Shown here piece by piece: positions 1 to 40,006 of a stretch of 40,006 bases of DNA. Positions within the stretch are counted from its first letter, which is position 1. The number at the start of each line of letters is the position of its first letter. The position numbers were made by a program, and so were the translations under genes. The DNA lies in assembly GCA_003140935.1 (NCBI GenBank), contig PLLJ01000040.1, positions 1 to 40,006 of the forward strand. The letters run 5' to 3'. The notes beneath the pieces are model-generated. The model had not been told where the DNA came from and searched no databases. It saw nothing but the letters and a program-made list of their open reading frames with translations. This DNA comes from Candidatus Omnitrophota bacterium. Lineage in GTDB: Bacteria > Omnitrophota > Omnitrophia > Omnitrophales > Aquincolibacteriaceae.

Positions 1-3000
1 AATGCTTTCGGGACCTTCGTTTACAATTCCGGTCTTGGGAATTCGGATCTGAAGATGGCGGGTCTAGCGAGATTTTATTCCGGGACCGAGCAGGTTGGAT
101 TTGGGGTGATCGATAAAACCGGGAACATCCTGCAAGGGGTGATCAACGGGGTTGGGATATTGTGGTCCGAGTCTGAGGAAACAAAGGCGGCGAATGGCGG
201 GAACGCGGGCTATCTTACGGGCGATCCCAAGAAGATCTTTAACGACGATCCGAGGGCCGGCACGTTCGCTGCTGGGAGCAAGGCGAAGGAACTCGGTGCG
301 GGACGGTATGAAGCAGTCGGGGCGTACAATTTCAGCAAGGCGGGATTTAAGGGAGCGAGTGAGGCGGAGTTGTCGGCGTTCGGGACCTTCGCGGTGAATT
401 TCGGTCTTGGGAATTCGGATCTGAAGATGGCGGGTCTAGCGAGATTTTATTCCGGGACCGAGCAGGTTGGATTTGGGGTGATGGATAAGGCGGGGAACAT
501 CACGCAGGGCGTGATCAACGGACAATTGATCGCATGGAGCAGCAAGGAAAAGGCCAATATTGTTATTAATGCGAAAACGATCGAAAACGTTCGGGGGGAG
601 GTAGCCTCAGTCGATATGAGGGGGGAGAAGGGGGAGCCGCTAGCAAACAAGGCCATCGAAGTTAAAGGGTTTAAGTCCACCGATGTCAATTTTTCAAGAT
701 TGAACGAAAAGGAACAATTGGCGGTCGGTAATTTTGTGGCGGCCTACCAGCTAGGAGTTGCTGGCCTCCTGGTAGCGGGCCAGACAGCTTTGTTGCTTGG
801 AGACAAGTACGTTGGGTCTGGAGTCGTCGATTGGCACGCAAAGGGTGGGGCGCAGGTCACAGCCGCCAGAATCGGAGACACGGTTTATTATTTGAATAAC
901 GGAAAATATGAAGTACTGCCCATGCTTGCGGTAGTCGGGACCTATGACCCGAAGAGCCGTATTCAGACCGTAACGCTGCAGTTGCCCACGGCTTTAAAAG
1001 CGGCACGTCTGACGGAAGTCCAGTCGACGACAAGGTCTTTCCTGCTTAGTCTTTGCGCTACACAGCTTTCCGGCTTGGTTACTATGGAGATCGTTTTTAT
1101 GGCCGGAGCCTTATCGCGGAACGGAAAAATTACCCTTCAGTGGAATAAGGATCATACCAAGGTCGACAGTTATCGTTTCAACGCGACCATCCAACAAAAT
1201 GATCAGACGGAGCGTGTTTTGCCGCTTACGCTCCGCTATGGGGCGGACGGCAAGACATTGCAATACTCCGTCGCCGGATACAACCGCTTTTTCAATGCCA
1301 TCATAAGCGAAATCGATGCGAAGAGTGGCCTCCAGATCATTCGACTTGCCTTTATTTCAACGTCTGCTGGCGGTCAGTTGTCGGCCTTCGAACAAGCCAT
1401 CAATTCGTTGCTGATGAGCACCTACCAGATCGAATTGAACGGAAAAGTGCCGGGACTCATTATCGCTCTATCGGGTATGGCGAAAGGACAGTCTGTCGTC
1501 ACCTTGCAATGGAATAAAGAACGCACCAAGGTCGAAGGCTATTATTTTAAAACATCAATTTCATTGAAAGATCAGCCCGAACCGGTGTTGTTGTCCGTCA
1601 CAGCGCGTTATGCGAAAGACGGAAAAACCCTGATGTTTTCATTCCCCGAGATCGACAAGCAACAAGCCTTTTATGCCAATTTGGAAACCATGGGGAAAGA
1701 CGGCCGCCAGAATGTCACATTACGGTTTGTCCGTGTTGAGGAAAGTAAAAAGCCTCAAGCCGATCTGGGACAGCTCGTGCAACTTCCTTTGGGGGATGTC
1801 CAGAATCGTCTCCAAAACCTGTCCCTGACACCGGTCGCTTTGCGGGAGCAAGTGAGAGGGGATCTCCTGAATTGGCGCCAGAATCTGCCCCTGATACTGG
1901 CCGCCGCAGGTCCAAGCAAACGAGTCTTGTTGCAGCAAGCCGCCAATGCATTCCTGATGAATGCTTATCAGATCCAATTCAGCGAGATCATGCCGGGTTT
2001 TGTGATCGGGGCATCGGGGCAATTGGGCGGAACGGTATCCCTTACTTTGCAATGGAACGCGAGCCGCACCGCCGTACTAACAGCAGCCTTTAATGCGAAA
2101 AATATTTATGCGAATCTGGGACAGGGGGCATTGCCTGCCGGAATGAACCCCGCGGCGATGATCCTTTCAAGATCCGAAGAAGCGCTTACCCGCGTTGTTT
2201 ACAATGTGCAAGATCATACGATCAAGGATGCCACGACCCGTACCGTTTTGATCTCCGCGCAAGCGATCAAATCTGAGGTCTCACTTTTCAGGATTGTGGG
2301 GGCTGAGACGCGCGGTTTCAAATTGACCCTGAACGAAAATCTTGGAAATGGCGGCATCGGTTTAGCGGCCCTTTTGGCTCAGTCCGTTTCATCCTCGGGA
2401 TTGGGGAAATTGTTCAGCATCGACTGGAGTGACGGCAAATATTCAATAGGCATTACGTCACCTCTCGTTGCCGGTCCAGGCAATACATCTTATCAATTCT
2501 TTCATCTTGGCGGGGGCGATGCCAATTCACAGAGGGAACAGATCGCCCTATCGATCTTTGGAAATTGCTACGGGTTTAATCCGGAGGGGATCCAGCCCTT
2601 TGTTTCAAGAGACGGAAAAACACCTCTATCCATCTCTACAATTGTGGCGGATGCCAAGGGCCGTGTCTTAGCCGCTACAACATTGGATAATACCAAGGTC
2701 CTCAGTACTCTCGTCAACAATCAGAATTGGAACGATCCCGTCGCTTTGAGACAATCGATCAATAAGCAGATCGGAAATTTTGATAATGAATCCCTCCAGG
2801 TCCTTAATTATGACCAGAACGGGAAGTGGGTGAAGACTGCTATTATAGATCTTTATGCAACGAGGACGGAAATACCGGCGACGGGTCGCGGGCCTCCGGA
2901 CCTTAACTTCACGATGCGCAACAACGTGTTGGAATTTTTAAGAGAGCCTGGTTCCGCGCGTTTCGGGTTGTTCCTGGATTTAAGAAGCCGTTTCTTCAAT

Positions 3001-6000
3001 TTGCAGCCCGAAAACAAAACGATGGTCGGCACTTACTGTGGCAGCGCGGTTGAAAAAATCGGCAATCTTCTTTACATCCACGATCAAGACTATTCTTCAG
3101 CGCCAACATTCCAGGCTTCCTCAAAGATCTCAGAGAATTTGCTTGTTAGTAATCTTTCCTTCATTTCCTACGCAGCCGGCCTTTCTTCTGCGCGCATTCA
3201 ATTTAATTCCTTGGGGTATGCCGTCAGGGATGCGATAGGGACCGATAAGGATGTGGCCGGGTCGATAAATGTGAGCCTCGAACTGAAGCCCGGCTTGACT
3301 TGGGCCTTCTCCTTGAATCGAGAATTTACCGCTACCGATGATGTGGCTAAGCAAATTATTACCATCAACAATCCCATATCCGGCAAAACCGAGATCAAAT
3401 ATGGAGAACTGGCTCGGGAAAAGTACGGAGCTGCCCTGCATGGAGTGGAAGGTCCGGAAGCCATCTTTTCAAGATCCCTCGGGATTGACGCTAATCTCAT
3501 CCATATGCTGGGCGGCATGGGCATGATCCAGGACGGGCGAATTTTCGATCGTGCCTCCGGGAAAGAGGTCGGTGATACCGTTCATTTTCTGCAGTACAGA
3601 ACTTACGCGGGCAATGCAGGCGACTTAAAAGAATCTATCGAATTTTCTCTATATGGACAGAGAACAATTCACGAAATGATCCATTTCGTTAACGTAAACG
3701 CTCGCACCGGACAGATCAACGAGAATGTTTTTGAGTTGAAATATTTTATAACAGGAGTTGAAAACGAAAAATTTTATGACAATCCAAATAAGTACATAGC
3801 TTTAAGGAGTGATATTTTAAATGCAACCAATTCGGATGTTTTGACGGATGTCGATCGCAACATCACGGTCACAAAGATCGTAGCGACTAACGGCCGGATC
3901 CAATACGCCCTTGGCGGAAACGCCAGTGTCCAATTTGGAAAACAGGAAGGAAGCTACGATGCAGTCGGGTTCACATCGACCTCGAACGGAATGGCATTCT
4001 ATGTGCAAAAAATGGAGACCTCCCAAGATGGAAACAAAGTTGCCGCATGGACCATAGTTTCTGATTACCGGAATGCGGTTGTTATTAACGCGGTCACAAA
4101 AGAGGAGATCAGGAAGATCGAATATGGCAGATGGGAGTCCCTGACCGCTGGGGAGCGAGTGTTCTATGTCGTCGGCACGGTGGTTGTTGTGGCGGTGGCC
4201 ATTGTCGCTACGATCGTAACTTGTGGGGGGGCGGCTGCGGTGGGAGGAGCCTTTGGTATTGGAGCGGGTGCGACGGCTAGTTTTTCTGGGGCCATGGGTG
4301 TCATAACAGCAACCGCGTTGTATAGTGCCGCAGGTTTCGGCCTTGCTGCCGGAGGAGCTTATTGGTTCAACCATGGGGCCAATGCTCTGACTTCTACATT
4401 CCTGGTCAACGCGGGCATTTCGCTCTCGATTGCATCCATCGCTTCGTTGGGGGCGGCAGTGGCAGGATGGGGGGCGGGTTTCGGCGCTCTCCCTTTAACG
4501 GAGGCCATTGGTACTAAAATACTCATGCCGCTGGGGATGCCCGGGCTTTACGCGACTGGCGCGAACCTTGCCCTTACCCTTTCGGGAAATCATGATAAAG
4601 ACCTGCCGTTCTTGAACACTTTACAAGGTGCAATGAATGTTGTGAGTTGGCTCAGTTATGCCGGTCTTGCCGGCGGATTGATGAGTATGGCCTCGAAGGC
4701 GCTTACTGCCGCCGCCGCTAAAGAAATAAGCGCGAAAACAATTAGCGCTGCCGTAACCGGGGCCATCAAAACATCACCGGTCTTCGTAAAATTGTTTGTT
4801 GGAGGAGCTCTCGCCTACGGTATCGGTAGCGGGTTTCAGGCTTATGGGATCAGGACCGCCTGGACTTCCGCATTGATTCAAATAGGAAGCGTTGCGATGG
4901 TCTGTGGATTATTCGGGATTGCTTCCGCTAATGCTGGATTTGCGGCGCTTACCGGCGGCTCCTTTTTTAAAGAAGCCATGACCTTTCTCACTCTCACAGG
5001 TCTGAGCGCCATTCTTGCTGCGCCCGCTTTGGAGAATGGCGCGGCTCTAAGGCGTTTTGGATTTGCGGCAATACTGCTTGGCGTTGGTGCAAGGGCGGCA
5101 GCCGCGTGGGGTGGAAGCTTAGTTCAGGCCTCTGGCAGCAATCTGTTGGTCGCAGTCAATAATTGGGGATTGCTAGGGTTGGGCAGCACATTGGTTGTTG
5201 GATTGACGATACAGCTTGCGCTACCAAACTTCGAGAGTATTCGCGGCATTAATATTTTTGTGGCGAAAATTTTCGCGGGCTTTCTCGCGGCAAAGGCTGC
5301 CATGCTTTTCTTTGGAAATCCGTTCATGTCTTTTGAAGCCAATATGTCCGTGGTCGCGAGACTGAACATGGCGGGATCCCTCCTGGCATGGGGTGGTGCC
5401 GGAGTCGGATTGTTGGGTGCTTTGACACATATCGATGGGCTGAAACAAGTCGGTCTTGGAATGATCCTGATCGGGCTTGCACTGCGGGCCACTGCCGGCT
5501 GGAAAATCATGGGGATGAGGGCGGAAGGTGCCATTGCGGCTGCCAACCAGGTCGAAATGGACCTCGGTCTTACGATCGGCGCGCGGCTATACGCGACGGC
5601 TGCCTTGTACGCAAAAGAAGGTATCAAAGCATTCTGGGAATCCGCGGCCGGAAGCGTCCTGTTTTTCAAGTTCTTCCCGGTCATGATGGCGGCTTCCGGC
5701 ATTGATCACCTCACGGACGCAGTTTTGCATGCTTTTGGAATCGCCGGTGTTATGGTCAAGGAAACTGAACGCGGCTATTTTACCCATCTTGGAAGTGTCA
5801 TCGGCCAACACTGGAAGTTTTCAACCACAGAAGGAGGAGTGTTTGACCGTACCCGGCTCCTTCATGACATCCTTCTCGGCCAGGTCCTTCATCTTGTGGG
5901 GGTGACTTATGCGAGCAGGTCCGGGTTCCTCGGGACCCTGTCCGGGGAACAGGGTGTGGTGAAATCGCTTTTGCGGCTGGGGGCTCCCGAGACCTACGGG

Positions 6001-9000
6001 GCTTATTTCTCGCACACAGGCATACTGCTGACGCGCACTGCCTGGGTCAACGCCGCCGCGAGCAAATTGTTTAACTTTGTCGACAACATGATCATGTTCA
6101 ACCTTTTCATGGCACCGGCGCAGGCTTGGTCAGCGATCCTGAACGGGAAATCGCCGGAAGCGAAGTCGGATTATCTCCAACAGATCATGCACCTGCCCGC
6201 CATGCTGATGGCCTTTTTCTCGATGCCGCTTGGATTGATGGAAGCCACTTTGAGCGGTGATTACCGCCAGTTCTCTGCCGAGTTAAGCCAATACGCGCTT
6301 TTCCTTGTTCCCCAAGCCCGCCGGTATTGGGGCGCGGAAAAGGCTATGGCGGAAACGGTCGCGAATAGCCATGACAACATTCGCGTGACGGAAGCGTATG
6401 AAACAGAGGCTCAAGGAAGATTAGAAGCATCGCCAGATCAAAAAAATGCTCCCGTTTTTTGGAGAGGGGAATTTAGCGAGCAGGTAAAAGCAGCGGAGAA
6501 TTGTCGGGCAAATGGGGACACACAAGGCTGGCTTGAGGCGAACATGAAGGCGAACCGCGCCCAGGAACGCGCGCGTGACTCCTCCAGAAGTGCGGAAGGG
6601 ACTGCGCCAGATGCAGACAGGCCGGCACTCGTGACAGAGAGAGGGAAGTTTGATGAGCAGGTTTCAACTTGGAGGAACGCTCTGGATTCATTTGCGCAAG
6701 GGGCGGTTACGGGGGATTTAAGCAAAATCGTCAATTTTTGGTATGCCGACCTTCTTCGGAATGGAAGTTCTGTCGCGGCCAAAGAGATTTCAATGTTTTT
6801 GGAAGGGACTGGCGATATCAGCAGGATCGAGGGAAACAGTTCAAGAATGATCGACGGACTTTTAAAGAGCGCCGAAACGAAAGGCCTAGAGCCTGCTGAC
6901 AGATTAGGGAAGCTTCAGGAGGCCCTCGGCCTCGCGTTAAAAATCAATGACAAGGCGCGCTATGACCAGATCGCCGAAAAAATACGCCAAATACCGTCGG
7001 GAAAAGATGGTGAACCCGGCGTAACAGTGAAGACATTTGAGGAGGCTGTGGCGAAGGCGGGCCGAAATGTGTCAATAACGCAGGAAGTTCTTTTGGAAGC
7101 TCAGCGGACCGGCGTTCTCGATCAAGCCGGCCGAAACAATCCTTTCGCGCCCCGCGATGCCCTGACCGTCCTTAGGCTTCTTTACTCGGGGACCATGAGT
7201 AAAGACTATTTTTCGCAGCTGGTGAATGCCTTAGCCTCCCGCGCTCTGATCTTTGACTTGAGTAATGCATTTTCGGAGATCGTGAAAAAGAATGATCCGG
7301 CGGCCTTGAGAGTCTTTTTCGAAAAAATCGCAGCTGAATACGATAAAAATGTCCCCGCAGCAGGCCGGCTGAGCAAAATTTTCAAAACTATTCCGGAGGT
7401 TTCAGGGATCAAAGGATTCGACAAGATCGCTGATTTCTCTTTGGTTTCTGAGGACGGTCTTTTCGCCCAGCTTTTTGTCAGAACCTTTGCCGACGCCCTG
7501 AACTTTAAAGTGCTCGACGCAACGCTCTCGGATCCTCTTCAGACGGAAGCTTCGGCCGAAGGGCGGATCATGGTCCAAACGACCTGGGGCGAGATCTCTC
7601 TGGGATCTTTGATGGTGGATACCCTGCTTGCTACGGTTGGCAAGAGCATAAAAGGCTATGTGGACGGGCATATCAAGGCGGCTGCCATCGATAAGCTTAA
7701 TGCCGAACTGGCGAAAAATCCATCCTCAGCCAGAGCCATTGAGATCAGGGAAGCGATCGATCAGATCTCGAAGGCTCCAAGCATTGAAAAACTTTTTGCC
7801 GCTAAACCGGAAGAGGCGGGCCTCGAGACCGTTGCCTACCTACTTTTGTCGGCCCTTGGCATTGGGAAGGAAGGCTACGTGTCGCCGTTCGGAGAGAAGG
7901 GGATCTTTGCTGGGGAGACGTTCAGAAACTCCGTTTTTAGAGATAGCTCGGAGGCTATTGGGCGGATCTATGACTGGATCAAGTCAAAAGAGTTAAAGCG
8001 TGATGGAGAAGGCAAATACGTTGATCCGACCGCACCTGGCCGCTATTTCCGGGTAGTGGAAAATAAGGATGGTTCGGCTAGATTGGAAAAAGCAATCTAT
8101 GAAAGGGCGCCGGATGGAAATATCCGGCAAAGTGAACCTTGGACAGAAGTGATGGTATGCGGGCTGCAGATCGAACGCGCCACAGACCTGACCAATCTCG
8201 AAACTTTCTCGAGATTTTTTGTCACGCAGATCCTCGGTGAAATTGCCGGAAAATTCGAAAAGGTATTTAACAGTATTTTGGATGCGGTAAAGAATGCTCC
8301 GCCCGGCGAGAGCGTATCGCAATCCATTGCCAAAGTGATCGGGCTGGAGATCGGAAATTTAACCCCGGAAGACGCCGCCATCGTGCGGGTTGCGGAAAGA
8401 CTGATTGATGGGATCAATGAGAAAGGCGAAGCAGGGAAAGGCGAAGCTTTGCGAAGTTTCCTTGCGGAGTACAGCAAAGTTTCCAATCAGAAAGAATTTA
8501 TCGCCAATATGCTCTGGGGACTTGTTGAGCGCGGCGGCCGTATTACTTCCGATTTCGAAAGCTTGAGCGCCGCGGATAAGGCGGCAGCCTTTGCCGATTT
8601 CGGGAATTGGGCGATCCTGGCCAAGGTTTGGGAGCAGTATAAAAACTATGATCCGACAGCGAGCGGAGATTTATCCGAAATTTTCTCCAAACCGGCGCTT
8701 CAAAAGATCTCGGCACGACTCCAAACGGACCTCCAAGCAGTCCAGAAGGAGATGGAGTCTTTGTCAACGGAGCCGGACTCAAGGAAGGCATCTGAGCTGG
8801 GGAAGAAGATCGCGGAGAAAATTTTCAAGCTTGCGCAGGATGCACTGCTGGAAAATGGGCAACCGCGAGACAAGATGACTCCCGGCGATGCACAAAAGCT
8901 TGCCCGGGCGTTCGATCTCATGCTTGGGAATGCGATCCTTGAAGGAAAGGGGCTTGAGACCTGGCTTAAGATCTATAGCCGTTTCGATCTTACGATAGTC

Positions 9001-12000
9001 AATAAGCAGCTATCCCTTGGCCTTGACAAAGGGGAAATTGAGAACGCCCAAAAGAGTTATCGGTTCTTTGATCCGCGCCAGTCGCTTAAGACCGAATCGG
9101 AGATCGCTGTATGGAGCACGGCGTTCGCAATACACGCCTACGCTTCGATGAAGGGATGGTTCCACACGGAAGGTCTTCAGCAGAGTCTGGATATCCTGTC
9201 GCGGATGGGGTCTAACGGGGAGAGAGGGAGTATTCTCAACGCGCCGATGGGAGTGGGGAAAACGCTGTTGGGTGCCATTTATGCCACGCTTGAGGGGGTG
9301 AATCTCCTTCTCCTTTCCAATGAGGACCTGGTAGGGCAGTTCATGGGAGACAGCCAGGAGTTTTTTCAGGCCATCTCCGGCCGTAAGGTCGTCAACCTGA
9401 ATGACACGTATCTCAAGGCGTTCAACAACGGTGATTTTTCAGAGATCGATCAACTGAACAGAGATCTGACAGATCCGGAAAAACTCGTTGTTGCATCGAG
9501 GAACGCCATTGCCGAGATCGCCAATAAACTCAAGACGAACGCGCAGTGGAACGCAAAGTATGGGGAATTCATGAAAGCCTTCACATCCGCCTTCAAACTT
9601 TTTGACGAGGTGCACCAATGCGCCGACCCGATGCACTTTATTATCGGCGGGAACACCCGTTACGCCATGGAACTTGCTAATTTTGGGGTGGTCGTCGCTG
9701 CGGCCAAAGCTGCCCTGCGGGGGGATATTTATGAGTTTTATGGGGAAGAACGCGCCTCCGAGCGTTCCGGTCCCCAAAAAGAGAGAATCATGGTTTTCTT
9801 CGAAGCGAAGGATGGGCATTCGGCGAAATATGAAGAATTGATCGGCACAGACCGGGCGGCCATTTTGATCAAGCGGGACGGAAGTCTGGAACATACAACC
9901 ACGAGTTGGGACAAAATCATGGAGATTTTTAAGCAGGCTGAAGTTGGAGGGAAGAGCCTCGTTACCGACGCAATCGCCGAATTTCGAAGCAGCCCGGATA
10001 GAGCGTCGAGTGATCCCCTGTCGAACCGTGAACTGCAATCCATTATCGAAATGACGGTCGTGAATCTTGGGGCGAAGGACCTGGACGCCGCCATCAGGAA
10101 TTACGGCGAACGGACGTTTGGTGCTGAAAAAATGGACGTGGTGGATAACGCTTTCAGGCCGTTTAACCGCGCGGGTGGTGCGGAGGCGGACCGGATCATT
10201 GAGGATACGGCAAAACTCATCGCGGCTGCCATGACAGGCCGGGAGATCTTCGATAAGTTAAGCGATGGAAGAGAGACCAGTCTTGACTTGAAAGCGTGGG
10301 AAAAACGTTCGGCGATCGATCCCGCCACGATCGAGTTCACTTCCACGCTTACGGCATTTAGCATGTTCGATCTGTTCCTGACCTCGGATGGCGTTCGCCG
10401 TCCGATCGGGATGACGGGGACCGCTCTCGGCGTCCGTATCCCTCTCGAGGCTATGATGGGACGGATGGTGGAGGCCGTCAAGCTGGGAGGGGAAACACTG
10501 GCCTATCTTATCGAAATGTTCACCGCAGTTCATGACAAGGACTCATACCATCGTTTTGAAGTGGGCGAACTCCGGAAAACAACAACGACAAAATATGCGG
10601 AAGAGATCGCCAAGGTTATCAAAAATCACTTTTTGGCCGAGGTTGAAGAAAAAGGTAAAACGGTTAAATACGGTCTTTCCCAAAAGGCGGATGAGCTTTA
10701 TAACAACACGATCGCGCATATTGGCGATGCCGATGTCTTAAGACAGGTGCGTAAAATACTTACGGAAGATCCGGAACTCATAAAGAAAGGCACTAAATTC
10801 TTTTTCATCGATGAGAATTCGGATACCCCGGGGCACGACAGCGCGGACGTGGAAGTGAAGACCTTCAGCGACTACGTCAGGGAGTCCAAAGACAACAAAG
10901 CCATTTTTATCATCAACCGGCTTGGGACGGTAGGCCTCAATTATCAGGTGCGTGCCAATTATCTCATGTTTGACTCGGGGCTTACCAACCAGGAGATCAT
11001 GCAGGCATTTTGGCGCGTCGGCCGGACGAAGGAAGCAGGCAGCATGGCGGGTGAGCGCTTTGAGAGTTTCGCGAAAGTTTATTTGGACCATAGCTTTATC
11101 GAAGAACAGCTACGGCCTCTGCTTGGAAATAAGGACTATGGGCAGAAAATGGTGGAGTATTTGAGAGGTCTTGTGGCCGGAAAAGCGACCCGTGATGGCC
11201 TCAGCTGGTATCAGAAAACTGTAGACGGCAAAACGCAATACTTTCTCTCGGAAGAGGGAGGGACAAAGTCCCGGAATGTCGCAGATCTTTTAAATGACGT
11301 GTTGACCCCCGGGAAGGTTCTTTCCCCTGAGGAGACGCTTCTTCTTTCGGTGACGCTGACTTCCTTGGAAGTCGCCGACCGGACGGCAACGGCCCTTTTG
11401 CACCAGTTGTTCACCTTCCGGTTGATGGTGGATCCGATGCGGGTGGCTTTTGAGAGGGCGATTCTTTCCGGCGATCAGGACGCGATCGGTGCCCTCACGG
11501 AACTGGACGCTCTTGTTCACCGCCATATTCGCGAGGGTTATACCGATCTTCAATCATCCAAGAACGCCGATTATCTTGACGGTGAGGCCCATATCAGGAG
11601 CGTTGCCGGGGAACGGGCCGGCAAAACCATCGACGAACTCGGGAAGTTCCTTGAGGGACGCGGAAAAAATCTTCACGAAGGGATCCGTACCGCTCTCCGG
11701 GAAGGCATTGACACTGCGACCGCTCTCCGGAAACTCGTCACGACCGGCGAGCCTGTCGAACAGGATCCGACCATGTTCCAGGGAAATCTCAGGGGAACTC
11801 CCGAGCAAAAGGCTCGGGCCCTGCTTGGGATCGCGGACCGTTTTGCCCCTGACATACTTCCGATAGAGCGCGGTAAAATCTCGGAACCACAAGGCGCTGC
11901 GCGCACGATCAGCGAAGCGGGGAAAATCCGCGTGGAGTCGCCAACATTTTCCGAAAAAAATACGGAAGCAGCGAGAAAGCTTACGCCTCAAAATCCCGTT

Positions 12001-15000
12001 CAATTCAGGTTGGGCGAAGAGGGAACAACAGCGATCATTGATGGGAACCACAGCCTTGATCTTTCGATGCTTTTGCCCGAAACGATCGCTTCGATCCGTG
12101 CCTGCGGGGGATATGGAACTCTTTCGATGAGTGCAAGCGGAACCCTGAGCATTGCCCCGAACATCCAGGCGGCTGTTGAGTTGGGTCATGATTTTAGTTT
12201 TTCGGCCAGCGTGGATGTTCCTGATTCCTTTAAACCCGCAAGTGCCGAAGAACTGACGAGTGTGATGAAGATCCAGAGCTGGATCGAAGCGCACGACTTG
12301 ACGGCGGCGGATATCCAAGCGCTTGCTTCGGTTCCCCCCAAAAAATTGCCGGAGCTTTTGGAGCAACTTGCCGGAGTCCCGGCAGGCGAGCGCTTCTCCA
12401 TTTTAAAAGAAGCCTTCAGTGTCAGATCCGTGTCCGGAACGATCACTCGAACATTAAGAGATTCGGTTTTGCAGGAGATGTCCGCGGAATCCGACCTTGT
12501 AGAGTTGAGCCATCTTGTGCTCGCGATCGGAAATTATTTTAACGTTCAGAAAAAAGTCGCAAGTTGGCTCGAAACAAAAGTTCCCGCGCTGAAAGGGAGT
12601 ATCCCTGTTCGCGGTTTGAATCTCTTCGTGGCTTGGCATGCTTTGCAGAGTTTCCGTCTTTCCCAGGATCCCCAAAAACAGCTTGCCCCATACCTTGCGG
12701 CGGCGCTCGCGGCTTCAAAAAACATCGATGAAGAGGCCCGCAAGAAAGCTGTTCTGGAGATCGCTCCGGCTGCGGATCTGACGGGGTCGCGGTTGACCGT
12801 CCCGCTTGGCATGGGCGATGCGCTCTCGCTGTTGGCCCTGCGGGCAATTCAAACAGGGAATTTTGATCTGGTGAAATCGGGGATCGAAACGATCCAGAAA
12901 ATAGCCTCAGAAAATCCCGAAATTCCGCTTCACGAGATCGTGCAGCTTGCGGCGGTCGAAGGAAAAACCGTTGCGGAAATAGAAACTGCCATAACAAGAC
13001 GGAATTTATTACTCGCGCAATTCAAAGTCGTATCGTTGGTTGAAGTGGCTCATCTGCCGCCTACGCTGCCCGCTCTTACGGGTTTTGCGCAGTTTGACGA
13101 TCTTCTCGGATCCCTCCAGACGCCGCCCGTGCTCCGGAGCCAGCCCGGTGTTTCGGGTCAATATCAGATTGTTGATTCTCTAGGGAGGGTCCGTGTGGCC
13201 TTAAGCGGGACCGGTCTACAGCCTGGTGGAGCGGCTCAGTACCGGAATGGCCGGTGGTTCTTGAGCGTGAAACAGGGTGGAGAGACCCGCTACGAGATCG
13301 AAGTGATGAATAATCGAACATGGATCAACGTTCTCGGGGAAGGCGGCGTGGTCCTTGAGAAGCTTGTCCACAGCGGCGACGAAGTCGTTTTTCAGAATAT
13401 GGGGAGCCTCGCGAATGGTGATCCGGTTCGGATGACGATCGCTGAAGATCGAGTGCTGACGATCGGAACAACCCCTCTCACAACGGGTGGATCCGTTGTG
13501 AAATTCATGGCGGTCAAGGACAAGGTCACGGAACTTGACGAGGTCATCGATACGGCAAGAGTTTCGGCGCGCTATGCAAAAGAAGGATCTTTTGAGGAAG
13601 CCCTCAGCTTTAATCCTTCATACAAGAAATACCGCAATGCGGCCACCGTTTTGTTGACGAAGGACGGGCATCAGCAAAACTTGCCCGGTCCCGCGTATTT
13701 CGGTCATGACGGGCGGGTATTTTTGGGCGAAGAAAGCGATCCTTCTAATTTTGCCATGGCGGCTGTGCCGGGTGTAATTCCTCCATTTGCGGAGAATGCG
13801 CCTGAAACGGTGATGATGCCCTATGAGGCGCGCGTCAATGCGAAGAACGAAAGAATGAGCGCCCTCCAACTCCATGTACTGAGTTTTGTTTACCGGCGCT
13901 TGACTCCAGACCAACAACAGAAGTTCGTCGCTTGGTGGCAGGCGAACAGGCGGACACTTAAAGATTTCGACGTATCGAAAGAAATAAGCAAATGGCTTGG
14001 CGACAACGGTATCACAAATGTTTCGATGGATCGCTGGGAGCAGGTCTCGAGGGAATTGAATGCGAGAGGATCCCTTGACCGGGGTATTTTGGTCAGGGCG
14101 GCGGGACCGCAAATCGACGGTGAAACGACCCATACGATGGTCCGGACGGCTCTGGCTAAGATCGGAGCTGCTGCAGGCAAAGAAGCCATCCGTAGTCTCT
14201 ATGAGGATCCTTTAGAAAGAATTATCGAGCGGGTTTTGAATGCGGATCAAAAGTTATACGCTGCGGCCAAGAGCGCCGGTTTGATCGGAAAAGACAAAAA
14301 GCCAATGCTTGCGGATTGGGAGAAATTCTTTAAGGCGCATCAGACTGAAATTTCCAAAAAGGATTACCAGGCTTTCGAATGGCATTCTCAACTGGTTGGG
14401 TCTGTTGTTGAAGCCGGGAAGGCATCCGGCGCAACTGAGGAAGAACGGCGCATCGCCGCGATGGCGCCTGTTTGGGGCGATCTGCTGGTGTATGAGCGGC
14501 CGGCTTATTTTAAAGATCATGGCGCACTTGCCGCGGCTACCCAAAGACTTCAGGAGGCCAAGAGCGAACGGGAGATCACACAGGCGGCAGAAGAGATATC
14601 CAAGATCCTAACGGCCGGATTTATGAAGGCGCGCCGGTCCAAACCCGAAAATGAAGCTGGTTTCCGTAAGGAATTAGCCCGTCTTATCGCTCAAACGCGG
14701 GAGGAAAATCCTTCCGCCTCGGTGGATTTCTCATATGTCAGATCCTCTGAGATCGAAACGATCCCGGCGGTTGAAGCGCAAGTGCAGCAAGTGTATCAAA
14801 CGAAGCTAGCAGCTCTTTTGGCGCACGAGACCACGCCTGTATCCGAAGAAACTTTCCGGGCAAGGGAAGCCCAGGCCATGAAGGAAGCTCGTGCGGAGAT
14901 TAACGCGACATGGAAAAAAGCGCATGGCTATCGTGATTATGAGATCCCCGTCTTTCGCCTGAATGGGGACGCGGCCAAGCGGTTGGGGAATTATTGGAGC

Positions 15001-18000
15001 TTGGTGAATGAAAAATGGGTAAGAACCTCCGGCGAAGAGGTCATGGCCCGAACGGATTTTGAGGCGTCGGCGGGCCTGTTTTCTCTCATGGGGGTCATGG
15101 TCATAGACGAGAGCTGGTTTGAACAATCTTTCGGCCATGCGGAAAAGCATCTGATCTTTCCGCGGCTTGGACTTTCCTTTGAAGAAAAGGGCGGCAAACT
15201 GCGATTCAAAGATTCGGATATTCGTCTCGAAGAAATCATGACCTTTATTTATCAGGTGATGACAAAGACCATCGACTGGGAAAATGGAAAGACTTACGAT
15301 ATTGAAACGCTCTATGGCAAATATCTCGAATATTCCAGAATGCCGCGGCTTATGAACGCCAAGGATCTGAAGAGCGCTATGGGGGCCGTTCTCTATCTCT
15401 TCCAGATTTTTGATCCCGAAACGGTCCAAAACATCATCCGCAACAGCGAAAAAGTCGAGGACCTGCTCGGCTGGCATAGTTTGTCGCCAGACCAGCTCAG
15501 AGATGAATTAAAAGCGGCGAAAGCCGGTTCCAGCACGGCAACGCCGAACCCGGCGACCGCAACGGCCGCAGAGGTGAAAGCGTTCGCGTATTCGGTAATA
15601 GCCAGAACAGCTCCCGGCATGTCGCTTGAGGATGCATTGAAGAGCTCACCGGCCGTTCAAGACCTGCAAAAGCTTTTCGAGGGGATCCTGAGTGAGGCTC
15701 AAGGAATCACAGACCCGACTCTCCAAGTGGCGAGATTCGAACTTATCGGGCAGTTCTTGAAGGGCAGTCAAGCAGACCGTCTTGCTTGGGGCATCGTTGG
15801 GGGGCTTGCGGAGCAGATCTTGACCGCCAACGTCGCGACCTTGGAGGCTTTGCGCGCCTATCTTCAGACGAGCGGGGTCATTGTTCATCCCGAGACCACG
15901 GCGAGCCAGGATGCGTCCGGCAGGTCCGTGATCAACGCTTCGTCGGTCAAATCATTGGTGGATGCCGCCATGTCACGGGCGGAAACCCGCGGGGAAGCGC
16001 TCGATAAATTACTTAATCAGAGCGGTATCACCGTGCGGGTTTGGACGGCTTATTATTTGTTCCGGGACCATTATGCAGAGCCCGGGATTCAGTCGGTCCT
16101 GGCTCAGTTCGATACGGGTGCAGGCGCGTACGACAATCTCGTAAAACTTGCGGGAGCGGTACTTCAAGTCTATCCGGGGGATGAAAACGGATCGATCAGC
16201 GAACCCATTTTGCGCGGGATCTTCGAAGCGATCGCAAAACGTACGGATGGGGACGTGCAGGCCCGGATCAGCTTGCTGGACCGGATCCTGAAAGAGGATC
16301 AGACCAAGGAGCCGGACGGTCTGAGCCGGACGATCGCGGCGAGGGTATGGTCGGCCATGATGTGGCAGTGGGAGAGCAATGGAGCGTTAAAAACATATCT
16401 TCAAAGCAACTATCTGAAGGCGACGCCCACAACGCTGGCCGATTTGATCAAAGGCATTCATACCGGCGCGATCCCCAATCAGGAAAGCGTCTTCGCGTTA
16501 ACCGAACTTCCGAGCGCAGAGGTCCTTCAGATGCAAGCAGGACTGCCGTTTGAATTGATGGTCACCGTTCCTTCCGGAAAAGACCAGCTCAGTAACGATC
16601 CCAATGTTAAAGCCTATGTGGTGTTAGGGGCGCGTCGCACGGGGTATTCCTCTGAATCCTCGGCTTATGACCTTTCCTTCGGGCTTCATAACCATCCGAC
16701 CCATAAAGAAGCGGGTACGGTTCAGGTCCTGCCGTCCGGAAAGTGGGCGGGTTACGACGGGCTCTTCCAGGCGGCAAAGAAAGAGAACGGCAAGTTTGTC
16801 CGTAAAGCGAACCTCTTTATCAATACAGAGCTCGGGATCACGAGGTATTCCGTCGTCAATGACGGTGAGCCGTTCCAGGCGGGCACTTTGACCGTCGAAG
16901 GTCAGCCGTCCATTCCTGTCACAAAGGAGATGGTCGAGGAGTATAACTCCGGGGCTACGAGCGGTTCCGGAAAGTTGGCAAAATTCGCGCTTGCGGCGGC
17001 CCGGGCCCAGAAATCCTTTACGATCGATTTTGCGGATGGTGATCTCCAGGTTCGTTACGAATTCAAGCCGTGGGACGTTTTGGCGAGGGGCGACACGCTT
17101 TCAGGGTTCGTCACCGATAACAGCGGAAAATCCATGATCCAGCCGATTGCGCCGGAAGTTCTGGCCATTCGTAGCCTTTTCGGGAAATTACAAGGGACGG
17201 ACCTGAACGGATATCGATTGTATTTCATGCAGGACCGCGGCCATTTTATGCTTGTAGGTGCGGATGGAAAACTGGTGCCGGATACGGAATTGAGCGTTCT
17301 GCCAACCCTTGAAAATGGCCATCTGATCTTGGAAACGGGGGTTGTCCTACCGTCAAGCCTCCAGAGCCAGGGGATATGGAGCGCTTTTGTGAGAAAAGTT
17401 GCCGAGGCGGCTCCCCAAAATGCCGAAATCATGGGAAGTATTGCGCATGTTCCGACATTGATCGGATTGACCGAAGCGTTGCCGGATGCATGGCGGTCGC
17501 AAGTTCAAGCTGACCTTGATGAGATCGCCTCTTTGGCTAAGGCGAACGGGATTGATCTCAATCTTCCGATCTTCGGGCAGACGGATACTAAGTCGAAAAA
17601 TCCAGTAGAAAATCAGATCAAGGCGCTGCAGTTGAAATTGAAAACAAATCTTATAAAGTTTTTCCGAGAAGCATCGCCGGCAGAAAAAGCAGGTGTTGAA
17701 CAAGCCGCAGCTTTGGGCATCGGGTTGGTCGGCGCAAAAATGAAAGCTCTGGGCGTGGACAAAGTCAGCATAACAGGCAAATTTATTGACGGCGCGGACC
17801 GGTTGGTCTTCCTCATGCCCGCCCAGCCAGCGCGTGCGGAAGTGCGGACGGTGGTAACGCCTGCTGCGACGGCACCCGTTATGCCAGCGCGCGCGGAATT
17901 GCGGCCGGCGGAGGCGAAGGTTGTCCAAGCTCGGGAGGCGGCGCAAGAGGCGGTGAAGCGATTGACGCCAGCGCAACTCCACGGTTTATCGATGCACAGT

Positions 18001-18918
18001 TTGCTGCGGTCGATTGCGGAGCTTCAGGTGCAAGTGAAGACGGTGGAGCAGGACCGTCGGCTTATGGGTAAGAGCGCCTTTATTGACGATGCTACGGGCG
18101 AGGTGGTCCTGAACCAGGCGGTCCTGGATCGCGCGGCCCCTGATGAGTTGAAAGATATTCTTATCCATGAAGCCGTGCATGGCGTCCAGCGCATTGAAAT
18201 GCCCGAGATTCTCGCGGAGGCCCGCCGGATCGACGCTGAAATGCAGGCTTACTTCCTGATGGCGGAGTGCATGGCCGAAGGCCCCTTGAAAAACCAGATC
18301 CGTGCGTTGCAGGCGATCGCACTTGGGAACGTCCGGTTCGACGATGAAAAAATGCGAAGGGATGTGATCCAGATCGAGGAACAGATTTTTGTGGGGTCCG
18401 TAGATTTTCAGGCCGGGATCGAGTATCTGATGAACCGGCTGAATGGACAGGTCTATACTCTCGGGAACTCACCGCTCAATGGGCTGATGGGTGTGAAGCC
18501 TCTTAAGAATGCGAAAGAGCTTGGCGCGGAAATTGGCCGCAAATTCAGCAAGGAACCGAAAAATCTTAACGAACACAGCATCTTTGTCGTGTCCAAGACC
18601 GATGCGGATGATGCTGAGATGCGCGCTGAGATCGGGAAGTTGCAGGGCTGGGGTTACGCGGTTTTCATATTTGACGAGGCGGATTTCGCGAAGCTCTTTG
18701 GTGGTAAGGTGAATCCTTATGAGGCCATCATGGAACTGGTGGATCTGGCTGCGGCACTTGGTAAGACCCAGTTCGTAAACCTGATGCATGAATATGAAGT
18801 CGATCCGCAGGACAAAGATAATAAGTTCTACTCAGTAGCAGCCTGCCTGACCAACGGCGTGATCAAGGCTCTCATCAGCGAAATGCTCACTCAGAAGCAA
18901 GTCGCCGTCGCCGCCTAA
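1..18918 (+). CDS. Giant multi-domain membrane protein with SecA/SF2-like ATPase and C-terminal HExxH motif (5' partial)
   Basis: The frame is open from base 1, so the true start lies outside the window; the ATG at 55 is inside a repeat and is not a credible start. At least 6,305 residues are encoded. In order: a 124-residue tandem repeat (4-539); beta-rich repeats each carrying LQWN (near 1132, 1501 and 2044); a long stretch of strand-like sequence to about 4100; about a dozen hydrophobic segments (4150-6340), rich in Gly and Ala; helical charged sequence; a motor ATPase (about 9100-11300) with Walker A APMGVGKT at 9241, Walker B DEVH at 9604, a SecA-type GMTGTA at 10408 and a QAFWRVGR helicase motif VI at 11002; a further long alpha and beta tail; two PARAE(V/L)R motifs (17827 and 17884); and HEAVH at 18166-18180 followed 24 residues later by Glu in an ExQAY context, the gluzincin layout. 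Giant proteins with membrane blocks are known from Omnitrophota, where attachment and predation roles have been proposed. Substrate and topology are not known here. Confidence 0.85.
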   Translation, partial: NAFGTFVYNSGLGNSDLKMAGLARFYSGTEQVGFGVIDKTGNILQGVINGVGILWSESEETKAANGGNAGYLTGDPKKIFNDDPRAGTFAAGSKAKELGAGRYEAVGAYNFSKAGFKGASEAELSAFGTFAVNFGLGNSDLKMAGLARFYSGTEQVGFGVMDKAGNITQGVINGQLIAWSSKEKANIVINAKTIENVRGEVASVDMRGEKGEPLANKAIEVKGFKSTDVNFSRLNEKEQLAVGNFVAAYQLGVAGLLVAGQTALLLGDKYVGSGVVDWHAKGGAQVTAARIGDTVYYLNNGKYEVLPMLAVVGTYDPKSRIQTVTLQLPTALKAARLTEVQSTTRSFLLSLCATQLSGLVTMEIVFMAGALSRNGKITLQWNKDHTKVDSYRFNATIQQNDQTERVLPLTLRYGADGKTLQYSVAGYNRFFNAIISEIDAKSGLQIIRLAFISTSAGGQLSAFEQAINSLLMSTYQIELNGKVPGLIIALSGMAKGQSVVTLQWNKERTKVEGYYFKTSISLKDQPEPVLLSVTARYAKDGKTLMFSFPEIDKQQAFYANLETMGKDGRQNVTLRFVRVEESKKPQADLGQLVQLPLGDVQNRLQNLSLTPVALREQVRGDLLNWRQNLPLILAAAGPSKRVLLQQAANAFLMNAYQIQFSEIMPGFVIGASGQLGGTVSLTLQWNASRTAVLTAAFNAKNIYANLGQGALPAGMNPAAMILSRSEEALTRVVYNVQDHTIKDATTRTVLISAQAIKSEVSLFRIVGAETRGFKLTLNENLGNGGIGLAALLAQSVSSSGLGKLFSIDWSDGKYSIGITSPLVAGPGNTSYQFFHLGGGDANSQREQIALSIFGNCYGFNPEGIQPFVSRDGKTPLSISTIVADAKGRVLAATTLDNTKVLSTLVNNQNWNDPVALRQSINKQIGNFDNESLQVLNYDQNGKWVKTAIIDLYATRTEIPATGRGPPDLNFTMRNNVLEFLREPGSARFGLFLDLRSRFFNLQPENKTMVGTYCGSAVEKIGNLLYIHDQDYSSAPTFQASSKISENLLVSNLSFISYAAGLSSARIQFNSLGYAVRDAIGTDKDVAGSINVSLELKPGLTWAFSLNREFTATDDVAKQIITINNPISGKTEIKYGELAREKYGAALHGVEGPEAIFSRSLGIDANLIHMLGGMGMIQDGRIFDRASGKEVGDTVHFLQYRTYAGNAGDLKESIEFSLYGQRTIHEMIHFVNVNARTGQINENVFELKYFITGVENEKFYDNPNKYIALRSDILNATNSDVLTDVDRNITVTKIVATNGRIQYALGGNASVQFGKQEGSYDAVGFTSTSNGMAFYVQKMETSQDGNKVAAWTIVSDYRNAVVINAVTKEEIRKIEYGRWESLTAGERVFYVVGTVVVVAVAIVATIVTCGGAAAVGGAFGIGAGATASFSGAMGVITATALYSAAGFGLAAGGAYWFNHGANALTSTFLVNAGISLSIASIASLGAAVAGWGAGFGALPLTEAIGTKILMPLGMPGLYATGANLALTLSGNHDKDLPFLNTLQGAMNVVSWLSYAGLAGGLMSMASKALTAAAAKEISAKTISAAVTGAIKTSPVFVKLFVGGALAYGIGSGFQAYGIRTAWTSALIQIGSVAMVCGLFGIASANAGFAALTGGSFFKEAMTFLTLTGLSAILAAPALENGAALRRFGFAAILLGVGARAAAAWGGSLVQASGSNLLVAVNNWGLLGLGSTLVVGLTIQLALPNFESIRGINIFVAKIFAGFLAAKAAMLFFGNPFMSFEANMSVVARLNMAGSLLAWGGAGVGLLGALTHIDGLKQVGLGMILIGLALRATAGWKIMGMRAEGAIAAANQVEMDLGLTIGARLYATAALYAKEGIKAFWESAAGSVLFFKFFPVMMAASGIDHLTDAVLHAFGIAGVMVKETERGYFTHLGSVIGQHWKFSTTEGGVFDRTRLLHDILLGQVLHLVGVTYASRSGFLGTLSGEQGVVKSLLRLGAPETYGAYFSHTGILLTRTAWVNAAASKLFNFVDNMIMFNLFMAPAQAWSAILNGKSPEAKSDYLQQIMHLPAMLMAFFSMPLGLMEATLSGDYRQFSAELSQYALFLVPQARRYWGAEKAMAETVANSHDNIRVTEAYETEAQGRLEASPDQKNAPVFWRGEFSEQVKAAENCRANGDTQGWLEANMKANRAQERARDSSRSAEGTAPDADRPALVTERGKFDEQVSTWRNALDSFAQGAVTGDLSKIVNFWYADLLRNGSSVAAKEISMFLEGTGDISRIEGNSSRMIDGLLKSAETKGLEPADRLGKLQEALGLALKINDKARYDQIAEKIRQIPSGKDGEPGVTVKTFEEAVAKAGRNVSITQEVLLEAQRTGVLDQAGRNNPFAPRDALTVLRLLYSGTMSKDYFSQLVNALASRALIFDLSNAFSEIVKKNDPAALRVFFEKIAAEYDKNVPAAGRLSKIFKTIPEVSGIKGFDKIADFSLVSEDGLFAQLFVRTFADALNFKVLDATLSDPLQTEASAEGRIMVQTTWGEISLGSLMVDTLLATVGKSIKGYVDGHIKAAAIDKLNAELAKNPSSARAIEIREAIDQISKAPSIEKLFAAKPEEAGLETVAYLLLSALGIGKEGYVSPFGEKGIFAGETFRNSVFRDSSEAIGRIYDWIKSKELKRDGEGKYVDPTAPGRYFRVVENKDGSARLEKAIYERAPDGNIRQSEPWTEVMVCGLQIERATDLTNLETFSRFFVTQILGEIAGKFEKVFNSILDAVKNAPPGESVSQSIAKVIGLEIGNLTPEDAAIVRVAERLIDGINEKGEAGKGEALRSFLAEYSKVSNQKEFIANMLWGLVERGGRITSDFESLSAADKAAAFADFGNWAILAKVWEQYKNYDPTASGDLSEIFSKPALQKISARLQTDLQAVQKEMESLSTEPDSRKASELGKKIAEKIFKLAQDALLENGQPRDKMTPGDAQKLARAFDLMLGNAILEGKGLETWLKIYSRFDLTIVNKQLSLGLDKGEIENAQKSYRFFDPRQSLKTESEIAVWSTAFAIHAYASMKGWFHTEGLQQSLDILSRMGSNGERGSILNAPMGVGKTLLGAIYATLEGVNLLLLSNEDLVGQFMGDSQEFFQAISGRKVVNLNDTYLKAFNNGDFSEIDQLNRDLTDPEKLVVASRNAIAEIANKLKTNAQWNAKYGEFMKAFTSAFKLFDEVHQCADPMHFIIGGNTRYAMELANFGVVVAAAKAALRGDIYEFYGEERASERSGPQKERIMVFFEAKDGHSAKYEELIGTDRAAILIKRDGSLEHTTTSWDKIMEIFKQAEVGGKSLVTDAIAEFRSSPDRASSDPLSNRELQSIIEMTVVNLGAKDLDAAIRNYGERTFGAEKMDVVDNAFRPFNRAGGAEADRIIEDTAKLIAAAMTGREIFDKLSDGRETSLDLKAWEKRSAIDPATIEFTSTLTAFSMFDLFLTSDGVRRPIGMTGTALGVRIPLEAMMGRMVEAVKLGGETLAYLIEMFTAVHDKDSYHRFEVGELRKTTTTKYAEEIAKVIKNHFLAEVEEKGKTVKYGLSQKADELYNNTIAHIGDADVLRQVRKILTEDPELIKKGTKFFFIDENSDTPGHDSADVEVKTFSDYVRESKDNKAIFIINRLGTVGLNYQVRANYLMFDSGLTNQEIMQAFWRVGRTKEAGSMAGERFESFAKVYLDHSFIEEQLRPLLGNKDYGQKMVEYLRGLVAGKATRDGLSWYQKTVDGKTQYFLSEEGGTKSRNVADLLNDVLTPGKVLSPEETLLLSVTLTSLEVADRTATALLHQLFTFRLMVDPMRVAFERAILSGDQDAIGALTELDALVHRHIREGYTDLQSSKNADYLDGEAHIRSVAGERAGKTIDELGKFLEGRGKNLHEGIRTALREGIDTATALRKLVTTGEPVEQDPTMFQGNLRGTPEQKARALLGIADRFAPDILPIERGKISEPQGAARTISEAGKIRVESPTFSEKNTEAARKLTPQNPVQFRLGEEGTTAIIDGNHSLDLSMLLPETIASIRACGGYGTLSMSASGTLSIAPNIQAAVELGHDFSFSASVDVPDSFKPASAEELTSVMKIQSWIEAHDLTAADIQALASVPPKKLPELLEQLAGVPAGERFSILKEAFSVRSVSGTITRTLRDSVLQEMSAESDLVELSHLVLAIGNYFNVQKKVASWLETKVPALKGSIPVRGLNLFVAWHALQSFRLSQDPQKQLAPYLAAALAASKNIDEEARKKAVLEIAPAADLTGSRLTVPLGMGDALSLLALRAIQTGNFDLVKSGIETIQKIASENPEIPLHEIVQLAAVEGKTVAEIETAITRRNLLLAQFKVVSLVEVAHLPPTLPALTGFAQFDDLLGSLQTPPVLRSQPGVSGQYQIVDSLGRVRVALSGTGLQPGGAAQYRNGRWFLSVKQGGETRYEIEVMNNRTWINVLGEGGVVLEKLVHSGDEVVFQNMGSLANGDPVRMTIAEDRVLTIGTTPLTTGGSVVKFMAVKDKVTELDEVIDTARVSARYAKEGSFEEALSFNPSYKKYRNAATVLLTKDGHQQNLPGPAYFGHDGRVFLGEESDPSNFAMAAVPGVIPPFAENAPETVMMPYEARVNAKNERMSALQLHVLSFVYRRLTPDQQQKFVAWWQANRRTLKDFDVSKEISKWLGDNGITNVSMDRWEQVSRELNARGSLDRGILVRAAGPQIDGETTHTMVRTALAKIGAAAGKEAIRSLYEDPLERIIERVLNADQKLYAAAKSAGLIGKDKKPMLADWEKFFKAHQTEISKKDYQAFEWHSQLVGSVVEAGKASGATEEERRIAAMAPVWGDLLVYERPAYFKDHGALAAATQRLQEAKSEREITQAAEEISKILTAGFMKARRSKPENEAGFRKELARLIAQTREENPSASVDFSYVRSSEIETIPAVEAQVQQVYQTKLAALLAHETTPVSEETFRAREAQAMKEARAEINATWKKAHGYRDYEIPVFRLNGDAAKRLGNYWSLVNEKWVRTSGEEVMARTDFEASAGLFSLMGVMVIDESWFEQSFGHAEKHLIFPRLGLSFEEKGGKLRFKDSDIRLEEIMTFIYQVMTKTIDWENGKTYDIETLYGKYLEYSRMPRLMNAKDLKSAMGAVLYLFQIFDPETVQNIIRNSEKVEDLLGWHSLSPDQLRDELKAAKAGSSTATPNPATATAAEVKAFAYSVIARTAPGMSLEDALKSSPAVQDLQKLFEGILSEAQGITDPTLQVARFELIGQFLKGSQADRLAWGIVGGLAEQILTANVATLEALRAYLQTSGVIVHPETTASQDASGRSVINASSVKSLVDAAMSRAETRGEALDKLLNQSGITVRVWTAYYLFRDHYAEPGIQSVLAQFDTGAGAYDNLVKLAGAVLQVYPGDENGSISEPILRGIFEAIAKRTDGDVQARISLLDRILKEDQTKEPDGLSRTIAARVWSAMMWQWESNGALKTYLQSNYLKATPTTLADLIKGIHTGAIPNQESVFALTELPSAEVLQMQAGLPFELMVTVPSGKDQLSNDPNVKAYVVLGARRTGYSSESSAYDLSFGLHNHPTHKEAGTVQVLPSGKWAGYDGLFQAAKKENGKFVRKANLFINTELGITRYSVVNDGEPFQAGTLTVEGQPSIPVTKEMVEEYNSGATSGSGKLAKFALAAARAQKSFTIDFADGDLQVRYEFKPWDVLARGDTLSGFVTDNSGKSMIQPIAPEVLAIRSLFGKLQGTDLNGYRLYFMQDRGHFMLVGADGKLVPDTELSVLPTLENGHLILETGVVLPSSLQSQGIWSAFVRKVAEAAPQNAEIMGSIAHVPTLIGLTEALPDAWRSQVQADLDEIASLAKANGIDLNLPIFGQTDTKSKNPVENQIKALQLKLKTNLIKFFREASPAEKAGVEQAAALGIGLVGAKMKALGVDKVSITGKFIDGADRLVFLMPAQPARAEVRTVVTPAATAPVMPARAELRPAEAKVVQAREAAQEAVKRLTPAQLHGLSMHSLLRSIAELQVQVKTVEQDRRLMGKSAFIDDATGEVVLNQAVLDRAAPDELKDILIHEAVHGVQRIEMPEILAEARRIDAEMQAYFLMAECMAEGPLKNQIRALQAIALGNVRFDDEKMRRDVIQIEEQIFVGSVDFQAGIEYLMNRLNGQVYTLGNSPLNGLMGVKPLKNAKELGAEIGRKFSKEPKNLNEHSIFVVSKTDADDAEMRAEIGKLQGWGYAVFIFDEADFAKLFGGKVNPYEAIMELVDLAAALGKTQFVNLMHEYEVDPQDKDNKFYSVAACLTNGVIKALISEMLTQKQVAVAA
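4..539 (+). repeat. 372-bp in-frame tandem repeat within the giant gene
   Basis: The sequence starting near 7 recurs at 379, exactly 372 bp (124 codons) later. Bases 30-110 and 402-482 are identical over 81 bp, and similarity fades after about 530. The first copy may be preceded by more copies outside the window. The near-identity at DNA level, including third codon positions, implies a recent duplication or gene conversion. Confidence 0.9.
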
Positions 18919-18985
18919 TTATCTTAGTGCTGTCCTTGTCTTCTACCTCTTTTTCCTATCGATTGACAAGGACGCATAAGGTCCG

Positions 18986-19443
18986 CTATAGACTACGGTC
19001 TCCCCATAAGAATGGCCTAGAATGGCTCAAAAACATGGCATTTTGACGGTCTTTGACCCAAAACGTGACTTAGGTCCTTCCGTAGAAAAGCCCCTTCCAT
19101 AGGCCCTTTAAATGGGCCATTTCCTCTATAGGGGAGCCCTCTCTAGGGTCAAGCCGGGAGAAAAAACCTCCATTCAAAGGCGATCCCGAACCTCGCTGCT
19201 AAGGAGCCATTCGAATGTCGTGAGTGCTGCGACTTAAGTAAAGTACAGCGCAGCTTTAGCGTTATCGGGAAACAAGTCACAAGAGTGGAAGGCTTTCGTC
19301 GATGAATTCGCCGTGCTTTGTGATAGAGGGCCTTATTTGATGTCCGGAAAGCCGTGCTCAGGACTCCATGAATTGTATAGAGGAGGCCTCTCATCAGTTT
19401 AATCGTACGTCCCATAATGTATCTTATGTAAAGTAGTCTATAG
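18986..19443. repeat. Non-coding segment bounded by 11-bp inverted repeats, possibly a MITE-like element
   Basis: This fills most of the gap between the giant gene and yqeY. CTATAGACTAC at 18986-18996 is repeated as its exact reverse complement at 19433-19443. No target-site duplication is visible just outside the repeats, so insertion is not proven. Inside, a 19149-19415 minus-strand frame encodes a short Arg-rich peptide with no recognisable features; it was not accepted as a gene. A nested stem-loop lies at 19091-19134. The segment could be a decayed insertion, an RNA gene or a coincidence. Confidence 0.35.
19091..19134. other. Stem-loop downstream of the giant gene
   Basis: CCCCT (19091-19095) pairs with AGGGG (19130-19134), and inside it GGCCC (19102-19106) pairs with GGGCC (19114-19118). 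There is no T-run, so it does not look like a standard intrinsic terminator. It could still be the 3' structure of the giant mRNA or part of a small RNA. Confidence 0.35.
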
Positions 19444-19489
19444 GGAGAGAAAGTCCCTCGGACGGTTAAGCTTGGCGAGGCTTCGAAGA

Positions 19490-19936
19490 TTATTTCAGGA
19501 GGGTTTTGACGACTTCCTGCACGCGTTTACCGTCGGCTTTTCCCTGAACGGCTGGCATCAGGACCTTCATGAGTTTCCCCATGTCGGCGGGACTTTTGGC
19601 GTCCGACCAAACGATGGCCTTTTGCACTACGGCCCTGAGCTCATCATCAGTCATCTGTTTCGGCAAATAAGACTCCAGGATCACGAGTTCCGCTTTTTCC
19701 TTATCTGCCAGATCTTTACGGCCTGCCTTCTCAAAGCTTTCCACGCTTTCCCGGCGCTGCTTGGCCTGTTTGGTGATGATCCCCAAAACCTCCGGGTCCT
19801 CAGCCTTGTCTTTTTTCGCCTGGATCAGATAATTCCCGAGGGCGCTTTTGAGCATTCGCAAGGTGGACACCTTAACGGGATCCTTAGCCTTCATGGCCGC
19901 GATGACATCCTTTTCGATCTGTTCCGCTAAGCTCAT
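19490..19936 (-). CDS. yqeY: GatB/YqeY domain protein
   Basis: The product is 148 residues, the usual length for free-standing YqeY proteins. It starts MSLAEQIEKDVIAAMKAKD and carries the family's landmarks: an Arg-Met-Leu-Lys-Ser helix near residue 27, a long charged helix, then the conserved ESYLPKQM segment followed by a C-terminal helical domain with the family motif around MGKLMKVLMP. The start has a strong ribosome site (AAAGGAG, 6-7 bases upstream). YqeY resembles the tail domain of the tRNA amidotransferase subunit GatB and probably interacts with tRNA; its cellular role is not settled. It lies downstream of the bat genes on the same strand but is separated from them by a strong inverted-repeat region, so it probably has its own promoter. 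Confidence 0.93.
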   Translation of the reverse strand: MSLAEQIEKDVIAAMKAKDPVKVSTLRMLKSALGNYLIQAKKDKAEDPEVLGIITKQAKQRRESVESFEKAGRKDLADKEKAELVILESYLPKQMTDDELRAVVQKAIVWSDAKSPADMGKLMKVLMPAVQGKADGKRVQEVVKTLLK

Positions 19937-19975
19937 AACGTTCTCCTTTTGGTTTATATTTTATAAAGACATCTC

Positions 19976-20130
19976 AAAAAAGGGACTCGTCGCTCGCCTG
20001 GCTCTCGTTGGAATCTTTATTGGAAGCCAGTGCAGTACTGAATAACCATTCAGTACGGGACTAGGGACTCGCAAGTGCACCGAAGAAAAGCAACTCGAGT
20101 CCCGAGGAACAAGTCCCGAGTCCCGATTTT
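19976..20130. terminator. Inverted-repeat cluster, probable bidirectional terminator
   Basis: GGGACTCG occurs at 19982-19989 and 20064-20071. Its reverse complement CGAGTCCC occurs at 20096-20103 and 20117-20124. The block is bounded by A6 on the left (19976-19981) and a T-run on the right (20126-20130), so the outer arms form a hairpin followed by a T-tract whichever strand is read. A further perfect 9-bp hairpin with loop AACC sits inside (20035-20056). It would end bat-operon transcription before yqeY. Confidence 0.6.
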
Positions 20131-20132
20131 TA

Positions 20133-22190
20133 TCACCAGTCTTTTTCTACGGGCGGCGGATTTTTATTGACCGGCGGCCGGCGAAGGTCCTGGAGCTCCT
20201 TCTCCGATTCTTTCATGGCGTCCAGGAGGTTGAGAGCATTATCCATGCTCATTTGGCCCTGGAGCGGACGTTTTTGCTGTCCTTGCGGCTCGTTCTGCGG
20301 AGCTTTCTCTTGCCCCTGCTGTTTTTGCTGTTCTTCCTTTTCCTTTTGCTCTTGTTCTTGCTTTTGTTGTTCGTCCTGTTCCTTCTTTTGTTGCTCTTGC
20401 TTTTCTTTTTCCTTTTGCTCCTGTTCCTTCTGTTGTTGTTCTTTCTCCTGCTGTTCTTTTTGTTGTTGCTGTTGTTTCTGCTCCTGATTCTTTCCTTGAT
20501 TCTGATCCTGTTGGTCCTGGGGTTTGGGTTGCTGTTGTTCTTGATCCTTTTGGTCCTGGGGCTTAGGCTGTTGCTGCTGGTCCTTTTGATCTTGGTTCTG
20601 CTGCTGGTTCTGTTGCTGGTCCTTCCCTTGCCCCTGATCTTTTTGTTTCTGCTGGTCCTGGCCGCCTTTGTTCTGCTGTTGCTGTTTGTTTTTCTGCTGA
20701 TTCTGCTGTTGCTGGTCTTTCTTTTTCTGATCTTGCTTCTTCTGTTGCTGGTCTTTTTTATCGATCTTGTTCTTCTGTTTCTGCAGGAATTCGAGATTAT
20801 ACTTGGCGTCTTTGTCGTTGGGGTCCAGCTCGAGGGCCTTCTTGTAGGAATCAATGGCCTGCTCGAAATTCCCAAGCCGGTACTGGACGTTCCCCTTGTT
20901 GTAGAGTGCGCGGGCCTTCAGCTGCGGGTCTTGGGCTGTCTTGGAGGCGGTTTCGAGGTCTTGGGCCGATTCCTGGAAAGCATCAACCTTATAAAGGGCC
21001 GTTCCGAGGTCATAGAGCACTTCCGGGTTATCGGGGTTCTTGACCTGGACCTTGCGGTAGTCCTCCAGGGCGGATTGATACTTCTTGTTCTGAAAATTTT
21101 CGTTGCCTTTCTTGACCGTGCCTTGCGAGGTCTCGAGAAATCCCGTAAAAAGGAAAAAGGCGGCGAGGCAAGCCATCAGGGCCGGGCTTTTGTTGTTTTT
21201 GCGGCGGACCAGCATTTCGGCGACAAGGAGGATCAGCGCGAGGATCAGGAAAATCTGGTACTGGTCTTCGCGTTCCACGACCACTTTTTCGGCGAACTGT
21301 TGCTCCCCCCACCCCCGCATGTGTTTTAAGATGACATCGACTTCTTTCTCGCTAGGCGTCGCGGGAAGATAGATCCCGCCCGTTTCTTTGGCGATCCGTT
21401 CCAGGAGAGGCTGGTTGAGGCGGGTGAGCACCATTTGCCCGCTGCGGTCCTTCTTGAATCCTGAGCGCTCCCCTTTCTCGTTCTTGAGAGGGATGGGCTC
21501 CCCTTCCGCGGTCCCAAGGCCTATGCAATAGATCCTGACATTGGCCTGTTTGGCCTCTTCGATGGCCTTTTCGATCCCGCCTTCAAAGTCTTCCCCGTCC
21601 GTAAAGAGGACCAGGGCCTTGTATTTGAGCTCCTTCTGGGGAAAGGCGCGGATCGCCAGTTGGATGGCCTGGGCGAGCGATGTGCCGGGGTCCGGCAGAA
21701 ATCCCACCTGGACGGCCTCCAGGAACAAAAGGAACGCCGCGTGGTCGAGCGTAAGCGGGGTTTGAAGGAACCCCGAACCCGCGAAAGTGACCATGCCGAC
21801 ACGGTCTCCGTGAAGGTTACGGATGAATGTTTCGACCTCAAACTTGGCTTTTTCGAGGCGGTTGGGTTTGATGTCCTCAGCGAGCATGCTGAGGGATGTG
21901 TCGACCAGGAAGACAATGTCCAGTCCCTTGCGCTGGGCGGTTCGCTTTTCGTCGCCCCATTGCGGACGTGCGAGTGCGAGCACGAAGCAAAGCACGGCAA
22001 GCGTCATGAGGATCGCGCGAATGAGCCACTCGTTTTTCCGGTACCCTTCGATCAATCTCGAAAGGAGCGTTTCATCCCGGACCAGCCGGTGAAGGCGTTT
22101 CTGCCAGAGCTTGCGCGAAAAAACATAAAACGCCAGGACCGCCGGGACCAGCCACAGATAAAGGAAATATTCAGGCCGGAAAAATTGCAT
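20133..22190 (-). CDS. BatB-BatC fusion: von Willebrand domain protein with TPRs and Gln/Lys-rich tail
   Basis: Start chosen at 22190 (MQFFRPEYF), giving 685 residues; an upstream ATG at 22292 lies in a hairpin loop of an apparent insertion. Two N-terminal membrane helices (about 7-25 and 56-75) are followed by a von Willebrand A domain with an intact MIDAS (DTSLS, 97-101). Two more hydrophobic stretches lie at about 310-352, then TPR-type repeats (about 365-465), a Gln/Lys/Asp/Glu-rich low-complexity tract (about 468-643), and a C-terminal helix with the BatC-type sequence NALNLLDAMKESEKEL. In Bacteroidetes and spirochaetes the VWA protein BatB and the TPR protein BatC are usually separate genes; here they are one polypeptide. 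Bat proteins are envelope-associated and linked to aerotolerance or stress resistance in some species. The locus context (BatA, DUF58, MoxR) supports this strongly. Confidence 0.88.
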   Translation of the reverse strand: MQFFRPEYFLYLWLVPAVLAFYVFSRKLWQKRLHRLVRDETLLSRLIEGYRKNEWLIRAILMTLAVLCFVLALARPQWGDEKRTAQRKGLDIVFLVDTSLSMLAEDIKPNRLEKAKFEVETFIRNLHGDRVGMVTFAGSGFLQTPLTLDHAAFLLFLEAVQVGFLPDPGTSLAQAIQLAIRAFPQKELKYKALVLFTDGEDFEGGIEKAIEEAKQANVRIYCIGLGTAEGEPIPLKNEKGERSGFKKDRSGQMVLTRLNQPLLERIAKETGGIYLPATPSEKEVDVILKHMRGWGEQQFAEKVVVEREDQYQIFLILALILLVAEMLVRRKNNKSPALMACLAAFFLFTGFLETSQGTVKKGNENFQNKKYQSALEDYRKVQVKNPDNPEVLYDLGTALYKVDAFQESAQDLETASKTAQDPQLKARALYNKGNVQYRLGNFEQAIDSYKKALELDPNDKDAKYNLEFLQKQKNKIDKKDQQQKKQDQKKKDQQQQNQQKNKQQQQNKGGQDQQKQKDQGQGKDQQQNQQQNQDQKDQQQQPKPQDQKDQEQQQPKPQDQQDQNQGKNQEQKQQQQQKEQQEKEQQQKEQEQKEKEKQEQQKKEQDEQQKQEQEQKEKEEQQKQQGQEKAPQNEPQGQQKRPLQGQMSMDNALNLLDAMKESEKELQDLRRPPVNKNPPPVEKDW
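20260..20785 (-). repeat. Low-complexity CAG/AAG-rich tract encoding the Gln/Lys tail of BatB-BatC
   Basis: About 175 codons are almost entirely Gln, Lys, Asp, Asn and Glu, with short repeated blocks such as KPQDQKDQ and KPQDQQDQ. Such tracts are prone to length change by replication slippage. The opposite strand reads as a spurious Leu/Phe-rich frame, which should not be annotated. Confidence 0.85.
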
Positions 22191-22366
22191 CAGGGCACCC
22201 GGCTTTCTATTAAACAAAATATCGAGAAGCCAGTCCCAATACTTATCAATTTCCGGATAACGGAAATTGGGGCTGCCCAAGTCGCCATCCATAAAAACAA
22301 AATAAAGACTTGGGCTGTGTTGTCCTGATGGACCCTTGGGAAAATAGAATTAATCATCAGGGCACC
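22188..22366 (-). repeat. 167-bp structured segment flanked by 12-bp direct repeats between batA and batB
   Basis: CATCAGGGCACC occurs at 22188-22199 and again at 22355-22366. Each copy overlaps a key signal: the right copy spans the batA stop, the left copy the batB ATG. If the 167 bp were removed, batA and batB would overlap stop-to-start in the usual operon manner. The segment contains two perfect inverted repeats: a 9-bp hairpin with loop GATAA (22247-22269) and GCCCAAGTC/GACTTGGGC (22275-22283, 22307-22315). It may be a small mobile repeat or a structured leader controlling batB translation. Confidence 0.55.
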
Positions 22367-23337
22367 TTCAGGAGCAGGGTTCGGCGTAAAACAATATCAA
22401 AAAGGAGCAAGAAGAGCGCAGGAATGAGGAACAGCGGAAAGAGTTCGTTATAACTCCGGTATTCCTTGACCTTGACCTCGCTTTTTTCCAGTTTATTGAT
22501 CCGTTCGTAGATCTCGGAAAGCGACGCGGTGTCGCGGGCCCTGAAGAAAAGACCCCCCGTGATGTCGGCGATGCGTTTCAGGGTCGTTTCGTCGACCTCC
22601 ACGTCGGCCTGGACATAGCGTTTGCCGAACAGCGGATCGTCGACCGGGAACGGGACCATGCCGCCCTTGCCGACCGCGATCGTGTAGATCTTGACGTTGA
22701 AACTCTTGGCAAGTTCCGCAGCGGTGATCGGATCGATATTGCCGGCATTATTCTCACCGTCCGTGAGCAGGATAATGACTTTGCTTTTGGCGTTCGAGTC
22801 CCGGAGGCGGTTCACCGCCGTCGCGATGCCCATGCCGATCGCGGTGCCGTCCGCGATCATGCCCACCCGGATCTCGGACAGCAGTTCGATCAGGATGCGG
22901 TAATCCAGGGTCAGCGGACATTGCGTGAACGCTTTTTTGGAGAACACCACGAGTCCGATGCGGTCGTTCTCGCGTCCTTGGATGAATTTGACGGCCTCCT
23001 GCTTGGCGACATAAATACGGTTCTCGGGCTGGAAGTCTTCGGCGAGCATGGAACCCGAGATGTCGAGCGCGATGATGATGTCCACGCCGAGGGTCTGATA
23101 TTCCTTATCGCTTGCAACGCTGGAAGGACGCGCGAGCGCGGCGATCAAAAGGACGAACACGGCGGTCTTGAGGAACGGAAGAAGCTTGAAGAGGAACATC
23201 CTCGGCGTCCTGGGCCGGCCCTTCAGAAGTCCCAGGGACGGGAACGCGAATTCGATCTTTTCGCGCCGTTTGGCCCAGAGAAAGACGAGCGGCAGAAGAA
23301 GCAAAAGCAGGAAAAATGCCGGGTATCTAAACACCAT
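22357..23337 (-). CDS. BatA-like von Willebrand domain membrane protein
   Basis: Start chosen at 23337 (MVFRYPAFF) because a good GGAGG site lies just upstream; the long in-frame extension further upstream is Arg/Ser-rich and merely shadows the preceding gene. The 326-residue product has N-terminal hydrophobic helices (about 5-21 and 52-70), a VWA domain with intact MIDAS (DISGS, 92-96) and a conserved LTDGENNAG segment, and a C-terminal membrane helix before RRTLLL. This is the standard BatA plan: membrane-anchored, with the VWA domain facing the periplasm or cytoplasm depending on topology. It overlaps the upstream BatD-like gene by 11 bp, indicating translational coupling. Confidence 0.9.
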   Translation of the reverse strand: MVFRYPAFFLLLLLLPLVFLWAKRREKIEFAFPSLGLLKGRPRTPRMFLFKLLPFLKTAVFVLLIAALARPSSVASDKEYQTLGVDIIIALDISGSMLAEDFQPENRIYVAKQEAVKFIQGRENDRIGLVVFSKKAFTQCPLTLDYRILIELLSEIRVGMIADGTAIGMGIATAVNRLRDSNAKSKVIILLTDGENNAGNIDPITAAELAKSFNVKIYTIAVGKGGMVPFPVDDPLFGKRYVQADVEVDETTLKRIADITGGLFFRARDTASLSEIYERINKLEKSEVKVKEYRSYNELFPLFLIPALFLLLFDIVLRRTLLLKVP

Positions 23338-24283
23338 GGGATACCTCCGCGGCAGGAACCGGCTCCGGGACGGGAGCGGCCTCCCGAACGATCTCCTCGG
23401 CTTTTTTGTTGATCTGGAGGATCTCAGGAGCTGTGGGGACCCACTTGGCGAATTTTGCGAGGTCCGCGGCTTCGAGGACATATTGGATCTTCTGATAAAG
23501 AGCGGTTTCAAGGTGCTGGGGACGGAAAGCGCGCAAGATCTCGATCGTAGTCGATTCCACGGCAAGGATCTTGTAGCGTTTCTCGAAATAGACCCTCAGG
23601 ACCTCGGAAAGGCGCAAATAATACATCTTGATGAAACCGCGCTTGAGAAGGTCGGATTCATAAAGCTCCGTGAGATGCATCAAGGCTTCCGCTTCGGGGG
23701 TCAGAGGCGGGGTCGCGGGTTGGAAAACATTTTTTTTCTTGCGCAAGAGGCGGTAGAGGAAATAACCGGCCCCGAGAAGCGCGAGGGTGACAAGGACCCA
23801 AAGGAATTTTCCCATGTGCAGTTTGTAGGGAACGACGGTTTTGACGTCACGGATATCTTCCTGGGGCTTCCCTCCCGTGACGCTTTTGACCGTCAGGTAA
23901 AGCTTGTTCGTCAAAAGGCTCTTTTCGGGCTGCCCGTTCTTTTGATACTTGATCGTCACGGGGTCGAGGACGAATTCTCCGAGCCGGTAGGACGTGAGGG
24001 TGAATTGACGGCCCGTCACGATCTTTTTCTTTTCTTTTTTGTCGATGTCTTGGGTCTTTTTGATCTCAAGAAAATCCGAAGTAGGCGCCGGGATAGTGGA
24101 AAGGACCTTGATCTCCGGGGCGTGCTCGACCGTGACGGTGTAGGTGACCGGATCTCCGATCGTAAGGAACGCCTTATTGACCTCGGCCTTGACGCGGATG
24201 TCATCGGCCCCGGCCGCAAAACACGGGCCGGAGAAAGACGCGGCAAGGAGAAGCGCGAAGAAAAGAAACGCCTTCTTTTTCAT
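23327..24283 (-). CDS. Exported, membrane-anchored BatD-like protein
   Basis: 318 residues. A Sec signal peptide (ends near FAAGA, about residue 25) is followed by a beta-sandwich-like N-terminal half of the type found in BatD proteins, with an IGDPVTYTVTVEH strand pair and a Lys-rich turn. A single membrane helix lies at about 160-177, then a Lys/Arg stop-transfer and a cytoplasmic helical domain with YYLRLSEVLRVYFEKRY, as in the DUF4381/BatD-tail families. The start ATG overlaps the DUF58 stop as ATGA. A second gene with the same layout is found at 26229-27089. The exact role is not known; Bat systems combine such proteins with VWA partners. Confidence 0.78.
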   Translation of the reverse strand: MKKKAFLFFALLLAASFSGPCFAAGADDIRVKAEVNKAFLTIGDPVTYTVTVEHAPEIKVLSTIPAPTSDFLEIKKTQDIDKKEKKKIVTGRQFTLTSYRLGEFVLDPVTIKYQKNGQPEKSLLTNKLYLTVKSVTGGKPQEDIRDVKTVVPYKLHMGKFLWVLVTLALLGAGYFLYRLLRKKKNVFQPATPPLTPEAEALMHLTELYESDLLKRGFIKMYYLRLSEVLRVYFEKRYKILAVESTTIEILRAFRPQHLETALYQKIQYVLEAADLAKFAKWVPTAPEILQINKKAEEIVREAAPVPEPVPAAEVSHGV

Positions 24284-25152
24284 TTATGTTCCCTGCTCTT
24301 GAAAAATTTAAAAAGCGGCTCGACATAAGAAGTGTTGGCCGGGATATCGATGCAGTCGATCTGCAGACTTTTAAAGAGTCTTTTGAGCGCTCCCAGCTTT
24401 GTGTCGGCCGTTTTGCGGAACCGGTCTTGAAACTGGGAGGAAGTCGTATCGACCAGCAGGGTCTCCCCGGTCTCCCGGTCCGCCAGTTCCACAAGGCCGA
24501 TTTTCGGGAATTGCTGTTCGAGCGGGTCATGGAGATGGATGGCGATCACGTCATGTTTCCGGCTGAGGATCTTCAAGGCCTTCTCGTACCCTTCGTCCAT
24601 GAAGTCGGAGATCAGGAAAATGACCGAGGTCCGTGACTGGACCCGGTAAAGATATTCCAGGGCCTCGGCAAGCCGGGTTTTCTTTTTCTTGGGCTGATAT
24701 CCGAGGACCTCCCGGATGACGCGCAGAGCATGATTCCTCCCCTTCTTGACGGGGATGAATTTCTCGACGCCTTCGGTGACGATGAGGAGCCCGGTCTTGT
24801 CGTTATTCTTGACGGCGGAAAAAGCGAGAACGGCCGTGATCTCGGCGGCGATCTCGGATTTGAGTTTGTCCGTGGAACCGAAATATTGCGAGCCGGACAT
24901 ATCGACGGCGAAAAGCACCGTAAGCTCGCGGGTCTCGACGAACTTTTTGACGAAGGGGTGGATCGAACGCGCCGTGACGTTCCAATCGATCGTACGGATA
25001 TCATCGCCCGGTACGTATTCCCGGACGTCCGCGAACTCGATCCCCTGGGGCTTAAAGACGGATTCGTACTCCCCTCCGAAGAGGTCATTGACCAGACGGG
25101 TCGTGCGGATTTCGATCTTCCGGACTTTCTTCAGCAGCGAAGCGAGGATCAT
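24280..25152 (-). CDS. DUF58 family (VWA-like) protein
   Basis: 290 residues. The DUF58 signature is clear: REYVPGDDIRTIDWNVTAR at 44-62. It is followed by a VWA-like fold with a MIDAS-type DMSGS (84-88). There is no signal peptide or membrane helix, so it is probably cytoplasmic. DUF58 proteins are almost always encoded next to MoxR ATPases and are thought to be their partners or substrates; the moxR gene is 18 bp upstream and the next gene overlaps by 4 bp, so this is an operon. The ribosome site is weak, consistent with coupling. Confidence 0.92.
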   Translation of the reverse strand: MILASLLKKVRKIEIRTTRLVNDLFGGEYESVFKPQGIEFADVREYVPGDDIRTIDWNVTARSIHPFVKKFVETRELTVLFAVDMSGSQYFGSTDKLKSEIAAEITAVLAFSAVKNNDKTGLLIVTEGVEKFIPVKKGRNHALRVIREVLGYQPKKKKTRLAEALEYLYRVQSRTSVIFLISDFMDEGYEKALKILSRKHDVIAIHLHDPLEQQFPKIGLVELADRETGETLLVDTTSSQFQDRFRKTADTKLGALKRLFKSLQIDCIDIPANTSYVEPLFKFFKSREHK

Positions 25153-25170
25153 AATTCAAGCCCTGCAGGA

Positions 25171-26160
25171 CTACGGGACTTCGACCTGATCGAAGATCTT
25201 TTTGACGATGTCGTCCGACGTGGTGTCCTCGGCTTCCGCCTCGTAGGTCACGAGCACGCGATGCCGCAGGACGTCGGAGCCGATCTGTTTGACGTCGTCG
25301 GGGGTCACGTACCCGCGGCCCTGGAGAAAGGCGTTGGCCTTGGCGGCCAGGGTCAGCATAATGCTCGCGCGCGGCGAAGCGCCGTAGGAAATGAGGGGCT
25401 TCAGGTCCTCCAGTTTATAATCCTGGGGGTTGCGTGTCGCGAACACAAGGTCGAGGATATAATCTTTCACTTTTTCGTCGATGTAGATCTGGTGCATCAA
25501 TTGGCGCAGCTCCATGATCCGGCTGATACTCAAGACGGGATTGACCTGGATGAGTTTTCCGCTCGCCATACGCTCCAGGATCTCTTTTTCCTCCTTTTTG
25601 CTCGGGTAGCTGACCTGCAGTTTCAGCATAAAACGGTCGACCTGGGCTTCGGGCAGAGGATAAGTCCCCTCCTGCTCGATGGGGTTCTGGGTGGCGAGAA
25701 CGAGGAAAGGGACCGGGAGGGGGAAAGTCGTGTTCCCGATCGTGACCTGGCGCTCCTGCATGGCCTCCAGGAGCGCGCTTTGGACCTTGGAAGGCGCCCG
25801 GTTGATCTCATCCGCCAGGACGATATTCGTGAAAATAGGACCCTTTTTGGTCGTAAAATTGCCGTCCTTGGGGTTATAGACCAAGGTCCCGACCACGTCC
25901 GCCGGCAGGAGGTCGGGGGTGAACTGGATGCGCTGAAATTGAGCCGCAATGGCCTGGGAGAGTGTCCTGACCGAAAGTGTCTTGGCAAGTCCGGGGACCC
26001 CCTCGATCAAGATGTGCCCGTCCGCCAAAAGGGCCATGAGGAGGCGATCCACAAGGTACTGCTGACCGACGATGACCTTTCCGATCTCCCGGGTGAGGTC
26101 TTTTAAAGAGGAACTGGCGTCGCGGATCTTGGCGTTCACTTCTTGGATCGAGTTGTCCAT
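25171..26160 (-). CDS. MoxR-family AAA+ ATPase
   Basis: 329 residues, typical length. Walker A GVPGLAKT (54-61), Walker B IVLADEIN (113-120), and the MoxR landmarks around RAPSKVQSALLEAMQE and the sensor-1 region with ATQNPIEQEGTYPLPEAQ. A C-terminal lid contains SYGASPRAS. The start has a good AAAGGAG site. MoxR ATPases act as chaperones that help metal-dependent VWA proteins mature; the DUF58 and Bat genes immediately downstream are the expected clients. Confidence 0.95.
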   Translation of the reverse strand: MDNSIQEVNAKIRDASSSLKDLTREIGKVIVGQQYLVDRLLMALLADGHILIEGVPGLAKTLSVRTLSQAIAAQFQRIQFTPDLLPADVVGTLVYNPKDGNFTTKKGPIFTNIVLADEINRAPSKVQSALLEAMQERQVTIGNTTFPLPVPFLVLATQNPIEQEGTYPLPEAQVDRFMLKLQVSYPSKKEEKEILERMASGKLIQVNPVLSISRIMELRQLMHQIYIDEKVKDYILDLVFATRNPQDYKLEDLKPLISYGASPRASIMLTLAAKANAFLQGRGYVTPDDVKQIGSDVLRHRVLVTYEAEAEDTTSDDIVKKIFDQVEVP

Positions 26161-26228
26161 AAAATTCTCCTTTAATTCACAGGTTGATCAGTTTGTGGCG
26201 GACGGGATGACAGGGATCATTCCAAAAG

Positions 26229-27089
26229 CTACAAGGCACCAATGATAATCTTGCTTGTTACATATTGCAAGAGGCTCCTTTGCAGCTTGGCGAGGTCGTA
26301 GTCCGAGATGTCGTGTCGCGCGAATTGCATCTCGGTCAACTCTCCAAAGATCCTGGAGATTTCGTTCCAATCCCCTGCCGGGATCCCTTTGATCTTCAGA
26401 AAGGAGAGGATATCGGCGGGGCTGGCGACGCTGGAAACATCGTAATAGGTCTCGACCACGGTCCGGAACTGATCGGACCAGTGGGTTATTTTCTCTTTGG
26501 GATAGGGAGAATTGAAATTCATGATGGATTTTTCCGCCTGTTTATAGATCTCCTGCTTTGGATCGACTGGGGGGACGCGTTTGGCGGCCACCCGGAGCTT
26601 CCAGCGTTCCCATTGCTTGAGGCCCACGAAGATCGCGATTAAAAGTCCAACCACGATGCCCGACCCGATCAGGGCGATCCTGAAAGGAAGGTCGGAGACC
26701 ACCTTGAGTCTGTGTTCCGGGACAAGGAGGGGCCGCCACACTCCCTTTTCGCTTTTGCGATAACCGATCTCAAACGGATAAATGACGGCCGGCCCGATCC
26801 GGTCGGGCAGGAACTCATAGAGAAAGGTCTGAGAAACGGTCTCGCCCGTTTCCTGCGATTGGCGCTGATCCACGAGCGTCAGATTTTCAAGCTTCGGCTC
26901 GAGGGAGTTGAACTCATACGGACCTTCGGTCGGCGGCCACTCGATCCGGACTTTCAGGACCACATTTTTTCCGGTGGCGACCTGCTTGGCGGGAGGCTCG
27001 ATCTTGAGTTGCGGGGCCGCAAAACCCGGGACCGTGAAGAGTAACATCAAGATCGAGCATAACAGAAAAAAGTTATGACGGTTAAGCAA
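26229..27089 (-). CDS. Exported membrane protein, second BatD-like gene (TTG start)
   Basis: 286 residues from a TTG at 27089 that sits 6 bases after a strong AAGGAGG; the signal peptide (MLNRHNFFLLCSILMLLF, cleavage near GFAA) is complete only from this codon. A periplasmic beta-rich domain with KVRIEWPPTEGPYEF follows, then one membrane helix (about 137-157, SGIVVGLLIAIFVGL) and a cytoplasmic helical domain with WSDQFRTVVETYYDV. This is the same plan as 23327-24283 and suggests ancient duplication, though the sequences are quite different. It is the first gene of the bat/moxR cluster after dnaK. Confidence 0.75.
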   Translation of the reverse strand: MLNRHNFFLLCSILMLLFTVPGFAAPQLKIEPPAKQVATGKNVVLKVRIEWPPTEGPYEFNSLEPKLENLTLVDQRQSQETGETVSQTFLYEFLPDRIGPAVIYPFEIGYRKSEKGVWRPLLVPEHRLKVVSDLPFRIALIGSGIVVGLLIAIFVGLKQWERWKLRVAAKRVPPVDPKQEIYKQAEKSIMNFNSPYPKEKITHWSDQFRTVVETYYDVSSVASPADILSFLKIKGIPAGDWNEISRIFGELTEMQFARHDISDYDLAKLQRSLLQYVTSKIIIGAL

Positions 27090-27116
27090 TGGATGCCTCC
27101 TTAACCTTAACGCTTC

Positions 27117-27199
27117 CGGGGAACGCGGAACGGGAAACGCCCGCGTTAACCGCCGGACGTTCCCCGCCTGGCGTTCTTTCCAGGCCCCTGTGGGGTCCC
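27117..27199. other. Stem-loops in the dnaK to bat spacer
   Basis: CGGGGAACG (27117-27125) pairs with CGTTCCCCG (27158-27166), and CCCC-TGT-GGGG lies at 27185-27195. No T-run follows on the minus strand. The structures may terminate dnaK weakly, stabilise an mRNA end, or be part of a leader for the bat operon. Confidence 0.4.
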
Positions 27200-27208
27200 C
27201 CGGTTTCT

Positions 27209-29143
27209 TTACTCTTCCTTCTTTTTCTTCTTTTCCTCGTCATCGACGACTTCATAATCCGCGTCCACGACGCCGTCGTCCTTTTTCCCTTCGGCCCCTT
27301 GGGGCGCCGCGCCCGCGCCTTTATTCCCCGCTTTTTTAGCGGCTTCCTCATACATCTTCTGCGCGATCGTATGCGACGCGGTGCCGAGTTTCTGGGCCGC
27401 GCTGTCCAGCGCTTCCTTGGAGTCGCTCGTGAGGGACGCCTTCGCTTCCTTCAGGGCCTCCTCGACTTTCTTTTTCTCGTCTTCCGTGACCTTGTCCCCG
27501 TGTTCCTTCAGGGTCTTCTCGGTCGCGTAGATGAGGTTATCGAGCTGGTTGCGGGCCGTGATCACCTCGTGTTTTTGCTTGTCCTCGTTGGCGTGGGCTT
27601 GGCCTTCCTTCACGAGCTTTTCGACCTCGTCTTTGGAAAGACCGGACGAAGACTCGATGCGGATCTTCTGCTCCTTGCCCGTGCCGAGGTCCTTGGCTGA
27701 CACGTGGACGATGCCGTTCGCGTCGATATCAAAGGTCACCTCGACCTGCGGCATACCGCGGGGTGCGGGCGGGATCCCTTCCAGATTGAAGAGCCCGAGC
27801 ACGCGGTTATTCGCGGACATTTCACGTTCCCCTTGCAGGACCTTCACGGTCACGGCGGTCTGATTGTCCGCGGCGGTCGAGAAGATCTCGGATTTCCGGG
27901 TCGGGATCGTGGTGTTGCGTTCGATCAGCTTGGTCATGACACCACCCAGCGTTTCGATGCCGAGCGAAAGCGGGGTCACGTCCAGGAGAAGAATGTCCTT
28001 CACGTCCCCTTTAAGGACACCGCCTTGGATCGCGGCGCCGACGGCCACCACTTCATCCGGGTTGACGCCCTGATGCGGGACCTTCTTGAAAAGGTCCTTC
28101 GCTTTTTGGACCACGGCCGGCATACGCGTCATGCCTCCGACCAGGATCACCTCGTCAATATCCTCGGGTTTCACGCCCGCGTCCTTCATGGCCTTCAAAC
28201 AAGGCTGCACGGTGCGTTCGACCAGGTCCGCGACCAACTGCTCGAGTTTGGCGCGCGTGAGCGTCAAAAGAAGGTGCTTGGGGCCGGAGGCGTCAGCCGT
28301 GATGAACGGCAGATTGATCTCCGTGCTCTGCGCCGTGGAGAGTTCGCACTTCGCCTTTTCCGCGGCTTCCTTAAGACGTTGGATGGCCATACGGTCCTTC
28401 GAAAGGTCGATGCCGTCGGTCTTCTTGAACTCCGCGATGAGCCAATCGATGACTTTCTGGTCGAAGTCATCGCCGCCCAAATGCGTGTCGCCGTTCGTGG
28501 CCTTCACTTCGAAGACGCCTTCGCCGAGATCAAGAATGGAGATATCGAACGTTCCGCCGCCCAGGTCGTAGACCGCGATGGTCTCGTCCTTTTTCTTGTC
28601 CAGGCCGTACGCGAGCGCGGCCGCGGTCGGTTCATTGATGATGCGCAACACCTCGAGGCCCGCGATCTGCCCCGCGTCCTTGGTGGCCTGGCGCTGGGAG
28701 TCGTTAAAATACGCGGGGACGGTGATGACCGCCTGCGTGATGGGCTCCCCGAGATACGTTTCCGCGTCGGCCTTGAGTTTCTGCAGGACCTTCGCGGAGA
28801 TCTCCGGCGGCGTGTAATCCCGTTTTTCCTGCGGGATATTGAAGACCGCCTCGCCGTGTTTGCCGGGCTTCACTTTGAACGGGACCAGTTGGGCCTCGTG
28901 GGTCGCCTCTTCCTGGCGGCGGCCCATGAAACGCTTGGCGCTGAAGATCGTGTTCTCCGGGTTCGTGATCGCCTGACGCTTGGCCGTCTGTCCCACCAGT
29001 TGCTCGCCGGTCTTGGTGAACGCGACAATGGAAGGCGTGGTGCGGTTACCTTCTTTATTCTCGATCACCTTGGGCTCGCCGCCCTCGATGATCGCCATAC
29101 AAGAATTCGTCGTTCCCAAATCAATTCCTAAGATCTTTGCCAT
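27209..29143 (-). CDS. dnaK: Chaperone protein DnaK (Hsp70)
   Basis: 644 residues, normal length. ATPase-domain landmarks are present: IDLGTTNS (6-13), a [17 protein letters not shown] phosphate-loop segment, [11 protein letters not shown], and VGGMTRMP. The substrate domain has [17 protein letters not shown]. The C-terminal lid ends in an acidic-then-Lys/Glu tail ([11 protein letters not shown]) instead of the more usual EEVDD ending. The ribosome site AAAAGGAG precedes the ATG. Neither grpE nor dnaJ is adjacent in this window. DnaK folds and refolds cytoplasmic proteins with ATP; its position upstream of bat/moxR places two stress-related modules together. Confidence 0.98.
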
Positions 29144-29171
29144 GGTAGTTTCTCCTTTTCAAATGAGCGCG

Positions 29172-29192
29172 CACGTTACGGAACGTAACTTG
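29172..29192. promoter_or_regulatory. Palindrome upstream of dnaK, possible operator
   Basis: GTTACG-GAA-CGTAAC (29175-29189), with two more matching outer pairs, is centred about 39 bases upstream of the dnaK ATG. A CIRCE element (TTAGCACTC inverted repeat) is not present, so if dnaK is repressor-controlled this could be the site. No regulator is encoded nearby. Confidence 0.4.
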
Positions 29193-29258
29193 CTACGCGA
29201 ATTTGATCTGCCGATGCTGTGTGGCGGATCCGTTCATTACGACAGTCTCGCTATCTAT

Positions 29259-29300
29259 ACATCAATTACCATGCCATCATGCCAAAAAATATATTGATGT
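29259..29300. promoter_or_regulatory. Inverted repeat in the dnaK upstream region
   Basis: ACATCAAT (29259-29266) and its exact complement ATTGATGT (29293-29300) flank a 26-base spacer. It lies between the methyltransferase stop and dnaK, in an AT-rich stretch where the dnaK promoter should be. Role uncertain; the remainder of the 29144-29427 gap shows no gene. Confidence 0.3.
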
Positions 29301-29427
29301 AACCCTATTAATTTAAACAAGTTAGGATGACTCATTTTTCAGTTAAAAAATCGGAGCCGCCGGGTGCGCCATAATGATGCAGGGGTTTGTATCCAAACGG
29401 CAAAAAGAAAATAGTCCAAATTTAAAT

Positions 29428-30027
29428 CTATTTTTGCAGAAGGCAAAATAAAGCGTGCGGGTCGGGTTGACGGATGCCTTTGAAAAAACTCGCACGGATC
29501 TCCAGGACCTGAAGGGCCGGAGAAAAGGAGCGGCGGATCTCTTCCTCGGAGATCCGGTAAGGCCCTTCCCCGGCAGGCTCCTTGTCGCTGAAACATTTCA
29601 GCATCAGGTAACCGCCCTTCTTGAGGAGGCCGCTTACGTTTTGAACGTAGGGGCTTCTTTTTTCAGGCGCAAAGACGTGAAAGATCCCGCGATCGAAAAT
29701 AATATCGAACGGGCCTTGAAGCCGGGTCGCGAGGATATCGTCTTTCACAAAACGGATCCCGGGAGCCGTTTTCTTCGCCCGGGCCTCCGCCTTTAGGATC
29801 GCGGACTCTGAAATATCACTCGCGACCACGTCAAACCCGAGTTTTTTCAAGGCGATCGCCTGGGTCCCCGGGCCGGTGCCGAGGTCCAGAACATGTTCGG
29901 ACCGGAGCTTGAGACTCTTCAAGGCCGCGGCAAAATCAGGGTCCAATTCTTTCGTGAACCAGGGCAATTTCTCGACGTCCTGTTCCCGGTAAAGCGCTTC
30001 CCAATCCGGGATCTTCGGTTCTTCCAT
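29428..30027 (-). CDS. Class I SAM-dependent methyltransferase
   Basis: 199 residues. Motif I VLDLGTGPGT (46-55) binds S-adenosylmethionine; VVASDIS (67-73) supplies the acidic residue for the ribose; FDIIFDRGIFHVF is motif IV. The N-terminus (IPDWEALY and LPWF) resembles the TehB/thiopurine-methyltransferase-like group that methylates small molecules. The substrate cannot be read from the sequence. It begins 2 bp after the stop of the propeller gene, without a strong ribosome site, so it is probably translated by coupling. Confidence 0.85.
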   Translation of the reverse strand: MEEPKIPDWEALYREQDVEKLPWFTKELDPDFAAALKSLKLRSEHVLDLGTGPGTQAIALKKLGFDVVASDISESAILKAEARAKKTAPGIRFVKDDILATRLQGPFDIIFDRGIFHVFAPEKRSPYVQNVSGLLKKGGYLMLKCFSDKEPAGEGPYRISEEEIRRSFSPALQVLEIRASFFKGIRQPDPHALFCLLQK

Positions 30028-30029
30028 AA

Positions 30030-31061
30030 TTATTTTACCGCCGGAAATGTATCTTTATACCGCAATAACTGCCCATGGTTCGGATCACATACCCAGATAT
30101 TATTCTGATCATCTCCGGCAACACAATGAGACCTTTCCGCGGCCGGACCGGTGCCCAATAAAGAAAGTTTCCCCTGAGGCGAAACTCCCAGAACTGAAAG
30201 TGTGGCGCTCTTCGATCCCGTGATATATAAATGAGAAAGACCGGGATTATAATCGACCAGATCGGCGCCGGCCCCTGTCACCAATCTTCCGGTTTCTTTC
30301 CCATTCTGATTTAGATCCAAGACAACCGCTTGACCCTCACCGCAGCCGACAAAAAGAAAGCCCCTCTGCTCATCCACCGCCGTTCCCCGTGGTTTCTCGC
30401 ACCCATTCGGCCATTGCGAGATCACCGCATGCGTAGGGACATCGATCGCTGCGGCTTGTCCCCCCAAATTCGTATAAGCACGTTTATGGGCATGATCGAT
30501 CGTTAAAGATTCCGGGCCCTCCGCGACGGGGATGTCCAGCACATGCGAAAGCCCGGGCTTATCCCCTGCGGTAAAAGCAAAGACCTCGATCTGTCGCTTG
30601 GCCTCATTCATCTCGGTCACCCACACTTCATGGTTGGCCTCCACATACCTGACATAATCAGCATCGCCTGCCAAGGGGACAGAAGCTTCGATCCTGCCTG
30701 TCTTGATATCCACGGCATCGAGCTTATGGGTTCCGTGGTCCGCCGCGAACAGAAACCCTTCGCCCTCATCCGCCGAAGAGATCCCCACCTTTTGTCCCTT
30801 CTTATTTTCAGTGCTGGAACTAAACCCCTCCACGGAGGTCATGGCCAAACTGGAAGGATCGATCATATACAGTTTCCCCGTACGTCCGGCGGGCAGAAGC
30901 ACTTTGTGAAGGCTTGGGGAGAAATGAATATCATCCAAACCAACCCCGTCTTTGCCGCCGGGGATCGCCACCGCGGTGGCTTTAAAAGAGGAATCCTCGG
31001 ATTGGGCGAATGCGGGGGTACCGACTACCGCAAACAACAAAGCTAAAATAATAGTCCTCAT
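30030..31061 (-). CDS. Exported YncE-like beta-propeller protein
   Basis: Start chosen at 31061 (MRTIILALLFAVVGTPAFAQ), because a GGAGGG site lies 7 bases upstream and the signal peptide begins there; a longer frame upstream lacks one. 343 residues. After the signal peptide come repeated beta-blade motifs with the pattern xxVDIKTGRIEA, AIDVPTHAVISQW and VVLDLNQNGKETGRL, typical of seven-bladed YncE/SMP-30/NHL-like propellers. Periplasmic or secreted. No catalytic residues are evident; such proteins often bind ligands or other proteins. It is followed immediately by the methyltransferase. Confidence 0.82.
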   Translation of the reverse strand: MRTIILALLFAVVGTPAFAQSEDSSFKATAVAIPGGKDGVGLDDIHFSPSLHKVLLPAGRTGKLYMIDPSSLAMTSVEGFSSSTENKKGQKVGISSADEGEGFLFAADHGTHKLDAVDIKTGRIEASVPLAGDADYVRYVEANHEVWVTEMNEAKRQIEVFAFTAGDKPGLSHVLDIPVAEGPESLTIDHAHKRAYTNLGGQAAAIDVPTHAVISQWPNGCEKPRGTAVDEQRGFLFVGCGEGQAVVLDLNQNGKETGRLVTGAGADLVDYNPGLSHLYITGSKSATLSVLGVSPQGKLSLLGTGPAAERSHCVAGDDQNNIWVCDPNHGQLLRYKDTFPAVK

Positions 31062-31107
31062 AACGCACCCTCCTTCATCGATCACGACATTACCACCCCA
31101 TCTCTTT

Positions 31108-32223
31108 TCATCGTTGCCGGATCCCGACTCCAAAACTGTTGTAAACCGGCCTTTCCACACCCTTGCCATCGCTTGGGATATTCACAAGGCCTCTCCTGGA
31201 TTTAAGATACATGCAGGAGGACCCGCCTTGATCACAAAACATGGCATTCCATACGTCGAATAGCTTCAGGACCCGGACCGTAGATGCAGGATCAAGCCCG
31301 ACGCTATACCCCAAACGCCGGCCATCCGCCACAAGAAGGATAAGCTTGGTCCCCTCCTTATTAATTCCCATGCATGTTCTGGGCTGCCGCATGTCCTTGA
31401 GCGGGGAAACGTCCTGACCGTCCACGATCGCGTCCAAGCGTCCCGAAAGAGTATTATATTTCTTCGACGTCAAGGCGGTATCTTTTGTTTCTCCGCGAAA
31501 ATAGCGCGCCCGGTTCAACGGATCGAAGGAAAGGAACGGCCGTTTGTTCTTCGTCTCCAGCAAAACAGGTTTTCCTTTTACGATCCACAGGCCCGACCAT
31601 GTCCCGAGGCCCATCTCCGAAGAAGCGCTTGCTCCCGCCTCGCCATTGATCGCGATCACGCAATCGTTTTTTCCGGCAAAATCGCTTGTGAGGCTCTTTT
31701 TCGTAAACTCCGGGGTGATATGAATTTCAAGACCCGGCGTTCGCAGATCAATGACCGCCACATGGATCTTGACGGGGTCCGGTTTGTTGATTTGTATCAG
31801 GACGTAATCCATGCCCGGGCCTTGCGGCTCCACCGACATGGATACGAGGCCGAACAGACGCTCCAGCCCGTCTTTGACCCTGGAAAGGTCAAGCCGAGGA
31901 CTTGCGATGACCGTATTTATTTTTGTAAGCGCGGCATGAATATCGCCAGTTTTATAAAATTCGTTCTGCAGCTTGTGGACTTTGATATCAAAAAATAATG
32001 AGAAAAAAAGCAACAGCAGCAGGACCGGTCCGTACTTGGGCGGAAGATGCTTCCCGCGTTTTACGACGACGGTGCGCACGATCAAATAAGCGACGGCGGA
32101 AACGATCACGGCGGTCGCCCATAAGAGCACCGCGGGCAAAGCAAAAAAACGGTCGAATGAAATTCCCAAAGCGTCGATGATCGCGTTAAACCAGTTTCCC
32201 AAAAGATTCATGCCATGATCCAT
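31108..32223 (-). CDS. Membrane-anchored NAGPA-type phosphodiester glycosidase
   Basis: 371 residues; a start at the fifth codon is also possible. Two N-terminal membrane helices (about 28-50 and 65-82) precede a catalytic domain of the phosphodiester glycosidase (NAGPA, DUF2233) family. Its hallmarks are clear: VIAINGEAG, a CMGINKEGTKLILLVADGRR strand with GYSVGLDP, then FCDQGGSSCMYL and a C-terminal PVYNSFGVG. In the family the DGG-SS loop is at the active site; here it reads DQGGSS, a one-residue expansion. Relatives cleave N-acetylglucosamine-phosphodiester bonds or act on exopolysaccharide and peptidoglycan sugars. Likely acts in the periplasm on envelope glycans. Confidence 0.88.
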   Translation of the reverse strand: MDHGMNLLGNWFNAIIDALGISFDRFFALPAVLLWATAVIVSAVAYLIVRTVVVKRGKHLPPKYGPVLLLLLFFSLFFDIKVHKLQNEFYKTGDIHAALTKINTVIASPRLDLSRVKDGLERLFGLVSMSVEPQGPGMDYVLIQINKPDPVKIHVAVIDLRTPGLEIHITPEFTKKSLTSDFAGKNDCVIAINGEAGASASSEMGLGTWSGLWIVKGKPVLLETKNKRPFLSFDPLNRARYFRGETKDTALTSKKYNTLSGRLDAIVDGQDVSPLKDMRQPRTCMGINKEGTKLILLVADGRRLGYSVGLDPASTVRVLKLFDVWNAMFCDQGGSSCMYLKSRRGLVNIPSDGKGVERPVYNSFGVGIRQR

Positions 32224-32247
32224 CCGGTGTTTTTGATTTAAGTTTTT

Positions 32248-32442
32248 GAATACCCGTCCCCTGTCCTGTTGCCCAATTTCGTCGCGGGCGACGATTTTGA
32301 TGGAACGTGTCCCACGGTCAATTTACGCGACGCCGCGTTTTTTGTCCACCCATAAGTCCTGCTTTTCGCGCCAGTCAATTCAACCGCTGGCGGTTGAATT
32401 GGGTAGAGGCCTCAGCGGCTCGTTTGCGGGGTCCTCGGAACT
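32248..32442 (+). repeat. Hairpin-repeat cluster 1 (units 1, 2 and 3)
   Basis: Three 26-nt units with CAATT-stem-loop-stem-TTTTG architecture: unit 1 at 32274-32299 (stem TCGTCG/CGACGA, loop CGGG), unit 2 at 32319-32344 (stem ACGCG/CGCGT) and unit 3 at 32376-32401 (an 11-bp perfect stem, loop CTGG). Unit 3 is followed by a 41-bp tail (32402-32442) shared with units 8 and 11. The 26 bp before unit 1 match those before unit 9 (about 20 of 26). The rest of the gap to the PilZ gene shows no other feature. Confidence 0.85.
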
Positions 32443-32593
32443 ACCCATAACCCGTCTATCATTGTGTGGATCGAAAGGAATAAGCTCATGGGAAAGCCCC
32501 CTAGCTCAAGGATTGCTTTTGTTCGATGAAACAGCTATTATCATCTGGGTTTGTCCCACAAAGATCGATGCGTTTATCAAAGACGTGAGGATT

Positions 32594-32974
32594 ATGACGG
32601 AGAAATTTAGCGAATCCACAGACCGCAGGAAATCTGCACGCGTGAATATCCAGGCGCACGTGGCGTTCTTCCTCGACAATAGCCCGGGGATCATGCAGAC
32701 GCGGATCTCCGATATTTCGGAAGGAGGAGCGTCCATGGTGACTTTCATGAAAGAGCTCCCCGTGGGCGCTTCAATTGAAATGAGTTTTATGATGCCCGTG
32801 AAACAAGAAGAGGACGGCCGCAATCGCCAGCGGCTTATAACCGTAAAGGGCAGGATTCGATACACCAGGTTTCTCGAAAAAGATCATTACGAGTCAGGCG
32901 TTGCATTTCTCAATCTGGAGAAAAAAGACCAGCTTGTTATCCGTGAATGCGTCGCTTCCCACCCGAAGAAGTAA
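32594..32974 (+). CDS. PilZ domain protein
   Basis: Start chosen at ATG 32594, where GTGAGGA lies just upstream; an upstream extension would translate the repeat region. 126 residues. The c-di-GMP-binding motifs are present: RRKSAR near the N-terminus (RxxxR) and DISEGGAS (DxSxxG). The rest is the usual PilZ beta-barrel ending in GVAFLNL. A lone PilZ domain is a cytoplasmic c-di-GMP receptor; the target is not evident. It lies just downstream of hairpin cluster 1. Confidence 0.9.
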   Translation: MTEKFSESTDRRKSARVNIQAHVAFFLDNSPGIMQTRISDISEGGASMVTFMKELPVGASIEMSFMMPVKQEEDGRNRQRLITVKGRIRYTRFLEKDHYESGVAFLNLEKKDQLVIRECVASHPKK

Positions 32975-33276
32975 AAGAAATCTCTGATCTTGTCTTTACA
33001 GCCCCAACGCACGCACCCCAAGCGTTTGATCGCTTCCCTCTTGAATCTCATTGGGAGTGTTGCACAAGTTGATTTTCTATAGCGTACTGCTTTTGTTTAT
33101 TTTTGTTGGGAGTTGTACAAAAACTAGCAATATTTTAGGCAAAGACCTATGCTTAAAATCACGCGCACACACCCGAAAAGAGTTTGTTCTTTGAAAAAAA
33201 TCTTTAAAATTCGGAGATTTTTATCGAACTTCAAAATCTATCGCTGTAGAATACCCTATTGCAAAGGAGCTACCCC
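32975..33276. other. Intergenic region upstream of the DUF3800 gene
   Basis: No gene or hairpin unit is seen. AT-rich. Two similar short motifs, GGGAGTGTTGCACAAG (from 33052) and GGGAGTTGTACAA (from 33109), could be a direct-repeat operator. A weak promoter-like pair (TCGAAC, 17 bases, TAGAAT) lies about 25-50 bases before the start codon. Confidence 0.35.
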
Positions 33277-34050
33277 ATGTTGATTTTCATCGACGAGAGT
33301 TGGCAGTCTAGTGAGAGCCATCCAAAAGACAAGATTTGCGTGCTATCCGCTGTAGCGATAGGCAGCAATGACTTCAATGAGTATTCCCGTCAAATATGGA
33401 ACTTCAAAGTCAAGCATCTTGGCCCTAAATGCGGAGATGCTGAGATTAAAGGGCAAGAGATTTTTAAAAAATTCTTATTCCGCCTCGAATGGAAAGGCAT
33501 AAAGAGTCATCAGCTCAATCTTGCTCGAGAAGTTTTCAATTATTCTGAGAGCCATGGAGCTAAAGCCTTTGCTTCTATCGTGCGTGATGAAAAAGAAGTC
33601 GATCTCTCATGCGCCGATGTTAAACAGCTTGAACGGCCCTTCTTCTTCCTATTCGAGCGAATTAATTTCTTTATGCAGGAGAACCATCCCGACTTAACAG
33701 CGGTACTCGTTTTTGATGATCGTGGAATTACTCAAAATGAAAAAATATCTCAAAGCGTCAGTAATTTCTTCCACCTCAGTCACACGGGAAGAGCTTTTGA
33801 TCGTATTATGAAGGCCCCGCTTTTCGCTATTTCTTCTGAAAATGTAGGGATCCAAATTGCAGATATGATTGGCCATATCATCGGGCGAAGAGAAACTAGC
33901 GGTGAGAAAATCATCGGTGAGTTCTGGAAACTTGTTAAGCAACTTGAATACAGAAGCAAAACCGAGATAGTTCGGGAAGAAGGTAAAAAGTTCACCCTAT
34001 TTGGGATCAAAATGGCTAGAAGCCATGGGAAAGACGAAAAAGAAGCCTAA
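33277..34050 (+). CDS. DUF3800 family protein
   Basis: Start at ATG 33277, with AAAGGAG 7 bases upstream. 257 residues. The N-terminal MLIFIDES with its acidic pair, the central VLVFDDRG strand, and the late IQIADMIGHIIGRR helix match DUF3800. This family has an RNase H-like fold with conserved acids and occurs often in mobile elements and defence islands. The activity in this family is mostly unproved. Here it stands alone, with no partner gene, between hairpin clusters 1 and 2. Confidence 0.85.
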   Translation: MLIFIDESWQSSESHPKDKICVLSAVAIGSNDFNEYSRQIWNFKVKHLGPKCGDAEIKGQEIFKKFLFRLEWKGIKSHQLNLAREVFNYSESHGAKAFASIVRDEKEVDLSCADVKQLERPFFFLFERINFFMQENHPDLTAVLVFDDRGITQNEKISQSVSNFFHLSHTGRAFDRIMKAPLFAISSENVGIQIADMIGHIIGRRETSGEKIIGEFWKLVKQLEYRSKTEIVREEGKKFTLFGIKMARSHGKDEKEA

Positions 34051-34255
34051 AATAGAACAAGACCGGCGAGTTAAATAACCCGGACGGGCTACCTAACCCT
34101 ATAGTACGACCAGAAAGCCGCACACCGATCTCACTAAAGATTATACCCGAAAAGCCACAATTTACAAGGCCAACTTCACTACAATTTTCGTCCCCTTCTA
34201 GACTATACTTTAGGACGCAAAAACCTCATCAACTATACATTGCCCCTACTCCACG

Positions 34256-34275
34256 CACCCCGGCGGGGTGTTTCT
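34256..34275 (+). terminator. Intrinsic terminator downstream of the DUF3800 gene
   Basis: CACCCC (34256-34261) pairs with GGGGTG (34265-34270) across a 3-base loop, followed by TTTCTCC. The T-run is short. The 200 bp between the gene's stop and this hairpin contain no visible gene. Confidence 0.5.
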
Positions 34276-34348
34276 CCAGTGGGAATTTTAAAGGCAGCCT
34301 TATGTTTGCCTATTGGGAAATATCATACTTCGCATAAATTACGACGTC

Positions 34349-34465
34349 GCTCAATCCAATTTCAGTTCGATGTATTGCACCAGGTCAATTAGTGCGCGGG
34401 TGGACCTTTTTGATAGAACAGGCCCATTACTCGCCCGTTCAATTTATGCGGCGCCGCGTTTTTTG
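34349..34465 (+). repeat. Hairpin-repeat cluster 2 (units 4 and 5)
   Basis: Unit 4 (34386-34412, 27 nt) has a partly mismatched stem whose right arm equals that of unit 6; unit 5 (34440-34465, 26 nt) has stem ATGCGG/CCGCGT. The 37 bp before unit 4 (34349-34385) match those before unit 8 at 35 of 37 positions, yet what follows unit 4 (ATAGAACAGG) belongs to the unit 1/6/9 class. Confidence 0.85.
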
Positions 34466-34559
34466 CCCGCCTCGGTTTACGAAGGCGGCCAGCACCGTGA
34501 TGTGACTGTCGCCTGTCTATAGGACTGCATTTAAGCCCTGCGATTGGGGCGTTGGTATC

Positions 34560-34592
34560 GGGGAAATCTTCTACGGAAAAATGGGTTTCCCC
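34560..34592 (+). other. Stem-loop in the entericidin leader
   Basis: GGGGAAA (34560-34566) pairs with TTTCCCC (34586-34592). It lies 75 bases before the entericidin start and has no T-run; possibly a leader structure or the end of an upstream transcript. Confidence 0.35.
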
Positions 34593-34666
34593 TGATAGAA
34601 ACGGAACGGTTCCAAGGGTATGTTAGCACAGGTAAAAGATCGTTTTTATTGAAAAAGGAGAATTTT

Positions 34667-34792
34667 ATGAAAAAGCGATTGATCGCTCTTTTTCTTCTTG
34701 GGATCGCGCTCCTGGCCTCGGGCTGCAACACGGTCCACGGAGCCGGCGAAGATGTGGAAGCTGTCGGCAGAGGGGTCGCGCGAGCCGTCTGA
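34667..34792 (+). CDS. Entericidin-family small lipoprotein
   Basis: 41 residues, beginning MKKRLIALFLLGIALLASGC with a lipobox ending at Cys20, then NTVHGAGEDVEAVGRG. CNTVxGAGEDV is the entericidin A/B signature, and the length is right. A strong AAAAGGAG site lies 6 bases before the ATG. Entericidins are envelope lipoproteins; in Escherichia coli A and B act as a toxin/antidote-like pair under stress. Here only one copy is present, so a paired system is not supported by this window. It lies between hairpin clusters 2 and 3. Confidence 0.88.
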   Translation: MKKRLIALFLLGIALLASGCNTVHGAGEDVEAVGRGVARAV

Positions 34793-34840
34793 CCCGGGTC
34801 GCTCGCAGCTAAAACTTCTGGACGGGATGAGTCATTCTTG

Positions 34841-34955
34841 TCCCAAGTCGTGGTGCAGGTCAATTCGTCCACGGGTGGACCTTTTTGATGGAACAGCTCA
34901 ACCCGCAGGACCCTGCTTTTCGTGCAGGTCAAAACGGTCGGCGCCGACCGTTTTG
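34841..34955 (+). repeat. Hairpin-repeat cluster 3 (units 6 and 7)
   Basis: Unit 6 (34861-34887, 27 nt) has stem GTCCA/TGGAC with loop CGGG. Unit 7 (34930-34955) is a perfect 26-nt palindrome (left arm CAAAACGGTCGGC). The 20 bp before unit 6 match those before unit 11 apart from one base. The linker between the units (ending CCTGCTTTTCGTGCAGGT) resembles that before unit 3. Confidence 0.87.
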
Positions 34956-35020
34956 TAGAAGTCTAAACGATTCATTCATAACTTCAAGATTTCAAAAGAG
35001 ATGCGGTAATTCTAGCCTTA

Positions 35021-35070
35021 ACAAAGAAAAAGGACACGCCCAATCACCAAGGAGGAATGGACGTGCCCTT
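35021..35070 (-). terminator. Intrinsic terminator of the lipoprotein gene
   Basis: On the minus strand a 13-bp stem (35058-35070 with 35030-35042, two G-T pairs) is followed by a T-rich tract (TTTTTCTTTG). It lies 20 bases after the stop of the lipoprotein gene at 35090. Confidence 0.75.
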
Positions 35071-35089
35071 GTTCCTATTGCCAAACGAA

Positions 35090-35431
35090 TCAGCTGATCG
35101 CATCTCCCGCCACGTTGCTGAGAACGGGCGTGATCACAAAAGTGATCGGGGGAAGCAAGAACCAAAGTTTGGTGCAGTTGGATTGCACAATACGAACCTT
35201 GGAAGCGCCTTCCTTTTTGGCTTCAGCGGTGAAATCAGCCACGGTTTTTTCGAGACTGGCATCTCCGGCAAGGGGCTTCGTCATCAGGAGGTGCAGGGCG
35301 ATATTGGATGTGCTGACATGGACCGCTTTACCGGCCGGCGTATCCAGGCCATTAAAATTCTTGGCCACGGTCGTCGTGCTGCAACCGGAAAAAAGAGCCA
35401 GTATCACAAGCAACGCTAGGGTTTTTTTCAT
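35090..35431 (-). CDS. Small predicted lipoprotein of unknown function
   Basis: 113 residues. MKKTLALLVILALFSGC gives a lipoprotein signal with Cys17. The mature part includes KVRIVQSNCTKLWFLLPP and a hydrophobic C-terminal stretch (PITFVITPVLSNVAGDA). Strong AAAAAGGAGA ribosome site. It is the only minus-strand gene among the hairpin clusters and has its own terminator. I do not recognise the family. An opposite-strand frame (35057-35419) with an SD-like sequence was rejected because its sequence is the shadow of this gene. Confidence 0.78.
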   Translation of the reverse strand: MKKTLALLVILALFSGCSTTTVAKNFNGLDTPAGKAVHVSTSNIALHLLMTKPLAGDASLEKTVADFTAEAKKEGASKVRIVQSNCTKLWFLLPPITFVITPVLSNVAGDAIS

Positions 35432-35490
35432 TGAGATCTCCTTTTTGTTGAGAGAGGTTGAATAACTTTTTGTGAACGCAGCCTAATACA

Positions 35491-35545
35491 GCCTAGCCAG
35501 CTGCGCTATGGGGTATTGACCCCAGTCGGAATGGGTTGGCTAGGC
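35491..35545. other. Nested hairpin between the lipoprotein and receptor genes
   Basis: GCCTAGCCA (35491-35499) pairs exactly with TGGCTAGGC (35537-35545). Inside, TGGGGT (35509-35514) pairs with ACCCCA (35519-35524) across ATTG. Two stems separated by bulges recall an attC fold, but the RYYYAAC/GTTRRRY core boxes are not present. It lies between divergent genes, so it is not a simple terminator for either. Confidence 0.5.
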
Positions 35546-35615
35546 GAGTTTTAAAATCATCGAAGCAGGCCCCTAGGGTAGTATAAAATCAGCATCATTA
35601 ACCCTCAGGTCCCTC

Positions 35616-35719
35616 GCTCAATGCGATTTCAGTTCGATGTATTGCACCAGGTCAATTCGCGCGCCGGCGCGCGTTTTGGGTAGAGGGCTAAGCGGTTCGT
35701 TAGCGGGATCCCCGGAATT
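35616..35719 (+). repeat. Hairpin-repeat cluster 4 (unit 8)
   Basis: Unit 8 (35653-35678) has stem CGCGCG/CGCGCG and loop CCGG. It combines the left flank of unit 4 (35616-35652, 35 of 37 identical) with the 41-bp right tail of units 3 and 11 (35679-35719). About 160 bp of featureless sequence separate it from the promoter of the next gene. Confidence 0.87.
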
Positions 35720-35880
35720 TTTAGCGGCTTACCCCTCTCCGTCGGATGGCGTCCCAACCCTCCCATTTATTTCAAGATTGGTTGGGACTGCACTAAACTT
35801 CCTTTAAGTTTTATGAGTTGTTCAGTGCGTCCAGTTTTTGACCCTTGCGGCATTTTTGTGGCCTAGGATCGTGTTCTGTT

Positions 35881-35889
35881 TGGTATAAT
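35881..35889 (+). promoter_or_regulatory. Extended -10 promoter of the receptor-channel gene
   Basis: TGGTATAAT gives a perfect TATAAT (35884-35889) with an upstream TG, the extended -10 form. No good -35 is present at the usual distance, as is common for extended -10 promoters. The start codon is about 60 bases downstream. Confidence 0.6.
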
Positions 35890-35951
35890 CCTGATAGACC
35901 GTGGTGAAATAAAACCATTCGAATAATTAAAATTTGCCTCCGGAGGTAACA

Positions 35952-37037
35952 ATGCGTCGCTTATTTCATATTTTGACGATCTCGATTTTTTTCTGCCTTG
36001 CGGCAATGAGTTTCCTCGCGATGGCCCCCCAGGCCCATGCTGAAAATATCAGGAAACTAAAAATAGGGGTTTATGATTCCGCACCGTTTGCTTATAAGGA
36101 CGAATTGGGTAAATGGAAAGGAATAGCCGTTGATCTATGGCAAGCGATAGCAAAAGATAAAGGCTATGATTTTGACTTCGTTGAAGTGCCGCGAAAGGAG
36201 GCCGTCCCCCGTTTAGCGAAGGGTGACCTTGATGTGATTGCCGCGGGTTTGTCTGTCAGTCTTGAGAAAGAGCTCTTAATAGATTTCTCACAACCCTTTT
36301 ATTCTTCAAACTATGCCATCGCTGTCATCAGGAAACCGCTTGCAAGCATCGAAAGCGCTTTACTTCATGTCTTCCTCTCGTGGAAATTTTGGGCCTTTGT
36401 CCTTTGTATCGGATTTGCTTTTGGTATGGTGGCAATCTTAATGTGGCATTTTGAAGGCAACGAGAATCCTGAATATCACGGGCCGACCAAAATGCACAGT
36501 ATCATCTACGGGATCTATTGGTCGGTGGCCATGATGACCCGGGCAGGCGAAAGAGCGCCCAAAACCGTGCCAGGCCGCCTCATCGGCATTTTATGGCTTG
36601 GTGCGGCAGTTTTCTTAGCCGGTTCATTCACCGCATCGGTGACAACAGCGCTCAATGTGGAGCGTCTCAGCCGCAAGATATCCAGTGAACGTGATTTGCC
36701 CAATGCCTATGTCGCCGTCATGCCGGGGCCTTGTGAAAAATTGCTTGAACAGATGAATGTCAGACACACCACCTGCAGCGGCAAAAAAGACTGTTATTCA
36801 TTGTTGAGTCAAGGCCGGGTCGACGCGATTGTGGGAAGCGAACCGATTCTAAAATACTATGCGGCAAGAAACCTCAAGGGAGAGCTGGACATTATCCCCA
36901 TGGATTATGACGAAGTGCTTTATTCGATAGGGTTGAAACCCAAAAGTGAAATAACCGAAGAAGTGAATCGTGCTGTTCTGCAAATTACATCCACGCCTGC
37001 GTGGGCAGAAATCTTAAAGCAATATCTCCAGCATTGA
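35952..37037 (+). CDS. Prokaryotic ionotropic glutamate receptor-like channel with altered pore
   Basis: Start at ATG 35952, 5 bases after CGGAGG; 361 residues. A signal peptide (cleavage after AHA, residue 30) precedes a periplasmic-binding lobe 1 (LKIGVYDSAPFAYKD). Next come membrane helix M1 (about 145-166), a re-entrant pore helix (about 183-197), helix M2 (about 207-232), then lobe 2. This split lobe plan is the GluR0 architecture. Two features deviate. The potassium-selectivity filter TVGYGD is replaced: the pore reads MTRAGERAPKT (195-205). The ligand-binding Arg of the T-x-x-R motif is Lys106 (SLEKELLIDFS). It is therefore probably a ligand-gated channel with unusual ion choice or a sensor that no longer conducts. 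It stands alone between hairpin clusters 4 and 5. Confidence 0.88.
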   Translation: MRRLFHILTISIFFCLAAMSFLAMAPQAHAENIRKLKIGVYDSAPFAYKDELGKWKGIAVDLWQAIAKDKGYDFDFVEVPRKEAVPRLAKGDLDVIAAGLSVSLEKELLIDFSQPFYSSNYAIAVIRKPLASIESALLHVFLSWKFWAFVLCIGFAFGMVAILMWHFEGNENPEYHGPTKMHSIIYGIYWSVAMMTRAGERAPKTVPGRLIGILWLGAAVFLAGSFTASVTTALNVERLSRKISSERDLPNAYVAVMPGPCEKLLEQMNVRHTTCSGKKDCYSLLSQGRVDAIVGSEPILKYYAARNLKGELDIIPMDYDEVLYSIGLKPKSEITEEVNRAVLQITSTPAWAEILKQYLQH

Positions 37038-37070
37038 CCCCCGATCAGACGCTCTCTCTCAATCGATATG

Positions 37071-37166
37071 GAATACCTGCTTCCTGTCCGGTTACCCAAT
37101 TACGCCGACGTCGACGTTTTTGATGGGCAGGCCAAGCGATCAATTTACTTGCCGGCGAGTATTTTG
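37071..37166 (+). repeat. Hairpin-repeat cluster 5 (units 9 and 10)
   Basis: Unit 9 (37097-37122) has a stem with one mismatch around the palindrome ACGTCGACGT; unit 10 (37141-37166) has stem TACTTG/CGAGTA with a G-T pair. The left flank (37071-37096) matches that of unit 1. The two units are 18 bases apart, close to the spacing of units 1 and 2. Confidence 0.85.
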
Positions 37167-37189
37167 GAGGCTCGTCTCCTTCCCTGCGT

Positions 37190-37213
37190 CCTTATAGCTT
37201 TTAAGCTATAAGG
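37190..37213. other. Perfect 11-bp-arm palindrome
   Basis: CCTTATAGCTT (37190-37200) and AAGCTATAAGG (37203-37213) are exact complements across TT. Located 150 bases after the receptor-channel gene, with a weak CAAACTTT after it. It could be a terminator, an operator or a cruciform site. It has different sequence from the 26-nt hairpin family. Confidence 0.5.
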
Positions 37214-37283
37214 CAAACTTTCGCGCGAATGTTTTATCTCTTACTACAGCTTAGAGTACGTGAATAGATGTTTGAATGCTTGA

Positions 37284-37369
37284 TCCCAGTCGTGGTGCAG
37301 GTCAATTCGCGCGCGGGCGCGCGTTTTCGCTAGAGGCCTAAGCGGTTCGTTTGCGGGGGCCCCGGAGCT
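37284..37369 (+). repeat. Hairpin-repeat cluster 6 (unit 11)
   Basis: Unit 11 (37303-37328) has stem CGCGCG/CGCGCG with loop CGGG and ends in TTTTC rather than TTTTG. Left flank as unit 6 (37284-37302), right 41-bp tail (37329-37369) as units 3 and 8. It marks the last unit before the AT-rich island. Confidence 0.86.
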
Positions 37370-37393
37370 CCGCTTTTCAGCCCGCTGGAAAAT

Positions 37394-39034
37394 TCAGTTC
37401 TTGGCCCCTCGCCGACGTAGTGTGGCAGGGATGGCATCCGGTTTATATAATTCAATAATCGAAATAATCTTTTTGTTTTTAATTTCGATCTCGTTTATTA
37501 GCCCGCACAAATATTTTAATAATATTTTTTTCTCGCTGCCATTTAAACGATTATATCTCTGTTTCCAGGTATTAATATGTCCGCTTTTCTTGAACAGCAT
37601 TCTATTTTTTATAAAATGATTTGGCATGGTCAGGATTTCAATAAACTCCTTTTTTTTAGACCCAAATGCCTCATAAAAAAAATCCTTCTCTTTTGCAACA
37701 ACGCCTTTTGTGACATTTAAAATAGCATTAATTGCGGAAAGATATTTCTTGTTCCACTTCTCGCCAATGTAATCTCGACTTGTCATGTTTATTGGAGCGT
37801 ACTTCATCGGGAAGGAAAATGCTTGTATGTCTTGCTTGTTTTCATATAAGAGTATCGTGCTACGCAGTCTCTTCCACAACTCAAAAGGCGAATCTTTATA
37901 ATTATAAAGCATGTAATTAGAAAAATATTTGACACCGTGTGAGTAGGCATTATTAAAAGCTCTTTTGTATGTTTTTTCTTCAGAGCTGCTATCGTATGCT
38001 AATCTGAATGGCTTGATCGCAATATTAGACATTATTTTCATTTTATCTTCCGTCAACAATCGAGCGTCTAATCCTTGATTGAAATCCACATATCTTTGAA
38101 GCTTCTTCTTAAATCTATATTTTTCTAAGATCGGGATAATGTCTTTTTTAACTTTCTTCAATGCTCTAATTTTATCCTTCTCTTTATTTATATAATCTAA
38201 TATCTGCTGATATTGCTTGCTCAATTGTTTAGATCCGATTCTGCTTATAAAATTATTTAAATATTCCGTCAATTCCGCTACTTGCTTATCGTATTTAGCT
38301 TTATATTCTTTTCTCCGCTTGATTTTTTTTAGCATAATTTCAAAATAATTAGGTTCAATGTAATTAGGTGTATTATTAATATGTCCCAGCGAATTTAGAT
38401 TTTGCACAACTTTATTTAATTCTTTCGAGTATAAAATATTATTATCCATGATAAGGACATTGCGCTTATCTCCGTATTTCTGTCTGACAGCTTCTATTTG
38501 ATTGACAATGTGATTTGTATCTTTGAATGTTGGCTCAAGCTTCGAAACAGCACAAAATTCACACCCTCTTAAACATCCCCTTGTTGTGTAGATAAAAATA
38601 TGATCTCCAGAAGGATATTTATATTCGACATCATCTAGAATGTCATAATCTAGCGGAAGCTCATCTATGTTTATCGAATCCTTATATCCAATTAATGAAG
38701 AGCTAGTTAATTGTCCCACGATCACATTTTCGATTCCCAACTCTTTTTTATATTTTTCAACAAGCAAGGTAGCAGATATTCCGCCAACATAAACATTGTC
38801 TTTATGCATGTAATTTAAATAATGCTGTATGGTATCAACGGTTAAGTCGTAGTAAAAAGTGAACAACGTTGTTATGTACACTCGATCGAAATTCATTATT
38901 GTTGTATAAGGGGCTTTGCCCTTATAAAACTCGACATAATCTTTTTTCCCTCGATGATATGAAGCAATCTTCATGAGCCCAATTGGCGGAAATTTATTTT
39001 GATAATCCGGCTCTACCAATAGTATCTTTTCCAT
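37394..39034 (-). CDS. Radical SAM protein with helical insertion
   Basis: Start chosen at ATG 39034 (MEKILLVEPDY); a TTG two codons upstream would overlap the previous stop. 546 residues. The N-terminal third resembles a B12-binding-type Rossmann domain (KILLVEPDYQNKFPPIGL). The radical SAM cluster motif is RGCLRGCEFC, with Cys 154, 158 and 161 (CxxxCxxC), so it should carry an S-adenosylmethionine-binding 4Fe-4S cluster. About residues 228-310 form a very charged helical, probably coiled-coil insertion; after this, DFNQGLDARLL (317-327) resumes the enzyme fold. The substrate is unknown. It is much AT-richer than the rest of the window, and the preceding gene ends 2 bases before it: an operon and probably horizontally acquired. 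Confidence 0.85.
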   Translation of the reverse strand: MEKILLVEPDYQNKFPPIGLMKIASYHRGKKDYVEFYKGKAPYTTIMNFDRVYITTLFTFYYDLTVDTIQHYLNYMHKDNVYVGGISATLLVEKYKKELGIENVIVGQLTSSSLIGYKDSINIDELPLDYDILDDVEYKYPSGDHIFIYTTRGCLRGCEFCAVSKLEPTFKDTNHIVNQIEAVRQKYGDKRNVLIMDNNILYSKELNKVVQNLNSLGHINNTPNYIEPNYFEIMLKKIKRRKEYKAKYDKQVAELTEYLNNFISRIGSKQLSKQYQQILDYINKEKDKIRALKKVKKDIIPILEKYRFKKKLQRYVDFNQGLDARLLTEDKMKIMSNIAIKPFRLAYDSSSEEKTYKRAFNNAYSHGVKYFSNYMLYNYKDSPFELWKRLRSTILLYENKQDIQAFSFPMKYAPINMTSRDYIGEKWNKKYLSAINAILNVTKGVVAKEKDFFYEAFGSKKKEFIEILTMPNHFIKNRMLFKKSGHINTWKQRYNRLNGSEKKILLKYLCGLINEIEIKNKKIISIIELYKPDAIPATLRRRGAKN

Positions 39035-39036
39035 AT

Positions 39037-40006
39037 TCAATGTTTCTTCTTAAACTGATTTACTAAATATGCTCTGAGTTGGAAAAATAAAACACGTTTT
39101 TTAATTTTATCAAAATATTTCTCGATGATTTTCATTAATACATCGTAACATTTTTTCATGCTTTGATTTTCATGTGGAATGTCTTGCTCGGAAAATAATT
39201 CGCCATCGAGCGTTCTTTCTTCCGCAATTTCTTTCTTATAAAAATAGCTATAGTCGATCTGATTATTTTTAATATTAACTAGCTCATCCAAAGTTTTCTT
39301 CAAATCTTCCTTCTTTTTTGAGGGCTTGCTTCTGAAATATCTTGACGCGCAATATCTGTAATTGTGCAGTCTTCGCATGAAATCTGTGATTATATTATTC
39401 AAATCTATTGAATGAGGATCTGGTAGAAACCAATCTCGCCTTGAGTTATCTCTTAAAAATGAGGAATTTATTAATAGTTCTCCGCAAACTCCTCGTAATG
39501 CTTGTGCCATTTCCCTGAATGTTGTTATGTATAATTTATTATTGTCAGCAACTTGAGCGAATGTATCATTTGTACCCATTAATACATTTTTTGACCGTGT
39601 CAATATCCCATAATATTCATTATTGGTATTTGCTTTTAAGTGTTTATCAAATGTAAACCATAGCAATCCGATCTTGTCTCCTACGGCCCCATCCCTCTTT
39701 TGTTTTCCTCTTATTTCCCAAAATACTATATCGGAGCCCAATATAAATTTATCATCATAGCTTTTGACCAAATCAACGCCATTACGCTTAACAGAAATCA
39801 TAAATCTTTCTATGGATTCCTTCATAAAGGCATTATATTTACTTACAATTTTCTTCGCTCCATCAAAATCCTCCTTATATTTTAGAGGCAACATTCTAGT
39901 CAATTTTTCTTCAAATTTTTCATCCTCCATCATTTCTTCAATTTCCGTACTATATTCTTCAAGAATGACCTCAAAAAAATGTTCGTTTGCTGTTCCATCT
40001 CCTGTG
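39037..40006 (-). CDS. Unrecognised AT-rich protein, partial at the right edge
   Basis: The frame stays open through the right edge (first in-window residues TGDGTANEHFFEV), and the first internal ATG (39933) has no ribosome site, so the gene probably begins outside the window. About 322 residues are visible. Mixed alpha and beta with SDIVFWEIRGKQKRD and WFTFDKHLKANTN segments followed by a Lys-rich helical C-terminal part. I do not recognise the family. It is immediately upstream of, and probably co-transcribed with, the radical SAM gene; it may be the enzyme's partner or substrate. Base composition matches that neighbour and not the rest. Confidence 0.72.
   Translation of the reverse strand, partial: TGDGTANEHFFEVILEEYSTEIEEMMEDEKFEEKLTRMLPLKYKEDFDGAKKIVSKYNAFMKESIERFMISVKRNGVDLVKSYDDKFILGSDIVFWEIRGKQKRDGAVGDKIGLLWFTFDKHLKANTNNEYYGILTRSKNVLMGTNDTFAQVADNNKLYITTFREMAQALRGVCGELLINSSFLRDNSRRDWFLPDPHSIDLNNIITDFMRRLHNYRYCASRYFRSKPSKKKEDLKKTLDELVNIKNNQIDYSYFYKKEIAEERTLDGELFSEQDIPHENQSMKKCYDVLMKIIEKYFDKIKKRVLFFQLRAYLVNQFKKKH

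Follow-up and report, generated by a model that had tools for sequence, protein, structure and literature searches.

Omnitrophota giants have been described as membrane- and adhesion-related proteins with few recognised domains, among them adhesion and carbohydrate-related ones (PMC10066038, PMC12057145). One of these papers (PMC10066038) gives them a place at the surface or in adhesion, not a role as injected effectors. The other (PMC12057145) also cites the West-Roberts et al. 2023 preprint on giant genes. Since few domains are recognised in them, the functions of the Omnitrophota giants are an open question. Two further systems are close to the locus described here. The polyvalent proteins encoded by phages and conjugative elements unite SF2 with zincin domains and are delivered into recipients (PMC5512222), and the effectors of Amoebophilus include SecA-like helicase-related domains (PMC3482391). 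Neither SecA nor a helicase was mentioned in the giant-protein papers searched, including PMC10066038 and PMC12057145; the West-Roberts et al. preprint lay outside that search, so an earlier notice is possible. We describe a giant Omnitrophota protein that carries an SF2-type motor, probably of SecA descent, and we consider where this motor might work. SecA itself is the motor that drives proteins through membranes.

Giant ORF, motor motifs and C-terminal domains

The window, that is, the whole stretch of DNA analysed (40,006 bp), is an entire contig (C38) of a genome of 2.4 Mb that is assembled into 55 contigs. Because the window is the whole contig, the giant open reading frame (ORF) at its start runs off the 5′ contig edge and lacks the gene start. 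Of this giant Omnitrophota gene, the window includes the 3′ part, and the N-terminus and any signal peptide of this copy lie beyond the contig edge. The repeats at the broken end presumably belong to an exported repeat region. Elsewhere in the window, MoxR, DUF58 and von Willebrand factor A genes (a Bat-type operon) and a DnaK gene are located at 20133–29143 on the strand opposite the giant gene (−), and 35934–37037 (+) encodes a periplasmic binding domain into which a ligand-gated ion channel domain is inserted (SBP_bac_3 and Lig_chan), similar to prokaryotic glutamate receptors. The features of the giant ORF are listed in Table 1.

Table 1. Positions of the features of the giant ORF in the window
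Feature	Position	Strand	Remarks
Giant ORF	1..18918	+	6,305 aa, 5′-open; C-terminal domains common to other Omnitrophota giants
146-nt repeat, two copies (4–149, 376–521)	4..521	+	90% alike to each other; located at the 5′ break
Gly/Ala-rich hydrophobic cluster, aa 1381–2080	4141..6240	+	about 9 strong Kyte-Doolittle segments, number approximate
Conserved hydrophobic domain, aa 1745–2144	5233..6432	+	35% identical in three other giants
SF2 motor, probably of SecA-derived lineage, aa 3015–3980	9043..11940	+	includes helical C-terminal extension
Walker A / motif I, APMGVGKT, aa 3081	9241..9264	+	relatives: MGGGKT
Walker B / motif II, DEVH, aa 3202	9604..9615	+	followed by ADPMHFIIGG
Insert of about 264 aa between motifs II and III	9616..10407	+	where SecA has its preprotein cross-linking domain; profile alignment spans insert
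Motif III, GMTGTA, aa 3470	10408..10425	+	
Motif V, GTVGLNYQ, aa 3642	10924..10947	+	context NRLGTVGLNYQ; family TNQRGLTGFDYQ; SecA TNMAGRGTDI
Motif VI, QAFWRVGR, aa 3668	11002..11025	+	
Domain C1, aa 4800–5180	14398..15540	+	degenerate HAEKH here (15136–15150); relatives HEELH/HEKLH/HEYKH
Domain C2, aa 5298–5719	15892..17157	+	44% identical to same-genus giant with true SecA core
Zincin-like domain C3, C-terminal, aa 5940–6305	17818..18915	+	
Zinc-binding motif of C3, HEAVH, aa 6056	18166..18180	+	
C-terminal Ala-Ala	18910..18915	+	[A/S]A-COOH tail common to other giants

The original prediction named the five motor motifs of Table 1 as standing in proper order, and this was borne out: all five share one frame of the ORF in helicase order, and an ordered motif pattern with spacing limits gave one match in the real protein and none in 2,000 shuffles. 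A motor search of 58 related genomes detected relatives in ORFs of 1,296–12,698 aa from seven other genomes. SF2 motifs I, II, III, V and VI occurred in order, with their catalytic residues conserved, in the window and in the relatives; at 23–31% identity, relatives in giant ORFs of other Omnitrophota keep MGGGKT, FDE(V/I)HQxxDPMxFIxGG, G(M)SGT, motif V as TNQRGLTGFDYQ, and QSxGRVGR. As judged from this conservation in such distant relatives, the window ATPase looks functional. A motor profile search covering 384 genomes from the phylum gave matches in 14 of them, with weaker matches to ORFs of, for example, 25,048 aa (G139) and 5,554 aa (G239), and the motor is conserved in giants from other families. 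The 25,048-aa frame, which contains a distant relative of the motor and has a normal cysteine content, fills a 75,147-bp contig (G139:C111, L058–L061) and is open at both ends. When the genome contig collection was scanned with the single motor sequence, nothing was found; an alignment-based scan of the same collection returned Omnitrophota matches only, and the phage, plasmid and viral collections contained no motor relatives.

The motor lies between the Gly/Ala-rich hydrophobic cluster and the zincin-like domains. The "dozen hydrophobic segments" of the original prediction correspond to the strong segments of the cluster and two further Kyte-Doolittle segments near the ORF N-terminus, the exact number being uncertain. 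The protease-like end that it proposed was confirmed, as HExxH of domain C3 was present in all ten aligned relatives and a downstream glutamate in nine of them, which is the gluzincin motif. Profile matches of C3 were weak and showed resemblance to SprT/M48 (SprT-like, 0.0037), and the secondary structure of a low-confidence AlphaFold model (three sequences, pLDDT 52.8) fits a zincin core. Of 384 genomes from the phylum, 15 contain C3. These 15 belong to the same taxonomic order, and, except for one small fragment, C3 always lies in ORFs of 1,670–39,033 aa.

A tail of [Ala/Ser]-Ala ended 15 of 18 ORFs of at least 1,500 aa (L102, L110, L192, L196, L200 and others) versus 1 of 327 ORFs of 250–999 aa, among ORFs from the contigs fetched (Fisher 2e-22, uncorrected for relatedness). 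Nine of the 15 ORFs carry domain C3 and six have other ends; over the terminal 140 aa, no homology between the zincin-type and the other giants was shown beyond the last residues. Since the tmRNA tag of the same genome likewise ends in Ala-Ala, the tail is possibly a degradation or processing signal; a sorting signal is also possible. One of these ORFs (L200), on contig C4 of the same genome (8612–18442, −), is a 3,277-aa giant with a signal peptide and IQDAH near its start, in which no SF2 motifs were found.

Lineage of the motor and the sister giants

The Pfam, NCBIfam and PDB searches of the motor gave nothing decisive. No SecA Pfam match (SecA_DEAD, P-loop_SecA or SecA_PP_bind) over cut-off was obtained with the window copy or its family, and the window copy gave no match to the preprotein cross-linking domain (PPXD). 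The SecA signature T-[NQ]-M-A-G-R-G-x-D-I is absent at motif V, and direct profile comparison of the seven-member family (A1) with the SecA of its own phylum gave 2.7%. Because the Pfam and motif V tests failed, the window motor should not be filed as SecA. It is also not the SecA of the cell itself, as a separate canonical SecA of 896 aa is encoded on another contig of the same genome.

A SecA_DEAD search detected clear SecA domains in two giants from the same genus, the ORFs G001:C59 (9,521 aa) and G005:C47 (39,033 aa), in which SecA_DEAD, P-loop_SecA and PPXD were all over the Pfam cut-offs. The motor of G001:C59 scored 143.6 bits with SecA_DEAD and matched PDB SecA structures at 4e-49. Its SecA core sits upstream of C-terminal domains that are 44% (aa 5298–5719) and 35% (C-terminal domain) identical to those of the window giant, and the G005:C47 giant also has the C-terminal domain in common with it. 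The latter ORF is 5′-open at 74879–191977 (−), with its SecA-type motor at aa 33940–34737. Across 47 genomes of the order, ten ORFs of 1,176–39,033 aa contained a SecA PPXD over cut-off. A second group of giants shares an N-terminal module without a Pfam match, has signal peptides, and carries either SNF2-like motors, which are intact in G028:C22, G009:C35 and G009:C115, or SecA-like motors (G038:C15, G038:C33 and G026:C117), some of which look degenerate (G038:C15). The motor of the second giant of G001:C59 matched none of the sets.

A link between the window motor and SecA was obtained through intermediates. Profile comparison connected A1 to G054 (98.8% over 484 columns) and to a distant set (99.7%), and G054 to the SecA-like giants (97.5% over 459 columns). 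After distant members had been added to the window family and eight giant-borne relatives to the SecA-like side, the combined comparison with SecA and the SecA-like giants gave 97.8–97.9% (E 4.7e-13 to about 6e-13), with the whole motor aligned, including the large insert at the PPXD position. Reversed and block-shuffled controls gave at most 0.3%, and control families gave 63–87%, with one domain each. On the basis of these sequence comparisons, the window motor and the SecA-like giant motors are probably related, though far diverged. The term "SecA-type" used in the original prediction is supported by descent only, through the intermediates and the SecA cores of the sister giants, and not by direct comparison or Pfam match.

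Site of action and alternative readings

Sec-type signal peptides, judged by eye, start two complete relatives, G002:C21 (12,698 aa) and the second giant of G001:C59 (18,673 aa). In most of the signal-peptide-bearing SNF2/SecA-like giants, no hydrophobic cluster separates the motor from the signal peptide that precedes it. Cysteine is nearly absent from the window motor (1 of 966 residues) and from everything downstream of it (3 of 2,325, about 0.1%), as it is from the motor (0 of 963) and the downstream part (0 of 2,332) of G031. The medians in a sample of proteins of the same genome, classified by a crude rule, were 1.09% for the cytoplasmic class and 0.34% for the exported class, and canonical SecA cores mostly have 2–7 cysteines per 800 aa. 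There are counter-cases to this argument, namely the distant giant of G139 (0.87%) and a control set of DEAD-box helicases of the same phylum (0.12%). Because of the cysteine depletion and the signal-peptide-bearing giants that have a motor and no preceding cluster, export of the motor is slightly favoured over a position on the cytoplasmic face of the producer. Omnitrophota may thus export molecular motors. Outside the producer, such a motor would find ATP only inside a target cell.

The reading we prefer, to which we give an even chance, is that the window encodes a surface-associated giant with an exported, effector-type motor of the SecA lineage that acts in a target cell together with its zincin domain. 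The whole giant would leave the producer by means of a Sec signal peptide, which would be missing from this copy along with its 5′ end, and its long N-terminal part would keep it associated with the surface. The hydrophobic cluster would help the C-terminal part into the target cell, where the motor would spend the ATP of the target to move a polymer and the zincin domain would process the giant itself or its targets. The polymer would be a polypeptide, as SecA ancestry suggests; the SNF2 motors in related giants keep nucleic acid open. No delivery partner was found beside the complete giants, the neighbours of which are ordinary chromosomal genes. A more specific form of this proposal, which we consider unlikely, is that exported giants bring along a translocase of SecA descent: once prey or host has been contacted, the motor beyond the target membrane would pull a polypeptide, perhaps the cargo of the giant, inward on target ATP, and the motor cassette would be swapped among a SecA-type, an SNF2-type and a third, Omnitrophota-specific type.

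The original prediction suggested a self-contained export or uptake machine, which is unproven. In its membrane-anchored form, the N-terminal part would lie outside, sent there by the signal peptide; the chain would come back through an odd number of helices, and a cytoplasmic SecA-like motor would drive export or uptake. The SecA ancestry and the PPXD-containing SecA cores of the sister giants are consistent with such a machine, as are the hydrophobic cluster directly upstream of the motor and the supply of ATP in the cytoplasm. We nevertheless regard it as doubtful, because the motor and C-terminal part nearly lack cysteine, the motor of G026:C117 and G038:C33 precedes the cluster and directly follows the signal peptide, and G028:C22 and G009:C115 have no cluster at all. 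The predicted number of helices also varies from 2 to 12 among the relatives, and the scores of a membrane-topology HMM differed by about one log unit, which is neutral. The original prediction had proposed such a topology calculation and taken an ATPase outside the cytoplasm as evidence against itself; by that standard, the indirect signs of an exported motor count against a cytoplasmic one.

The exported motor could instead be an SF2 effector directed at nucleic acid, with an HsdR/ResIII- or SNF2-like engine whose substrate would be DNA or RNA, in the manner of polyvalent proteins, and with its SecA resemblance due to convergence. The sequence matches that bear on this reading are those that speak for an SF2 motor in general. 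The window copy itself had no SF2 profile match. The SF2 assignment of the original prediction is supported by the motif order and by weak matches in other members of the family, namely Helicase_C (5e-4, in 4 of 7), T1R_D3-like (8e-5) and ResIII (0.002). Compared with the window sequence or the seven-member family, SecA was not significantly above other SF2 families (78% vs 74% for SNF2 and 71% for HsdR). Foldseek also returned SF2 proteins (RapA, MDA5, ISWI and DEAH), at low TM-scores and with no SecA among the top 50, from an AlphaFold model of the motor built on five sequences. As that model is poor (pLDDT 51.5, pTM 0.37) and the TM-scores were low, this result was not used to choose a subfamily. 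The SNF2 motors of the related giants fit a nucleic-acid effector as well, as does the 70.8% obtained for A1 against HsdR/ResIII. We consider such an effector rather unlikely, because these matches are limited to the second RecA domain and the SecA-like alignment covers the whole motor and its insert. For SNF2 in particular, profile comparison gave 8.8%, and up to 74% only over the second RecA domain, and the SNF2-rel_dom profile had no match in the same genome at E ≤ 1e-10.

A chimaeric or decaying ORF with an inactive motor, either a relic or an assembly artefact, would fit the truncation at the contig edge beside repeats, the loss of HExxH from domain C1 in this copy and the degenerate-looking motor of giants such as G038:C15; it is highly improbable, as a single frame stays open over 18.9 kb with all catalytic motifs retained and independent genomes show the same domain order. 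An AAA+ ATPase of the VCP/CDC48 type was rejected as next to impossible, since the phmmer match to a VCP-like ATPase (E 1.9e-8, 62 residues) and the Pfam AAA score of 17 bits, below cut-off, reflect the P-loop region alone and fade in the family profile (best E 0.002), and the family conserves SF2 motifs III, V and VI.

Comparison with known systems

A conserved motor slot, occupied by a SecA core, an SNF2 motor or a derived motor, together with a C-terminal protease-like domain and a common tail, provides a testable mechanistic handle on the Omnitrophota giants. An exported motor would be a rare instance of a SecA-lineage engine that operates away from its producer cell.

The window motor resembles SecA in the order of its motifs, in GMTGTA, in the insert between motifs II and III and in the whole-motor profile alignment through intermediates, and its DEVH...ADPMHFIIGG is comparable to SecA DEVDSxLIDEARTPLIISG. 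It differs from SecA in having DEVH for DEVD, in the absence of TNMAGRGTDI and of a SecA Pfam match, and in being embedded in a giant chain. The protein as a whole resembles the Omnitrophota giants of Seymour et al. 2023 (PMC10066038) in phylum, in the great length of the ORF, in its hydrophobic segments and in its few recognised domains; the surface or adhesive placement of those giants counts against an injected effector.

Like the polyvalent proteins (PMC5512222), the giant combines an SF2 helicase-type ATPase and a zincin-like metallopeptidase in one long chain, with action presumed to follow delivery. Polyvalent proteins are encoded on phages and mobile elements, whereas the giants described here have signal peptides, hydrophobic clusters and ordinary chromosomal neighbours. 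The Amoebophilus effectors (PMC3482391) belong to another phylum and are aimed at eukaryotic hosts, and they are likened to the giant by description; by that analogy, they would offer a precedent for SecA-like ATPase domains in effectors.
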